A DNA stretch of 64,000 nt, taken from positions 23,539-87,538 of the forward strand of contig CANQRM010000012.1 of NCBI GenBank assembly GCA_947626265.1. The letters run 5' to 3'. The position numbers were made by a program, and so were the translations under genes. Below are positions 1 to 64,000 of this stretch, in pieces. The first letter of the stretch is position 1, and every line of letters starts with the position of its first letter. The stretch is from an uncultured Oscillospiraceae bacterium. Lineage in GTDB: Bacteria > Bacillota > Clostridia > Oscillospirales > Oscillospiraceae. Under the pieces are notes generated by a model. The model made no database searches. It saw only the letters and a program-made list of their open reading frames with translations, and was not told the origin of the DNA.

Positions 1-847
1 AGTTCTTTGGAGTATCCCGCAGCGGCTATTATTCTTTTGTCAAGCGACTGGGAAAACCAGAGGCAGATGCAAACCTTGCAAAAGCTATCCAAAAATGTCA
101 AGATAGCTGCGACAAGACATACGGTTACCGCCGCGTGTGGCGCTGGCTGGAGGTGCAAGGTATCCACAAGAACAGGAAAACCGTTCTCAGAGTCATGAAG
201 AAGTATGGATTGTTATCTGAGATCCGCCGCCACAGGAAGTGGGTACAGATGGGCCAGCAGGTCCACAAGTATGCGAACCTTCTGAACAGACAGTTTCATG
301 CGGACAGGCCCAACAGCAAGTGGGTGACAGACATCTCATATATCCATACAGGCCAAGGCGTGTTGTTCCTGTCCATGATCCGGGATCTCTATGACAATAG
401 CATAGTGGCCTACAAAACAGCGACACAACAGACCGTGAACCTTGTCCTGGATACGATACGGCTGGCAATGAAGAAGGAGAAAAAGAAGGTCGCCGCGGAG
501 TTGCACCTCCACAGCGACCAAGGATTTCAGTACACCACACAAGCATACTTTAACCTGACACAAGAATACGGCATAACGCCGTCTATGTCAAGGCGCGGGA
601 ACTGCTATGACAATGCTATGGCTGAAAACTTCTTCTCCATCCTCAAGACAGAGTGCATTTACAGGCACAAGCCGAAAACCTTCCGGGAGGCCAATGAACG
701 CATTGACAACTTCATCCACTTCTACAACCATGAGCGCATCCAGTTAAAGACTGGAGTGGCGCCGCTCTCGCTGCGCCACTCCGCTTAATTCCTATTCCTA
801 CGCAGGGACCTCTTCTTTTCCCTGTCTACTTTCCCTGGGGCAGTTCA
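1..847 (+). mobile_element. IS3-family insertion sequence, right part; right end probably at ...GGGGCAGTTCA (nt ~847)
   Basis: OrfB followed by ...tactttccctggggcagttca, which resembles IS150-group termini (TGAACTGC... on the other strand). Confidence 0.7.
3..788 (+). CDS. IS3-family (IS150-like) transposase OrfB, 5' truncated by window edge
   Basis: Frame is open from nt 3 (FFGVSRSGYYSFVKRLGKPEAD...). rve/DDE-type motifs: KWVTDISYI, LHSDQGFQY, SRRGNCYDNAMAENFFSILKTE, YNHERIQ. Confidence 0.93.
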   Translation, partial: FFGVSRSGYYSFVKRLGKPEADANLAKAIQKCQDSCDKTYGYRRVWRWLEVQGIHKNRKTVLRVMKKYGLLSEIRRHRKWVQMGQQVHKYANLLNRQFHADRPNSKWVTDISYIHTGQGVLFLSMIRDLYDNSIVAYKTATQQTVNLVLDTIRLAMKKEKKKVAAELHLHSDQGFQYTTQAYFNLTQEYGITPSMSRRGNCYDNAMAENFFSILKTECIYRHKPKTFREANERIDNFIHFYNHERIQLKTGVAPLSLRHSA

Positions 848-1040
848 CTTTAAAAACAAAGATAACTTTCAACTAGACATGGCAATCGTTGACCTAAATG
901 GAATAATTATAGTATGGCAAATCAAAAAAGCAATTGTTGCAGAGTTGCCTTCAGAAGAAACAAATCAACATCTAATTGCACATCATATGGATGCTTTGTC
1001 AAAACTATCTAAACACCACCAATACGACTATCAGCAATAG
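848..1040 (+). pseudogene. 3' remnant of an unknown gene cut by the IS3 element
   Basis: Frame open from the IS edge: HFKNKDNFQLDMAIVDLNGIIIVWQIKKAIVAELPSEETNQHLIAHHMDALSKLSKHHQYDYQQ*, with no start. Confidence 0.5.
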
Positions 1041-1061
1041 TAATATCCAGCGAACTGAGTT

Positions 1062-3620
1062 TCATGGATCTGTTTGAATCCTTAATTCAATTTTCGTCGC
1101 ATCCCGAGAATAATTAATCACATCATTTCTATAGGTCGAAATAATGCTATAAAAAGCATCTGAGGCAAATAATTGTTTATTAGCAAATAAGTCGAACATT
1201 TCATATATCATATCCTTTTTCTCCTGATTTTTCATATCTAATGTACGAATGCGCTTATAGCAACCATTTAGATAGCAGAGAAGCTTTCCTGAAATATAAT
1301 CCGGAAAATAGGGAATACGCAACGAGCGATCAGAGCCGTCTTCATCAAAGCCAGGAAAGTCCGCTTCTATATGTCCAGGTATTCTCCAATTATTAATAAA
1401 TCGAATTATCGCCTTAGTTAAATCAGGTAATGCCTTATCAGCTTCAATGGGAAGAAGATCCTGAGCGAGTAAGACAAGGCTTATACGGGTAATCAGATTT
1501 GCGTAATCTGAGCACATTTTCCCATTCTCATTACCATCCCTTTCAATTAAAGAATTGAAATAATCATTGAAAAGCCTTATGTATTCATCCGAATTTAACC
1601 CTAACAAACTCATCATACTTATATCAGCATAACACTCTGAGTAAAGGGAAATAATTGCATCAATATTGTCCCATATATCATTGTTATTTGACCACCTCAG
1701 AAGTTCGGCCCTTCTAGTTAAAAACCTATCATATAATATGATAGCCTGCTCATAGTTTTGGGAGCTTGAACTAATATAGTCTTGAACTATTAATTCAAGA
1801 GCAGCCTTGTCTTGAAGTGCACCCATAATCCCATCATACAGTTCATATTTTATCTTTTCAAGGCTCTTCAAGTCAACTGTTCCGCTATTTGTTGCATTTT
1901 TCTCAATCAAAGACCTCAATCGAGCTGAATATAAGTTGAGAGTAGCAATATCCCACTGCAACCCAAGAAGTGAAACAAGCAAGAACACCGCAGTATCAAG
2001 AAGCGATGAGCGCCTTGAGGCGCGGTTTCTGGTTGTGCTACCACTGTGGTGAGAGACCTCATGAATGAGATCACAAGCAACATCAAATGGACTATATATT
2101 AAAGATAGTGGAATCTCTACATATAGAAGCCGGCTATTATCCATTTCACCGTTTGTGTTGAACCAATCGTGGATTGTAATATTGGTACATAAACACGGAT
2201 TTAGGAGAAACGAGTAGGTCTGAAGATCGCAGTCCTCTTCCCCAACCTCACGCTGCTTCAAGTATTCTGCACAACTGGTCACTAGCGCTAAATCATACTC
2301 CAATATACCAGATGGGATATCAACGATGCGGGGCCATATCTCCGGCGACTGAACAAGCGAATTTTCGAGTCTCGATGTATATTCAATAATATTGACAAAT
2401 CCCGCAAGGAACTGATTAATGTCCTCTTCACACCACTCCCATTTATCTATCGGCAACAAAAGCCTTTCAATCACTTGGTGCAGGGGGACAGCCAAGATAT
2501 AACAAAGCTGACGCAAAATACTATTCTTACCAATAGAAATCAACGCATTGAGCACCTCATTCAGCGGCTGTAACCAAGACACTTCAAGTGGGTTAATATT
2601 AATCTTTGACAATTGTATCTTAAGCCGCTTGTAGAAGACGCTTATGACATCTTCAGCAACAGAACTGCCCTCTTCTTGTGTTTCAATGATTTCTGGCGGT
2701 TGAATGTCCCTATTATCAATACCAATTCTTGATATGATATCATCTATTGCATACCTCAAGGATCTCCTTGTCGAACCAAGAAGGAAATGATATAGTTGGC
2801 ACATATCATATGTGGTAATCCCACTGAAAACAACATTGATGTCCTCTGGCCCAGTAACAATTACAGGCGGCGGAAAAGAGTGCGAAGTGTTAAGATTTTC
2901 CCAAAAATTTTGAAGCTCTTGTAGCATCTTATCGCAGGCAGACGAACTTTTCACGGACAACCGCATAGATAAGAACTGAATATCATCGTTTTTTAGGGTA
3001 GTGGGAGTCGAAATAATTGTGCCGTATTCAATACAACATACACTGTATGTATCACCAATCTGATCATTTTTATACAGCTTTCCCATCGCCTGAAGCAATG
3101 GAGTTATCGTCTGCGCACGAAGTATAACCACCACATCCGTCAAATCAATTGTTCGGTATTGCTCATATATATACCCGGTAGATAGATTGTTCCAACGCTC
3201 TTCCTGAGATAAAGATGTAAACGAGCTACCAAGAGATGACGATATACTTTCTTCCAAAGAAAGCTGTTGAGGGGTATTCCCATTCACTCTGGTAACAATC
3301 ATAAACGCTGCGGGCGTAGACCAAAACTCATCCACTGCGACAATATGATCCACCGGGTACTCACGCATAAGATATGTATGCTGATAAAAGGAATCATTCT
3401 TTTGATCATCACAGGTCATTTGATTGGTATTTCCTCGAAGCTTATCCAAGGGGACAGCACGCCCACCATCATCATTATCAATACGGGCTACATAAAGCCA
3501 GTTAAACGGTCCAAGAGTAAACCAAACCCGACCGCCGCTAATGTCTGGCCTATCATTTAGCCCTCGTTCCATGTTCAACTCACGAACGTCTACTAAAAAG
3601 CTATTGTTGTCTACCATCAT
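1062..3620 (-). CDS. Large protein of unknown function with HEXXH zinc-peptidase-like motif
   Basis: 852-aa ORF; ...FDVACDLIHEVSHHSGSTTRNRASRRSSLLDTAVFLLVSLLG... contains HEVSH. Confidence 0.85.
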   Translation of the reverse strand: MMVDNNSFLVDVRELNMERGLNDRPDISGGRVWFTLGPFNWLYVARIDNDDGGRAVPLDKLRGNTNQMTCDDQKNDSFYQHTYLMREYPVDHIVAVDEFWSTPAAFMIVTRVNGNTPQQLSLEESISSSLGSSFTSLSQEERWNNLSTGYIYEQYRTIDLTDVVVILRAQTITPLLQAMGKLYKNDQIGDTYSVCCIEYGTIISTPTTLKNDDIQFLSMRLSVKSSSACDKMLQELQNFWENLNTSHSFPPPVIVTGPEDINVVFSGITTYDMCQLYHFLLGSTRRSLRYAIDDIISRIGIDNRDIQPPEIIETQEEGSSVAEDVISVFYKRLKIQLSKININPLEVSWLQPLNEVLNALISIGKNSILRQLCYILAVPLHQVIERLLLPIDKWEWCEEDINQFLAGFVNIIEYTSRLENSLVQSPEIWPRIVDIPSGILEYDLALVTSCAEYLKQREVGEEDCDLQTYSFLLNPCLCTNITIHDWFNTNGEMDNSRLLYVEIPLSLIYSPFDVACDLIHEVSHHSGSTTRNRASRRSSLLDTAVFLLVSLLGLQWDIATLNLYSARLRSLIEKNATNSGTVDLKSLEKIKYELYDGIMGALQDKAALELIVQDYISSSSQNYEQAIILYDRFLTRRAELLRWSNNNDIWDNIDAIISLYSECYADISMMSLLGLNSDEYIRLFNDYFNSLIERDGNENGKMCSDYANLITRISLVLLAQDLLPIEADKALPDLTKAIIRFINNWRIPGHIEADFPGFDEDGSDRSLRIPYFPDYISGKLLCYLNGCYKRIRTLDMKNQEKKDMIYEMFDLFANKQLFASDAFYSIISTYRNDVINYSRDATKIELRIQTDP

Positions 3621-5192
3621 TCAATACTCCATGTATATCTTAATCAAACTATAAACATGTTCAATCGCTTCATTCACTTCTGTAGCGGCTGGTAAATTAG
3701 GTCGATCCCAAAAAATATCTACAACACATTTGACTTCTTTTAACCATTCATATATTTCTCTTTGACAATATGATATGAATGGGGATATGATTAAATTATC
3801 TCTTAAGAGCATATCGCTGTATCGTTTCATATATTGAAATAAATTGCTTAAACTGTGATGCCCAGAGTTTTGAAAATAAAAACAGAGAGCGGACGACCAA
3901 ACAAAGAAAACAAAACTATTAATGTTTATAATATCACTTTCGTCTTCAAGAGTGGTATTGCTTACAGCACCGTTCCTGTCTTTTTTGCGTTTAAGGTAGA
4001 GTTGGTTCGCGTGTATAATAGCATTATAAATTTCGTCCATGCAGTTGTGGAACGCTAAATTATTGACAACCTCAAAACTTTCCGACAACTTCTTCTCTTT
4101 AATCACGTTGTCGTACTCACTTGTCACCCAAGCCGAAATAAAGCAGATAAGCATTCTATTTCTTTCACAATAGCATATACCCGGTAAGTTCCCATCTGTA
4201 GCATCGTGCATTGAAAACCGAGATAAAATGCTCCCCCACAGCGATTTAAGTGAAAACGAGTCACTCAAATCAAATGAAATAGTTGCTCGCCCTGGGGAAG
4301 AGGAAACTGTACCATCGATTAAGTAATAGGGAAAAATAAAGCTCCCCAGAGTACTGTTTTTCTGCATTACATTCGGAAGTGTGCAAATAATCCTGTTGAC
4401 TAAGCGATATGTCTCTCTAACCTTTACTCTGAGCTGAGGAGATGTTCTTCTACCATCTTGGCTTACATATCGCTGAGTCCACCGATTCAACATCCAACCT
4501 GCAGGGCAATTGAAATACCACGCTGAAGAATATGCAAGATCATTAATTAGACATTCTAATTCAATAGTGTCCCACTTCGGCTGGTGTGACTGCGACCAAG
4601 CATCCTTAATACAATTCTCCAAATGTCTATACGTATTCATTTTTCTGACGGTCTGCCGCAGTAAGAAGTCATACGTCATAGACAAAACGTAAATAATCTC
4701 GAAAAATAACCCAAGAAAATTGGCAATCATAATGCTTAATATCCACTTACTGTCAATCGGGGCATCACTTGAACAGAATGAACATATCCCGGCTGAGATA
4801 GCCATAAAGATAATATTGGCAAAATAATGAGGATATTTACTCCTATAAACAACTCCTATTTCTATTCCACATTCAGTATCATGTGCAGTATTAAGAAGCC
4901 AAGCAAGTAATGTCACGAGTAAGCCACTGTAAGTAAAGACAGTAGCCAAAGCTCGCAAATGTTCCCTTACTGAACTAGCAACAACGGAGGTATCCTTTAT
5001 CATCTGGTCTGCATTGAATAAAAGCACAATAAGATATATGGCAAACACTACAATCCCTAAGCAACGAACAACCCAAAAAAAACTTCCAGATCGGTTGATT
5101 CTCTTAAGAATTGATTTGAGCAATAGTTCATATCTTGACGGCATAACGTTCTCTCTATACACATAATCAAAGCCCGGCAAGCCGGGCTTCAA
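3621..5192 (-). CDS. Membrane protein of unknown function
   Basis: 523-aa ORF abutting the 852-aa ORF. Several hydrophobic segments in the N-terminal third (VVRCLGIVVFAIYLIVLLF, ALATVFTYSGLLVTLLAWLL, IIFMAISAGICSF, ILSIMIANFLGLFFEIIYVLSM). Confidence 0.85.
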   Translation of the reverse strand: MKPGLPGFDYVYRENVMPSRYELLLKSILKRINRSGSFFWVVRCLGIVVFAIYLIVLLFNADQMIKDTSVVASSVREHLRALATVFTYSGLLVTLLAWLLNTAHDTECGIEIGVVYRSKYPHYFANIIFMAISAGICSFCSSDAPIDSKWILSIMIANFLGLFFEIIYVLSMTYDFLLRQTVRKMNTYRHLENCIKDAWSQSHQPKWDTIELECLINDLAYSSAWYFNCPAGWMLNRWTQRYVSQDGRRTSPQLRVKVRETYRLVNRIICTLPNVMQKNSTLGSFIFPYYLIDGTVSSSPGRATISFDLSDSFSLKSLWGSILSRFSMHDATDGNLPGICYCERNRMLICFISAWVTSEYDNVIKEKKLSESFEVVNNLAFHNCMDEIYNAIIHANQLYLKRKKDRNGAVSNTTLEDESDIININSFVFFVWSSALCFYFQNSGHHSLSNLFQYMKRYSDMLLRDNLIISPFISYCQREIYEWLKEVKCVVDIFWDRPNLPAATEVNEAIEHVYSLIKIYMEY

Positions 5193-5250
5193 AAAATAGA
5201 CGTAAACACCCCTTTGAAAATGGGATACAACTTAATAGGAGCAGACGTGT

Positions 5251-5469
5251 TCAGCCTCCACCCTCGTGATCTGATAGTTGTTGATAAACCTCATCTAAAG
5301 AAAGATTTATACAATTGTTCAAGCGATTTCGCGCATGAAAATCATCACGAGGTATGAATTGCCCTGGAGTTCTCCTAACAGTCTGCATATCATTTCTCTG
5401 AGCGTAATTCACGAATGCCTTTGGAGCAAAGGCTTTACCAATCAAGCTTGCGCTTGGTAGCATACTCAT
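5251..5469 (-). CDS. Small hypothetical protein, first gene of the operon; start chosen inside the 118-aa ORF
   Basis: AGGTGG-TAAA-ATG precedes MSMLPSASLIGKAF...; the promoter -10 overlaps the upstream ATG at 5607, so the longer start is unlikely. Confidence 0.5.
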   Translation of the reverse strand: MSMLPSASLIGKAFAPKAFVNYAQRNDMQTVRRTPGQFIPRDDFHARNRLNNCINLSLDEVYQQLSDHEGGG

Positions 5470-5595
5470 TTTACCACCTAAAGACAACGAACCACTCCCA
5501 AACTCCCCCCATAGAGTCAAGAGCCCCTTGCCCACTCCTTTCCGTTTATTGGTTGTGCGGCTTACGGTACTCGCTAACGAAAAAACCGCTGATTT

Positions 5596-5624
5596 ATTGT
5601 ACCACATCTTTTACACATTGTAAA
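5596..5624 (-). promoter_or_regulatory. Sigma70/SigA-type promoter
   Basis: On minus strand TTTACA - 17 nt - TACAAT, just upstream of the 5469-1062 operon. Confidence 0.6.
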
Positions 5625-5789
5625 GAAAAATTTTAGGAAACAAAAGCTTTTGTTGCAAAGTTCACAAAAATCCCGTAGGCAAGATGCGCAGTCGCCCTTC
5701 CCTCGTTGCACTCAAGACACCATATGGAGCACAATAGAGCCCCAGGACAATATAGTCCTTTTTCTTATATTTTGACAACAGCCTGATAC

Positions 5790-6100
5790 CCATACGTACT
5801 TTCCAGTTTATGCCAGCAGATACTGCCCATACTCAGTCATTTTGATTTCCTCCCCATGCTACGGAGTTGTGCGGCATCAATGAACCCACGCCTCCAAGCA
5901 ATCTCCTCAATGCAGGACACATAGAACACTTTTCGCTCCTGGATGGTCTCCACAAGTTCCGCAGCCTTCAGTAACCCCACTAGTGTGCCCGTATCCAGCC
6001 AGGTCATTCTCTGCCCAAACGTAATCACATGCAGTTCACCCATGTCCAGATGTGCCTGATTCACTGCCGCAATCTCTATTTATCCCCGTGCAGATGGTTC
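5790..6100 (-). pseudogene. rfbA: C-terminal fragment of glucose-1-phosphate thymidylyltransferase
   Basis: [67 protein letters not shown] aligns with the C-terminus of intact RfbA at 43724-44599; TEYGQYLLA follows in another frame. Confidence 0.8.
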
Positions 6101-6468
6101 TTCCCGCCGCCGGATGATATTCAACGTTTTGGCCCGGAACCAGGAATGACCACACGAAGAACATCTCGTTCCTGATGGACAGAAACGGCAGTTGGAGCCT
6201 GTCCCCGGCATATGATGTCACCTACGCATATAATCCGGACGGTATGTGGACCGGACACCATCAAATGACCATAGACGGGAAGGTGGATGGCATCACCAAA
6301 GAGGACTTGCTGGCCTCTGCAAAGCACATGGGGCTGCGAAAAGCAGCTGCGGAAAAAGCAATAGCCGCAGTTATGGACAGCATCTCAAAATGGCCGGAAT
6401 ATGCTGAAAAAGCAAAGTTAAGCGACCAAGCTCAGTATAGGCTAAAGCAGGGTTTCGCTTCAATTTGA
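6090..6468 (+). pseudogene. HipA C-terminal fragment (frameshifted)
   Basis: Near-identical to 56700-57049 of the intact hipA; 1-nt insertion (ccaggaatgacc vs ccaggatgacc) breaks the frame. Confidence 0.85.
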
Positions 6469-6761
6469 GCCCGCATCAGCAGTATCCAAGCGACATGGTC
6501 ATTCAAATAGCCCCTATCCATGAGTTGCCAGTTCATTGATGAGTACTTCTATGTATGGATTTGGATGACCTCTGTCACCCGGCCGACTATGACGCCTTTG
6601 CCACGAGGCCGGTTCATATGCCACCAGAGGAAACGTTTACCACTCAATGTAACAGGTAGTGTAAGAACGCCAAACTTTTCTCTTTCACAATTTAACCCAT
6701 TGACAAACGTATTTCCGTGTGATAACGTCATATCAAACTTGGGGCGATATGGAGGTTTAAC

Positions 6762-7007
6762 ATGAAGTCAACTGGGATCGTCCGAGAGGTGGATGAGCTC
6801 GGGCGTATTGTGTTGCCCATTGAGCTGCGCCGCACCATGGACATTGCGGTACGCGATCCCCTGGAGGTTTACATGGCCGAGAATACGGTCATATTGAAAA
6901 AGCATCAGCCTGCGTGCGTATTCTGCAACAGTTATAAAGACCTCACCAGCTATAAAGGAAAGAATGTCTGCTCCTCATGCGTTGCCGTTCCGCTCAAAAT
7001 GGCATAG
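6762..7007 (+). CDS. AbrB/SpoVT-type transcriptional regulator with C-terminal CxxC pair
   Basis: MKSTGIVREVDELGRIVLPIELRRTMDI... plus CVFCN...CSSC. Confidence 0.92.
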   Translation: MKSTGIVREVDELGRIVLPIELRRTMDIAVRDPLEVYMAENTVILKKHQPACVFCNSYKDLTSYKGKNVCSSCVAVPLKMA

Positions 7008-7049
7008 CTGGCTACATCAGACTACACTTATTCCCTTGGTTTCTTCATA

Positions 7050-7075
7050 GCGTCCGCCTTCTGGCGGGCGCTCTT
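7050..7075 (+). terminator. Rho-independent terminator after abrB copy 1
   Basis: gcgtccgcc-ttct-ggcgggcgc followed by ctcttttct. Confidence 0.7.
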
Positions 7076-7173
7076 TTCTATTCATTCGGTGTCTTTCTGA
7101 AATATATAGGCGTCACAGATTGAAGCGCACACTGCTTATCATTATGCCAGCGCCGGAGGCAGGCCACTGACGA

Positions 7174-7790
7174 TCAGTAGTACATCAGCCCGGGCATCTT
7201 TGCCAGGTCGCGGCCGTCGCAGGGCATCTTCAAATCGCCCATGAGCACTGCATAGGTGAGCGCTTTTTTCCGTATCTTTCCCGCACAGCCTCCACGGCAT
7301 CCTACAGTCGTTCCCTGCGCTCTATGCACTGCGTGTCCACAAACAATGATAACTGGTCCGGCGTCTCTTGCAGCACCAAATTGGTGGTACGCACGGTGAC
7401 AGCCCGGACCTTTGTTGTCCATGGGTACCGTTCGCAGAACAGCTTATATGCGCCGGAAACTATCTCGCTGGGCAGCTGCGTCATAAACGGCAGATGCCCC
7501 CTGTACTGGGTGCCCATGAGGTCATTGCCGCGGACCCAAAGCTCCACGCCTCGCGCTGTCAGGCCGTGGACACGTAGCCGGTGCCCAATGTCCTGGGACA
7601 GCTCCAGAATCACCTTCCATACCTCCTCCCTGTTCAGCAGATCCGCCACACAGGTGATACCGTGCCCGATGGATTTGAACGGCGACTCATAGTCCTTATG
7701 CATGACCCGAGAGGTATCCGTCCCGCTGGCATATCGCCAAAGCGCTAGGCCGTTGACGCCCACCCATGAGCCGCTGGAATAATTACGGGT
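7174..7790 (-). pseudogene. Y-family DNA polymerase (DinB/UmuC-like) C-terminal remnant, frameshifted
   Basis: MGVNGLALWRYASGTDTSRVMHKDYESPFKSIGHGITCVADLLNREEVWKVILELSQDIGHRLR... and, in another frame, KKALTYAVLMGDLKMPCDGRDLAKMPGLMY. N-terminal catalytic region absent. Confidence 0.75.
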
Positions 7791-7851
7791 CCGCGCCTAC
7801 TATATCCCCTATGCTGGGTTTATTGAAATTATACACGCACGTCTCGGCTAA

Positions 7852-8535
7852 TTAATTGAAAACAATGCTCAGCAACTCTCTCAGATCATGAATTATATAG
7901 TTTATCTTTATATCGCTATCAAACACTTGCATGTTCGGGCTATACCAACATGTATCAATTCCCGCATTTATGCCACCTTGAATGTCAGATGTAAGAGAAT
8001 CACCGACAATTAAAATATGATCATCCTGTGTGCAACCAATAATTTTAAATGCTTCAGCGAAAAACCGAGGATCAGGTTTCGCATATCCTACTTCCTCAGA
8101 AATAACCAAAAAAGACATATACTTTCCAATCTCAGAATTCTGAATTCTAGCAATTTGTGTGGGTCCTACGCCGTTAGTCACTATGGATAAATTGGTGCTA
8201 GCATATAAGATTTTGCATACTTCGCCAGCATATGGCATAAGCCAACATTGATTTTGAAGACTAAGTTGATATATGCGCTCCGCATCCATTCCATCAATAA
8301 CATATCCCAAAGAATCAAACAGTATTTTGAAACGTTGCGACTGTACACTTTCTTTTGAAAGAACACCTTTCTCAAATTGATGCCATAGAGCATGATTTAT
8401 AATCAGATACTTCTCATAAATTGTCTCGGTGAAATCAATCCCGTAATGATGCAACACATTTGAAAAACTATGGAATTGTGCCGCATCAAAATCCAACAAT
8501 GTATTATCTGCATCAAATAAAATATAATTATACAT
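7852..8535 (-). CDS. HAD-superfamily hydrolase, YjjG-like nucleotidase
   Basis: ILFDADNTLLDFD, IVTNGVGPTQIARI, YAKPDPRFF, LIVGDSLTSDIQGGINAG. Confidence 0.85.
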   Translation of the reverse strand: MYNYILFDADNTLLDFDAAQFHSFSNVLHHYGIDFTETIYEKYLIINHALWHQFEKGVLSKESVQSQRFKILFDSLGYVIDGMDAERIYQLSLQNQCWLMPYAGEVCKILYASTNLSIVTNGVGPTQIARIQNSEIGKYMSFLVISEEVGYAKPDPRFFAEAFKIIGCTQDDHILIVGDSLTSDIQGGINAGIDTCWYSPNMQVFDSDIKINYIIHDLRELLSIVFN

Positions 8536-8552
8536 AGCAACACCAACTTTAA

Positions 8553-9782
8553 TTAATACAGTATTTCAAACCCTTTATTTCTCTGCTTTTTAGAATACTC
8601 TAATAAATATGAATATCTCTTCTGTCTTATTTTTTGCTCAATAATGCCAACTGAATTTTCAATTGATCGAATAGTGTCAAACAACACCTTGTCTTTCCCG
8701 CAATAATAGTCAAGGCAAAGTACCTGAATATAGTCCAGTTTTTGCGCCTCTGAAAAAATGCCAACTTGATACAATTGGTTTAAAAGGGCATCTTTTGCTT
8801 TTTCTAAAGTTTCTATTAGTAGTAAATACAATGACAAGGCACGATTCAACTTTTTTATTGCAGTTTCTATATCTCTACTCACATGCTTGCTTTCGACATC
8901 CTGGACTAAATAAATGAATGCATTAACCTGCTCAATAAAGTTTTGCCAATCTGAATCTTGACTTAATGCATATATTTCATTCCACTCCATGTCGCAAATT
9001 GCGTTATACAGAGATTTATAAGATTTTGAAAGGAGACTGATTAACCACTGCCCGGTTAACTGATTTAGTATTAAAGAAATAGGAACTGCGTTACTCGTAT
9101 TTGCGTTTGCAACAGCAAATGCTCTGTCCAAAATTGTGGATACAATTAATCGTTCCTGTTGGCTAGGGTTAAATTCTTCAATTACTTTGTCCTCGACAAC
9201 AGCCCGTTGGAACAGGTTGTTACGGTCTAGAGAACAAGCTTGAATTCGGTTTGCAATACCAGTAAAAATAATTCGTCTATTTGGTTCTAAAGCTCTGCAT
9301 ATATCATCATAATGCAATTCTATAGAGCGGCTCACTTCCTCTCTAAAAAGAGTATCTGTGTCGTGCTGCTTTCCAATATAAATATCTGAACCATTAATTG
9401 AAAGGTATTCTGGAATGTATATGCCAAAAAAGTTTTCTGGTCTCCCACTTTCGTATGCTTGGTGTTCAAAGTGTCCCAATAATTGCTCTTCAGACATCCC
9501 TTTCGAAAGGACTTTCTTTCGATTGTTAAAATAATTAACAGGGTTCCCCTTATGTTTCTCATCTAACTGTAGCTGGATTATTCCACACTTCCAAAAGTCA
9601 TCTAGCTTCTTCAGCAGAGTTGTCGTATTGGACACTTTGATGCACGCTGGCACAGACATGCATAATTTATCCCGAGCAAAAATCAGCAAATCGAAACGGA
9701 GGCGTAGAGCGAGTAAATCAAAACTTTGATGCCCACTTGTAACTTGGTCTAGATAGTCAATATAAAACAACATTGTATTCAC
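8553..9782 (-). CDS. Hypothetical protein (409 aa), directly upstream of the YjjG-like gene
   Basis: Long ORF, 17-nt gap to the next gene, no recognised family. Confidence 0.75.
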   Translation of the reverse strand: MNTMLFYIDYLDQVTSGHQSFDLLALRLRFDLLIFARDKLCMSVPACIKVSNTTTLLKKLDDFWKCGIIQLQLDEKHKGNPVNYFNNRKKVLSKGMSEEQLLGHFEHQAYESGRPENFFGIYIPEYLSINGSDIYIGKQHDTDTLFREEVSRSIELHYDDICRALEPNRRIIFTGIANRIQACSLDRNNLFQRAVVEDKVIEEFNPSQQERLIVSTILDRAFAVANANTSNAVPISLILNQLTGQWLISLLSKSYKSLYNAICDMEWNEIYALSQDSDWQNFIEQVNAFIYLVQDVESKHVSRDIETAIKKLNRALSLYLLLIETLEKAKDALLNQLYQVGIFSEAQKLDYIQVLCLDYYCGKDKVLFDTIRSIENSVGIIEQKIRQKRYSYLLEYSKKQRNKGFEILY

Positions 9783-10261
9783 TCTTTCCTGTCAAAAATA
9801 ACCTACACGTGCAACATGGCAAGCCAATCTTTCAAATTCAAGACTTCAATGCCTTATATACGAATTCTTCGAGTGAATAGATTCGGTCTCCGAAGCAACT
9901 ATTCTTGCACACAAGGTATATCACGCCATATCGTTTCAGTTCCAAATTGACCTACAGTACGCAATAGCAATGGTTTGAAGCAACACATCTCTGCCCATCG
10001 TTGCGAGTTCATCCGTAACACGATGCATGTCCTCTATCGTAGGGAACGAATCAGGTGGGTCAAGGATTTGCTCTCCTTCTCCCAATACCTCTTTTTATAA
10101 TGTTCATAATACACTTCCATCAACAAGCAAGGCACCCCCATAGGATGTATGATCCCTTATTTATGTTTTCTCCTCACACTCTCTGGCAAAAATAATATCT
10201 TAATAGGGCAAAAATGGTTGGCCAATATTGCTTCTGGGTAACTATTTAATCGCGAACCGTT

Positions 10262-12817
10262 TTACCCGGCCCCAGAGGCCGTCTGAGTATATCTCGGGTC
10301 CACTTGGGCCGGCTTTTTGTCTTTCCGCGGCGGGCCCCACATCATGCCGATGTTCTCTAAGTATTTGATCTGTTCTCTATCCAGTTTTCCGGCCCAATAC
10401 GCCTTGCGTATGTATTTCACCCACCAGCCAAGGTGCAGGCCATCGCCGGTCATATAGTCATAGGGAACATTCAAATCGCCGTTTTCCTGATAGTAATCCA
10501 GCGCCGCCTGATAGTTTCGCTCCCGCCTGTCTGACGCTCCATCCCAAACCATCCCTATGGATTCCAAACATTTGATTTGTTCGGTGGTCAGTTTATTCGC
10601 CCTGTACCATTTGCGTATCCTCTGTATCCATGATCCCAGGCGGATTCCATCCGTGGAGACATATCTCGATGCAACCTTAAGTTCTCCGTTTTCCTGATAA
10701 AACTGTCGCGCAGCCTCGTAATATTTCTCCCATTGATTCTCCTGCATATCCCATGTGACACCAATGTTCTCCAGCCGCTCGATGCGTTCTTTTTCCAAAA
10801 CGCCCTTTTTGTAGTCGCGGCGCATCCGCTGGAGCCATTTTCCCAGCTTGACATCCTCCTTCGTCACATAAGCGTAAGGTATATCCAGATTCCCATGCTC
10901 ATGATAATATAGCACTGCCAACTGGTACTGCTGTTCCCAGCGCGTCTGCTCCACATTCCAGACCATGCCGAGCGCCTCCAGGCGCTGGATCTTGTCCGCA
11001 TCCAGCCTACCAGCTTTATAGTCCCGTCGCACACATTGAATCCAGCACCCAAGGCGTGTTCCATCTGAAGAAGAATACTGTTTGGGCACTTCAAGGTCAC
11101 CGTATTCCGCATAGTATTCCCTCGCAGCCTGAAATTTCCGCTCCCATTGGAATTCATCCACGTCCCAAACCATGCCGAGCTCATCTAGCAGGGCAATGCG
11201 CTCCTTGGTCAAATACCGCCCTTTGCCGTTCCGCTTACGCTGTCCCTTCAATGAGCTGAGCCATTCCCCCAGCTTCACGCCGTCCGGTGACACGTAGAGT
11301 GCAGGAACGCAGAGATGCCCAAATTCCTGTAAATAAGCTTTTGCCGCCCCATAATACTCCGTCCATCGGTCCTGTTCCCGGACGGTCCACAGCATCCCGA
11401 TACTGTCCAGCAGCGCGATCCTCTCCTCATTGAGTATGCCGCGCTGCAGCCCCTTTCGGACGGCACGCTGGGTGTAGATCCAAGTGCCCAGAGAATACCC
11501 GTCCTCCGTCTTATATGCAAAGGGAACATTCAAATCGCCCTTTGTCTCATAGTACGCCTTCGCACAGCGGTACATATCCTCCCAGGAAGCGGTCAGGACA
11601 TTGTTCAGCCGCTCAAAGAGCTGGCGGCAATCCCGCACCTCGTCGATAATCTGAAAACGCCGGCGCAGTTCCTCCTGCTCCTGTTTGCTGCCGCCAGTCC
11701 GCAGGACGGCCTCCTCAAACTCCTGCTCCAACGCGCCAATGCTGCTCAGATTTTCGATATTGTTTACCACGTCGAAAATCACGGGCGTCTTTTCACTCCC
11801 TGCCGAGAGAGTCCGACCGATCTGCTGCTTATAGATTATGGGAGAGACTGTCGGTCGGAACAGGATCACGCCGTCCACATCTGCTACGTGGATACCCTCA
11901 TTGAGCATATCAATGGTGAAAAGCAGCTTCAGATGGTCACTCTCATCCTCCCTGAACCGTGCAAACGCCTCTCTGGTGGCCGGGTCCGGGGAGTAGGCAC
12001 GATAGATATGGGGCTGGGTGTCGAACTGTGAAAACCACTCCGGCACACAGGCGATCATGCGGTTCATATGCGCCACGTTGGAACAGAACGCGATATATTT
12101 CCCGTGGCGGTCTGGCATATGGCGGGCGAACACTACATCCAGCCCGTCTGCGTCCTCCAGGCTCCGGCGGAGCGTCTTCAACATCTCCATTGCCCGGTCA
12201 CGGCGCACAGGGTCGCGCAGCTTATCCACACGGGCCTCATATTTTTCAAGGTCCTGCTGGAAGGAGTAGACGGAGAGCACGTACTTCGGGGGCTTCAGGA
12301 TATTCCGTGCGATGGCCTCGCCCAAGGTGATCTCAGACGCGATGCAACCGTCGAACAACTCCTTCGCCATATCCCGCTGATTGTCCAGAAACCGAATGTT
12401 TGTCGCAGAAAGGCCCAGAATGGGTACAAGGGGATAGGCATTGAGGAGCGCTTGGATGCCTACGCCCCATTGCTCCGCGCCGCAACGATGGAACTCGTCC
12501 AGGATGATAAGATCGGGCTTGATGGCAGCGATCTCGTCCTCCTCCATCGTCATGAGCCGGGCGTATGTAATAAATGTGATGTTCTCCGGCACAGACCCGC
12601 TGTCCGCTGCCAAATTCTCCAGCTGGGTCTTGAATATGTACTCGGAAGGGGAGAGCCAGCAGATGTTTTTTTCAGGGAAGTCCTCGCAGAACTTGAAACC
12701 AATAAAGGATTTTCCCGTCCCGGTGGGGTGGATCACGGCAGCTTTTCCAGTTTCCTTGAGCATGGCGAGGGCAGCGTGATACGCACGGTCGTTATGTTCA
12801 AACAATGTGATGCTCAT
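10262..12817 (-). CDS. SF2 DEAD/DEAH-type helicase with six C-terminal helicase-associated (HA) repeats
   Basis: HPTGTGKSFIG (Walker A), ILDEFHRCGAEQW (DEFH), QQIGRTLSAG; then six ~70-aa repeats of form W...Y.AA..YY.E.G.L.VP..Y...DG..LG.W....R........L..E.I..L...GM.W. Confidence 0.92.
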   Translation of the reverse strand: MSITLFEHNDRAYHAALAMLKETGKAAVIHPTGTGKSFIGFKFCEDFPEKNICWLSPSEYIFKTQLENLAADSGSVPENITFITYARLMTMEEDEIAAIKPDLIILDEFHRCGAEQWGVGIQALLNAYPLVPILGLSATNIRFLDNQRDMAKELFDGCIASEITLGEAIARNILKPPKYVLSVYSFQQDLEKYEARVDKLRDPVRRDRAMEMLKTLRRSLEDADGLDVVFARHMPDRHGKYIAFCSNVAHMNRMIACVPEWFSQFDTQPHIYRAYSPDPATREAFARFREDESDHLKLLFTIDMLNEGIHVADVDGVILFRPTVSPIIYKQQIGRTLSAGSEKTPVIFDVVNNIENLSSIGALEQEFEEAVLRTGGSKQEQEELRRRFQIIDEVRDCRQLFERLNNVLTASWEDMYRCAKAYYETKGDLNVPFAYKTEDGYSLGTWIYTQRAVRKGLQRGILNEERIALLDSIGMLWTVREQDRWTEYYGAAKAYLQEFGHLCVPALYVSPDGVKLGEWLSSLKGQRKRNGKGRYLTKERIALLDELGMVWDVDEFQWERKFQAAREYYAEYGDLEVPKQYSSSDGTRLGCWIQCVRRDYKAGRLDADKIQRLEALGMVWNVEQTRWEQQYQLAVLYYHEHGNLDIPYAYVTKEDVKLGKWLQRMRRDYKKGVLEKERIERLENIGVTWDMQENQWEKYYEAARQFYQENGELKVASRYVSTDGIRLGSWIQRIRKWYRANKLTTEQIKCLESIGMVWDGASDRRERNYQAALDYYQENGDLNVPYDYMTGDGLHLGWWVKYIRKAYWAGKLDREQIKYLENIGMMWGPPRKDKKPAQVDPRYTQTASGAG

Positions 12818-12915
12818 ATGCTGCCCTCCTTTCGGGTCAATAGTTATCTGATCCTTTGGCTTTCTAAGCCTTAGCCATAGAAGATAGAATTAGATGCCGA
12901 TTTGAAATCTTGGAA

Positions 12916-13221
12916 TTAGTTATACAGTTTCTTAAACTGTTCAAATAAATCTGCTGCTGCTTCCTTTGGAATAGCATGACCACTTACGCCAATATACGGA
13001 GCACAGTCATTTACAAAGTTATCAATTTCAGGGTACCCATGGTTCAGTCCTGTCTCTTCCCTAAGGAGGGTCATCATAACCTCCACAAAACTGCCATGCT
13101 CAATCGCATCTGCATCATATATCTTTCCAAACGGACGCATTATATCTCCATAATGCCTTAATGCGATGCCCTCTAACGGGATTGCAATGTCACCATGAAA
13201 ATTCCAGCCATCTCTTAGCAT
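12916..13221 (-). CDS. Hypothetical protein
   Basis: 101-aa ORF with a plausible start; no recognised domain. Confidence 0.45.
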   Translation of the reverse strand: MLRDGWNFHGDIAIPLEGIALRHYGDIMRPFGKIYDADAIEHGSFVEVMMTLLREETGLNHGYPEIDNFVNDCAPYIGVSGHAIPKEAAADLFEQFKKLYN

Positions 13222-13262
13222 TTTTATCTCTCCTTATACTTATAAAATTGACTGCCTTTCGG

Positions 13263-13361
13263 TTAGCCTTTTTCATAGGCGGCCAGTGCCTGTTTGCTGA
13301 CGCCTTTGGTGATGGGATAGAGTCGGATGCCGCATCCGCCGGCCAGGATAATGCCTTTCAT
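13263..13361 (-). pseudogene. rfbA: N-terminal fragment of RfbA
   Basis: [32 protein letters not shown] matches the RfbA N-terminus ([29 protein letters not shown]). Confidence 0.85.
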
Positions 13362-13399
13362 ATGGGTTCTCACTTTCTCCACTTGTCCACTAACGTTTA

Positions 13400-13942
13400 T
13401 CAGTCCTCAGGCGTATGCAACACCGCTCTGGCCTTTTCCACGGCGTCAAAAAAGCCTCTGTATTCCTCCGGTGCCCAGCGCTCCCGTATGCGCTGCTGCA
13501 CGCCGCCGGGGCCAATGACCGACGGCACCGAAAGAGCCACGTTCCGCACGCCGTGCTCTCCCATCAGCGGCGAGCTTACGCACGCGATCGTGGGGCGCTG
13601 GTTGAGGATGGCGGCGGCAAGCTGGCAGACGCAGGTGGCGATGCCATAGTGGCTCCTGCCCTTGACGCAGATGATCTCTGTGCCCATAGTCCTGGTCTTT
13701 TCCGCAAGCGCAGCACGGACAGCCTCATTCCATGGGACTGCCGCCTCTTTGCAGTAATCCCCGATAGGGATGCCGTGACGGATATCCCAGGCCTCGCCCT
13801 CCGCCTTGCTCCTGCTGCGGTCTCTTAACACGATCTCCCTGGCTATATCCCGCAGGGACAGCGCATAGGCAACCGTAGCGCTCACATAGCCCGCTCCGAT
13901 GACAGCCACTTTTCGATTGCCCAGCGTATAAGCCCTGGTCAA
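13400..13942 (-). pseudogene. L-lactate/malate dehydrogenase-like protein with large internal deletion
   Basis: VAVIGAGYVSATVAYALSLRDIAREIVLRDRSRSKAEGEAWDIRHGIP joins directly to ...NEAVRAALAEKTRTMGTEII..RSHYGIATCV...VRNVALSVPSVIGPGGVQQ; middle catalytic region missing. Confidence 0.8.
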
Positions 13943-13979
13943 TGCCGGTTCCTCCCAATGCTCCGTCCCCGATATTCAT

Positions 13980-15194
13980 TCACCCTATCGACACTGTCCG
14001 GGTCAGGCGGCTCACTAGGTCGTACCCGTCCCAGATAAGGTCGAAATCCATCGTCTTTCCGATGGGCACGATACGGTCTATGCCCCGGACGCCGGACGCC
14101 AGCAGGGGCCAGAACATGTCCTTGCCCCCCAGATAGGAGATAGTCTGGCACCGGCGATCATCACACAGCGGCTTGAGCTCCAGGATATCGCCGCAGTCAT
14201 ACTCAAAGAAGTACCCAGAGTTGTCCTTCAGGTCCATGATGCCGCCGTCAAGGATCGGGACATGTACCCGCACCAGCAGGTTGTCCTCATGGGGTGCCAC
14301 CCGGACGCCCTCACGGCTCACGGCGGCGAGATACCCGCTGGTCAGCTTATTGACACCCTGAATGGACTGGAACGTGTACTTTTTGCGGACCAGGTCATGG
14401 AGCCGCCGCCAGAATTCCGCCTTGGCCTCCTCCCGTCGTTCGCCCGTCCATATGACCATCCGGGGGCTGGTGCAGGCGTTCTGGTCGGTGAGATAGGTAT
14501 CGTTATAGAAATCCTGCGCGATGTGGTCCTTATCCTCCCGGGAAAGGTACTTGTCGGCGTCGATCACCGCCAGGGAGAACCGGTCGGCAAAGGTGACTTC
14601 GCTGCCTCTGGGCGGCAGGGGCGACTTGCGCACCTCCGCGATGGTGGCGTCGCCGCCCCAGATGACGCGGGTGTCGGCCATGGCGGATAGGGCGTCGTTC
14701 ACCGCCTTGTCCCGGCCATAGCGCACCAGGCAGACCCGCTTTTTCATCTCGGCATACTCCGGCATAGCCAGCACGGCGGCGATGGCCCGGTCGATGATAT
14801 CCACCTGTGGAAAGTCCTTGCTGGGCACACGCACGATATTGACGTTGCCGGTCAGGAGCCCCGCCGCCAGGGAGTAGGCGTAATTCACCGGCACATTGGA
14901 GGGCGCGATATGAAAGGTCACGCCCCGGCCCAGCTGGAATGCTCCGTCCTCCCGGCTAAACCGCTCCATCAGCTTTTTCGTGGAGGCGCTGCGTATCCAG
15001 AAAGCGAAGGTGACCACGTCGGGATAGGCCTTGGCCTCCCCATCCGCCAAGAGCGCCTTCGCCACGGCGTTCAGGAAGTCAAGAATGCGCCCGTCAAAGG
15101 GCGGCAGTGCCGGCACGGCCGGCATAGCGGAGGCGATATCCGCGCTACCCACCAGGTATGTGACGCCGGTCAGTTCATGCAAATTTTGCCGCAT
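13980..15194 (-). CDS. LuxC-family acyl-CoA/acyl-protein reductase
   Basis: GVTFHIAPSNVPVNYAYSLAAGLLTGNVNIVRVPSKDF...DTRVIWGGDATI...TDQNACTSPRMVIW (candidate catalytic Cys). Confidence 0.88.
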   Translation of the reverse strand: MRQNLHELTGVTYLVGSADIASAMPAVPALPPFDGRILDFLNAVAKALLADGEAKAYPDVVTFAFWIRSASTKKLMERFSREDGAFQLGRGVTFHIAPSNVPVNYAYSLAAGLLTGNVNIVRVPSKDFPQVDIIDRAIAAVLAMPEYAEMKKRVCLVRYGRDKAVNDALSAMADTRVIWGGDATIAEVRKSPLPPRGSEVTFADRFSLAVIDADKYLSREDKDHIAQDFYNDTYLTDQNACTSPRMVIWTGERREEAKAEFWRRLHDLVRKKYTFQSIQGVNKLTSGYLAAVSREGVRVAPHEDNLLVRVHVPILDGGIMDLKDNSGYFFEYDCGDILELKPLCDDRRCQTISYLGGKDMFWPLLASGVRGIDRIVPIGKTMDFDLIWDGYDLVSRLTRTVSIG

Positions 15195-16266
15195 AGGTAT
15201 CGCTGCACCCCCGTATCTCCGCGTTTTTCAGCCGCCCGTTGATCTTGAAGTATTTTCCCTTCCGGCCGCAGGGACAGTCGTCCTCTCCCAGCAGTATGCC
15301 CTCGTCCTCAGTGAGCAGCGAGTGGCCCGGATAGGACTCAGGGATGGCGGACACCACCTGGATGATTCCCGGCTCCCCCACAGCGCACACGCCGAAATCC
15401 AGGGGCCGGCGCATGATGACGTCCGAGAAGACGCTGGCGTGGAGATGGCCGCACTCGCACTGCATGTAGATGCAGCCGGTCTGCTCCACCATGCCGTAGT
15501 AGTCGTGTACACGGTCGATGCCGCATACGTCCCGGAGGCGGTCATGAAACTCCTGGGGGCTCACGGCCTCATTGGCCAGTTTCTTCCACCCGCCGCCGTG
15601 GATAAGGATGCCCCGGCTGAGGTCGAAAGTGACCCCCTGTTCCTTCAGCCGCACCAACTCTTTATAAAAGTGCTGCCACACCATGAAGGTGAAACCGAAA
15701 AACAGGATGTCCTGGCCCCGGAACTTCTCCAGAAACGCCGCCAGCGCCTCCGTGTCCAGGCGCATATCGTCGTCCAGGGCGTATATCTTCCGGGCGCCGA
15801 AAATAGAAAAGCCCAGGATACCGGCACCTCGTGCGGAAAACATGTTTCTATCCTTCACCACCGAGGGGCAGTCCAGCACGATCATGGGCAGCCGGGAGGC
15901 GCCCAGAAAGTCCGACACGATCTTCACCATGGCCTTCTGCTGGTTGGCGGAGGTGGTCCTGTCCAGGTATATCCGGGACACGGCCTGGCCTGTGGTGCCG
16001 GAGGAGGTCATGGTCTTCACCACGTCCTCCTGGGGAACGCTCTTGAGGCTCAGCTCCTTGAAAAGCCGTACCGGCAGAAAGGGCAAGTCCTCATAGCCTG
16101 TCACGCTCCCGGCGTCATAGCCCACGCTGTCCAGCAACCGGCGGTACTCCGGGCACCGGTCCCGGTGATGCTCCGTCAACTCCAGGAGCCGCTGTGTCAA
16201 CAGCGCGTGTTTCTCCTCATGCCCCAGTGAATAGGGCGGTATCTGCAAAAGCTCCTCAAACGTCAT
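15175..16266 (-). CDS. LuxE-family acyl-protein synthetase
   Basis: TSSGTTGQAVSRIYLDRTTSANQQKAMVKIVSDFLG, HDYYGMVEQTGCIYMQCECGHLHAS; overlaps luxC-like ORF by 20 nt. Confidence 0.87.
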   Translation of the reverse strand: MTFEELLQIPPYSLGHEEKHALLTQRLLELTEHHRDRCPEYRRLLDSVGYDAGSVTGYEDLPFLPVRLFKELSLKSVPQEDVVKTMTSSGTTGQAVSRIYLDRTTSANQQKAMVKIVSDFLGASRLPMIVLDCPSVVKDRNMFSARGAGILGFSIFGARKIYALDDDMRLDTEALAAFLEKFRGQDILFFGFTFMVWQHFYKELVRLKEQGVTFDLSRGILIHGGGWKKLANEAVSPQEFHDRLRDVCGIDRVHDYYGMVEQTGCIYMQCECGHLHASVFSDVIMRRPLDFGVCAVGEPGIIQVVSAIPESYPGHSLLTEDEGILLGEDDCPCGRKGKYFKINGRLKNAEIRGCSDTYAAKFA

Positions 16267-16957
16267 AGTTCCTCAACCTCTCGTTGACCACGTCCGCGAC
16301 CTCCCGCTCATGCTCCCGCAGGAAGAAATGGCCGCCGTCATATTCCAGAATGTCGCATCTGCCGGTAAAGACCTGCCTCCACTTTTCCATGTCCCCCCGG
16401 GGTATGTCCGCCGGCGAGAAAAGCACTGTGGCCGGTATGTCCGTCACAAAGCCCAGCCGGCCGAAATCATAATCCATGATCAGCTCATAGTCCGCACGGT
16501 AAATGGGCATATAGACGCGCCAGAAGGTCGGGCTGTTGACCAGCTTCTCGGGCAAGCCGCCGAAGCGGACGGTCCACTGCCTGACCGTCTCGTCCGTGTC
16601 TGGTCCGTCAGCGCCGGTCCGCTCCTCCAGGACACAGGGGCCATGGGAGGCCAGGAACACATGGGCGGGCGGCGGCAGTTCTCCCCTGGCCTGGATCATC
16701 TTCGTCACCTCTGCGGCCGCCAGGGCGCCCATGCTGTAGCCGAACAGCCCGTAGTGTGCCTCTCCGGCCTGGGTCTTGACCTGGCTGTACATATCCGCCG
16801 TGAGCTCGTCAAAGTCCCCGTAGAAGGGCTCATGCCGCCGCTCCATATGGCCGGAATACTCCAGCTTCACGACCTCTATGTCCGGGCTTAGATATGAAGC
16901 AAGTCCGTTGAAGAAGGACCCGCTGCCGCCCACAAAAGTAAAGAAGAAAAGCCGCAT
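16256..16957 (-). CDS. Type II (GrsT-like) alpha/beta-hydrolase thioesterase
   Basis: FTFVGGSGSFFNGLASYL, YGLFGYSMGALAAAEV (GxSxG), GGHFFLREH. Confidence 0.88.
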   Translation of the reverse strand: MRLFFFTFVGGSGSFFNGLASYLSPDIEVVKLEYSGHMERRHEPFYGDFDELTADMYSQVKTQAGEAHYGLFGYSMGALAAAEVTKMIQARGELPPPAHVFLASHGPCVLEERTGADGPDTDETVRQWTVRFGGLPEKLVNSPTFWRVYMPIYRADYELIMDYDFGRLGFVTDIPATVLFSPADIPRGDMEKWRQVFTGRCDILEYDGGHFFLREHEREVADVVNERLRNYDV

Positions 16958-16969
16958 AGCCCCTCCCGT

Positions 16970-18403
16970 TCATTGGTAATACTTCGCCAGGTCCTTATAG
17001 AGCGTCTTGCCGGCGTCGTTCTTCGGTATCTCATCGATGACGATCACCTGGAACGCCGCGTGATTGAGCCCGGTCTTGGCCACGATGAAGCCCTTCACCT
17101 CATCAGCCAGGGCGGCATCCGTCACAAACAGATACATGTGGTCGTCCACGCCGGCGCTGGCGCAGTCGATGCCGCCGAACTGGCCCTTGATGAGCCTGTC
17201 CACCTCGTCCAGGTTGACGCGATTGCCGTAGATCTTCAGAAACCGCTTCTTCCGGCCCACGATGTAGTAATACCCGTCCTCGTCGAACTGGGCCATGTCC
17301 CCGGTCTCCAGCATGCCGTGGCGCTCGTCGCCCTTGATAAGGTCTTCGCCCCGCTCGGCATAGCCCAAGGTCACGTTGGGCCCCTCGTAGACCAGCTCCC
17401 CGGTCACATAGGGCTCGGTGATGGTCTCACCGCCGGCGCCCACCAGGCGGAACGTGCCGCCGGGGATGGCGACACCCATGGAGCCGCAGCGCTCCACCGC
17501 CTTGTCCGCGGGAAGATAGCCCATGCGGGCGGTGGCCTCGCACTGGCCGTACATGACCACGAACTTTTTGCCCTTCTCGGCGGCGTACTCGGCGAATTTC
17601 TTGTGCAGCTCCGGTGTAAGCTTGCCCCCGGCCTGGGTCATGGTACGCAGGCTGGGCAGGTCCATGCGGAAGAACCGCAGCCGCTCCAGCATCTCATAGG
17701 TATAGGGCACACCGCCGAAGGATGTGGCACCCTGGGCCTTGAAAAACTGCCAGAACTCCCGCTGCATGAGGCCCTTGTCCGTGACCAGCAGCGTGGCCCC
17801 CACCAGCAGATGGCTGTTGATGATGGAAAGACCGTAGGTATAGTTCATGGGCAGGGTGGTGATGGGCCTCTCGGTCTCGTCCAGCTCCAGATACTGCACG
17901 ATGGACCGGGCGTTGGCCAGGATGTTGGCGTAGCTCTGGCGCACGAATTTCGGGCTGCCGGTGGAGCCGGAGGTGGTGAGCAGAAGGCCCAGCTCCGGGA
18001 ACAGCGGATATTCGGTGGGATAGCCGGTCTTCAACAGGCTGTAGCCATAGGCACTGTACACGCTCTTCATGCCGCCGAAGTCCCCCGCCTGTTCCGCCGG
18101 GACCCAGAGGTACTTGGGCTCATAGGCCGCCAGCAACTCGTCCAGCAGCGCCCGCTCCAAATGGGCGTTCAGCAGCACGGGCACGATACCGGCGTTCATG
18201 AAGGACACATACCCCGCTATGGAGCCTACGGTGTTTGTACACAGGCAGAACACCAAGCAACGGCCGCCAGCCGCGGCGGAGATGCACTCTCCCTCTGCGG
18301 CCAGCTCGCCATAGGTGACCGCCGTGCCGAACTCGTCCACCATGGCGGTGCAATCATGATATTTTTCCAGCTCCCACATCATTTTTATTTCTCCTTTGCC
18401 CAT
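16970..18403 (-). CDS. AMP-dependent acyl/aryl ligase
   Basis: LLTTSGSTGSPKFVRQS, VMYGQCEATARMGYL, ETGDMAQFDEDGYYYIVGRKKRFLKIYGNRVNLDEVD, PKNDAGKTLYKDL. Confidence 0.92.
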   Translation of the reverse strand: MGKGEIKMMWELEKYHDCTAMVDEFGTAVTYGELAAEGECISAAAGGRCLVFCLCTNTVGSIAGYVSFMNAGIVPVLLNAHLERALLDELLAAYEPKYLWVPAEQAGDFGGMKSVYSAYGYSLLKTGYPTEYPLFPELGLLLTTSGSTGSPKFVRQSYANILANARSIVQYLELDETERPITTLPMNYTYGLSIINSHLLVGATLLVTDKGLMQREFWQFFKAQGATSFGGVPYTYEMLERLRFFRMDLPSLRTMTQAGGKLTPELHKKFAEYAAEKGKKFVVMYGQCEATARMGYLPADKAVERCGSMGVAIPGGTFRLVGAGGETITEPYVTGELVYEGPNVTLGYAERGEDLIKGDERHGMLETGDMAQFDEDGYYYIVGRKKRFLKIYGNRVNLDEVDRLIKGQFGGIDCASAGVDDHMYLFVTDAALADEVKGFIVAKTGLNHAAFQVIVIDEIPKNDAGKTLYKDLAKYYQ

Positions 18404-18433
18404 AGAGTTTTCCCGATTGGACAGACTAAAATA

Positions 18434-19393
18434 TTAAGATCGCTGAGGCGCCAGCATTGAATCATCCAGTACCAGTGTGAATGCTGCCTTGCAGATTAGA
18501 ATGCCTTCTGCCGAGCATATCACACCTTCATATTTTGCGATCCCATGTCTATAAGATTTTAATGTTGCCCATGTGGATATCGTATCGCCGGGTCTGACGG
18601 TGCCAAATAACTCACACGAATCGCAACCATGAAATATCATTAGTTTCTTCGTAACTTCCGGCATTGTTGTGACGGCAAAGACACCAGTTTGCATCAATGC
18701 TTCCAGAAGTATGCACTCCGGCACATATGGGTTGCCCGGACAGCGCATTTTAAAAAACCAATCCAGTGACGAGGCAGTTTTCTCGCCCAAGGAGCACTTC
18801 CCGCGATCCACTCTGGCTTTGTCAATAAACCTATATTCGATAGGGTCAGCCAAGTAATCATCCATATTCTTGTAATCGATATATAACTCGGGCTCCACCC
18901 CTTTCCATTCAACTTTTCTGTCTGCTTTTGCAGCCTTCTCCGGCAACACGAGCGTAAAATCCATGGCACAGATCAGTGTCTCATGCCCATCGTCACACCG
19001 TTTTATTTCTCCATGAAATACAGCGGTCCCCAGCTTGAACGATTGAAGCGATGCATAGGTATGAAGAATATCTCCCGGACGCACAGGTTTATATATGCGC
19101 AGGGACTTGCATCCCTGAAACATCATGACTTTATCACTGATCTCCGGCATAGTCGTGACGACCAGCACCCCTGTCTGTTGTATGGCTTCCATCAAAAAGA
19201 CGCCCGGCATGACTGGATCTCCCGGAAAATGTATTTTGAAATACCAGTCCTGCGATGACGCGGCTTTGGTTCCCCTTGCTTCCTTTCCCGGTATTACCTC
19301 ACACTTATCGATAAAACGGTACTCAAGCGGTATAGCAGAATAGCGGGACAGATTTTTCCAATCGACTATGATCGGAACATTCTCTTCGCCCAT
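18434..19393 (-). CDS. Double hot-dog FabA/FabZ-like dehydratase
   Basis: Two repeats: ...DWYFKIHFPGDPVMPGVFLMEAIQQTGVLVVTTMPE... and ...DWFFKMRCPGNPYVPECILLEALMQTGVFAVTTMPE.... Confidence 0.88.
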   Translation of the reverse strand: MGEENVPIIVDWKNLSRYSAIPLEYRFIDKCEVIPGKEARGTKAASSQDWYFKIHFPGDPVMPGVFLMEAIQQTGVLVVTTMPEISDKVMMFQGCKSLRIYKPVRPGDILHTYASLQSFKLGTAVFHGEIKRCDDGHETLICAMDFTLVLPEKAAKADRKVEWKGVEPELYIDYKNMDDYLADPIEYRFIDKARVDRGKCSLGEKTASSLDWFFKMRCPGNPYVPECILLEALMQTGVFAVTTMPEVTKKLMIFHGCDSCELFGTVRPGDTISTWATLKSYRHGIAKYEGVICSAEGILICKAAFTLVLDDSMLAPQRS

Positions 19394-19467
19394 AGCCTGT
19401 TTCCTCCAGATTCAAATATCAAACTGGACTTAGCATGACCATGGGCGGTTCCTCAAGCGGTCATTGT

Positions 19468-20562
19468 CTAAGTCTGTAATTTATCGGCACCCTCAGGCTG
19501 CCCGTTCAGGCCGGTTTCTTTTCCGGAGCTGGAAATATAATCTTCTTTCTTGAATAACCCCCCCCCACTTACTAAATCGAACATAGAGGTACTGCGGCCC
19601 AGATATTTCTCCCGGAATTTCCGGTTCTGCGCCGCCAGACATACAGGGGTCGTCTCCCCAAAATATTTGATGCTGAATCCGTAATCAACGATCTCTTTCA
19701 AAGACTGCTCCTTCACATTTCCGATACTGATATCTATGAACGGGCAGGGCTGGACGTCGCCCAGCGGCGTGACGAACAGCCTGTTCACCGACCAGCACCC
19801 GGAGATGCGCTCTCGGTTCGGGTCATAGAGATCCCACGTATCAAAGGTCGTATTCTTATACTTCTTGCGCAGCTCGCTGAATATCTTCATATCCTCTGCG
19901 TCCATATAGTTATCCTTCCATACGCCATAGGGCATCGCCAGGATAAAGTAGACGCCGAAATCGTTCTCCTGTAGATAGTCCAAAAACTCATACAGCTCAG
20001 GTGAATGGGAATTGTGGTGACCAAAAATGGGCTGCGCCCAGGAGTCCATCCCGGCAGCCTTGACATTTTTCAGCGCCTCCAGCGCCCGCTTATGCGAACC
20101 CTTTACATGGCGTGACTGGTCATGCTCGGCCTCATTGAGGCTGGATATACTAACGCCCACGCTGTCCAGACCCGCCGCGGCCAGGCGCTCCGCCACCTCC
20201 GGCGTCATGAACCACCCGTTGGTGATCAGCACCATGTGGAACCGCTCCGGCCCAAAGGCGTTCATGACCTCGATGAATGAGTCCACATTCACGAGAAGCT
20301 CCCCGCCCTGGAACACTATCTCCCAGATGCCGAGCGCGTCCGCCTCGTCCGCAAGTTTCTTGATCTCCTCCGTGGACAGATGCTCCTTGTTGTATTTCAC
20401 CTCGTTCTGCTCATAGCAGAAATCGCACCTGAAGTTACAGATATTGTGATGGACAAAAGTCAGGCTCCTGGGGATATTCCCGATCTGATACCCATTCCTC
20501 CGCAGCTTGCGGTAAAAGCTGTTCGCCTTTCCGACCACGATCGGCTTATTCATCACGCCCAT
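19468..20562 (-). CDS. Radical SAM protein
   Basis: HHNICNFRCDFCYEQNEV (CxxxCxxC), VFQGGELLVNVDSF, C-terminal CW...CPF.... Confidence 0.9.
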   Translation of the reverse strand: MGVMNKPIVVGKANSFYRKLRRNGYQIGNIPRSLTFVHHNICNFRCDFCYEQNEVKYNKEHLSTEEIKKLADEADALGIWEIVFQGGELLVNVDSFIEVMNAFGPERFHMVLITNGWFMTPEVAERLAAAGLDSVGVSISSLNEAEHDQSRHVKGSHKRALEALKNVKAAGMDSWAQPIFGHHNSHSPELYEFLDYLQENDFGVYFILAMPYGVWKDNYMDAEDMKIFSELRKKYKNTTFDTWDLYDPNRERISGCWSVNRLFVTPLGDVQPCPFIDISIGNVKEQSLKEIVDYGFSIKYFGETTPVCLAAQNRKFREKYLGRSTSMFDLVSGGGLFKKEDYISSSGKETGLNGQPEGADKLQT

Positions 20563-20577
20563 ATGTTTTTTCCTCCT

Positions 20578-21549
20578 TCATTCTTGCAGAGCATCCCAGA
20601 TTCTCTCTGTCGCAGCGTCCACCGTCAGGCCGCACTGCTCCAGAAGATATGAGTAACTGCCGTTTTTCAGATAGGCGTCCGGCATTCCAAGGCTTATGGC
20701 CCTTGGACGGACACCCTCTCCGGCGATCACCTGAGCCACAGCCGAGCCCAGACCGCCGATAACACTGTGTTCTTCCATCGTCACGATGAGCCCTGACCTT
20801 TTTGCGGCCCGGCGGACCGCCTCCGTATCCAAGGGCTTAATCGTATGCATATCCAGCACCGCGCAACCGGCCCCGCGCTCTCTCAGCCTGTCACTGACCT
20901 CTGCGGCCATGTGCGCCATACTGCCGGCTGCAATGATCGTTACGTCCTCCCCTTCCCGGAGAGATATGGCTTTGCCGATCTTGAGATCGATGTCGCCGTT
21001 GTGTATGTTTGGAAACCCCGCTTCACCGGTGAGACGGATGTACACCGGCCCTTCATAAGCCGCCGCAGCCTCTACCGCTTTGACGACCTCCACACAGTCG
21101 GCCGGTGACAGAACGACCATCCCAGGGATCGCACGCATAAGGGCCACATCGTCTGCCCCGAAATGGGAATTGCCCAGGCCGCCCACGGATACGCCGCTGC
21201 TCAGGCCCACTGCTTTGATATTCAGGTGCATGTAGCCCATGTTCATGCGGACCTGGTCCGCGCACCGCATCGTGATGAACGGCGCGAAGGACGACGCGAA
21301 GGGGATGAGCCCCTCTTTGGCAAGCCCGGCGGAGACACCTATCAAGTCCTGCTCCGCAATGCCCACATTCAGATACCGCTCGGGAGCATCTGCCATCAGG
21401 CGGCCAAGCCCGGAAGATGTCCCCAGGTCTGCAGACAGGGCGTATACCCTCTCGTCCCGACCTATCAGCTCATACAAAGCCAGTCCATAGACCGCCCGCG
21501 GTCCCAGGCGGTTCCACTGGCGGATGTTTCTCGCTGTGATCTCCATCAT
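20578..21549 (-). CDS. Transketolase C-terminal subunit
   Basis: YALSADLGTSSGLGRLMADAPERYLNVGIAEQDLIGVSAGLAKEGLIPFASSFAPFITMRCADQVR.... Confidence 0.93.
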   Translation of the reverse strand: MMEITARNIRQWNRLGPRAVYGLALYELIGRDERVYALSADLGTSSGLGRLMADAPERYLNVGIAEQDLIGVSAGLAKEGLIPFASSFAPFITMRCADQVRMNMGYMHLNIKAVGLSSGVSVGGLGNSHFGADDVALMRAIPGMVVLSPADCVEVVKAVEAAAAYEGPVYIRLTGEAGFPNIHNGDIDLKIGKAISLREGEDVTIIAAGSMAHMAAEVSDRLRERGAGCAVLDMHTIKPLDTEAVRRAAKRSGLIVTMEEHSVIGGLGSAVAQVIAGEGVRPRAISLGMPDAYLKNGSYSYLLEQCGLTVDAATERIWDALQE

Positions 21550-22361
21550 GCTCCCGCCTCCAATTCCCGGCAGGCCTGCTCATACAGCTTGTCCGTCAGG
21601 CGATTGTGGTGCCACTCCCCGTTGTTCTCCATAAAGGATATCCCATGGCCCTTGACTGTGTGGCCGATGATCACCCGGGGATGACCGCTCCGCGGGGCCG
21701 TGTTATAGGCTCCAAGTATCTCAGCAACGTCATGCCCGTTTATCTCCAGCGCATCCCAGCCAAAGCTCTCCCATATGTCTTTCAGCCGCATATGGACGAT
21801 CTGTCCGCTGCCGCCGTCGCTCTGCATGTCGTTATCGTCGATGATCGCTGTCAGGTTGTCCAGGCCCCACTGAGAGGCCAGCATAGCCGCCTCCCATACA
21901 GCGCCCTCGTTGCACTCTCCGTTCCCCAGAAGTACGTATATGCGATGCTTCTGTCCTTTGAGTCTTGCGGCTTTCGCCATGCCGACCGCCATGCCGATCC
22001 CCTGGCCCAGGGAACCGTTGGAGCTCTCAATGCCAAGTTCCAGCGCCATGGTCGGATGTGCGCCCAAAACTGTGCCGTCCTGCTGAAAAGTGCTCAGAAG
22101 CTGGTCGGAAATGAAGCCGCACTCCGCCAGCACGGCATAGAAAGCCAGCACACAGTGCCCCTTGCTCAAAATGAAACGGTCACGCTCCGGCCACTGCGGA
22201 TTTGACGGGTCATAACGAATCACGCTCTTATATAGAACGGTCAGCAGCTCCGCCATGGACAGCGAGCCGCCCAGATGGGTCCTCCCGCCGCAGGCATTCG
22301 CCATGGTGAGCATACGCTTTTTCACGTTAAGAACAGCACTTCTCAGCTCGTCCTCTCCCAT
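21546..22361 (-). CDS. Transketolase N-terminal subunit
   Basis: GGRTHLGGSLSMAELLTVLY, GSLGQGIGMAVGMAKA, LLGNGECNEGAVWEAAMLASQWGLDNLTAIIDDNDMQ (TPP-binding); 4-nt overlap with next gene. Confidence 0.93.
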   Translation of the reverse strand: MGEDELRSAVLNVKKRMLTMANACGGRTHLGGSLSMAELLTVLYKSVIRYDPSNPQWPERDRFILSKGHCVLAFYAVLAECGFISDQLLSTFQQDGTVLGAHPTMALELGIESSNGSLGQGIGMAVGMAKAARLKGQKHRIYVLLGNGECNEGAVWEAAMLASQWGLDNLTAIIDDNDMQSDGGSGQIVHMRLKDIWESFGWDALEINGHDVAEILGAYNTAPRSGHPRVIIGHTVKGHGISFMENNGEWHHNRLTDKLYEQACRELEAGA

Positions 22362-22394
22362 TGGGCTTACCTCCTTCCCTTAATACATAAAGAT

Positions 22395-23141
22395 TCACCG
22401 CATGCCCCCGTCGATCCGCAGGACCTGGCCGGTCACATAGGATGAGCGATCAGACAAGAGGTACGTCACCATATCCGCTACCTCCGACACTGTGCCTTTT
22501 CTCTTCAGTGCGGTCGCAGCAAGGACCTCTTCCGCCATCGCCGAGGCGATCTGTCCGCCCATGTCCGTATCTATGATCCCCGGCGCGACAGCATTGACCC
22601 GGATACCGAACGAGGCCAGTTCGCTGGCCAGTTTTCGCGTAGCGCCGATCACCGCCGCTTTGCTGGATACATAAGAAAGCTGTGCCGGCTCGCCGCCCAG
22701 CGCCGCTACAGACGCGATGTTGACGATACTGCCTGACCGGTTCCGCATGAGGTTTTTCAAAAGCCTCTGCGTGAAAAAGAGGGGCCCAAAAAAGTTGACC
22801 TCGAATGTCTCCCGTATCTCCTGTATGCCGGTCATGGGGAAGGATCGGACGGGTCCAACGACGCCCGCGTTGTTGACGATGCCGCTGATGGGCCGCTTTT
22901 CCGACAGGATAAGCGAGGCAGCGTTTTTGATGCTCTCCTCGTCGGAGACGTCCAGCGTCACAGGCACCGCCGGAACACCATTCTCTTCTCCAAGTGTTCG
23001 GAGCCATGCCTCTGCAGCGCTGTCCACTGTCCGCATACACGCCCATACACCGGCGCCGCTGCAGGCGCATGCTTCCGCGATCGCCCTGCCTATGCCACGG
23101 TTGGCGCCTGTCACCACAATGTTCTTTCCTGAAAGCAGCAT
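22395..23141 (-). CDS. SDR-family 3-oxoacyl-ACP reductase-like
   Basis: VVTGANRGIGRAIAEA, NNAG, SIVNIASVAA...YVSSKAAVIG, VAPGIIDTDM. Confidence 0.92.
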   Translation of the reverse strand: MLLSGKNIVVTGANRGIGRAIAEACACSGAGVWACMRTVDSAAEAWLRTLGEENGVPAVPVTLDVSDEESIKNAASLILSEKRPISGIVNNAGVVGPVRSFPMTGIQEIRETFEVNFFGPLFFTQRLLKNLMRNRSGSIVNIASVAALGGEPAQLSYVSSKAAVIGATRKLASELASFGIRVNAVAPGIIDTDMGGQIASAMAEEVLAATALKRKGTVSEVADMVTYLLSDRSSYVTGQVLRIDGGMR

Positions 23142-23143
23142 CG

Positions 23144-23614
23144 TCACGTCCCCTTGTTTACATTTGGGATATCGTCCAGGACCGCCAATACGAACTCCGC
23201 CTCGCAACACACCGTATCGCCTACACTGATCTTCCCACCGATCGTCGCGATGCCGCGTTTGAACCTGTTTATCTCCGTGTCCACGCGGATCGTATCGCCT
23301 GGCCGGATGTGCCCGGTGAATTTAGCCTCCGTCACCTTCACCACATTGGTGGTCTTGTCCTTGTATCCATCCAGCAGCTTGATGGCCAAAGCGCTCGTCT
23401 GGAACATCGTCTCCAGTTGGAGGACGCCCGGCATCATGGGATCGCCGGGAAAATGGCAATCAAAAAACCATGCGTCCTCCGGTATCGTTCTCTCCATGCG
23501 GCTGCTCTTCCCCGGCTCGACCAAGACCTCATCAACGAAAAGAAGGGGTTCTCTGTTTTTCAGGTATGTATATATACCCTCGATATCCAGTTTTACCAAC
23601 TTTCTCTCCGTCAC
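23144..23614 (-). CDS. FabZ-like 3-hydroxyacyl-ACP dehydratase
   Basis: FFDCHFPGDPMMPGVLQLETMFQTSALAI. Confidence 0.88.
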   Translation of the reverse strand: MTERKLVKLDIEGIYTYLKNREPLLFVDEVLVEPGKSSRMERTIPEDAWFFDCHFPGDPMMPGVLQLETMFQTSALAIKLLDGYKDKTTNVVKVTEAKFTGHIRPGDTIRVDTEINRFKRGIATIGGKISVGDTVCCEAEFVLAVLDDIPNVNKGT

Positions 23615-23847
23615 AGTTCCACGTGATACTTTCTCAGTATCTCCATGCCCTTCTTATAGCTAGAGAAATCGATGATATCATCGGTTTCCATCTCGATATC
23701 GAACGCATCCTCCAACTCCGCGACAAGGCTCATATGCCCAACGCTGTCCCACTCCTTGATGTCCTGGTAGTTCAGGTCATCAAGGATATTCTCGTCAGCA
23801 TTAAGTGCAGTAATAAAGGCCTGTCTGTACTTTTCAAGATTTGTCAT
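23611..23847 (-). CDS. Acyl carrier protein 1
   Basis: 78 aa with DSVGHMSLVAELEDAFDIEM phosphopantetheine-site motif (Ser of DSVGH). Confidence 0.87.
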   Translation of the reverse strand: MTNLEKYRQAFITALNADENILDDLNYQDIKEWDSVGHMSLVAELEDAFDIEMETDDIIDFSSYKKGMEILRKYHVEL

Positions 23848-24017
23848 TTTAATTTCCTCCTAAAGAATCTGGTTATTCATTATGAAATGCGCAAAACGAT
23901 AAATACTAAAACCAACCGTTTTCAAGGTGAAGATATTATTCTCAAAATCACCCCCTACACCTTACATTTGTAAGCAATCGTCAGCTATATGGAAACGCCG
24001 CAAGAACATCTCTCCAC

Positions 24018-24251
24018 TTACTCCATCTGCCCCAAGAGATCGCCGACAGTCTTGCAGCTTTTCAGTTCACCGGCGCCGATCTGTTTGTCGAACTCATCGT
24101 CCAGCATCACGATGAAGTTGACCGAGGCCAGCGAGTCCCATTTTACAATATCGTCCAGAGCCATATCTTCCGACAGCTCCGAAACCTCTACGCCCATCAC
24201 GTCCGCTAGCATTTCAAGTTTCTTTTCATTCGTCATTGTTTTTACCTCCAA
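24018..24251 (-). CDS. Acyl carrier protein 2
   Basis: 77 aa with KWDSLASVNFIVMLDDEF. Confidence 0.85.
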   Translation of the reverse strand: MEVKTMTNEKKLEMLADVMGVEVSELSEDMALDDIVKWDSLASVNFIVMLDDEFDKQIGAGELKSCKTVGDLLGQME

Positions 24252-24279
24252 AATAGTATTATTTGATTTTGCTTGTATA

Positions 24280-25338
24280 TCACGGTGCCGTCACTGTGCA
24301 GTCATTATCATCATCATAGTAGTTCCTTGTAAAAAACATATCGGCGAGCATATCCTTGGCCAGAAATATATCCGCTACGCCCCAGGATAGGCCCACACCG
24401 AGTCCAGAGGCCAAAACATGAACATCGCTCCCATGCTCCCGGTTCAATATATCTGTCGCTATCACGATCGGGATAGACGCCGCACTGGTATTCCCAAACT
24501 TTGTGAGTGTCAACGGCACCTTCTCCGGGGGCAGCTTACACCATTTGATGATCCGGCCAATGACCTTTTCATTGGCTTGATAAAACGCATAGAGATCAAT
24601 GTCGTCCCTCTGGATATCAAAGCGTTCCATAAACTCTATGATCGATTTTGGGACCTCTCGGATAGAAAAGGCAAATACATCTACACTGGAAGTCTTTACG
24701 TGGTTATTCTCTCCATGTGGATGCCGCTCGCCACCGTCCCTGGCAAAAATACTCTTGAACTTATTTCCGTCTGTCAGCAGGAGATAATGGATCGGATAAG
24801 CAGCCCTTTCATCTTTTTCCAGTGCTGTAGCCGTCCCAGCATCACCATATAACAATCCTGATGTACTTTGGGGATCGACCGCCTTACTGGAATTCTCTCC
24901 GCACAGAAGCAGCGCCCTCTTCACATCACTCGTTTGCATAAGAGAGCCGATCGTTGCCAGACCATATACATAGGCGGAGCAGCCCATATTGATATCCTCT
25001 GCGATACACTCAACAGATAACCCGAGGCGATGCTGAAGGACACATGCCGTCGCGGGAGCCAAATAATCAAAAGATGAAGAAATATAAATGAGTGCTCCTA
25101 TGCTCTCCCGCTCCCAGCCCAGTTTATTCAGCAGCGCCTCCGCCGCCTCATAGCAAAGGTCTGAGGCAAGCTGTTTCTCCAGTGTCCGGCAGGTAGACGT
25201 GACGCCTGTCCCCTCCTCAAAACGCTTCAGCTCTTCCGCGTCGAACAGATCTGTTCTCTCCCTGGTAAATACTCTGTTGTCCGGGAGCGCACAGGTGATC
25301 CCTCTCAGCGAAACATTGTGGATCGTTCCAAATGGCAT
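24280..25338 (-). CDS. FabH-like (KASIII) 3-oxoacyl-ACP synthase
   Basis: IGALIYISSSFDYLAPATACVLQHRLGL...DINMGCSAYVYGL (active-site Cys), LLCGENSSKAVDP, GLLYGDAGTATALE, FGNTSAASIPIV. Confidence 0.9.
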   Translation of the reverse strand: MPFGTIHNVSLRGITCALPDNRVFTRERTDLFDAEELKRFEEGTGVTSTCRTLEKQLASDLCYEAAEALLNKLGWERESIGALIYISSSFDYLAPATACVLQHRLGLSVECIAEDINMGCSAYVYGLATIGSLMQTSDVKRALLLCGENSSKAVDPQSTSGLLYGDAGTATALEKDERAAYPIHYLLLTDGNKFKSIFARDGGERHPHGENNHVKTSSVDVFAFSIREVPKSIIEFMERFDIQRDDIDLYAFYQANEKVIGRIIKWCKLPPEKVPLTLTKFGNTSAASIPIVIATDILNREHGSDVHVLASGLGVGLSWGVADIFLAKDMLADMFFTRNYYDDDNDCTVTAP

Positions 25339-25375
25339 ATGAGTTTTCCTCCTCTCTCTTATTTCGGGCAGGCGT

Positions 25376-26947
25376 TCAGAACTGCTGATATATGAACGCC
25401 GCCGCGTTGTAGCCGGGGCCATATATGCCAAAAATCAGAACGGCAAATATCCCGGCAAAATACACTGTCCACCGCACAAAGATATTGCACCGGGCAATAC
25501 GGTCGCGGATAACGCACCGCTCCTGCACGATATCCACCGCCAGAAGAAAAACGACCAAAATAACAGAAAGCACACAGTTGGCCCGATCTAATCCATATGT
25601 ATAGAGCGTGCCATCCAGTAGCAGCCAAGGCCTGATGCTTGTCAGCATACTCTTGCATACTGTAAACATATTACCCATGCTTTTTGTCAGAACGGTAATA
25701 TTGCAGACGGCGACAAGGGCAAACGTCCTCACGCTCTGAAAACAACGAAACCCAAAGCTGTCCGTATGGATATGCAGACGCTCCGATAGTGCCGGTATCT
25801 TGTTCTCAAACAGGGAGGACAGCGTAAACAGCACCGTCCAGTACAGTCCATGGATGACATACATTATCCCCACGTTATGCCAAAGTCCGATAATGAGGAA
25901 AACGCAGGCGGTGGGTATGATGGCCATGAGCTTTTTCGCCATCTCAGCACTGCAATGCTTCCTGAGTTTCTTTCGTACCTTGCCCAAGCCATGCGATGTG
26001 AGAAGCGGCATATAGATATAATCCTTCAGCCAGTTGAAAAGGCTCATATGCCAGCGGCGCCAAAACTCAGGTATTGTTCTGGACAGGAATGGCCGGTCAA
26101 AGTTCTTGTCCAGCTTCACGCCCAAGACATCCGAGATCCCGGTGATAATGTCCATGCAGCCGCTGAAATCCGCATAAAACTGGAATTCCGCAAATATGAG
26201 CCCTATGACGAATACGCTCCCCCCAACGGCGTTCACATCCGCAAACACGGCATTTACGAATATCCCCAGCCGGTCGGCGACCACCATCTTCTTGAACAGG
26301 CCCCACAGCGCAAGCTGTGCGCCCTTGCAGAACCGGTCGTAGTCCGGGAACGTGAGCTTATCGAACTGCGGCAGCAACCGTTCGTATCTGGGGATAGGCC
26401 CCTCCACCACTTGGGGAAAGTAGATCATGCACAGCAGCAGCTTTGCATAGTTTTTCTCCGCCTCCACCGCCCGCCAATGGATATCCACCAGATAGCCTAC
26501 CGATGAAAACGTATAGTACGAAATGCCCAACGGCACAATGATCTTCAATGCGAGGCTGTTTCCTGTCAGGCTGTTGAACAGCCCCACCGCCTTTATGCCG
26601 ACCTTGCACCAGCAGAGGATGCCTACGCTCACCAGCAGGGCCAGCACCAGGACGCGCTTGCTTTTCGCCGTGTATTGCTGCTTGACCTGTTTCTTTTCCT
26701 CGGGCGTGTACTTTCGATTCTTGGCAAGCTTGTCATATTCCCGCCAGATGTTCTGCATCCTGCGGGACGCCGCATACACCACCACAGATGTGCTGAGAAC
26801 GAACGCCATCTTATCCAGGCCGTTGCTGGCATAGAAAATCAGGCTGAACACCAGCAGGACGACCCATTTATACTTGTTGGGCGTCAGCACGTACACTGCC
26901 AGCAGGCATACGAGGAACACCAAAAACACCAATGATATATAACTCAT
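25376..26947 (-). CDS. MBOAT-family O-acyltransferase (AlgI/DltB-like)
   Basis: VPLGISYYTFSSVGYLVDI, PQVVEGPIPRYERLLPQ, DFSGCMDIITGISDVLG, FLSRTIPEFWRRWHMSLFNWLKDYIYMPL, FLIIGLWHNVGIMYVIHGLYW (catalytic His). Confidence 0.93.
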   Translation of the reverse strand: MSYISLVFLVFLVCLLAVYVLTPNKYKWVVLLVFSLIFYASNGLDKMAFVLSTSVVVYAASRRMQNIWREYDKLAKNRKYTPEEKKQVKQQYTAKSKRVLVLALLVSVGILCWCKVGIKAVGLFNSLTGNSLALKIIVPLGISYYTFSSVGYLVDIHWRAVEAEKNYAKLLLCMIYFPQVVEGPIPRYERLLPQFDKLTFPDYDRFCKGAQLALWGLFKKMVVADRLGIFVNAVFADVNAVGGSVFVIGLIFAEFQFYADFSGCMDIITGISDVLGVKLDKNFDRPFLSRTIPEFWRRWHMSLFNWLKDYIYMPLLTSHGLGKVRKKLRKHCSAEMAKKLMAIIPTACVFLIIGLWHNVGIMYVIHGLYWTVLFTLSSLFENKIPALSERLHIHTDSFGFRCFQSVRTFALVAVCNITVLTKSMGNMFTVCKSMLTSIRPWLLLDGTLYTYGLDRANCVLSVILVVFLLAVDIVQERCVIRDRIARCNIFVRWTVYFAGIFAVLIFGIYGPGYNAAAFIYQQF

Positions 26948-26997
26948 CTTATATCTCCAATTATTCCTTTCGTCAGCGGTCATTTTAGGCGGTACGC

Positions 26998-28677
26998 CTA
27001 TACGCCTATCCCGTTTTCAGCATCCAGGCGCATGAGGTACTCCTCATATTCCCGCAGGTCCGTGTAAACAGTCCGCTCCGCCCGCTGATTACCCGCATAT
27101 GTATCAAAGGAGACCCTATCCAGTACCAGACCGGACACGTTGTCGTATACCACGATGTTGATGCCTCTACTATTCTGTGAGTAGTTACTACCATTAATTA
27201 TGATTTTCGATTCTGAACCCAGCCGCCAGCCACAGCTGGTGACGGTGTAAGGAATGCCGTTCCGCATCTGTCCGTTATACACCAATCGCTGGTTGGAGGA
27301 CGCCTCATAGACCACCTGCCCGTTTTCCTTTATCGCCAGAAAGGAGTCGTTGTACGAAAGAGTATCAAAGTCTGTCTGGAGGCCAAAATCATTCAGGGCC
27401 TGACGGCTCTCCGGCGACAGGTTCAGCATCATATCATCCGATGCTGAAAAGAAGACCGTCACATCCTCCCAGCCGCTTAGCTCCTCCAAATAGGGGATCA
27501 GATCCAACGTCGTGCTCAGGTCCTCCAGCCGGCACACTGCGTCAAAGATCGGCAAGTCTTCGTCATAGTCCTCACAGTAGGCCGGTGAACAAGACAGAAT
27601 GTTTTGCAGATAGGTTGTAAAGAATGACGTTATTCTTATGCTCCCTAAATAGTTCAGATGAGTTCCGCCGTCATTGGTATCTGTTCCAAAGTCTATTGCG
27701 CAGTCGAAATCATATAAAAGATCCAAATATCGAATGCCACATTCCTCAGCAATCGCTTTTACCCTATCTGAGCACAGTCTGGGCCAGGAACTGTCATATT
27801 GCGGGTAATTGATCTGCGGTATCTTCATCAGGATCAGCTCTGCGCCGTTTTCCTCGCAAAGTGTCTTCATTTCCAGGAGCGTATCAATATTGCGCTCTGG
27901 CACATCGGTGTTGAGTAACCTCTTCCCATTCGCCCCCGGGCTCTCACCAATAACAGTCTGAAGTGTTCCTTTGATATACTCGTTTTTCCAGAGCGTGTTA
28001 TTGTAGTTGGCATCCGCTATTTCGTTCATCAAGTCCACTGTAACGGTTGCCGCTTCCACCTTTATACCGCTGTAATTTCCCTTTCTGTACAGGTTCTTCT
28101 CCTCCTGTAAGATTTGGAAATCCACCTTGCTCAATTCTTTCCATCTCTCATGGTATTGATATATCGGAAAATAAGCATCGATAAACGCATCTACCCGCTT
28201 TTCTTTTGGATAGTTCTGCGCATAAGCTGACGCGAGAGGGGCCTTACTGGCCAGCGTCATTGAATCAAATAACCAGTGGTATGGAGCGGCGTCAAAGCCC
28301 GTAAAAAGTGTACTTACTTCGTAAAACACATATTTTGGCTTTACCTTCTCAAAGGCCAATTTTAGGAGAGCCGAACTCGCGTTGATTGGTTGATTGGGGC
28401 TTGACAGATTAAAGGTTGCTACCCCTGCGTCTTCATATATCCGCATAGGATCGATGCTGAACTCAGAAGTGCTAACTCCAACAAACAGAGCTTGTATATC
28501 ATCCTTTGAGTCCAGCGTCTCGAATTCCCGCAGCATGTATTCGGGACCAAAATCCATCTTTGGGTACCGCCAATCCGGCGTCAGGACCTCTTGAACGACA
28601 GCAAAGAGTACCCCCCCCCAGAGGCAAAAAACGACGACTCTCAGCCATATATGCCTTTTCTTCATTCTTCCGCTCAT
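26998..28677 (-). CDS. Exported SGNH-like (AlgJ/AlgX/DltD-type) protein with C-terminal ILEI/FAM3-like domain
   Basis: N-terminal TM; LFVGVSTSEFSIDP (Ser), DTNDGGTHLNYLGS (Asp-His); C-terminal ...DVTVFFSASDDMMLNLSPESRQALNDFGLQTDFDTLSYNDSFLAI...INGSNYSQNSRGINIVVYD...FDTY. Confidence 0.8.
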   Translation of the reverse strand: MSGRMKKRHIWLRVVVFCLWGGVLFAVVQEVLTPDWRYPKMDFGPEYMLREFETLDSKDDIQALFVGVSTSEFSIDPMRIYEDAGVATFNLSSPNQPINASSALLKLAFEKVKPKYVFYEVSTLFTGFDAAPYHWLFDSMTLASKAPLASAYAQNYPKEKRVDAFIDAYFPIYQYHERWKELSKVDFQILQEEKNLYRKGNYSGIKVEAATVTVDLMNEIADANYNNTLWKNEYIKGTLQTVIGESPGANGKRLLNTDVPERNIDTLLEMKTLCEENGAELILMKIPQINYPQYDSSWPRLCSDRVKAIAEECGIRYLDLLYDFDCAIDFGTDTNDGGTHLNYLGSIRITSFFTTYLQNILSCSPAYCEDYDEDLPIFDAVCRLEDLSTTLDLIPYLEELSGWEDVTVFFSASDDMMLNLSPESRQALNDFGLQTDFDTLSYNDSFLAIKENGQVVYEASSNQRLVYNGQMRNGIPYTVTSCGWRLGSESKIIINGSNYSQNSRGINIVVYDNVSGLVLDRVSFDTYAGNQRAERTVYTDLREYEEYLMRLDAENGIGV

Positions 28678-30674
28678 TCCTTCCTTAGATAGAATTGCTG
28701 TGGGGTCTCGTAATTCTCGTTCCATACCTGGATATTCGTTCCCGGGGATATCTCTCCCCCTGTGACGTCCAGGAGCAGGCCGTTATACAGCGAAGTGAAA
28801 CTATACGAGCCGTCCCCGTTCTCCGTGACGAACCACTTCTGGTTCGCAAGGCCCGTATACGCCTGCTGGACCACATTGCTCCCCGCCGTGCTGCCCATGG
28901 CCTCGACGGCCAGGTATTTATCGGAGCACATAGCCCTTATGGTACACAGCCCGCCGCCGATATGGCGGAATTCAAACTTCTGCGGGGCCTCGCCGGTATT
29001 CTCCCAGAGGGCGATATTCGTGTTTTCCTCCGCGCTCCCGCCCGAAACATCCAGCGCGCAGCCGCTGTTGCTGACCGGCACGACGCTGTATACGCCGTCC
29101 TCCACCGGCTGATAAGACGCGCAGACCTGCCTCCACGTCTCACTGGACGCCCCCTCTGTAAGTGTCAGGGCCGGGTCATGGGTATCAATGCAGGCGCTGG
29201 TGATGACACGCGCTGTCTGCTTGTCGATAACGGTGATGTTTAATCCGCGGCCGTTCAGCGAGTAATTGACCCCGTTTACCCAGGCCTCGCTCACATTCCC
29301 GCACACCAGCCCCGCGCTGGACAGGGATAGCTGGCAAGCTATTGAATCATTGATAGGATAGTCTGCGTTGAGCGTTATGCGCTGGTCGTCCCATTTCTCA
29401 AATACGCTCTTACCGCCGTCGATGACCGCCACAAAGGAGTTCTGTATCTGATCGAAAAAGCTGCTCCGGACGCCGAGCCGGCGCAGTGCGCCTTCCAGCC
29501 TGTCGTTCCAGGCACTGGACGCCTCGTCCATCACAGTGAGGATGATCAGGCTGTCGTCCCTGATCCTCTCCAGCTCGCCGAGATAGGTGTACGCCATCTG
29601 TCTCCGGTCATAGAGGCAGTCCTGCTCCCAGGCCATATACCGTCCCAGCTTCTCGTCCCAGACCGCGTATCCCTCCTGTCCCCTGTGGCTTTCCAGCCCA
29701 AGGGATACCAAGTATTCGGCCATATACCTTGAGGTCTTAGCGGCGCCCCAGTAGTTGGTGTGATATCCGCCGTCATAGGTGTCCCGGTTCCAGTCAACGC
29801 CGGTAACGCTTATATCCGACAGATCGAACAGCGTAAGATCGAACTCGCTCAGGTACGCGCGGATGGCCTCTCTGCGCTGCTCCGTGGTCAGCATGGTCGT
29901 TGCCACATAGGGGACCAACTTGACATCGTTCTCACGGCAGAGCTCCACGATCCTTCCGAACCATGCCTGCTCCGTCTCATCCAGCCGGACCTCCGCCTCC
30001 TGCACCGTCACGTTCCCGCCGGACATGAAGTAGGTGTCATACTCGTAGTCAAAATGGCTTTTGACGGTATTCAGCATCGTGTTGTAATTCAAAACGCAGC
30101 CGTTCATAAAATACCCGGGATCGGGGCTGAAGTCCCAGTCGGCTGCGGTCAGCGAGTTCCATCTGACATGGAATTGGATCAGCGGGAACAGCACCTGGAA
30201 ATACGACTGCCACTCCTTCTTGCAATCCGCGATGGCACGGAGCTTATTCTCGGAAAGTTTCATGGAGACCAGGGAACGCATAATGTCTTCTGCTGTTGTC
30301 TCATTTTTGAAAAGTGCGCTTGTGTCGAGGAATACAACCGCCGGACTCTGCGTCTTGAGAGCCTCCTTCGTCCAGTAATACGACAGTTCCAAGCTCTGCC
30401 GGCCAGTTCCCAGATCATAGCCGGTTATGCCGCTGTCCGCATAGATCACCATGGGATTGGCGCTGAACATCGTCGTGCTGGCACCCACCACGAGATAATC
30501 GACCGTGTCCTCCGGCAATTTATAAAAGTCTCCGTATTTATCTGTCTCGGCGTCGGCGTTGGGAAACCGCCACTTGGGCGTCATCACTGCCTGGATGAGG
30601 AATGCCAGCGCCGCCGCCAATCCGAGAAATACGGCAATCTTAAGCGTCTTGACCAGTTTTGTATTTGAGCACAT
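28674..30674 (-). CDS. Second exported SGNH-like protein, with ILEI/FAM3-like domain and C-terminal ricin-type lectin domain
   Basis: YLVVGASTTMFSANP, DTYDGGYHTNYWGAA; INDSIA...VNGVNYSLNGRGLNITVID; ricin-type repeats ALDVSGGSAEENTNIALWENTGEAPQKFEF / YLAVEAMGSTAGSNVVQQAYTGLANQKWFV / LLDVTGGEISPGTNIQVWNENYETPQQFYL. Confidence 0.85.
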   Translation of the reverse strand: MCSNTKLVKTLKIAVFLGLAAALAFLIQAVMTPKWRFPNADAETDKYGDFYKLPEDTVDYLVVGASTTMFSANPMVIYADSGITGYDLGTGRQSLELSYYWTKEALKTQSPAVVFLDTSALFKNETTAEDIMRSLVSMKLSENKLRAIADCKKEWQSYFQVLFPLIQFHVRWNSLTAADWDFSPDPGYFMNGCVLNYNTMLNTVKSHFDYEYDTYFMSGGNVTVQEAEVRLDETEQAWFGRIVELCRENDVKLVPYVATTMLTTEQRREAIRAYLSEFDLTLFDLSDISVTGVDWNRDTYDGGYHTNYWGAAKTSRYMAEYLVSLGLESHRGQEGYAVWDEKLGRYMAWEQDCLYDRRQMAYTYLGELERIRDDSLIILTVMDEASSAWNDRLEGALRRLGVRSSFFDQIQNSFVAVIDGGKSVFEKWDDQRITLNADYPINDSIACQLSLSSAGLVCGNVSEAWVNGVNYSLNGRGLNITVIDKQTARVITSACIDTHDPALTLTEGASSETWRQVCASYQPVEDGVYSVVPVSNSGCALDVSGGSAEENTNIALWENTGEAPQKFEFRHIGGGLCTIRAMCSDKYLAVEAMGSTAGSNVVQQAYTGLANQKWFVTENGDGSYSFTSLYNGLLLDVTGGEISPGTNIQVWNENYETPQQFYLRKE

Positions 30675-30761
30675 CGTTATCTCCTCCGTAGGCTTTTGCA
30701 GCGGGCATCGCATTAAATCACTCACACAGCAACATCACGGTGATGTCATCACCTGCTTTGA

Positions 30762-32012
30762 TTACGGTATAATGCTTGGAGCGCCAAATCTCCCCGCCGT
30801 TTTCCACAAAACTCTAACGCTGTATGTGTTGTTCTTAAAATCATCCGCCGGAAAGACTGTCATATATTCACTCTGGGCATAGCGCTGATCGTTAAATCCG
30901 TTCGCTACGTCTGATCTTGTCATCATTTTGGCTGGATACTGAGTCGAATCGCCGCTGGAGTCCGTGAGTTCCACATAGACGGACTGCTCCTTGCTTTCCA
31001 TCTCCGGGATGAATTCCCAGCCGCGCATATGCACCAGACCATCGGCAACAGACACCTCATCCAGAAAGCCTGATGCTACTCCTTCACTTGTCGCCAATAT
31101 GTGCGTCTCCATGGCATCCGCGCTCCATGGGATAATCTCTACGTCGCTCCCATGTTTCATGAACTGAAGGAACGAGTCGGACATCCCGTGGTTTGTCTCG
31201 TTCTCTCAGTGGTACAGAAACAGGTCATATACGCCGTCTTATATGACCAGAAGACTGAATTGTCTTACAAATCCGGTGCTATAGCTGCTTTTCATATCCG
31301 GGCGGTTTAGATCCTTCGGAACAACATCCGGAATATCCAGTCTTTCTTCTGCAAATGGCATAAGCTCATACGAGTGTTAATTGCTGTTTAGAATCAGTGA
31401 ACTATACCTGTCGGATGCATCTTCCGTCGTATCACAGAGGGCCCAGCCTTCAAGCGACAATCTCTCAAGCATTCCGCTCTCATATTGATTGTTATCGAAA
31501 AAACAAAAAATATAGTCCTTTAAATACTTATCCCGGATAGTGGCAAAGTCTACCTCGCAGATGCTGTATCCGTGTTCCCGCATAAGCTCAAACAGGGCCC
31601 CGCTGTATCTCAATACGTCCCTCTCCCCCAAAGGAGTCAAATCATCAACGATGTGGAGTGCTGCCACCACTACGATCGGCACCGTGTGCCAATACTTAAG
31701 GCTCGGCAACACCAGTTTCAACACCTTCTCCACATAGGAGAAGGTCATCATCAAGAATATGAACAGCGATGCGGCGAGCACGGCCTTTCCGGGCTTTTTC
31801 GTCAGCGCGGCGATTCCGGCAAAGAGCACCAGGCCCACGGCCACGCTGCCAAACAGGAATGGCGCCGCCTCCGAAAAGCTGGCCTCCGCGGCGTTCCTGC
31901 AATAGAGGAAGACCGCCGGAAACGCCGTCACCGCCGCCACGGCAAGGCATGGGAACAGCCATGCCCCCAGCTTGTTTTTTTGCTTATTCTGCTTTTTTGC
32001 TTCGTCACTCAT
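30762..32012 (-). pseudogene. Interrupted membrane protein of the glycan cluster
   Basis: N-terminal piece 31377-32012 (TM-rich, 211 aa) and C-terminal piece 30762-31184 (GFLDEVSVADGLVHMRGWEFIPE... beta-rich domain), separated by a stop-containing stretch. Confidence 0.5.
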
Positions 32013-32057
32013 TCTCTCGTCTTTTCCTTCTATAAATTTGGTATCAACACGCGGAGG

Positions 32058-33860
32058 TCACAGCCCCAGGTATTTCTCCCAGAACGTCTCGGTCTCAAGC
32101 TCCGGCAGCTTCAGCGTGTACTCGTCTTGTAGCTCACGGAAATGCTTTTTGAGGTAATGGATATGCTTTTTGTATCTCAGATACACGATCACCGCTTTTC
32201 GCCTGTTGATCTGTGTGAAATAGCCCCTGTAGGAAAACGTGTCCGCGTTGAAGACACGTTTCCGGCGGAAATAGCTATAGGACCTGCCCCTGAACCCGAT
32301 GCCGGAAATCTTGAGGTCCTTATACAGGAAGTTGGGGATCAGATAGCCGTTCAGCGTGATCACACGTATGAATTTCACAAATTTACTGCTGTCGGTGAAC
32401 TCATTTGCCTGCCAAATGATGTTTTCCAGATCGTATTCACCCAGCGCCTCCGCAAAGGAGAGCATCTTATGGTTGTACTTTGAAAGCTCCCTGTTCAGTT
32501 CCTCAGCGTCATGTTCAGCAAAGAATCCCGGCCCCTGAAAATAATCCATCAGCGCCCGGTCCAGCAGGGCCGCGCCTTCGTAATCGTATTGGATGATACA
32601 GGCCCGCATACGACGGTCGAAATATTTTATCGTCTCTTTTACCCCGTCCGGGCGGTATATCGTATTGATGACGGCGCAGTTTCGCGGCAGATAATAGTTC
32701 TCCGCCGTGTTGCTGAACTTCTTGTAAAATGGCTCGTGCCAGACGCAAAGGCCGTTCAGCGTGATGACCCGGGAGCCGTTACGCAGCGCGTACTCCAGAT
32801 CGTCGCCCCGGAAAAAGCACGGGAACGGATAGTTGTTCGGGTGGATGGTCCTGACGTTCATGCAACAGAACCACCACCCCGCGGTGCCGTGCGTGAAATG
32901 TGTCATCTCTTCGTCGGCTTCGTTTATGACGCACAAATGATGCGCTCTCAGATCGAAACCAGCACCATGTTGGATGAAATCGTTTCCACCATGATAGGCC
33001 GAGTTGCGCTCATACTGCAAATACGGCTGATCCAAACTGCACATGGCGCCGCATATGAAATAGTTGGCATAGTCGTCCCGCAGCAGGCCAAGGAACGCCA
33101 TCAGCTTGTCCAGCACCCGAAAGTCAAAGAGGATATCGTCGTCCATCAGAACGATGTGTGTGAGCGGTTGCGCGGCTGTTTTGTTGTATCGGTTGGCCTC
33201 CAGCATGCACCGGCCGAAACCGCCAGCCCCGCCATAGTTTCTGTTGGGAAAGATATATACACCCTTGACATTCGGGTCCGTCAGTGTTTTCCCGTTATCT
33301 GAAATAAAAAGCTTGACGCCGCCGTGCCCGTATTTTTTGTACTCAGAGATAAGCGTCTCGATGTAACTCTCCCTCCGGTATGTGCAAACGCAGAGCGCGA
33401 TGTTGACATCCTGTACGGGCGCAGAGCATACATATTCCGCCGAGCAAATGGCCGTATCCTCGAAAGCATCCAGCTCAAATGCTAAGATGCCATCGCTGTC
33501 GATGAACTTGCTCAGGTCGATCCTGACCGTGCTCTCTCCCCTAGCCACGAACTCTTTTTGCGCCAGCACATGACCTGCTATGCCCCATTCCATCCTGAAG
33601 TCATTTTGGACCGTTATCCTGCCGGCGCCTTTTACCCGGATTTGAAGGATAAGGTCTTCTATACGCGTACATTTCCGCCATTTCCTGATTGAAAAAGCAT
33701 TGAAATATGTATCGGTTTTTACAAACCCGTCTTTTTGAATATATACTTCGCCCGTCTGCCTGCAGCTATATTTTTCCCCTCTGAAATACATATCGCGGCA
33801 GAATTCCGGTAGTTTGCCGAAAGGCGTGATGATCTTTGCGATACTTGTCTCTCTTTCCAT
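32058..33860 (-). CDS. GlfT2-like (galactofuranosyl) glycosyltransferase
   Basis: N-terminal beta domain then NIALCVCTYRRESYIETLISEY...YIFPNRNYGGAGGFGRCMLEA...THIVLMDDDILFD...HGTAGWWFCCM...PFFRGDDLEYALRNG...VWHEPFYKKFS. Confidence 0.88.
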   Translation of the reverse strand: MERETSIAKIITPFGKLPEFCRDMYFRGEKYSCRQTGEVYIQKDGFVKTDTYFNAFSIRKWRKCTRIEDLILQIRVKGAGRITVQNDFRMEWGIAGHVLAQKEFVARGESTVRIDLSKFIDSDGILAFELDAFEDTAICSAEYVCSAPVQDVNIALCVCTYRRESYIETLISEYKKYGHGGVKLFISDNGKTLTDPNVKGVYIFPNRNYGGAGGFGRCMLEANRYNKTAAQPLTHIVLMDDDILFDFRVLDKLMAFLGLLRDDYANYFICGAMCSLDQPYLQYERNSAYHGGNDFIQHGAGFDLRAHHLCVINEADEEMTHFTHGTAGWWFCCMNVRTIHPNNYPFPCFFRGDDLEYALRNGSRVITLNGLCVWHEPFYKKFSNTAENYYLPRNCAVINTIYRPDGVKETIKYFDRRMRACIIQYDYEGAALLDRALMDYFQGPGFFAEHDAEELNRELSKYNHKMLSFAEALGEYDLENIIWQANEFTDSSKFVKFIRVITLNGYLIPNFLYKDLKISGIGFRGRSYSYFRRKRVFNADTFSYRGYFTQINRRKAVIVYLRYKKHIHYLKKHFRELQDEYTLKLPELETETFWEKYLGL

Positions 33861-33865
33861 CCGAC

Positions 33866-34864
33866 TTACTCCCTGTTCGATGATTCCCGGATATACGTTC
33901 GAAGCGGATCATTATAATCCCGTGTTACTCTTTTTACCGCGAACAGCGACACCGCATCCCGGTATAGCTCAAATTTGGAGACGCCGTCGTCAAGAAACCG
34001 GTTCTTTTCAACATATTCTTCATCCAGCGCCTTGATCTTGTCCACTATCTCCGGCGTTGTCTGGTAGGCTCCCTGCTTGAATTTATAGTCGTTATAGATG
34101 CTTTTCAGCTTGTTATAGACCCGCGCGGGGAGGAGATAATGGCCCCATTTCCTGTACTGGTCGTCTGCCCGCTGAAAATCGCGCCACAGCTCCCGGTCAA
34201 ATCGATGCACCTCCGAGAACACAAAGGGCCGACCTATCCGTTCCCGCGGTACCAAGCACTCTCCCAGCGTGGAGAAAAACATCTCCTCCCGCGTTCCATA
34301 CCTTCCGTTGTCCGGGACCACTTTTCCCTGCTCCATACATTCCCGGATGGTATTCATGATTTTTCGCATGATATCCATCCTATAAAAGCTTCCCTCTACC
34401 TGCGTGGCAACAATCCTCGTCTGGCCTATCCTCTCTTTACATGCCTCCAGGCCGGGGTCCTCCCATGCGCGGGCGCATGGCCACCAATACGTGCTTCTCT
34501 GCGGCAGATAGTGGAGATCAAATCCCGCGTCAAACATCTGGATGTATTCCCCCACGCCATGGCGGACATACATATCGTTGGAGGAGTGTAGGATAAAATA
34601 GTCGTAGTCGTTTCCAAGCGTCTCCGCATACGCAAAATTGCTCACATGGGTCAGTACGATGCTCCCCCATCCTGTTATCATATGCTCCGGGTTCAGATAT
34701 ACTCCAGGAAGACCGGTGATAGGTCCAAGCTCATATTTTTCAAAGTATCCCGCACTGACATGCAGAACGATGTCCGCCTCCGGGAAATAGTGGTTTATGT
34801 TTTTAACCTGGTCCAGTATCACATCCGGCTTCTCATGGACCGGGATCGATATGATTGCCTTCAA
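33866..34864 (-). CDS. Putative glycosyltransferase of the cluster
   Basis: MKAIISIPVHEKPDVILDQVKNINHYFPEADIVLHVSAGYF...YDYFILHSSNDMYVRHG...; similarity by general pattern only. Confidence 0.55.
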   Translation of the reverse strand: MKAIISIPVHEKPDVILDQVKNINHYFPEADIVLHVSAGYFEKYELGPITGLPGVYLNPEHMITGWGSIVLTHVSNFAYAETLGNDYDYFILHSSNDMYVRHGVGEYIQMFDAGFDLHYLPQRSTYWWPCARAWEDPGLEACKERIGQTRIVATQVEGSFYRMDIMRKIMNTIRECMEQGKVVPDNGRYGTREEMFFSTLGECLVPRERIGRPFVFSEVHRFDRELWRDFQRADDQYRKWGHYLLPARVYNKLKSIYNDYKFKQGAYQTTPEIVDKIKALDEEYVEKNRFLDDGVSKFELYRDAVSLFAVKRVTRDYNDPLRTYIRESSNRE

Positions 34865-34906
34865 CCCGTGTTTCTCCTATTCACAATTAAATATAATATT
34901 TACTGT

Positions 34907-35638
34907 TCAGAATACCTGTTTCGCCAGGTCCAGCGCCATGAATGCGTCCAGGTCCTCCGGAGTACCCAGACCGTGCATCTTCGCGCCCACGTCCTTGTAT
35001 ACAAGCTTCATCCCGGCTTCGACCATCTCGTTGTACGCCGGCGCCACATAGAACTCCCCGTTCACCCGGATGCCCTTCGCTATCATCTGCTTGGCATATT
35101 TCACGAAATCAGCGCCGTGCTTGTAGTTGTATATCCCCACTGTGGCCTGGTCGGAGATGACCTCCTTCTCCCGCACCAGCGTCACAAAGCCATTTTCGTC
35201 ATAGCGGATGTAGCTCCACTTGGGATGGTTCGCCGGCATGGTCATGATGAGCCCGTCGTTGTCCCCCATGGCCGCCAGATACTCGTTGATATCCGCATCC
35301 ACGTACTGGTCGCTGTTGGCAATCATCATGTGGTCGCTGTTATCTATGTACTTCTCCGCCAGCAGTACTGTGCAGGCCGCGCCCTCGGTGATATGGTCCA
35401 CCGACACCACCGCGCACCCCGGCGCGATGCGCTCCAGCGTGTTGGCCAGGTCGTACTTCTCCAGGTGTTCCTGCTGGCAGATGAAGATGAACCTATGCTC
35501 CTGCTCCGGGCGGATATTCTTCACCACATACTCAATCATAGGGTGGCCGTATATGTCGATAAGCGGCTTAGGCATTGTATAGCCTGCCTGGACGAACCGG
35601 CTGCCCCGCCCCGCCATGGGTACCACGATGTTCAGCAT
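34907..35638 (-). CDS. Sugar nucleotidyltransferase
   Basis: MLNIVVPMAGRGSRFVQAGYTMPKPLIDIYGHPMIEYVV. Confidence 0.88.
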   Translation of the reverse strand: MLNIVVPMAGRGSRFVQAGYTMPKPLIDIYGHPMIEYVVKNIRPEQEHRFIFICQQEHLEKYDLANTLERIAPGCAVVSVDHITEGAACTVLLAEKYIDNSDHMMIANSDQYVDADINEYLAAMGDNDGLIMTMPANHPKWSYIRYDENGFVTLVREKEVISDQATVGIYNYKHGADFVKYAKQMIAKGIRVNGEFYVAPAYNEMVEAGMKLVYKDVGAKMHGLGTPEDLDAFMALDLAKQVF

Positions 35639-35967
35639 GACTTCTCCTCCACCACATACTTGTCGTTGTTGGCGCCGGGCAGCTTCACCACCGCGTTCAC
35701 CGCATCTGTCAGCGCCTCGAAGTCCGTCACGTCCCCCGGCTCCATCACCACGATGTCACCCGCGCCATACTCCACGCCGTTCATCCGCACACGGCCGGAA
35801 ACGATCACCGTGATCTCCGTGGCGATCTTGTGATAGTGGGCGCCCTCCCGGTCCCCGGCTCTGTAGCTTTTGACGGCCGTTTCCACGTCGTTGGTCCGGT
35901 ACAGCGTGGGTTCAAAATTGCCCACGAACCAGCCTTTCACCATGTCCTCCAGCCGTGCCGTCTTCAT
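35632..35967 (-). CDS. Cupin-domain protein
   Basis: GDREGAHYHKIATEITVIVSGRVRMNGVEYGAGDIVVMEPGDVTDFEAL. Confidence 0.82.
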   Translation of the reverse strand: MKTARLEDMVKGWFVGNFEPTLYRTNDVETAVKSYRAGDREGAHYHKIATEITVIVSGRVRMNGVEYGAGDIVVMEPGDVTDFEALTDAVNAVVKLPGANNDKYVVEEKSC

Positions 35968-36701
35968 CTGCTCTTTCCTTTCTGCTCCGCCAGATATGCC
36001 TCGTAGGCCTTCATCCCTGAGGCGTGGCTGAAGTTGTAATACTGCTCCTTTTTGATCCGGTACACACCTATGGTCTGCTGTTTCAGGATCATCTCATTGT
36101 AAGCTGGGCAGAGGAAAAACTGCCCGTTCACATTGGCGTTCTTGCGGATCATTTCCTTGGCAGCGTCAAAGAAGAAACCGGCTTTTTTGTAGTAGTAGAA
36201 ACCCGCCACGGCGTTTCGGCTGATGGGCCGCTTCTCCGCCGCCTCTATCACATGGTCATTCTCGTCCAGCTTCACGTAAGACCACCGGGGGTGGATATCG
36301 TCAAAGATGGCCACGCCCCCATCCAGGTCCCGGGCCTGGAAGTCCGACAGTATTTTCTCCGGCGGCTCCAGAAGGATCTGGTCGCTGCCGGTGATCAGCA
36401 GCGGCTCGTCCATATCCAGCTTGTCCACCGCCAGCATGCAGGTGCAGGCCGCGCCCATGGTCTCGTTCTCCGCGATGACGATCTCCGTCTCCGGCCGCAG
36501 CAGCCGGGCGATGTTGTCCAAGTGGTACTTGTCTGCGTCCGCTTTCTTCAGCACCACGATGAAGTGCTTCGCCTCCACAGACTGCAATGACTCAAACACA
36601 TACTGCAAAACCGTTTTGCGCTCTATCTCCTGCAGGCTCTTGATATATTCCGTCTCTCCGCCGGCCTTATTGGCGCCGGCTATGGGGATGATGATATTCA
36701 T
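35964..36701 (-). CDS. Second sugar nucleotidyltransferase-like protein
   Basis: MNIIIPIAGANKAGGETEYIKSLQEIERKTVLQYVFESL...LLITGSDQIL; parallels 34907-35638. Confidence 0.82.
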   Translation of the reverse strand: MNIIIPIAGANKAGGETEYIKSLQEIERKTVLQYVFESLQSVEAKHFIVVLKKADADKYHLDNIARLLRPETEIVIAENETMGAACTCMLAVDKLDMDEPLLITGSDQILLEPPEKILSDFQARDLDGGVAIFDDIHPRWSYVKLDENDHVIEAAEKRPISRNAVAGFYYYKKAGFFFDAAKEMIRKNANVNGQFFLCPAYNEMILKQQTIGVYRIKKEQYYNFSHASGMKAYEAYLAEQKGKSR

Positions 36702-37336
36702 GCCGTCGCCTCCTCGAACAGGCGTATGTGGTCCATGATGTTCTTATAGTTCACGTCGTACACCGTCTCCACCTTCATCACGTGAGCGCCTGCGGCCATG
36801 GCCGCCTGGATGCCGTTGTGGTTGTCCTCCACCACCATGACCTCCTGGGGCGACAGCCCCAGCCGCGCTATGGCCGTGGCATACATCTCCGGGTCCGGCT
36901 TGGCCTTCTTCACATCCTGGTTGCTCAGGAAAAACTCCAGATAATCCAGCAGGTTGCTCCGCTCCATCATGAGCTGTATGGTGCTGCGGATGGAGTTGGA
37001 CGCCACCGCCAGCCGGTAGCCCTCCGACTTCAGCCGGGACAAGGCGTATTCGTGGGTGAACAGCGGCGCACACTGCATGTTCACGATATCCACTGTGTAC
37101 CGCTGCTTCATGTCGTTGATGAACTGATGCAACCCCCGGGGCAGGCCCTTCTCTAACGTGAGCATCTCCAATTTCTTGGAAGTGGGCAGCCCGTCATAGG
37201 TGACCAGGTGGTCATACCGGCTGATCTCGTACCCGAACAGCCGCAGCGCCCGGTTCAGCGCCTCGTAGTGCCAGTCCTTGGCCTCAATGAGCACCCCGTC
37301 CATATCGAACACGATGGCCTTGATCTTTTCCGTCAT
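36698..37336 (-). CDS. HAD hydrolase (beta-phosphoglucomutase/phosphatase-like)
   Basis: IVFDMDGVLIEAKDWHYEALNRAL, VASNSIRSTIQ, KKAKPDPEMY, VVEDNHNGIQAAMAAGA. Confidence 0.9.
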   Translation of the reverse strand: MTEKIKAIVFDMDGVLIEAKDWHYEALNRALRLFGYEISRYDHLVTYDGLPTSKKLEMLTLEKGLPRGLHQFINDMKQRYTVDIVNMQCAPLFTHEYALSRLKSEGYRLAVASNSIRSTIQLMMERSNLLDYLEFFLSNQDVKKAKPDPEMYATAIARLGLSPQEVMVVEDNHNGIQAAMAAGAHVMKVETVYDVNYKNIMDHIRLFEEATA

Positions 37337-37986
37337 ATGCTTTCACTCCGTTTGAGCTTGTCCGCGAAGAACGCTACGGCCTCTCTGGGCCTGTCCGTGC
37401 ACAGCAACACCCGCCCGAAGTCCAGGCGGAACGACGCAAGCCAAGCCCAGAAATCCGTATATAGCCGCCCATGCAATTCCGGGGACACCAGGCAGACGGT
37501 CTTGCCCGCCCCGATATGGCCCTGGATCAGGGTCTCCGTGATCCAGTCCGTGTCCCAGAAACCGTCTAACCACACGCCAGCCGCGCTGTCGTACATAACG
37601 GGGTCCGGCTCCACCTCGCTCTGCCGGGTGAAGTATGTAAGCCCCATGTCCGCGTACTCCACCATCTGCGGCACGGACATGTCGAAAGTGAAGTAGTTGG
37701 TGATATGATACTTTTCCAGCAGCCCGGCCAGCAGGTCCATCAAACCGTCCGCCTTAATGTTGACGGCAAAGCAGTATTTATCCTCATGCTCCGCAAGCCA
37801 CCTGAAGATCTCCTCCGCTTTCTGGCAGCTTTCATCCGCGATGTTGTGGGAGATGACCAGCTCCCCCAGATAATCCCGGATGTCCGACTCGAAACCAAAA
37901 CCACTGTCCAGCGCCCGCCGCAGCGCCGTAGGCGTGTTGCGCTCTTCCGGTTTCGTCCAATATCCCCGATGGGCCAATATCTGCAT
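37333..37986 (-). CDS. Glycerophosphodiester-phosphodiesterase-like (PI-PLC-like fold) protein
   Basis: MQILAHRGYWTKPEERNTPTALRRALDSGFGFESDIRDYLGELVISHN. Confidence 0.75.
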   Translation of the reverse strand: MQILAHRGYWTKPEERNTPTALRRALDSGFGFESDIRDYLGELVISHNIADESCQKAEEIFRWLAEHEDKYCFAVNIKADGLMDLLAGLLEKYHITNYFTFDMSVPQMVEYADMGLTYFTRQSEVEPDPVMYDSAAGVWLDGFWDTDWITETLIQGHIGAGKTVCLVSPELHGRLYTDFWAWLASFRLDFGRVLLCTDRPREAVAFFADKLKRSESI

Positions 37987-37987
37987 A

Positions 37988-39118
37988 TTAGTAGGCTCCT
38001 TTATTGAGCGACCTCTGTAACTCCGCTTCTGTCTTTCTCAGCGCCGCGGCGATGACGGCGTCCATGTCGTAGTATTTGTACTCCCCCAGGCGGCCGCCGA
38101 AGAGCACGTTTTTCTCCCCCGCCGCCAGAGCCGCATACCGCGCGTACAGCGCGCTGTTGGCCTTGTCGTTCACCGGGTAGTAGGGCTCGTCCCCCGGCTT
38201 CCACTCCGCGCTGTACTCCCGGCTTATCACCGTCTTCGGCTGCGTCCCGAACACGAAGTGCTTGTGCTCTATGACGCGGGTATAGGGCGTTTCGCTGTCC
38301 GCGTAGTTCACAACGGCGTTGCCCTGGTAGTTGTCAGTGTCCAGCACCTCGGTCTCGAACCGCACGCTCCGGTACTGCAGCGCCCCCAGCCTGTAGCCGA
38401 AGTACGCGTCTATGGGGCCGGTATAGACCACCCTCTCCGCCAGTGTGTCCAGCACAGGCTTGTCCGCCAGGTAATCCACCCCCAGCCGGACCTCGACGCC
38501 CTCCAGCATCCGCTCCACCATCCTCGTGTAGCCGTCCACGGGGATGCCCTGGTAGAGCGCGTTGAAGTAGTTGTTGTCGTAGGTGAACCGCACCGGCAGC
38601 CGCCGGATGATGAACGCCGGCAGCTCCCTGCAGGGCCGGCCCCACTGCTTGGCGGTGTAGCCCTTCACCAGCTTCTCATAGATGTCCGTCCCCACCAGGC
38701 TTATGGCCTGCTCCTCCAGGTTTTTGGGTTCCGTGATCCCCGCCGCCGCACGCTGTTCCTCTATCTTCCGCTTGGCCTCATCCGGCGTCACCACGCCCCA
38801 CATCTTGTTGAACGTGTTCATGTTGAAGGGCAAATTATAAATCTCGCCGCGGTAGTTGGCCACCGGGCTGTTGGTGTAGCGGTTGAACTCCGCGAAGCGG
38901 TTGACATAGGCCCACACGGCCTTGTCGTTGGTGTGGAAGATATGGGCCCCGTACCGGTGGACCTGGACGCCCTCCACATCCTCCGTATAGATGTTGCCGG
39001 CGATGTGGTCACGCCTGTCTATGACCAGCACCTTCCTGCCCCGGTCCGTCATCTCCCGGGCGAACACCGCGCCGTACAGTCCCGCCCCCACGATGAGGTG
39101 GTCATAAGCCTTTGCCAT
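37988..39118 (-). CDS. glf: UDP-galactopyranose mutase
   Basis: DHLIVGAGLYGAVFAREMTDRGRKVLVIDRRDHIAGNIYTEDVEGVQVHRYGAHIFHTND...FNMNTFNKMWG...VVYTGPIDAYFGYRLGALQYRS. Confidence 0.97.
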   Translation of the reverse strand: MAKAYDHLIVGAGLYGAVFAREMTDRGRKVLVIDRRDHIAGNIYTEDVEGVQVHRYGAHIFHTNDKAVWAYVNRFAEFNRYTNSPVANYRGEIYNLPFNMNTFNKMWGVVTPDEAKRKIEEQRAAAGITEPKNLEEQAISLVGTDIYEKLVKGYTAKQWGRPCRELPAFIIRRLPVRFTYDNNYFNALYQGIPVDGYTRMVERMLEGVEVRLGVDYLADKPVLDTLAERVVYTGPIDAYFGYRLGALQYRSVRFETEVLDTDNYQGNAVVNYADSETPYTRVIEHKHFVFGTQPKTVISREYSAEWKPGDEPYYPVNDKANSALYARYAALAAGEKNVLFGGRLGEYKYYDMDAVIAAALRKTEAELQRSLNKGAY

Positions 39119-40735
39119 CTATGCTCCTCTTTTCTGTGACCCCAGATACCTTCGCCAGAAGCTCTCTTCCGTCAATTCCCCATGTTTTTCTATGTAAGCC
39201 CTCTGTACGGAGCGATATCTTGCTAAATACCGGGGACAGACCGATATCAGTGTTGCGGCGAATTGAAGAACGGCACTCGCTGACGAAACGCTGACGGCTG
39301 TTTTACTCTCTATCAGTTCCTGATTCAGTATCTCGGCGTCCGTTTCCATCAGAAACTGCGGTCCCTCCAAAAAATCCTCATAGGCTCTCCGCAGGAAATA
39401 CATCCGCGCCCTGTCTCCGGTCAGCAGCGATCTGGCCATGGCACGCGCCAGCTTGTACACGCTGCGCACCGCGCCGTCCCATCGGTGATACAGCGCGCTC
39501 ACGATCAGCTCGTTGCGCTTGACGTAGTATTCCAGATGCGGGCTCTGCTTTTCGCCGAAAGCCTTGTGCCACACGCCGATGCCGTTCATCACCAGAAACT
39601 CGCACCCCAGCCGCAGGCCGTATTCCACATCGTCGCCTTTGATGAAAAACGGCATCGGCAGGCCGTGCTCCCGGACCATATCCGTCGGGATGCAGCAGTA
39701 CCACCAGGCGTTATAGTCGATCTGCGTCTCCTCGTTATTGCGGAGCAGCCCTTCCCGGGAAGCCAGGTCCAGCCCTCTGTTCACCGAGCACAGCCGGCCC
39801 TTGCTATACCTTCCTCCCGCCTCGTATTGGACCGTCGGCGCGTTCTCCAGAAGCATCTGCCCGCCTACGCAGAAGGGCCGGACGCCATATCGCAGCAGCT
39901 GCGCCGTGCGCACCAGTATCTCCGGCTCAAAGGAGATGTCGTCGTCCATAACAAGGACGTGGGTATAGCCTCTTTCACTGGCGAGAGCCTCCAGCATCCC
40001 CCGGGCAAAGCCGCCGCTCCCTCCGCAGTTTTTGTTCGGATACACATGCAGCCGGCTGTGTTTCTGCACCTCAAGACTGCTGCCGTTGTCCGCAACGATC
40101 ACATCGAAACAGTCCTGAATGGGCGAGCACGCGTTGTTCCACACACTGCGTTCGATAGCCGCCAGATTTCGCTTTACATACGCCTCCCGGTGAAAGGTGC
40201 AGATGATCCCTGCCATGCGCACCTCACTGCGCGGGGACTCCTCTGTCTCGTAGCGGGCCTCAAAAATTGAGCCTCCCTTTTCTGATACCGCCTTCAGATA
40301 CAGCATCCCGTCTGCCGGCAGCTCGTCCAACTCCACTGGGCCCAGCGCATACCACGCCTCATCCCCCGCCGTCTCCAACGACGCCAGCGTCTCTGTGCTG
40401 TTCGGGCCTGTGCAGACGAGCGAGACCTTCAGTGTTCCCCGCGCCCGGAAGGTGAGCCATACCTGCCGGATAGATGTATACCGAACATATTTGGAATACG
40501 GGAGAGCGTTGAAATACGTATCGAACGTGACAGCCGCATCCGGTCCGAGGCAGACGCCCCCATCCTGAAACGTCACCTCTCCGGCCGTATGATAATACAG
40601 CTCCAGCCGCTCCTCCGGCTGCGGTGCCAGCAACATGTTACAAATGGCCGTTCTCACGTACTTCTCTTCCTCAAGCGCTCCCGGAGCGCGCCCGGCAGCA
40701 GGCCCACAGCGATGGGCTTCACCACGTAGGGCCAC
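39119..40735 (-). CDS. Second GlfT2-like glycosyltransferase
   Basis: MAGIICTFHREAYVKRNLAAIER...VYPNKNCGGSGGFARGMLEA...THVLVMDDDISFEPEIL...NAWWYCCIP...FFIKGDDVEYGLRLG...VWHKAFGEK. Confidence 0.87.
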   Translation of the reverse strand: MALRGEAHRCGPAAGRAPGALEEEKYVRTAICNMLLAPQPEERLELYYHTAGEVTFQDGGVCLGPDAAVTFDTYFNALPYSKYVRYTSIRQVWLTFRARGTLKVSLVCTGPNSTETLASLETAGDEAWYALGPVELDELPADGMLYLKAVSEKGGSIFEARYETEESPRSEVRMAGIICTFHREAYVKRNLAAIERSVWNNACSPIQDCFDVIVADNGSSLEVQKHSRLHVYPNKNCGGSGGFARGMLEALASERGYTHVLVMDDDISFEPEILVRTAQLLRYGVRPFCVGGQMLLENAPTVQYEAGGRYSKGRLCSVNRGLDLASREGLLRNNEETQIDYNAWWYCCIPTDMVREHGLPMPFFIKGDDVEYGLRLGCEFLVMNGIGVWHKAFGEKQSPHLEYYVKRNELIVSALYHRWDGAVRSVYKLARAMARSLLTGDRARMYFLRRAYEDFLEGPQFLMETDAEILNQELIESKTAVSVSSASAVLQFAATLISVCPRYLARYRSVQRAYIEKHGELTEESFWRRYLGSQKRGA

Positions 40736-41463
40736 GCCTTCGGCAGCCTTCCCAGGTCCCTGAACCGCCTGTACCGGGTCCTGACCTCGTTCAGACGGTG
40801 CCGCATCTTCCGGTTCGAGCCATCCGACACGGTATAATCCAATAGAGGTTCCTGGATGTTCGCGCCCACACGCCCCGCCTTGTACATCCGCAGCAGCAGG
40901 TCATAGTCCTCGCAGAGAATGCAGTCCGCGTCCTCCGAGTACCCGCCCACCGCCTCCAGCGCCTCCCGCCGGAACACAAGCGCAGGATGGATATAGGGCT
41001 GGGTCATGTAAAAATCCTCTACGGTTGGTCTGAACGGCAGACGCCGCTCGCCAACAGGCACTCCGTCCTTCATGAGCCGGACATTGCACCCGACGAAGGA
41101 TATGTCGTTATGCTCCTCCAGAAAGCAGACCTTCTTTTCCAAGCGGTCCACGTGGGAAAAATCATCGTCGTCCATCCGGGCTATGTAAAGACCTTGCGCC
41201 GCTTTGATGCACAGGTTCAGTTTCTTCCCCAGGTCCAGACATTCAGGGTCGCGTATCAGTCTTATGCGCACATCTTCCGCAGCAAGCCCCTCAAGCAGCG
41301 ACTTCGCCTCTGCCGTGGACCCGTCGTCACAAATCAGGTATTCGACATTTTGATACGTCTGCCCCAATATGGACCTCACTGACCTCTCCAAAAGCCCAGT
41401 GTTCTCCCGCCGGTACCGGGTCCCCATGATCACGGAGACCAGCGGTTTTTCCTCACAGCACAT
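40654..41463 (-). CDS. GT2-family glycosyltransferase
   Basis: PLVSVIMGTRYRRENTGLLERSVRSILGQTYQNVEYLICDDGSTAEAKSLL...ARMDDDDFSHVDRL. Confidence 0.92.
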   Translation of the reverse strand: MCCEEKPLVSVIMGTRYRRENTGLLERSVRSILGQTYQNVEYLICDDGSTAEAKSLLEGLAAEDVRIRLIRDPECLDLGKKLNLCIKAAQGLYIARMDDDDFSHVDRLEKKVCFLEEHNDISFVGCNVRLMKDGVPVGERRLPFRPTVEDFYMTQPYIHPALVFRREALEAVGGYSEDADCILCEDYDLLLRMYKAGRVGANIQEPLLDYTVSDGSNRKMRHRLNEVRTRYRRFRDLGRLPKAWPYVVKPIAVGLLPGALRERLRKRST

Positions 41464-42181
41464 AGGCGCCGCACACCTCGTCCGTGGGGCCGGCCATCTT
41501 CACATGGCCCTGCTCCAGCCATATCACCTTGTCGCACATTTCTCTAATCTGCTCCATGCTGTGGCTCACGAACAGCACCGTCGTTCCCCCGCCCATCAAC
41601 TCCAGCATCCGCGCTCGGCTCTTTTCCTGGAACGCCGCGTCGCCCACCGACAGTATCTCGTCCACGATCAATATCTCCGGCTCCACCATGGACGCCACCG
41701 AGAACGCCAGCCGCGCCAGCATGCCCGAGGAATAGTTACGGATGGGCGTATCTATGAACTGCCCAAGCTCCGAAAATTCCAGTATCCTCTCATACTGTTC
41801 CTTTAAAAAAGCCTCGCTGTAGCCCAGAATGGAACCGTTCAGGAAAATGTTCTCCCGGCCTGTCAGGTCAAAGTCGAACCCGCTGCCCAGCTCCAGCATG
41901 GGCACGATGTTCCCCTCCGTCCGCACTGTCCCCTCCGTGGGCTTCAGGATGCCCGATATCACCTTCAACATGGTGCTCTTGCCCGCGCCGTTCCGGCCTA
42001 TGAGCCCCAGAGTTTGGCCTTGCTCTACCGTGAACGACACGTGATCAAGCGCCGTGAACTCGTTGTACTCCAGCTTCCCGCGGATGGCCGTGGTCACGAA
42101 TTCCTTCAAGGACATGATCCGGTCGTTGTTCATCCGGAACCGCATGGTCACATCATTGACTTCTATCACCGTCTTGCCCAT
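41453..42181 (-). CDS. Polysaccharide ABC transporter ATP-binding protein (Wzt/TagH-like, no C-terminal carbohydrate-binding domain)
   Basis: GLIGRNGAGKSTMLKVISGIL, YSSGMLARLAFSVAS, ILIVDEILSVGD, SHSMEQIREMCDKVIWLEQG. Confidence 0.94.
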   Translation of the reverse strand: MGKTVIEVNDVTMRFRMNNDRIMSLKEFVTTAIRGKLEYNEFTALDHVSFTVEQGQTLGLIGRNGAGKSTMLKVISGILKPTEGTVRTEGNIVPMLELGSGFDFDLTGRENIFLNGSILGYSEAFLKEQYERILEFSELGQFIDTPIRNYSSGMLARLAFSVASMVEPEILIVDEILSVGDAAFQEKSRARMLELMGGGTTVLFVSHSMEQIREMCDKVIWLEQGHVKMAGPTDEVCGAYVL

Positions 42182-42188
42182 AGCAACC

Positions 42189-43646
42189 TCACAGATACAG
42201 CACGAACCGGTCCTGGGCCTTCCGGAACACCAGCGCTCCCACCAGCAGCGCTCCCATCGCCATCAGAAAGCACTGCACGTACATGATGGGCTCCGGGCTT
42301 ATCCCATCCATGAAACAGGTCCGGGCGAAGGTGATGAAGTAATACAGTGGGTTCACATCCAGCACCCAGGCTATGTTTTTCGGCAGGATGCTCGCAGGAT
42401 AGAAGATGGGCGTCAGGTACATCCAGATCATACTCAGCACGCCCCAGAGAAACTGCACATCCCGGAAAAACACCATCAGCGCCGACAGTAACAGGCCGAT
42501 GCCTAATGAAAATACCGTCAGGCACAGCAGAGAAAACGGAACCAGCAGGTACGCCTTCGTGGGTACGATGCCCGACACCACCGTCACCAGCAGCAGAGGT
42601 ATGAGAGATATCACCAAGTTCACCAAGGACGACAACACCCGGGTCAGGGGGTATATGTACTTGGGCACATACACCTTCGTGATGAGCCCCGCGTTGCCGA
42701 TGATGGAGCTCAGGGCCATATTGGTGGCCTCGGAGAAAAAGTTGAAGAACACGATTCCGATGATGAGATACGCCGGATAATAGGGCACATCGAAACGGAA
42801 CAGGTTGGAGAACACCACATACTGTACCGCCATGGTCAGCAGGGGATTCAAAAAGCTCCAGAACACGCCCAGCACCGAGCGCTTGTACTTCGTCTTGAAA
42901 TCCCGACCCACCAGCTGCCGGATGAGGAACCGGTACTTCCTCATCGCCACCAGGGCGTTCACCACATAGCTGCGCTTGCCCTTCTTGTACCGCCGCCATA
43001 TGAGCACCGCCGCCAGGGCCAGCACCGCGCCAAAGGCCGCCGCGAACTCCCAGTAATGCAGGCCCGTCCAGATGTAGTCCTCACCGGTAACGGAGAAACA
43101 CAATACGCCCTCCGTGGGCTCGCCGTTCAGCATCAGAGTAAACGGAACCGCATCATCCTGCTCCGATACCGTGAGACACATAAGGGGTGATGCAGCGCTG
43201 CCCGGCTGAGAGTCAGCATAGAGCCGCAGCAGCAGCGGCACGCCGTATACCGTCTCGATAGACTCCTCCGTCGTCATGGTGGTGAACCCACCCTCGGGGA
43301 TGGCCGCCGCGTCAAAGCTCTGGCTCATGACGATGGAGCCGTCCCGCTGGTCGACGAGCTCCATGGTCACCGTGCCGCTGTTGGGCCGGTAGTAGGTCCC
43401 CCACTGCACGGATATACTCTGCAGCCGTTGTATCTTCACGGAAAAGCTCTGCTCGACCACAGCCCCCTGGGCAAGTTCCACCGTTCCGGCCTCCGCAGGC
43501 GGTATCTCAAGGTTTCCCCGGGACGCGCGGAAATGGAGCTGGTGGCCCGCCAGCACATAGAAAAGCACGACCAGACAGACGTATCCCAGGATTGCCGTGA
43601 TGATCGTCCTTTTCAGATCTATCTCTGTCGACTGCCTCTTTTCCAT
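42189..43646 (-). CDS. Polysaccharide ABC transporter permease (Wzm-like) with N-terminal extracytoplasmic domain
   Basis: C-terminal ~270 aa ABC-2 permease (RQLVGRDFKTKYKRSVLGVFWSFLNPLLTMAVQYVVFSNLF...FFRDVQFLWGVLSMIWMYLTPIFYPASI); preceded by TM + ~170-aa beta-rich segment + TM. Confidence 0.92.
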   Translation of the reverse strand: MEKRQSTEIDLKRTIITAILGYVCLVVLFYVLAGHQLHFRASRGNLEIPPAEAGTVELAQGAVVEQSFSVKIQRLQSISVQWGTYYRPNSGTVTMELVDQRDGSIVMSQSFDAAAIPEGGFTTMTTEESIETVYGVPLLLRLYADSQPGSAASPLMCLTVSEQDDAVPFTLMLNGEPTEGVLCFSVTGEDYIWTGLHYWEFAAAFGAVLALAAVLIWRRYKKGKRSYVVNALVAMRKYRFLIRQLVGRDFKTKYKRSVLGVFWSFLNPLLTMAVQYVVFSNLFRFDVPYYPAYLIIGIVFFNFFSEATNMALSSIIGNAGLITKVYVPKYIYPLTRVLSSLVNLVISLIPLLLVTVVSGIVPTKAYLLVPFSLLCLTVFSLGIGLLLSALMVFFRDVQFLWGVLSMIWMYLTPIFYPASILPKNIAWVLDVNPLYYFITFARTCFMDGISPEPIMYVQCFLMAMGALLVGALVFRKAQDRFVLYL

Positions 43647-43723
43647 TTGTCCTCTGCCTATGCTTGAATTTTTGAGGTCTCAAACCTCTCAGCCGTGCAA
43701 GGCTGACGGCCCTACTCCTTGTT

Positions 43724-44599
43724 TCACAATCCGTTGTCTTCCGCAATTTTCTTCAGATACTGGCCGTAGGCCGTCCGCTCCAGCGGCGCCGCCAGGCGCA
43801 GCAGCTGCTCCTTATCGATGAATCCTTTGCGGTAGGCAATCTCCTCGATACAGGACACATACAGTCCCTGCCGCTTCTGGATGATGTTCACGAACTGGGC
43901 CGCCTCCTGCAGGCCGTCATATGTACCGGTATCCAGCCACGCCATACCCCGGAAGAATTTCACCGCGTGAAGCTGGCCCCGGCGCAGGTATTCCTGGTTC
44001 ACCGCCGTGATCTCCAGCTCCCCCCGGGCGGAGGGTTTTATCGTCCTCGCGATATCCACCACCTGGCTGTCGTAAAAATACAGCCCCGGCACGGCGTATT
44101 TGCTCTTGGGCCGCCTGGGTTTCTCCTCCAGGGACAGCACCTTCCCGTCCTTGTCGAATTCCACCACGCCGAAGTCGGAGGGGTCGTGGACCAGATAGCC
44201 GAACACCACCGCCCCCTCCTTCACGTCCGTGGCCTTGCGCAGGAAGGAGGAAAAGCCGCTGCCGTAGAAGATGTTGTCCCCCAGGATCAGCGCCACTCGG
44301 TCGCCGGCGATGAAATCCTCGCCGATGAGAAACGCCTCCGCCAGGCCGTTGGGCTTATCCTGCTCGGCGTAGGAGAACTTCATGCCCAGCTGGGTGCCGT
44401 CCCCCAGTATCTCCTGAAAGGCGGGCAGGTCCCGGGGCGTGGAGATGATGAGCACTTCCCGTATCCCTGCCAGCATCAGGGTGGACAGCGGGTAGTAGAT
44501 CATGGGCTTGTCATAGACTGGCAGCAGCTGCTTGCTGGTCATCTGTGTCAGCGGATACAGCCGCGTCCCGCTGCCCCCCGCCAGGATGATCCCCTTCAT
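43724..44599 (-). CDS. rfbA: Glucose-1-phosphate thymidylyltransferase
   Basis: [57 protein letters not shown]...[11 protein letters not shown]...[18 protein letters not shown]. Confidence 0.97.
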
Positions 44600-44619
44600 A
44601 CTCTCTTTGACTCTTTCTG

Positions 44620-45189
44620 TTAGTTCTCCCACCCGTGTTCAGCCTGCTCCTCGTCCAGCTGTTCCATCATGAGCTTTTCCGTCACCTGAGCCATCAGCTC
44701 GGCCCGGGTAGTCTCGTACAGTTCCTGCAGCGTTCGGACAGAGACCTCGCTGTTCTCCATGCCCGCGGCCCTGCTCACAGCTTTTATCTGCTCCCGGACA
44801 GCCGACAAAGCGGTGATCGCGCCCGCCTTTCCAACAAATATGGCTCCGCTGGAGACGTCGTTTCGCCGGGCGTAGTCCAGCAGTTCCTCCCGCAGACTGT
44901 CCGGCAGATGAACGGTCCGCTCCGCCGTCCGGATCTCACCGGTCCGGACCTCCTCCACCGTCAGCGCCAGAAGCTCCTGCTGCTGGATGCCCGTGGAGAC
45001 TATCGCCCGCATAGCGAGATAGGCCAATACCTTGCGCATCTTCCTCGCCGTCTTTAAAAGCTCAATGTACTGGTCCCGCGTGAGCTCCTTCGGCACCGAT
45101 TCAGTGACGGACATAGGTTCCTTGCGGATCTGTTTGACCGGGCGCCGCTGTATTCTGTTTTGACTGCGCGGTATCTCCTGCATCCTCAA
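44620..45189 (-). CDS. Degenerate tyrosine-recombinase-like protein (catalytic residues lost)
   Basis: [46 protein letters not shown]... parallels integrase at 47073-47945 (LTKAEYERLVETAK...GTGIRVSEVRYVTVEAA) but Arg is Gln; no HxxR/GHxx/Tyr. Confidence 0.75.
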
Positions 45190-46760
45190 ACCTCCCAGCC
45201 TGTTGTGGTATTCTCCTGCTCCATCTGCCGTTCCATCGCCTGCTCCACCAGCACTGCAAAGCCGGCCTCAACCGCTGCCCGCGTTCTCCGACACAGCCGG
45301 CGCAGACATGCGGGGTTTCCCTTCATGCCGGGCACTCCCGCCTCCTCGCTCAGCCTCGTGATGGACTGCACGATGCTGGCGCGGCACATGGGCCTGTTTT
45401 GGATCGACAAAAAGATAGGCCCCACGTCGATGTACTGCCGCTCCGCATAAGCCAAAAGCTCCCGGCACAGGCACCCAGGCAGATGCAGCGTACTGCGTGT
45501 ACCGCTGGATTCCACCGTCAGACTGCCGACACGGGCTGCCTCCACCGTCACCTTTCCAAGCTGTTGCACTGGCAGGTCGCAGGAGGCGAACAGCTTTACC
45601 AGCAGATACTCCCGCTCCCTGTCCAGCCGCTTCGCCGCCTGCAACAGCTGCAGGTATTCGTTCCGGGTCAACTCCGGCTGCGGATTGTCCTCCTGTTTTG
45701 GTAGTTCCGAAAGTTGAAATTCCCGGTGCCCGATATAGTCCAGAAATCCATTCGCCACGATGGCATAGCTGTTTATCGTGTTGGGGGCATAGCCCTTTTC
45801 TTTCAAGAGTTCTACCCACCTGATGAGGGTGCCCTTGCGGATACACTTATCCTCCGGCAGGTCATTGTAGAGCTGCCGCAGGATTACTCTGTACTGCTGG
45901 TCAGCCGCTGTGCGCCCTTTGGTGCGCAGGAAAACCATATACCCATCAATGTCCTCATGGGTCATCAGGACACCGGTACCATCAGAAGACGGCCATGAAG
46001 CGCTGCTCTTTTCCGCCGTGACTTCAGGTACGGCAGTCTTTTGCGCCAGAATCGTTTTCTCTCGCCGATTTTGAGAAAAGGAGCGGCTCTCCACTTCCGC
46101 CTGTCGATTCATGAGCTGCGCCGCCATATCAATAGCCTGAGCCTCCGCATCCGCCTGCCGATTCATGAGCTGTTCCACTATGCCGGGGGCTCGGGCCTTC
46201 GCGTCTGCCTGCCGATTCATGAGCTGATCTTCCATGCCGTCAGTCTGTGCCTCTGCATCTGCCTGCCGATCCATGAGCTGTACCACCATGGCGGGGGCAT
46301 GGGCCTCCGCATCTGCCTTCGTGGCACGAAAAAGCCTCCGTAGCGCGCTTGGTCGACACTTTTCCTCGTCCAGTTCTGCCGAACTGCATAGGTTATGCAG
46401 AAACCTGGATACCTGCGTCGAGTTGTAAGGCCTCCCGCTGCGTGTGATGAACACCGGACCGGTCCGGACGTTCTTCCTAGCGGCATAGGACTCCAATTCA
46501 TCCCGCAGGCCCGCCGACAGCGGCACGACGTTGTGTTCTACTTTCAGCTTGCCCGCTTGGACAGCTTCCACTGTCAGCTCCGGCAGCCCCAGTATGGACA
46601 CGCCGGTGGTTGCCATCACCTTCACCAGCAGGTAAGCGCGCTCATCATTCGACCTCTTTGCCGTGTCCAGAAGATGCAGATACTCTTCTCGGGTGATATC
46701 CGCGCCCAAAGTCCACATCTTCTCGGGTCTCCTTTCTCCGCCGGCGGATGAATAGGTCAA
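45186..46760 (-). CDS. Degenerate double tyrosine-recombinase-like protein with internal 18-aa repeats
   Basis: Two catalytic-like halves (TGVSILGLPELTVEAV...RPSALRRLFRATKA; CDLPVQQLGKVTVEAA...NPACLRRLCRRTRA) flank QLMNRQADAEAQA repeats and a SAM-like core-binding domain; catalytic R/H/Y absent. Confidence 0.75.
   Translation of the reverse strand: MTYSSAGGERRPEKMWTLGADITREEYLHLLDTAKRSNDERAYLLVKVMATTGVSILGLPELTVEAVQAGKLKVEHNVVPLSAGLRDELESYAARKNVRTGPVFITRSGRPYNSTQVSRFLHNLCSSAELDEEKCRPSALRRLFRATKADAEAHAPAMVVQLMDRQADAEAQTDGMEDQLMNRQADAKARAPGIVEQLMNRQADAEAQAIDMAAQLMNRQAEVESRSFSQNRREKTILAQKTAVPEVTAEKSSASWPSSDGTGVLMTHEDIDGYMVFLRTKGRTAADQQYRVILRQLYNDLPEDKCIRKGTLIRWVELLKEKGYAPNTINSYAIVANGFLDYIGHREFQLSELPKQEDNPQPELTRNEYLQLLQAAKRLDREREYLLVKLFASCDLPVQQLGKVTVEAARVGSLTVESSGTRSTLHLPGCLCRELLAYAERQYIDVGPIFLSIQNRPMCRASIVQSITRLSEEAGVPGMKGNPACLRRLCRRTRAAVEAGFAVLVEQAMERQMEQENTTTGWEV
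46098..46330. repeat. Four 54-bp tandem repeat units (18 aa)
   Basis: cctg(c/t)cgat(t/c)catgagctg recurs near 46100, 46154, 46208, 46262; protein (ADAEAxxxxMxxQLMNRQ)x4. Confidence 0.88.
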
Positions 46761-46915
46761 AATTGAACTTTAGCGACAGGCAAATAGCTCAAATTAACGG
46801 TAATTCGACCAAATCGTCTAAAGAATAATACCACATCCCTACATATTAATCAAGTGGAACTCTCTGTATGCGACGCCAAAAAGCATCCAAATCAAGTAGC
46901 TTTGCATACACATTA

Positions 46916-46946
46916 AGGCCGTTGAAACAACATCCTTCAACGGCCT
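46916..46946. repeat. Perfect 11-bp inverted repeat (hairpin)
   Basis: aggccgttgaa-acaacatcc-ttcaacggcct. Confidence 0.8.
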
Positions 46947-46975
46947 GCTCTCCTATGCCCATGGCATCTCAATTT

Positions 46976-47006
46976 GCCATCCTGTATGGTCCACATGCAG
47001 GATGGC
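46976..47006. repeat. 13-bp inverted repeat, one mismatch (hairpin)
   Basis: gccatcctgtatg-gtcca-catgcaggatggc, followed by cttttcatttt on + strand. Confidence 0.75.
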
Positions 47007-47072
47007 CTTTTCATTTTGAAGGGGTCAAACCTTCGTCACGAGAAACGGTAGTTCAATTCTGTTGATGTTCTG

Positions 47073-47945
47073 CTAACTGACCAGCCCCAGCCGCTCCAGG
47101 GTCCTGGCGTGTTCCGCACCTGTGGTGATGAGATATATCCTCGTCGTGTTGATGCTGGAATGTCCCAGCACGTCCGCCAGCTTCACGATGTCATGGCAGG
47201 CCCGGTAGAACGTCGTGGCGAACAGGTGCCGCAGGTTGTGGGGGAACACTTTTCCAGGCTCTACCCCCGCCAGCTTGCACACCGCCTTCATCTCTGCCCA
47301 TATCTGCCGTCGGCTCAGGCTCTTTCCGCCTCTGGTGAGAAAGATCTCGCCGGAAGCAATCTTATTTTTCCTGGCGAACTTTAGGAGTTTCCGGCATAGC
47401 TTTCCCGGCAGCATGATGGCCCGTATCTTCCCTTTCAGGGCAATTTCTGCCTGGCCCGCCAAAGCTGCCTCCACGGTCACGTACCTCACCTCAGAGACCC
47501 GGATGCCTGTGCCGCAGATAGTCTCCATGAGAAGTGCAAGCCGCGTCTTGCCACTGGATTTTGCCGTTTCTACCAACCGCTCATACTCGGCTTTGGTCAA
47601 CTCCCTTCCTGGGTCCCGGAAAACTCTCCGCTGGAGGCGCAGGGCCTTGACGCAGCAGTCCTGCCAGCCGCAGAACTTGAGGAAGGCGTTCACCGCCGCC
47701 AGTTTCACGTTCACCGTGCCCGGAGCATAATGCTGGGCCAGTTCATCCTTCCAGGCAACCACCGCCTCCTTTGTGACATGACCATCCCCCAGCCATTTTG
47801 CAAAGGCATGGACATTTGCCAAATACGCACTTACAGTCCCCTCGCTTCGTTCTTCCCTCCGCAGATAAGCCGCAAATGATTCGATCTCATAGCTTTTCAA
47901 CTTCCTTTTCATGTTGGGGTACCTCCTCATTTTGATATCTACCAT
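47073..47945 (-). CDS. Tyrosine recombinase (XerC/D-like), apparently intact
   Basis: GTGIRVSEV (Arg), PHNLRHLFAT (HxxR), LGHSSINTTRIYL (GH..Y). Confidence 0.92.
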   Translation of the reverse strand: MVDIKMRRYPNMKRKLKSYEIESFAAYLRREERSEGTVSAYLANVHAFAKWLGDGHVTKEAVVAWKDELAQHYAPGTVNVKLAAVNAFLKFCGWQDCCVKALRLQRRVFRDPGRELTKAEYERLVETAKSSGKTRLALLMETICGTGIRVSEVRYVTVEAALAGQAEIALKGKIRAIMLPGKLCRKLLKFARKNKIASGEIFLTRGGKSLSRRQIWAEMKAVCKLAGVEPGKVFPHNLRHLFATTFYRACHDIVKLADVLGHSSINTTRIYLITTGAEHARTLERLGLVS

Positions 47946-48004
47946 TTTAACATTCTGAGGAGGGTCTTAGACACAAACACATATAACTGGAGCTGTTTAA
48001 CAGA

Positions 48005-48235
48005 ATGAGTGCAAAAAAAGTTTTTCCAGATGATAAGACTATCCGGGATGCCATCTCAGGCAATCAGCAGGCAGTTGAAAAACTGCTGTCACATTACTCT
48101 GACATAATTGATTCCTATGCGACCGTCGAAGTCCACAACCCGGACGGAACCACACGAAAGCATGTGGATCCCGACCTCCGACAACATTTGGTGATGAAGC
48201 TTCTTGAGACACTACCGACTTTCCCCACGGAATAA
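48005..48235 (+). CDS. Small helix-turn-helix protein of the conjugative-transposon type
   Basis: DDKTIRDAISGNQQAVEKLLSHYSDIIDSYATVEVHNPDGTTRKHVDPDLRQHLVMKLLETLPTF. Confidence 0.7.
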   Translation: MSAKKVFPDDKTIRDAISGNQQAVEKLLSHYSDIIDSYATVEVHNPDGTTRKHVDPDLRQHLVMKLLETLPTFPTE

Positions 48236-48249
48236 TGAGAAAAGAAAAA

Positions 48250-48290
48250 CACCCGTCTGGGACACAATAGTTCCAGACGGGTGCTTTATT
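48250..48290 (+). terminator. Rho-independent terminator
   Basis: cacccgtctgg-gacacaatagtt-ccagacgggtg followed by ctttattt. Confidence 0.85.
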
Positions 48291-48365
48291 TGATAATAAC
48301 AGCAGCCGGACAAACCCACGATTATATTAAACTAGATGAGTTAAAACGATTCCAGTGCGACAAAA

Positions 48366-49259
48366 CTACTGCCCTTCTCCGCAACTTAAGACACGGATTG
48401 ACCCCGAGCCACATGCTGTTGCTGTGTATTGCTCAAGCACATGAGCAATCATCATATTGCCAGACCCTGATTGAGACAACTTAGCTGATTTAACGGTTCC
48501 GCCAATCAAAACATCTCCTGAACCATTAGTTGCTACATCAGCATTATTAATCAATCCAGTTAGAATATTAATACCTCCAGAACCGGAAATGCATGCGCAC
48601 AAATCTCCCTTAAATTCACTAACAAACAGATTACCGCTCCCCAATATTCTAACGTCGGCATTGTTTAATTGAAGCAGCTCAAACGAAGTTGAGCCATTAA
48701 TGTTTGCTTTTAAATCTATAATCGGCACAAGACATATAATGTCACCCTGCCCATTTGAATTGACAACTAGCTCATCCACGCTGCCACACTGGATCTCAAT
48801 AAACCCAAAGTCTTCTTCATCCCGAGGCGGAAGTCGTTTGCCATTCACCCAAACTGCACCACAATCGATAAAGACATGATCTTCTTTCACCGGTGTTTCA
48901 ATGTATAGCGTATCATTTACAAGGGAAACGGTACATTTTTGAACGAAAGTATCGGTGCCGCCAATCGAAATATAATTATTAGCATCTTCGCTTGGTCTAA
49001 TGATCAGGTTATTCTTATCCCCATGCACACTGATGCTCTTGAAGGGAGGTAATACATTATGTTCTTTGATAATCTCGTTTAAGGGCGGCCACATCGGCAG
49101 ATTTCGAATAACGATATCTCCAGGCCCCTTATTCTCAATCTTATTAGTGCTTATATCAACGTAACTACCATCGTCAAATACGACTAGACCCCCTCCGGTT
49201 TGAAAGCGCCCTTTATTGCTAAACACTAATACTTCCGCATCCTCATACACAATTTCCAT
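48366..49259 (-). CDS. GIN-domain (DUF2807-like) protein without evident signal peptide
   Basis: GSGNLFVSEFKGDLCACISGSGGINILTGLINNADVATNGSGDVLIGGTVKSAKLSQSGSGNMMI. Confidence 0.75.
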   Translation of the reverse strand: MEIVYEDAEVLVFSNKGRFQTGGGLVVFDDGSYVDISTNKIENKGPGDIVIRNLPMWPPLNEIIKEHNVLPPFKSISVHGDKNNLIIRPSEDANNYISIGGTDTFVQKCTVSLVNDTLYIETPVKEDHVFIDCGAVWVNGKRLPPRDEEDFGFIEIQCGSVDELVVNSNGQGDIICLVPIIDLKANINGSTSFELLQLNNADVRILGSGNLFVSEFKGDLCACISGSGGINILTGLINNADVATNGSGDVLIGGTVKSAKLSQSGSGNMMIAHVLEQYTATACGSGSIRVLSCGEGQ

Positions 49260-49430
49260 AAACCTCTGCTCCTAACCTCCTAATTAAACTTCGCAGAACG
49301 GTCCTCAACATACCAGTTCACCTAACTGCGCTCATAGCGGAAATGTAATCCTTCACATAAGCATTAATAGTTTCGAATAATATGTACTACAATTAAAAAA
49401 TCATATTGAAAACCGCTAACAACGGAAAAG

Positions 49431-49844
49431 TCACTCTTCTTCAGAGTTTTGGAGTTCATCTGCAATACTTTCAAGGACCTTAATCAACCTCGTTTTATAT
49501 AATTGACTCTTCCCGCTTTGTTCATCGAGGAAGAACCGAATCGTTGTTGCCTTAATCCCACATTTATGTGCGATATTATTTAACACATAGTCTGATGGAT
49601 TTTTTCTTTTTCCTGATTCAAGCTCATGACAATAAATTGGCGATATATCGCAAAGTTGAGAAAACTCTTTTTGATTCATCCCCATACACACTCTTATAAA
49701 GCGTATGACCGAGAATTCTTCCGTTGAGAAAGAATGTGAATCAGTTTGAATATGACTTGGAGCATTATCAACTTCCATAAGATTGCAATTGTTTGTTGAC
49801 TTCTCCCTAGTAAACTGCGGAATCGTCAATTCTTTGGTATGCAT
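49431..49844 (-). CDS. XRE-family HTH protein
   Basis: IRVCMGMNQKEFSQLCDISPIYCHELESGKRKNPSDYVLNNIAHKCGI. Confidence 0.8.
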   Translation of the reverse strand: MHTKELTIPQFTREKSTNNCNLMEVDNAPSHIQTDSHSFSTEEFSVIRFIRVCMGMNQKEFSQLCDISPIYCHELESGKRKNPSDYVLNNIAHKCGIKATTIRFFLDEQSGKSQLYKTRLIKVLESIADELQNSEEE

Positions 49845-49938
49845 CTCTGTATTCTCCTTTTATCTCTTTCTAATATATTATACCCATGCTTTGCCCCTTG
49901 TCCCCGATGTGGGTTCCCACATCGGGGACAAAAGCAAT

Positions 49939-50232
49939 TCAGCGCCCCCGAGATATCTTTATTGAAACGACTATGATTACTACCGCACCCAAATACAATT
50001 TGTAAGAAATCGGCGGGAGCGGAAAAGCCGTAACAACAAGGGCGACGTCACTACAGACCCCGAACGCGAACCTCAGAAAATCTGCAATGATTTCAAGCCT
50101 GTGGACCCATTTCTCAGCATTTTGATCATCGTGTTGGTCATTGGTTGCCTCTGCCTCCTTGACAGCATCAACAGCTCTGTCAAGTTCTTTGAACACGGTT
50201 TTCGTCCATTCATCAGAAGTCTTCTTACTCAT
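49939..50232 (-). CDS. Small membrane protein
   Basis: Two hydrophobic segments (FAFGVCSDVALVVTAFPL, LYLGAVVIIVVSI). Confidence 0.55.
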   Translation of the reverse strand: MSKKTSDEWTKTVFKELDRAVDAVKEAEATNDQHDDQNAEKWVHRLEIIADFLRFAFGVCSDVALVVTAFPLPPISYKLYLGAVVIIVVSIKISRGR

Positions 50233-50434
50233 AACTATTCTCCTTATGAAGTGATATTACTGGGCCATTCATGTAGAGAGACATGTTAGATGCGTGGCGG
50301 CTTCTTCCAGTTATTAAAGTGCGAATTGCATTCCAGCCAAATTTTTCTGGCTGTTCTTGTCCAATAGAATACTCCAGAACTTGGAGCTTGTCAACCCTTT
50401 TTTCTTCATATTTCGACACAGTCCTGCCTCAGAG

Positions 50435-50800
50435 TTATGTATTCAGCACCACAGCGGCCACATTTGCCTCCTCTACAAACAGCTCCTCCCAATACTGCGA
50501 GTCGTAGAAGTCCGCCGCATTGTCGCCCAAGACGTAGAAGCAGCCATACGGTACGGTGATCATCTCTTCGTTCCGTTCAATTTCCTCTCCCCCGCTCGCC
50601 GCAATCCTCTTCACCAGAAGCTCTCCATTATGCCTAAATATGATAATATCCCCGGTCTTCAGCTCCCCATGGTGCCGAAGGCCGAGGATAATACTGTTTT
50701 TGTGCAGCGTCGGTTCCATGGATGAACTGGGTACATAACCCACCAGCAGAACCGTCGTGAGAATCAGCAGTGTCGCCGCCGCACATAGGGCTGGGATCAC
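50435..50800 (-). CDS. Type I (S26) signal peptidase
   Basis: N-terminal TM, VPSSSMEPTLHKNSIIL (Ser), GDIIIFRHNGELLVKRIAASGGEEIE (Lys), YGCFYVLGDNAADFYDSQYWE. Confidence 0.88.
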   Translation of the reverse strand: MIPALCAAATLLILTTVLLVGYVPSSSMEPTLHKNSIILGLRHHGELKTGDIIIFRHNGELLVKRIAASGGEEIERNEEMITVPYGCFYVLGDNAADFYDSQYWEELFVEEANVAAVVLNT

Positions 50801-50979
50801 CCAGCCTCGTTTTTTTCACATATCCGAAGATTTCTTTCCTTCACGCACTCATCTCCTTTCTGTTCCTGATACCGGTTCCCCTCGCCTCCAAAAATGCTTT
50901 ACTCCTGGAGATGTGTGTGTCTGGGACATTGGAGCTGAGATCGTGGCCGCCAGCCAGCGGTACGCCTCCTTCTTACTCA

Positions 50980-51720
50980 TAAACCCGGACTGGTGCAGCT
51001 GGCCAAAGTAGCGATGGTCTGTCCGCCGGAGCGCGCGCAGGTGGCCGTTCGCCATCTCTCCCACCGGAATCGTTGTCCCCAGGTGCGTGCGGACATTGGC
51101 GTCACACACAGGATATCGCGAGCATGAATACAGCATGGTGTTCCTACTGCTAGTATACCGCAATGTCCTTGCACAGCTTCTTTGGCAGCAGGATCATGCG
51201 TATCTTTCCCTTGTATGGATCACCGCCTGGCGTTTCCGCAAACACTCCACCGTTACAGCATGCACCTCGCTTACGCGAATACCATTGGCAGCAATAGTCT
51301 GCATCAGCAGCTCTAACCGCTTATCTCCCTCGTTCCTCGCAGCCCTGAGCAGTTTTTCATAGCTCTGCTGAGTCAGCTCTCTTTCTTATACGGATACACG
51401 GAAAAGATCGTCCGCTGCACCTTTAGGCGACACAGCTTCCACCGAGGAAATCCGGCAAAACCAAGGAAGCGATTCACAGCCGCCAACACGAAATTGATGC
51501 TGGCGGCCGCGTTGCCCTTTGCCTAATTCTTGAAAGCGACCAGCGTTCCCTTGTCCATGATCTGCCCACCGCAGAACGATGCCAATACCCCAACATCGTG
51601 CATGTACTTCGCTACCATGGCCCCGCTGCACCCTCGTTCCTACAGATAAGCCTGGAATCTCTCCATTTCTTTTCTTTGTATCAAAAGCACTTTCCGCGTC
51701 CTCCTTTCGCTCATTTTATC
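50980..51720 (-). pseudogene. Frameshifted XerC/D-like tyrosine recombinase
   Basis: Minus-strand AASINFVLAAVNRFLGFAGF..., ERELTQQSYEKLLRAARNEGDKRLELLMQTIAANGIRVSEVHAVTVEC, then another frame GKIRMILLPKKLCKDIAVY*. Confidence 0.8.
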
Positions 51721-51933
51721 ACGAAAGGATGACATTTCGGATAAGGTGCCTTTTTGGAGGGATTATTCCTCTGATTTGTTAAGGCATTGCGGCCAGTATA
51801 ACCTAGCCGCCTTCATCCTATTATTCTAAAACCGCTGCCCCTATATTTCTCAAGGAAATATCGAATTGCTCTTTAGCTTATTTAAACTCTTTCTCACGAA
51901 AAATATAATCATCCCTTAGGGAGGGATGATCAT

Positions 51934-52296
51934 ATGAACAAAAGCGAATTACAAGAGACCATTGGCAACAACCTATATCAAGCGCGGCTCAACGCTCACA
52001 TGACCCAGGAACAGCTTGCTGAGAAGGCGGGCATCAGCACTTCCTTCTACACAAACGTAGAACTCGGGCACAAGGGTATGGGTGTATACAACCTATACAG
52101 GATCATCAATGTACTCCGCGTCAGCGCCGATGGCATCCTCTATGGCAGTGACTGCGACGCACACATTCTCAACATTCTTGCCATTCTGAAATATCAGCCG
52201 GACAGTTTCCTCACCTCAGTTGAGAACATGATCCGTTTCATGCTTTCCGAGAAGGAGCGCCAGGAAAAGGAGCACAGAGAGGAAGTGCTCCAATGA
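51934..52296 (+). CDS. XRE-family HTH regulator
   Basis: ARLNAHMTQEQLAEKAGISTSFYTNVELGHKGMGVYNLYRIINVL. Confidence 0.9.
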   Translation: MNKSELQETIGNNLYQARLNAHMTQEQLAEKAGISTSFYTNVELGHKGMGVYNLYRIINVLRVSADGILYGSDCDAHILNILAILKYQPDSFLTSVENMIRFMLSEKERQEKEHREEVLQ

Positions 52297-52787
52297 TAGA
52301 GACAGAGGAACAGCTGCAGGGAATCCACACGCTTTATCTGCAAGAGTACCCAAAGCTCCTGGCTTACGCCCGGTCACTTCTCCATGACGAGAGCCTTGCC
52401 AAGGAATCGGTGCAGGACACCTTTCTTATCGCTTGCACGAAACCAGCGGTCTTGCTCAGTCACCCGAATCCTCCCGGCTGGCTGATGCAGACCTTGAAAT
52501 ACACCATTAATAATATGATTCGAGGCAGGGCTAAGCTGAGCGCCCTGCTTCTTTATTATCAGGAGGTCCCGCTTGCCGATGGCTCTCTGCGCTTGGGTGA
52601 GCTGGAACTTGACGTCATCTGTGAAGACCTTTTGGGCCAAGAGGACTGGCGCATGCTCAAAAGCTTTCTGCTTCATCATATGTCTGTTCAGGATGTCGCC
52701 GATTCCATGGGGATCTCCCGGGAGGCTGCGAAAAAGCGTCTCCAGCGCTCTCACAAGCGGCTGAAAGAAAAACTCAAAAAAGACTAA
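52293..52787 (+). CDS. ECF-type RNA polymerase sigma factor
   Basis: YLQEYPKLLAYARSLLHDESLAKESVQDTFLIA...HHMSVQDVADSMGISREAAKKRLQRSHKRLKEKL. Confidence 0.9.
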   Translation: MIETEEQLQGIHTLYLQEYPKLLAYARSLLHDESLAKESVQDTFLIACTKPAVLLSHPNPPGWLMQTLKYTINNMIRGRAKLSALLLYYQEVPLADGSLRLGELELDVICEDLLGQEDWRMLKSFLLHHMSVQDVADSMGISREAAKKRLQRSHKRLKEKLKKD

Positions 52788-52840
52788 TCCACTGTCCCCC
52801 AAACGCCGCTTTTCGACATATAAGCTATAGGAGGGTTAAG

Positions 52841-53722
52841 ATGCAAGGTTCAGAACAGCAACGCCGTCAGGACCTCTCTCAGTTTGACTCTATGACCACA
52901 GAAGAACTGCGGGAGCTTCTCAGAAACGATGCTCTTAAAAAGGAGGAGGATGCCTGCCTAGATACTGACGCGACCTTATACATAGCCGAAGTGATAGCAT
53001 CTCGGGAGAATGCCCCTGACACTGATGCCGCTTGGGAAGAGTTTGAACAGTCCTATCTGCCCGACGCCGGCGAAAAGACATTTTATGAAGAGATCCTGTC
53101 CGATCCCGTTGAACTGGTCAGCACCTCTTCAGTCAGCCCCAAAGCAAAACGCCGCCTGCTGCGGTTTTCCCTCATTGCCGCGGCCGCAGCTCTTCTGATA
53201 TCCGCAACGGCTTTCACCGTAGCTAAGATCGGCTGGTTCCACACGTGGAACACAGAGGAACTGTGGGCTCGACTGTCCCGCGAGGCGGCGCCAGCTCAGG
53301 CGACCGCCCTGCCCAAACCCGCGTACTATGATGAGATGGCCGAGGCACTGGATTCCATTGACGCGCCAGCACACATGATCCCACTTTGGATGCCGGAGGG
53401 ATACGAGCTAGTGAGAAGCGAGTCAGCTATCACGAGCCCCTTAATATCATACGCGTTCAGTTTTGGCAATGCAGATCAGCAGTGGATCATATTACAGCTC
53501 TCGTCATACTCTAATAGTAATGCGTACTCATATTCTATCGATATAGGTTCTCCTGATGTCTACACTGCTGGCGGCATAGACCATAGTATTCTGACCAACA
53601 TGGACAGTTATGGCGCTGTCTGGTGGGATGGCAATTGCGAATGCTTTATCTATGGCTACGAGAACAGAAACGATTTAATCAAAACTATTGATTCACTCTA
53701 TATGGAGGTGCAAAATGAGTAA
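52841..53722 (+). CDS. Anti-sigma-like membrane protein (DUF4367-like C-terminus)
   Basis: Cytoplasmic N-terminus, TM (LLRFSLIAAAAALLISATAFTVA), then IPLWMPEGYELVRSES...ISYAFSFGNADQQWIILQLSSYSNS. Confidence 0.75.
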   Translation: MQGSEQQRRQDLSQFDSMTTEELRELLRNDALKKEEDACLDTDATLYIAEVIASRENAPDTDAAWEEFEQSYLPDAGEKTFYEEILSDPVELVSTSSVSPKAKRRLLRFSLIAAAAALLISATAFTVAKIGWFHTWNTEELWARLSREAAPAQATALPKPAYYDEMAEALDSIDAPAHMIPLWMPEGYELVRSESAITSPLISYAFSFGNADQQWIILQLSSYSNSNAYSYSIDIGSPDVYTAGGIDHSILTNMDSYGAVWWDGNCECFIYGYENRNDLIKTIDSLYMEVQNE

Positions 53723-54164
53723 AAGATTCATCCATGTCACAGCCCTGATTCTGGTACTGATGACCGTGTTTTCTATCCCTGCCGCGGCTGCAGCAGCTTC
53801 CTTTCCCTCCCCTGCTCAGCCCCAGTCGGATGCCTACATTGCCGGGTACTACGCAACGGTTAATAGCTATAGCAAAGGTACAGTGACCGTTACTTATAGC
53901 ACAACGGGAACAAGCCCCATGGACTCCATTGGCGCCACATCGATCGTTGTCTATAAGTGGAACAGCACACAGCCGGTAGGCTCCCTCTCCTCCAGCTATA
54001 CCGCATCCATGCTGGGCCACGATCGTGTCCTCTACGGAAACTCTTATACATTCACTGTGACGCCTGGTGAGAAATACTACGCATATGTGTACTGTTATGC
54101 TGCGAAGGATGGGGGAAGCAGCACACGGGCATATCGCACCCCCTACGTCACTGCCAAGAAATGA
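53715..54164 (+). CDS. Small secreted protein
   Basis: Signal peptide MSKRFIHVTALILVLMTVFSIPAAAAAA; beta-rich remainder. Confidence 0.75.
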   Translation: MSKRFIHVTALILVLMTVFSIPAAAAAASFPSPAQPQSDAYIAGYYATVNSYSKGTVTVTYSTTGTSPMDSIGATSIVVYKWNSTQPVGSLSSSYTASMLGHDRVLYGNSYTFTVTPGEKYYAYVYCYAAKDGGSSTRAYRTPYVTAKK

Positions 54165-54204
54165 TTTTTCTCTGTCCCCGAAAGAATAATCCAGCAAGAG
54201 AGGA

Positions 54205-54582
54205 TGGTTCCCCATACACACGATCCAACGCACTGTAACTGAACTGAGCGGCCGGCGCAACAAGTCCTGCTACTATGTTCTCTGCCGAGCCGTTGAGGCC
54301 GCTCGAAACTGCCTTCCGGCGGAACCAAAGATGAACACGATCTGTGCCATGGTCCAAACCAGCACCAGCATGTCGGTCAAAGCCATATCCAAGGCACTCT
54401 CCCGGGTCACCGCCGACATTTGGGTCTACGGCAACAGGGACAAACTACAGCAGATATATGGCCGGCCTGTCCTGGAACAGCCAACACCTAAAGAACTGGT
54501 CTCTGTTTTGGCCATGTACTGTCAGGCGCTGGAAAACAGTTCTCATACCGAGTCCATCTTCTCCCTGAGCCCTGTATCCTGA
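54205..54582 (+). pseudogene. Spo0A C-terminal-domain-like ORF, upstream part degenerate
   Basis: TELSGRRNKSCYYVLCRAVEAARN... and ISKALSRVTADIWVYGNRDKLQQIYGRPVLEQPTPKELVSVLA parallel the minus-strand ORF 54837-55277. Confidence 0.55.
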
Positions 54583-54621
54583 ATCTTCCTTGCCGCCTGC
54601 CAAAAATAGCTGGCGGCAATT

Positions 54622-54840
54622 TTATGTGAGGTCTCCCTGCAGAAAAGCATTCTCAAAATCCTCCAGAGAGGCTTTCTCCCTATCCAGCCCTGTGATGAGA
54701 CGGTCGACCCTGTCTTTATCATCGGTAAATGGGGCCGCCATGGCACATACCTGGCTCTCGGTGTCCTGCGCCAGGATGCCATATTTTCCCGTGAAACCAC
54801 ATATTACTAGTCGATATACCACCCCACTCACTGGGCTCAC
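54622..54840 (-). CDS. Small hypothetical protein (DUF6514-like)
   Basis: YRLVICGFTGKYGILAQDTESQVCAMAAPFTDDKDRVDRLI; 4-nt overlap with upstream ORF. Confidence 0.55.
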   Translation of the reverse strand: MSPVSGVVYRLVICGFTGKYGILAQDTESQVCAMAAPFTDDKDRVDRLITGLDREKASLEDFENAFLQGDLT

Positions 54841-55277
54841 CCTTTCCAGAGATGCTGCGCCAGCACATTGATCAGCTCTTTCGGCGACGGGCGCTCCAAC
54901 AGCGGACGGCCATATATCTGACAGAGCTTTTCATGGTTTCCATTGTCCCATATGTCATCCACCGCCCTCGATAGCGCCTTCGCCGCCGCTCCAGGCGTCA
55001 TGCCAGCGTTCTTTTTTATCATGGCACACACCTCTTTCATCTGCATCCCGTCAGGCTGGCGCTCTCTCACTACCTCTATTGCCCAGCACAGCACATAGTA
55101 GCACTCCTTGTTCCTTCTACCGCTGATCTCAGTCACCAGCTGCATGATCTCCTGCAAACGAACCATCCCCTCCAGCATTTTGCACGCTGGAATTATAAAA
55201 CTTTCTCTTGGAACTATCTCCCGTTTTGACCACATTTGACGGTTACTGACAAAAACTGACGCCGCACATATTGTCAT
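54837..55277 (-). CDS. Spo0A C-terminal-domain-like protein
   Basis: VTEISGRRNKECYYVLCWAIEVVRERQPDGMQMKEVCAMIKKNAGMTPGAAAKALSRAVDDIWDNGNHEKLCQIYGRPLLERPSPKELINVLAQHL. Confidence 0.75.
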   Translation of the reverse strand: MTICAASVFVSNRQMWSKREIVPRESFIIPACKMLEGMVRLQEIMQLVTEISGRRNKECYYVLCWAIEVVRERQPDGMQMKEVCAMIKKNAGMTPGAAAKALSRAVDDIWDNGNHEKLCQIYGRPLLERPSPKELINVLAQHLWKG

Positions 55278-55418
55278 ATGATGCCAGTTTCATTAAGGGC
55301 TTGACGCGCAGACACAAACCATATAAAATGTAATCTATAACATATTATATTTTAAATAGCGCTTTAAAAAGAAATGTCTTGCCTTTTATATACTCACTGA
55401 CTTGAAGGAGCGCACAGC

Positions 55419-55766
55419 ATGAAGCTAACAGCACGATCATCCAATGAAGAGGTCCTGCAGGTGCTCGGCAAACGGATCCGGGAAGCCAGGATCGATATGG
55501 ACATGACCCAGGGTGAGGCGGCAAAAAAAGCAGGGGTGACGGCAAAAACGATCAGCCGGATCGAAAACGGAGAAGACCTTGCCGTCTCTACAATGTTGAA
55601 TGTGCTTCGCGCTCTGGGCCTGGTACAGAATATCGACGCTCTCATACCGGAGCCCACAGCCCGGCCTAGCATGCTCATGGCAAATGATAAGGAGAAGCAG
55701 CGAGTTCGTAAAAAGGCGAGCCGGGATGGCGCAGAAAAAAAGTGGAAATGGGGTGATGAAAAGTGA
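55419..55766 (+). CDS. HipB-like XRE antitoxin
   Basis: LGKRIREARIDMDMTQGEAAKKAGVTAKTISRIENGEDLAVSTMLNVLRALG; 4-nt overlap with hipA-like gene. Confidence 0.88.
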   Translation: MKLTARSSNEEVLQVLGKRIREARIDMDMTQGEAAKKAGVTAKTISRIENGEDLAVSTMLNVLRALGLVQNIDALIPEPTARPSMLMANDKEKQRVRKKASRDGAEKKWKWGDEK

Positions 55767-57049
55767 CCTTTGCCACGGTTTATCTCTGGGGAACAAAGGT
55801 CGGCTTCATCGTGTTCGATGACCAGACTGGAGTCGGCTCCTTTGAGTACGAGCGCAGCTTCTTATCTTCCGGGATAGAGATCTCCCCCATTGTGATGCCG
55901 CTGTCAACCAGAGTGTACAGCTTTCCCGAACTGCCCCGCAGGAGTTTCCATGGGCTCCCCGGGCTGCTGGCAGACAGCCTCCCGGACAAATTCGGTAATG
56001 CCGTCATCGACGCTTGGCTGCAGTCACAAGGACGCTCTCCGGAATCCTTCGACCCCGTAGAGCGGCTTTGCTACACCGGTGAGCGAGGCATGGGGGCACT
56101 GGAATTCGTACCCGCTACAGGGCCAGCCCCCTCGGAGACCGAAAAAATCAATCTTGCCAGTTTGGCACACCTGGCGTCGGATATCCTCCGCTCCAGAAAG
56201 GGTTTCCATGTCCCCGCAGGAAAAGAGGCTATGAATGAGATCCTCCGGGTCGGCACATCTGCCGGCGGCGCCCGGGCAAAGGCTGTCGTGGCCTGGAATG
56301 AGCGTACAGGTGACTTCCGCTCTGGCCAAGTCTCCGCCGGCGAGGGTTATGACCATTGGCTGGTCAAGTTCGACGGGGTGTCTGAAAACAGAGACAAAGA
56401 GGGCTATGACCCGCCGCAGTATACGCGGATCGAATATGCCTACTACCTGATGGCTTCCGCCGCTGGGATCGATATGGAGGAGTGCCGGTTGTATGAAGAG
56501 GGCGGGCTGTATCACTTCATGACGCGCCGGTTCGACCGCGTCCGCGGCACAGGAGACAAGCTGCACATGCAGACGCTTGCCGGCATCGCCCATTATGACT
56601 TCAACCTTCCCGGTGGATACAGCTATGAACAGGCCGCCGGCGTCATGCGGCAGATGGCCATTTCCCAGGACGAGATCAAACAGTTCTATCGCCGCATGGT
56701 ATTCAACGTTTTGGCCCGAAACCAGGATGACCACACAAAGAACATCTCGTTCCTGATGGACAGAAACGGCAGCTGGAGCCTGTCCCCGGCATATGATGTC
56801 ACCTACGCATATAATCCGGACGGCATGTGGACCGGACACCATCAAATGACCATAAACGGGAAGGTGGATGGCATCACCAAAGAGGACTTGCTGGCCTCTG
56901 CAAAGCACATGGGACTGCGAAAAACAGCCGCAGAGCAAGCCATCGCCGCAGTAATGGATAGCATCTCAAAATGGCCGGAATATGCTGAAAAAGCCAAGTT
57001 AAGCGACCAAACTCAGTTCAGGCTCAAGCAGAGCTTTGTCTTGATATAG
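55763..57049 (+). CDS. HipA-like serine/threonine kinase toxin
   Basis: FHGLPGLLADSLPDKFGNAVIDAWL, YTGERGMGALEF, VLARNQDDHTKNISFLMDRNGSWSLSPAYDVTYAYNPDG. Confidence 0.95.
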   Translation: MTFATVYLWGTKVGFIVFDDQTGVGSFEYERSFLSSGIEISPIVMPLSTRVYSFPELPRRSFHGLPGLLADSLPDKFGNAVIDAWLQSQGRSPESFDPVERLCYTGERGMGALEFVPATGPAPSETEKINLASLAHLASDILRSRKGFHVPAGKEAMNEILRVGTSAGGARAKAVVAWNERTGDFRSGQVSAGEGYDHWLVKFDGVSENRDKEGYDPPQYTRIEYAYYLMASAAGIDMEECRLYEEGGLYHFMTRRFDRVRGTGDKLHMQTLAGIAHYDFNLPGGYSYEQAAGVMRQMAISQDEIKQFYRRMVFNVLARNQDDHTKNISFLMDRNGSWSLSPAYDVTYAYNPDGMWTGHHQMTINGKVDGITKEDLLASAKHMGLRKTAAEQAIAAVMDSISKWPEYAEKAKLSDQTQFRLKQSFVLI

Positions 57050-57298
57050 GTCCTCTTTATCCGTACTCAAGTGACATGGTCGCTCATAAAAATCCCCATC
57101 AGTGAACCAGTGGTTCATTGATGGGGATTCCTTTATTTGATTAGGATTGTCTCTGCCCCTCGGCCAGCCATGGCGCCTTTGCCACGAGCCCGGGTCATAT
57201 GCCAGCATAGGAAACATCTTAACACCTATGTAACAGATAGTGCAAGAGCGCCAAACTTTTCTCTTTCGCGATTTAACCCGTTGACAATCGCTAGTTAA

Positions 57299-57313
57299 TG
57301 TGATAGCGTCACA
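57299..57313. promoter_or_regulatory. Dyad TGTGA-tagcg-TCACA downstream of TTGACA (57281-57286)
   Basis: Also present in copy 1 (6718-6732: TGTGA-taacg-TCATA; TTGACA 6700-6705). Confidence 0.5.
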
Positions 57314-57438
57314 TCAAATTCTGGACGATATGGAGCCTGCAAATAAAAAGTCAAGTCCCAAATGAGAAAAAAGTGCAGATAAGGAAAGGGCACGACAAAG
57401 AGGCTGGCGAGAGCCAGCCGGGACGGCAGGTATGAACT

Positions 57439-57891
57439 TTAGGGCAGAATCATAGCCGCGTGGTCATAGCTGTTCCAGTCCAGCTTCTGGCCGCAGCGGT
57501 CACAGTAGTTCTGGTACTCGCGCTCCAGCGTGCATCCACAGCCAGGGCAGACGGGATACGTCATCAGTCCATGGCAGGTATGAAAACAGCGGGTGAAGAC
57601 AACAGCCATTGGGATGCTGCGCATATCAGCTTTCACCAGCACCGGATAGCCCAATAACTCGTTGGGCGATTTCTCAAAACCAGTACAGATGTTCTCAAGA
57701 ACAGTAATGGTGGGTGAGGATTCCTTTCGGATGATGCGCCCGAAGTACCGTGGGCTCACCCCGCACTTCTCGGAGGCAGATTCATAGCTGAGGCCATTGA
57801 CACCGCAGAGCAGGAGCAGAGAGGACGAGAGCTTGTCTGGAAACATCGAAAAAATACACTTTCTGTCTAAGATGTTTCCAGCGTAAGACAC
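57439..57891 (-). CDS. HTH protein with C-terminal zinc-ribbon-like cysteines
   Basis: VNGLSYESASEKCGVSPRYFGRIIRKESSPTITVLENICTGF; CPGCGCTLEREYQNYCDRCGQ. Confidence 0.7.
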   Translation of the reverse strand: MSYAGNILDRKCIFSMFPDKLSSSLLLLCGVNGLSYESASEKCGVSPRYFGRIIRKESSPTITVLENICTGFEKSPNELLGYPVLVKADMRSIPMAVVFTRCFHTCHGLMTYPVCPGCGCTLEREYQNYCDRCGQKLDWNSYDHAAMILP

Positions 57892-57905
57892 AGGTTATAT
57901 ATCAC

Positions 57906-59132
57906 TCAAGGACATATGGTTCCTTGACTTTCCTGTTCGGCCAGGTATTCCTTGACCCTCGCGTAGTAGATGCGCAGGAACTTGTTGGCTCCGGCAGTCA
58001 TGTAGACGTAGAAGGGTTTTCCCTCGGAGCGTTTCTTGTCCAGGAACTGGTAGACGGGCTCATTCTCCGGCGCCAGGCGCAGATATATGGACATGACCTG
58101 AAACAGCGTTTTCCTCAGATGAGGTGAACCGCGTTTGGTAGAGGGATTGCTCTTGGTCTGTTTCTTCCCGGACTGGTCTACCTCGGGATCAACGCCCGCA
58201 AAGGCAATGAGAGAGCTTCTGCGGGGAAAGTTTCTCACATCTCCAATCTCGGCCATGAGCTGGGCGGCTGTGACCTCACCCACGCCGTACATGGCGTTCA
58301 CCACGGGATATTCCGGCAGTTGCTTTGCCAGACGGATCATCTCCCGCCGCACACCGGCAAGCAGTTCTCCGGCGGAAGTAAGCTCCCTGGCGGCAGTCTG
58401 GATCAGAAGCTTGGTATTGTCGTTCTTCGGGAGCGTGGTGACACAGTTAAGCGCGGCGGAGTAGACGTCGGCGGCCTTGCTGTCGGAGAAGTTGTAGCCA
58501 TGCCGCTTGCACCACTTGCGGTAACGCTCGGTGAAAGCGTTTTTGCTCACACCGGCCACACATGCGGCGTGCCAGAAGGTGGTGACAAAATCCACCCACT
58601 TCAGATGTCCGTCCGCCCGTTCCGGGCTGGAGAACAGTTCGTTCACGCCGGGAAAGACCTTGTCACAGAGGGAGATGAGGTTGTTCTGGAGCGATACGCC
58701 CATCTTCATGTACAGGTCATACTGGCGGCTGCAGATCTTCAGTTGTTGTCTTACGGCATCCATGTGTGTATATTCTCGCAAATCTACCCAGTGGTCAAGA
58801 GCAAATTGCGCAATCTTTCTGGCATCCTTCTCGTCGGTCTTTACTTTGCGGACTGTCCCGCCGGTGCTGTAGCCGTGGATCAAGAGAGGATTGACCACAC
58901 TGACAAAGATACCATGCTCATGTAACTGGGCCGCAATCGGCTCATGGTATCTGCCGGTAGCCTCCATGACCACTCTGGTATCCCCATCGAGGGACAAGAT
59001 GCGGTGAGCCAGCTCCTTCAGTTCAGGACCGCTGTGTCCCACATCCTCTGGCGTCATTACCACTTCTCCCATAGGGCGGAGGATAGCCACCGTGCTTCTG
59101 CCCTTGGATACGTCAATACCGACTGCGTTCAC
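57906..59132 (-). CDS. IS110-family transposase, copy A
   Basis: MNAVGIDVSKGRSTVAIL, VVMEATGRYH, VKTDEKDARKIAQFALDHW; C-terminal MYGVGEVTAAQLMAEIGDVRNF...AFAGVDPEVDQSGK...STKRGSPHLRKTL. Confidence 0.96.
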   Translation of the reverse strand: MNAVGIDVSKGRSTVAILRPMGEVVMTPEDVGHSGPELKELAHRILSLDGDTRVVMEATGRYHEPIAAQLHEHGIFVSVVNPLLIHGYSTGGTVRKVKTDEKDARKIAQFALDHWVDLREYTHMDAVRQQLKICSRQYDLYMKMGVSLQNNLISLCDKVFPGVNELFSSPERADGHLKWVDFVTTFWHAACVAGVSKNAFTERYRKWCKRHGYNFSDSKAADVYSAALNCVTTLPKNDNTKLLIQTAARELTSAGELLAGVRREMIRLAKQLPEYPVVNAMYGVGEVTAAQLMAEIGDVRNFPRRSSLIAFAGVDPEVDQSGKKQTKSNPSTKRGSPHLRKTLFQVMSIYLRLAPENEPVYQFLDKKRSEGKPFYVYMTAGANKFLRIYYARVKEYLAEQESQGTICP

Positions 59133-59408
59133 TTCTGTTACCTCCTCAAAGATAGAATACTGGCGACCGCTTTACTCATTGCCTGTTCAATCTCCTGGGC
59201 CGTGACACGAACGCACCGCAATATACGGTGGGACAACCTGCGTAAATCGAATGCTGCGAATGAGAGAGGCGGCTGACGGACTCCATATCGGACGTGCTAG
59301 TCCTTGGTATCGTGCGTCAGGCCATTTCTCCCCCATTCTACAGCTTTGGCTTTGAGTTGGCAAAACGCGGCTGGCTGCCGTGCTTCTTGCCTCAATCTTT
59401 ATTGTAGA
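59133..59408 (-). ncRNA. Candidate IS110 bridge RNA region, copy A (5' non-coding of transposase)
   Basis: Mosaic conservation with 60737-61005: gtgacacgaac, cggtggg, caacctgc.taaa.cgaa.gctgc, aatgagag, ggctgac; retained long stem. Confidence 0.45.
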
Positions 59409-59527
59409 CCTGCAAAGAAAAGTCAAGTAGGAAAAAGCGAATTATGAAACGGCCAAAACAGGTACACCAATCCTGACCGCATGACGCCTCTTTTTTGAAA
59501 CGGCGGTCTATTGAATGTAAGGAAGAA

Positions 59528-60736
59528 TCAGCAGTCTTCCAGGGCGTTCAGATACGCTTTTACTGTGGCATAGTAGGTGCGAAGGAATTTGTTGGCGGAG
59601 GCCATCATGTAGACCTTGTAGGGTTTACCCTCGGCGCGTTTTCTATTCATGAACTGGAAGATGGGTTCATCTGTTGGGGACTTGCGCAGAATGGTGCCCA
59701 TGACCAGGAACAGTGTCCGGCGCAAGGAAGCTGAACCGCGCTTGGAGATGCTGCGGCTGCGGATATCTACCGTGCCGGACTGATACGGTGGCGCGTCAAT
59801 TCCTGCAAAGGCCACAAGGGCTTTCTTGGAGTGGAACCGACGTACATCGCCGATCTCCGCCATGAGTTGAGGACCGAGGATGGCGCCAACGCCGTACATT
59901 TTCATAACGACAGGATACTCTGGCAACATCTGAGCCAGTTCGTTCATGCGCCGGCGGAGAATCGCCAAGGAAGAGGAAGATGCCTGGAGCTGGGCTACAG
60001 CCTGCTGAACGAGTACCTTTGTGGTGTCGCCTTTTGGCAAAACGCTGGGATAGCTGCAGGAATCCATGTATATCTCAGAGGCTTTCTCGTTGCTGAAGTA
60101 ATACCCATGCCTCCGGCACCATTTCTCATAGCGGCGTGTGAACTCTGCAACGGACGTGCCGCAAACGCACTCGCAATGCCAGAAACGGGCCACGAAGTCC
60201 ACCCATTTCTCGCTGCCGTCTGCACGGGGAGGGCTTGAAAACAGGTGGTTCGCACCCGGGAAGGTAGAATCCAGCAGAGAAATGAGATTGTTCTTCTGCA
60301 TGGTCTGTATCTTGCTGAGTTGCAGATACTGGCGATAGCAGGTCTTGAGTAGATGCCGTGTGTCCTCCTCGGGAGAGTACTGCGGCAGAGAGAGCCAATG
60401 ATCCAAGGCGTAGTTTGCCAGTTTTACGGCGTCCTTCTTGTCGGTCTTGGCCCGTCTTAAACTGTTGTTCCCGTAGTCATGTACCAGAATGGGGTTGACA
60501 ACGGAGACATATATCCCGCGCTCGTTGAGCGCATACAAAATCGGTGCGTGGTAGTTTCCTGTATATTCCATTACCACGCGGGTCTCACCGGGCAGGCTTT
60601 TAAGCTTCTCTGCCAAGTTGCTCAGTTCGCTGTCTGTGTGATGTACCTCGTATGGAGAGAGCACCACCTCGCCAAAGGGACGCATGGCGGCCACCATACT
60701 CTTGCCCTTGGAAACGTCGATACCAACTGCGTTCAT
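59528..60736 (-). CDS. IS110-family transposase, copy B
   Basis: MNAVGIDVSKGKSMVAAMRPFGEVV, VVMEYTGNYH, AKTDKKDAVKLANYALDHW, MYGVGAILGPQLMAEIGDVRRF, SKRGSASLRRTL. Confidence 0.96.
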   Translation of the reverse strand: MNAVGIDVSKGKSMVAAMRPFGEVVLSPYEVHHTDSELSNLAEKLKSLPGETRVVMEYTGNYHAPILYALNERGIYVSVVNPILVHDYGNNSLRRAKTDKKDAVKLANYALDHWLSLPQYSPEEDTRHLLKTCYRQYLQLSKIQTMQKNNLISLLDSTFPGANHLFSSPPRADGSEKWVDFVARFWHCECVCGTSVAEFTRRYEKWCRRHGYYFSNEKASEIYMDSCSYPSVLPKGDTTKVLVQQAVAQLQASSSSLAILRRRMNELAQMLPEYPVVMKMYGVGAILGPQLMAEIGDVRRFHSKKALVAFAGIDAPPYQSGTVDIRSRSISKRGSASLRRTLFLVMGTILRKSPTDEPIFQFMNRKRAEGKPYKVYMMASANKFLRTYYATVKAYLNALEDC

Positions 60737-61005
60737 GTCATTCCTCCAATACAATGATCTGCAACCGGACCCCATCTTTTCTCTTTGCCGATTCAATCTA
60801 TTGGGTGACACGAACACTCCGACAAGCGGTGGGCTCAACCTGCTTAAACCGAACGCTGCAATGAGAGGATGGCTGACAGTCTACAATTCAGGCCTGAAAG
60901 CCCAAGGAGGTTAAGGTCAGCCAGTTGCTCCTCTCATTGTAGCTTAGGCATGAGATGGGTGGAAGCCGGACTGGCTGCCCGGCTTCCCTGTCCAACTTTT
61001 ATTGT
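60737..61005 (-). ncRNA. Candidate IS110 bridge RNA region, copy B
   Basis: Two-part stem: gctgcaatgagag (60855-60867) with ctctcattgtagc (60931-60943), and ggctgac (60871-60877) with gtcagcc (60916-60922). Confidence 0.45.
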
Positions 61006-61020
61006 AATAGGAGGTATAAC

Positions 61021-61266
61021 ATGAAGTCAACTGGGATCGTCCGAAAGGTGGATGAGCTGGGTCGTATCGTGCTGCCCATAGAGTTGCGCCGTACAATGGA
61101 CATCGCGGAGCGCGACCCAGTGCTGATAACTGTCGCCGGTGAGACGATCATACTGAAAAAGCATCAGCCGGCCTGCGTATTCTGCAACAGTTTCAAAGAC
61201 CTCATAAGCTATAAAGGTAAGAACATCTGCCCCTCTTGCGTCACCTCGCTGGTCACAAAGGTGTAA
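61021..61266 (+). CDS. AbrB/SpoVT-type transcriptional regulator, copy 2
   Basis: MKSTGIVRKVDELGRIVLPIELRRTMDIAERDPV... near-identical to 6762-7007. Confidence 0.92.
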   Translation: MKSTGIVRKVDELGRIVLPIELRRTMDIAERDPVLITVAGETIILKKHQPACVFCNSFKDLISYKGKNICPSCVTSLVTKV

Positions 61267-61310
61267 TTGGTCGGCAACCCAAAGCTATTCCTGCTCTATG
61301 TTTCTATATT

Positions 61311-61340
61311 GCGTCCACCCCTTTGGTGGGCGCTCTTTTT
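61311..61340 (+). terminator. Rho-independent terminator after abrB copy 2
   Basis: gcgtccacc-ccttt-ggtgggcgc followed by tcttttt. Confidence 0.75.
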
Positions 61341-61441
61341 CCCATGAGGTTATGAGTGAATCTCTTACCGCTTGCGCCAAAGGTCCATCGCTGTTATAAT
61401 GCGTCCATGCAAAAAAGACCACTGAAAAGGAACCACAGACC

Positions 61442-63589
61442 ATGGATCATGCGAAGATCATAGCGGAGGAATTTGGCCTGCGCTCCGGGCAGATACAGGC
61501 GGTCATCGACCTGCTGGACGGGGGCAACACCATCCCCTTCATTGCCCGGTACCGGAAAGAGGCCCACGGCTCCATAGACGACCAGACCCTGCGGCAGATC
61601 TCCGAGCGGCTTACGTATCTGCGGGGGCTGGAAAAGCGCCGGGAGGAAATCGAAAAGGCCCTGACGGAGCAGGGCGTCTTATCGGAGGAGCTTTCGGAAA
61701 AGCTGCAAGCCGCCAAATCGCTGGCGGAGCTGGAAGACCTCTACCGGCCCTTCCGGCCCAAGCGCCGGACCAGGGCCACGGTGGCTAAGGAGCGGGGCTT
61801 GGAGTCCCTGGCCCAGTGGCTGCTACTGAACCAGGCCCGGTCGGATTTTTCCGCCATGGCGGAAAAATATACGGGCAAAGATGTGCCAGATGCCGAGAGC
61901 GCTCTCGCCGGGGCACGGGACATCATCGCCGAGATGGTCAGCGACGACGCTGCCCTTCGGAAGGACCTGCGGGCGCTGCTGTTGCGGGACGGCGTCATAA
62001 ACACCGCTGCGGCAAAGGACGAGGACAGCGTCTACCGGATGTACTATGACTATCAGGAGCCGGTGCCCCGCATGGCCGCCCACCGGGTGCTGGCCGTCAA
62101 CCGGGGCGAACGGGAGGGATTCCTGAAGGTGACCCTCGACCTGCCGGATGACCACATCCTGGACCGGATACGGCGGCGCTTCGTCCGGGGCAATGGCGAG
62201 GCCGCCCGGCAGGTGGCCATGGCCTGCGAGGACGCCTGGGACCGGCTCCTCTTTCCCTCCCTGGAACGGGAACTGCGGGGTGAGCTAACTGACCGGGCCA
62301 ACCAGACCTCCATCCGGGTCTTCAGCCAAAACCTCCACCAGCTTCTCATGCAGCCGCCGGTGAAGGGGCGGGCCATATTGGGCGTGGACCCGGGGTTCCG
62401 CACCGGGTGCAAGCTGGCCGTGGTGGACGAGAACGGCAAGGTGCTGGAGACGGGCGTGGGATACTTCACTCTGCCCGGCCAGACCCGCCAGAAGGAGCAG
62501 GCGGCAAAGCTCATCGAGGGCATGGTGCGGCGGCATCACGTGACGGCCATCGCCATCGGCAACGGCACCGCCTCCCGGGAGAGCGAGCAGTTCATCGTCT
62601 CCCTCCTGCCTGATCTCCCCGGCGCCGCCTACGCCATCGTCAGCGAGGCGGGCGCGTCCGTGTACTCCGCAAGCCCCCTGGCCGCCCGGGAATTTCCCGA
62701 TTACGACGTGTCCCTGCGCAGCGCCGTGTCCATCGCCCGGCGGCTGCAGGACCCCCTGGCGGAGCTAGTGAAGATCGACCCCAAGGCCATCGGCGTGGGG
62801 CAGTACCAGCATGACCTGAAGCAGGCGGAGCTGTCCGCCGCCCTGGACGGGATGGTAGAGCAGTGCGTAAACGACGTGGGCGTGGAGGTGAGCACAGCAT
62901 CGGCGGAGCTATTGAGCCGCGTGGCGGGCATCGGCCCCGTACTGGCCAGGAACATCGTGGCCTGGCGGGAGGAGAACGGGCCCATCCCCTCCCGGGCGGC
63001 ATTGAAGAAGGTGCCCAAGCTGGGCCCCAAGGCCTTTGAGCAGTGCGCCGGTTTTCTCCGTGTGGCGGACAGCCGAGAGCCCCTGGACGCCACCGCCGTC
63101 CACCCGGAGAGCTATGAAAGCGCCAAGGCGCTTTTGAAGACCCTGGGTTTCTCCCTGGGTGACATCCGAAACGGCGGCGTGCCCCAGATCGGCCCGAGGG
63201 CAAAGGAATATGGGCTGGTAAAGCTGGCCGCGGAACTGGATGTGGGCCTGCCCACCCTGGAGGATATGCTCTCCGAGCTTGCAAAGCCCGGCCGGGACCC
63301 CCGGGAGGAGCTGCCCGCCCCGGCCCTGCGCACTGACGTGCTGGACATCAAGGACCTGAAGCCCGGCATGGAGCTGACCGGCACGGTGCGAAACGTCATC
63401 GACTTCGGTGCCTTCGTGGACATCGGCGTCCATCAGGACGGCCTGGTCCACATCTCCCGCATGGCGGACAGGTTTGTGAAGCACCCCTCAGACGTGGTGA
63501 AGGTCGGCGACGTGATAAAGGTTTGGGTGGTGGAGGCAGACCCGGTGAAAAAGCGCATCGCATTGACTATGGTGAAGGAAAAGGCATAA
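61442..63589 (+). CDS. tex: Tex-family S1 RNA-binding protein
   Basis: TIPFIARYRKEAHGSIDDQTLRQISERL, ILGVDPGFRTGCKLAVVDENGKVLETG, SEAGASVYSASPLAAREFPDYDVSLRSAVSIARRLQDPLAELVKIDPKAIGVGQYQHDL, C-terminal S1 GTVRNVIDFGAFVDIGVHQDGLVHIS. Confidence 0.97.
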   Translation: MDHAKIIAEEFGLRSGQIQAVIDLLDGGNTIPFIARYRKEAHGSIDDQTLRQISERLTYLRGLEKRREEIEKALTEQGVLSEELSEKLQAAKSLAELEDLYRPFRPKRRTRATVAKERGLESLAQWLLLNQARSDFSAMAEKYTGKDVPDAESALAGARDIIAEMVSDDAALRKDLRALLLRDGVINTAAAKDEDSVYRMYYDYQEPVPRMAAHRVLAVNRGEREGFLKVTLDLPDDHILDRIRRRFVRGNGEAARQVAMACEDAWDRLLFPSLERELRGELTDRANQTSIRVFSQNLHQLLMQPPVKGRAILGVDPGFRTGCKLAVVDENGKVLETGVGYFTLPGQTRQKEQAAKLIEGMVRRHHVTAIAIGNGTASRESEQFIVSLLPDLPGAAYAIVSEAGASVYSASPLAAREFPDYDVSLRSAVSIARRLQDPLAELVKIDPKAIGVGQYQHDLKQAELSAALDGMVEQCVNDVGVEVSTASAELLSRVAGIGPVLARNIVAWREENGPIPSRAALKKVPKLGPKAFEQCAGFLRVADSREPLDATAVHPESYESAKALLKTLGFSLGDIRNGGVPQIGPRAKEYGLVKLAAELDVGLPTLEDMLSELAKPGRDPREELPAPALRTDVLDIKDLKPGMELTGTVRNVIDFGAFVDIGVHQDGLVHISRMADRFVKHPSDVVKVGDVIKVWVVEADPVKKRIALTMVKEKA

Positions 63590-64000
63590 AGATGTCAAAT
63601 CTTTCTTTTCCATCAATGCTACGCCAGCGGCAGACGGAGCAGCCAACACCGAGAAAGATCGGCCTGGTTTCTTCTTTCTCCTTCTTAAGCGCCACCAACA
63701 CGAGGGATACCAGTACTATGCGTTAGATTGGGGCCACTAACCTCACCTCAAGGATATTGTTCGCAAACACGGGGCTGAGATGAGGCACCCAAAGCCGGTG
63801 ATTGACCATGGAACGGTATGGCACCGTCGTCCGACAACAGCGCAAGCTTTTTGTGCCTATAGGGCAAAACACACATTTGCCATTGAACAACAGCCGGAAA
63901 TGTTGTATAATCTTGGAAACAAGAGATAATACACAATTATCTATTGGTTCCGCTGCTGTCAGTCAGAAAGGCATCCACCTACAAAAAGAACTCTTGCAAT

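Follow-up and report, generated by a model that had tools for sequence, protein, structure and literature searches.

The region 13980-23847 of the window, a stretch of 64,000 nt from an uncultured Oscillospiraceae bacterium (Clostridia; GCA_947626265.1, CANQRM010000012.1, positions 23,539-87,538 of the forward strand), may encode a module that converts a small carboxylic acid to an aldehyde and extends the latter, thereby supplying an unusual precursor or substituent of a surface polysaccharide. We give this reading slightly less than an even chance. The original prediction had described the downstream end of this region, i.e. four consecutive ORFs encoding a LuxC-type reductase, a LuxE-type acyl-protein synthetase, a hydrolase and an AMP ligase. 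The four ORFs are indeed present on the minus strand, they overlap or are separated by gaps of a few bases, and their Pfam matches to LuxC, LuxE, Thioesterase and AMP-binding are each above the curated cut-off. However, they do not form the whole unit but terminate a run of 11 genes. Moreover, the prediction had missed that the same run encodes a dedicated transketolase (TK), which probably consumes the aldehyde.

All 11 genes are located on the minus strand, in the order ACP, FabZ, SDR, TK-N and TK-C, radical SAM, double FabZ, AMP ligase, thioesterase, LuxE and LuxC. For comparison, 70 related loci were chosen by LuxE similarity alone. The first gene of the cassette (23611..23847) encodes an acyl carrier protein (ACP) with the motif DSVG; its PF00550 match of 20.7 bits is just below the cut-off of 20.8 bits, and a DSxG-type motif was found in 65/67 sequences. 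It is followed by the genes for a FabZ-type dehydratase-fold protein (23144..23614; PF07977), a FabG-like SDR reductase (22395..23141; PF13561), of which the start was placed at the ATG following the FabZ gene, and the two subunits of a split transketolase, TK-N (21546..22361; PF00456) and TK-C (20578..21549; PF02779/PF02780). Further downstream are the genes for a radical SAM/SPASM protein (19468..20562; CNFRCDFC; PF04055 and PF13186), which occurs in 5/70 loci, and for a double FabZ-type protein (18434..19393) that matches PF07977 in two stretches, with HFPG at position 55 and RCPG at position 217, the His of the motif being missing from the second half. The AMP-forming acid ligase (16970..18403; 477 aa; PF00501, E 6e-38), as which the AMP ligase of the original prediction can be confirmed, is the proposed ACP loader. 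The adjacent thioesterase (16256..16957; 233 aa; PF00975, E 6e-31) is type II-like, contains the motifs GYSMG and GGH, and has a nucleophile motif that is kept in 24/24 relatives. Finally, LuxE (15175..16266; 363 aa; PF04443, E 2e-54) and LuxC (13980..15194; 404 aa; PF05893, E 2.5e-27) complete the run.

By sequence and fold, LuxC resembles the LuxC protein of the luminous LuxC-LuxE complex 7xc6. Among PDB structures, a single-chain model (pLDDT 94.7, pTM 0.90) matched 7xc6 LuxC best, with NAD(P)-bound aldehyde dehydrogenases ranking next. The candidate catalytic cysteine that had been proposed is Cys241 in DQNAC (residues 237-241), which aligns with DQQAC of 7xc6. Loss of this residue in an alignment had been set beforehand as grounds for giving up the prediction; the cysteine is retained, as DQxAC, in 75/75 relatives. 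In LuxE, the adenylation motif TSSGTTG is intact and the C-terminal acyl cysteine Cys354 (RGCS), which aligns with GCS of 7xc6_E, is present in 85/85 relatives. Natural LuxE-LuxC fusions were found in 9 loci. Thus, the fold, the LuxC catalytic Cys, the LuxE acyl Cys and the adenylation motif are common to the window and to the luminous complex, and it is well supported by these sequence features that the pair would be able to form an aldehyde. In contrast to the luminous system, the window encodes neither a LuxD-type protein nor a luciferase, its LuxC and LuxE are accompanied by an ACP, an AMP ligase and a TK, and both proteins are far below the NCBIfam equivalog cut-offs for luminous bacteria (41.4 of 750 bits for LuxC and 67.2 of 550 bits for LuxE). 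The LuxE tree, in which very long branches lead to luminous LuxE, was not used for placement. The absence of a luxA/luxB-like ORF extends to the whole genome, in which the luciferase family PF00296 has no match. The hydrolase does occupy the position of LuxD, but homology to LuxD was rejected because the protein belongs to the Thioesterase family PF00975 and matches no LuxD-type family. The intact residues, the lack of a luciferase family, the surface-polysaccharide context and the occurrence of the cassette in many phyla support the view that LuxC and LuxE serve biosynthesis rather than light production, as had been suggested; it is the long chain of the aldehyde that appears doubtful.

Luminous LuxC/LuxE act on long-chain substrates. 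In line with this, LuxC/LuxE could reduce a longer-chain acyl group, and the resulting fatty aldehyde or alcohol would form a lipid substituent of the glycan, while the TK makes a separate sugar. The presence of FabZ-type and FabG-like proteins in the cassette would fit this liposugar model, which has been suggested previously (PMC4875605, PMC7874193, PMC7575072). However, no ketosynthase is among the conserved cassette genes in the 70 loci, and the model does not explain why the acceptor site of the TK is altered (see below). Moreover, in other Clostridia (L176-L182) an ACP-AMP ligase-LuxE-LuxC core adjoins 4-hydroxybutyrate enzymes, and the substrate of these cores is probably a C4 acid. We therefore consider the liposugar model to be unlikely. 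The clostridial cores consist of the same four genes as in the window, but they have a catabolic setting, lack a TK, and their LuxE proteins are 36-55% identical to that of the window. Since the core adjoins 4-hydroxybutyrate enzymes, the genomic context argues for short acids as substrates of the cassette.

The proposed extension of the aldehyde relies on the TK. TK-N and TK-C are separate thiamine-binding and pyrimidine/C-terminal subunits, as in split-chain transketolases, and the closest solved structures are those of the Carboxydothermus hydrogenoformans enzyme (6yaj for TK-C and 6yak for TK-N), which has the same two-subunit layout. The C. hydrogenoformans enzyme has retained GED as well as the phosphate-site His, whereas the cassette TK has neither. 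Indeed, the acceptor-site Asp (D469 in E. coli, D477 in yeast) is present in 0/46 cassette TKs versus 19/27 others, and the phosphate-site His, eight residues before it, in 0/46 versus 24/27. In TK-C of the window, Leu and Ser replace the Asp and the His, respectively. The cassette TK-C proteins form one clade in the tree that spans five phyla, and the genome possesses a separate ordinary split TK (G000 C62). It has been shown that changes of the acceptor-site Asp raise the activity of E. coli and yeast TK with aliphatic aldehydes (PMC6310800, PMC5573996); the known changes are to Glu and Thr, whereas the cassette TK has Leu. The TK-like pair could also charge the ACP with a two-carbon glycolyl unit, a reaction that has been proposed for some antibiotic pathways, with LuxC/LuxE acting on the product. 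The TK genes often immediately precede the ACP gene, which would suit such a transfer, but TK-N and TK-C have no lipoyl or other acyl-transfer domain according to Pfam and their nearest solved relatives are ordinary split transketolases, making this route very improbable.

The cassette is common in part to many bacterial phyla. Around LuxE, the AMP ligase is encoded in 70/70 loci, an ACP homologue in 64/70, LuxC in 63/70 plus the LuxE-LuxC fusions, and the SDR in 54/70. Both TK subunits are encoded in 35/70 loci, compared to a random expectation of roughly 2% for a TK in a 21-kb stretch, with each genome containing two to three TK-C-like genes. The TK pair was also found in 5/5 class-sample loci with a LuxE that is at least 63% identical. 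The set of 80 loci comprises those nearest to the window, which are of shared ancestry. Neither a TK pair nor an acetolactate-synthase-like ThDP enzyme is encoded within the stretch examined in 24/70 loci. A strict mutual exclusion of the two enzyme types was seen in the 70 loci but is not claimed because it is broken in L171-L173. A DegT aminotransferase gene is present in 33/70 loci. Instead of being extended, the aldehyde might be converted to an alcohol by the SDR or receive an amino group from the DegT aminotransferase, while the TK serves a different branch of the pathway to the same glycan. The frequency of both enzymes and the loci devoid of any TK speak for this scenario. However, where both TK-C and LuxE are present, they almost always share a strand and are at most six genes apart, and the TK belongs to a dedicated clade. 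We regard the scenario as rather unlikely, if marginally less so than the liposugar model.

The luciferase-free cassette has been described before in flagellin glycosylation islands. In Dickeya, the same cassette, TK included, has been annotated as "fatty acid" genes and interpreted in terms of a "liposugar" (PMC4522980, PMC7575072). These islands share with the window the genes for ACP, SDR, AMP ligase, LuxE, LuxC and the split TK-N/TK-C, but no radical SAM, FabZ or thioesterase has been reported for them. Moreover, the island cassettes are located beside flagellin genes, whereas that of the window is in an exporter-type polysaccharide cluster, its neighbours being polysaccharide export and transferase genes. 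Kosakonia (L113) has a set of this type, with a LuxE that is 67% identical to that of the window; nothing closely similar to the Kosakonia cassette is present in E. coli genomes. The Aeromonas group II flagellin island contains the five-gene core (ACP, 3-oxoacyl-ACP reductase, AMP synthetase, LuxE and LuxC), a likeness by annotation alone, and unlike the window it is described without a TK (PMC7874193). This description, together with the 24/70 loci mentioned above, counts against the proposed acid-to-aldehyde module. One purely speculative idea is that the cassette is linked to the 102 Da unit in the flagellin glycan of Aeromonas (PMC7874193).

The module could operate as follows. The acid would be loaded onto the ACP by the AMP ligase, the acyl group would be modified by the SDR, the FabZ-type proteins and the radical SAM enzyme, and the thioesterase may free or edit it. 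LuxE would adenylate the acyl group, hold it on Cys354 and hand it to Cys241 of LuxC for NAD(P)H-dependent reduction to the aldehyde, a step that is well supported by homology, modelled fold and residues. Gene linkage and the changed acceptor site suggest that the split TK then transfers a two-carbon ketol unit to the aldehyde acceptor, yielding a dihydroxyketone that an SDR may reduce. The surface-glycan context suggests that the product would enter an exported glycan. The TK step, the chain length and the product are inferred parts of the scheme. The need for two adenylating enzymes, the AMP ligase and LuxE, and for an ACP is only partly accounted for.

In a broader sense, and with somewhat less assurance than for the module itself, the cassette may represent a widespread, horizontally shared pathway making sugar-like glycan units from acyl groups. 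In such a pathway, a dedicated TK clade, with an acceptor site altered for aldehydes lacking the usual hydroxyl and phosphate, would join the LuxE/LuxC aldehyde to a sugar-derived two-carbon unit. The cassette genes are present in flagellin islands of several Proteobacteria and in surface-glycan loci of gut bacteria, and the flagellin-island literature files them under fatty-acid genes as a putative function. The direct prediction is formation of an aldehyde, followed by C2 extension by a transketolase that is naturally changed at the acceptor-site Asp. If true, this would be a natural acyl-to-ketose route, a meeting point of fatty-acid and sugar chemistry and a source of natural transketolases for aliphatic aldehydes, and it might help to assign unexplained units of bacterial glycans.

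Scans for promoters and terminators gave chance-level results only, and neither Rfam families nor tRNA genes were found in the window. Upstream of the cassette, genes on the minus strand encode a KASIII-like protein (24280..25431; PF08541/PF08545) and an MBOAT O-acyltransferase (25376..26983; PF03062), which were excluded as cassette members because neither accompanies this cassette in L032 and both are rare in other loci. The neighbouring polysaccharide cluster (32058..44632, minus strand) is of the galactofuranose type and comprises GlfT2-like transferases, nucleotidyltransferases, a UDP-galactopyranose mutase and an ABC exporter. On the other side, a broken lactate/malate dehydrogenase-type gene (13400..13942, minus strand; PF00056/PF02866) lacks about 140 aa compared to L026 and ten others; elsewhere, LuxC is followed by a full-length homologue. 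This truncation might indicate that the cassette is a decaying remnant without function. However, all eleven cassette genes have intact reading frames in which the main motifs are retained, and a genome of the same genus contains the eleven-gene set in identical order with 70-94% identity, which makes decay the least probable of the alternatives considered.

The LuxC (13980-15194), LuxE (15175-16266), thioesterase (16256-16957) and AMP ligase (16970-18403) genes are real, lie on the minus strand at the coordinates given for them and overlap or nearly abut their neighbours; all four exceed the curated Pfam cut-offs for LuxC, LuxE, Thioesterase and AMP-binding. They form the end of a tightly spaced run of eleven genes, which starts with an ACP gene (23611-23847) and continues with genes for FabZ (23144-23614), an SDR (22395-23141), the thiamine-diphosphate (TK-N; 21546-22361) and C-terminal (TK-C; 20578-21549) subunits of a split transketolase (TK), a radical SAM/SPASM protein (19468-20562) and a double FabZ (18434-19393), followed by AMP ligase, thioesterase, LuxE and LuxC. 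One half of the double FabZ is probably non-catalytic, judging from its second half, in which RCPGNP stands where HFPG is expected. The cassette is conserved: G032, a genome of the same genus, carries all eleven genes in identical order and with 70-94% identity (loci L032 and L040). The neighbours differ, and neither KASIII nor MBOAT was found beside the G032 cassette within the stretch read, which defines the cassette limits.

In the window, the genes upstream of the cassette constitute a surface-polysaccharide cluster. They encode a KASIII-like protein, an MBOAT acyltransferase, two related proteins with weak DUF1574/ILEI matches, GlfT2-like galactofuranosyltransferases, UDP-galactopyranose mutase, nucleotidyltransferases and an ABC-2 exporter. 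The KASIII-like protein (24280-25431) has intact Cys and Asn motifs; solved KASIII enzymes, like the majority of KASIII-like proteins from related loci, have HQAN where it reads YQAN. A putative glycan-modifying protein (28674-30725), which ends in a ricin-type beta-trefoil lectin domain, adjoins a related protein and an MBOAT gene.

The LuxC/LuxE pair is intact. The candidate catalytic residue of LuxC is Cys241 in DQNACTSP, which aligns with the Cys of LuxC in 7xc6, the solved LuxC-LuxE of luminous bacteria, and the DQxAC motif occurs in 75/75 relatives. The window LuxC model (pLDDT 94.7, pTM 0.90) best matches 7xc6_A (TM 0.76, query length), followed by NAD(P)-bound aldehyde dehydrogenases; on these matches, the modelled protein retains the cofactor fold. 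Of the two features on which the predicted reductase had been made to depend, the cysteine is thus kept, and the NADPH site is kept at the level of the overall fold of the model. Cys354 of LuxE (RGCS) is present in 85/85 relatives and aligned with the GCS of 7xc6_E. LuxE and LuxC are a single protein in nine of the best 80 of at least 544 relatives; one natural fusion, when modelled (pTM 0.79), has two folded domains and a disordered linker (348-375) containing the acyl-Cys region, which would fit a mobile acyl arm. No luciferase-family protein was found in the whole genome.

Scanning the LuxE alignment against 84,980 species, one genome per species, gave at least 544 relatives, of which the best 80 were examined with their flanks; they are those nearest to the window and an uneven sample. 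They belong chiefly to Lachnospiraceae and Oscillospiraceae, and also to Treponema, Brevinematales, Bacteroidales, Synergistales, Smithella, Gastranaerophilales, Alphaproteobacteria and Kosakonia. Among these best 80 of at least 544, the 70 loci of at least 10 kb contain AMP ligase (70), ACP (64), separate LuxC (63, most of the remainder being fusions), SDR (54), both TK subunits (35), DegT aminotransferase (33), thioesterase (21), NeuB (19) and an acetolactate-synthase-like ThDP enzyme (11), with some families set by sequence likeness. A common gene order is SDR-TKN-TKC-ACP-AMP ligase-(thioesterase)-LuxE-LuxC. Of the best 80 of at least 544 loci, 23 contain the thioesterase and 7 a metallo-beta-lactamase-fold hydrolase, but none contains both, which suggests that a hydrolase of either fold fills one role. 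In a sample of the class, LuxE has a match with an E-value no higher than 1e-40 in 18/391 genomes, and the TK pair is present in 5/5 examined loci with LuxE at least 63% identical, two of them near copies.

Downstream of LuxC, a lactate/malate dehydrogenase-type gene (13400-13942) has lost about 140 residues in frame, including the first GEHG motif. It is probably an accessory cassette gene, broken in the window, because its homologue is full-length in L026 and ten other loci, mostly immediately after LuxC. L026 (1213-12415), from the same-genus genome G027, has two different LuxE-LuxC pairs (LuxE identity 93% and 54%) in one cluster that also holds SDRs, ACP and TK; L083, L091, L108 and L109 likewise have double sets. 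In L030 (3118-7739), genes for NeuB, the acetolactate-synthase-like ThDP enzyme and FabZ replace transketolase, a trio that recurs in other loci.

The transketolase is a dedicated one. Because genomes of this group have two to three TK-C-like genes, TK is expected in about 2% of random 21-kb stretches, and the observed 35/70 among the best 80 of at least 544 is far higher. Cassette TK-C forms a single clade in the tree (42/43 rows, support 100/99), separate from ordinary split TKs and covering Bacillota, Bacteroidota, Synergistota, Spirochaetota and Pseudomonadota. Its acceptor site is altered: the residue matching E. coli D469 / yeast D477 is Asp in 0/46 cassette TKs and Leu in 29/46, and the His eight residues N-terminal to it is found in 0/46, whereas other split TKs of the relatives have Asp in 19/27 and His in 24/27. 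Replacing this Asp in engineered TKs is reported to increase activity on aliphatic aldehydes (PMC6310800, PMC5573996), although Glu and Thr, rather than Leu, are the replacements studied best. By analogy, and given the lost Asp and His, the cassette TK may accept an aldehyde that has neither the usual 2-hydroxyl nor the phosphate; an aldehyde of this kind would be made by the LuxC encoded in its operon.

In this reading, an acid would be loaded, converted to an aldehyde and extended by C2, and the product would be used in a glycan. We consider acid-to-aldehyde conversion for biosynthesis, as originally predicted, quite likely; the full route including TK is more tentative and falls somewhat short of probable. 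The long-chain substrate carried over from lux has become less secure. Seven Clostridia loci of a second group share the core of ACP, AMP ligase, LuxE (36-55% identical) and LuxC, and it adjoins 4-hydroxybutyryl-CoA dehydratase (PDB 1u8v, E 1e-238) in six and 4-hydroxybutyrate CoA-transferase (PDB 3gk7) in five. The natural reading is that this core would reduce a C4 acid, e.g. succinate to its semialdehyde, and this context weakens the long-chain assumption. Most of loci L176-L182, which combine the core with 4-hydroxybutyrate genes, also have a sigma-54 activator, and the L178 core adjoins genes resembling acyl-CoA dehydrogenase, electron-transfer flavoprotein and thiolase; the L176-L182 core is possibly an unrecognised acid reductase of butyrate-forming Clostridia. 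The conserved cassette has no ketosynthase of its own, and KASIII-like genes occur in 7/70 loci of at least 10 kb among the best 80 of at least 544.

This kind of gene set is already known, and the window holds a variant of it. The five-gene core of ACP, SDR, AMP ligase, LuxE and LuxC is on record for flagellin glycosylation islands in Enterobacteriaceae (PMC4875605) and in Aeromonas (PMC7874193); for Dickeya zeae EC1 and EC2, the set has been reported with tktA-tktB (PMC4522980, PMC7575072). All four papers label these as fatty-acid genes and three propose a lipid on the glycan. In a literature search covering only a minority of subscription journals, no paper connecting LuxC with TK was found. 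Unlike the flagellin-island sets as reported, the window set lies in a polysaccharide locus and additionally has the radical SAM protein, two FabZ-type proteins and the thioesterase.

Three consecutive phage-integrase-family genes (44620-47945) adjoin the glycan cluster and possibly mediate site-specific switching of surface genes; locus L027 has same-size genes in a row. Furthermore, two diverged IS110-family transposase genes lie close together at 57906-60838, and downstream of the cassette lies a gene (10262-12817) for a helicase in which the helicase-associated repeat (HA, PF03457) occurs six times.
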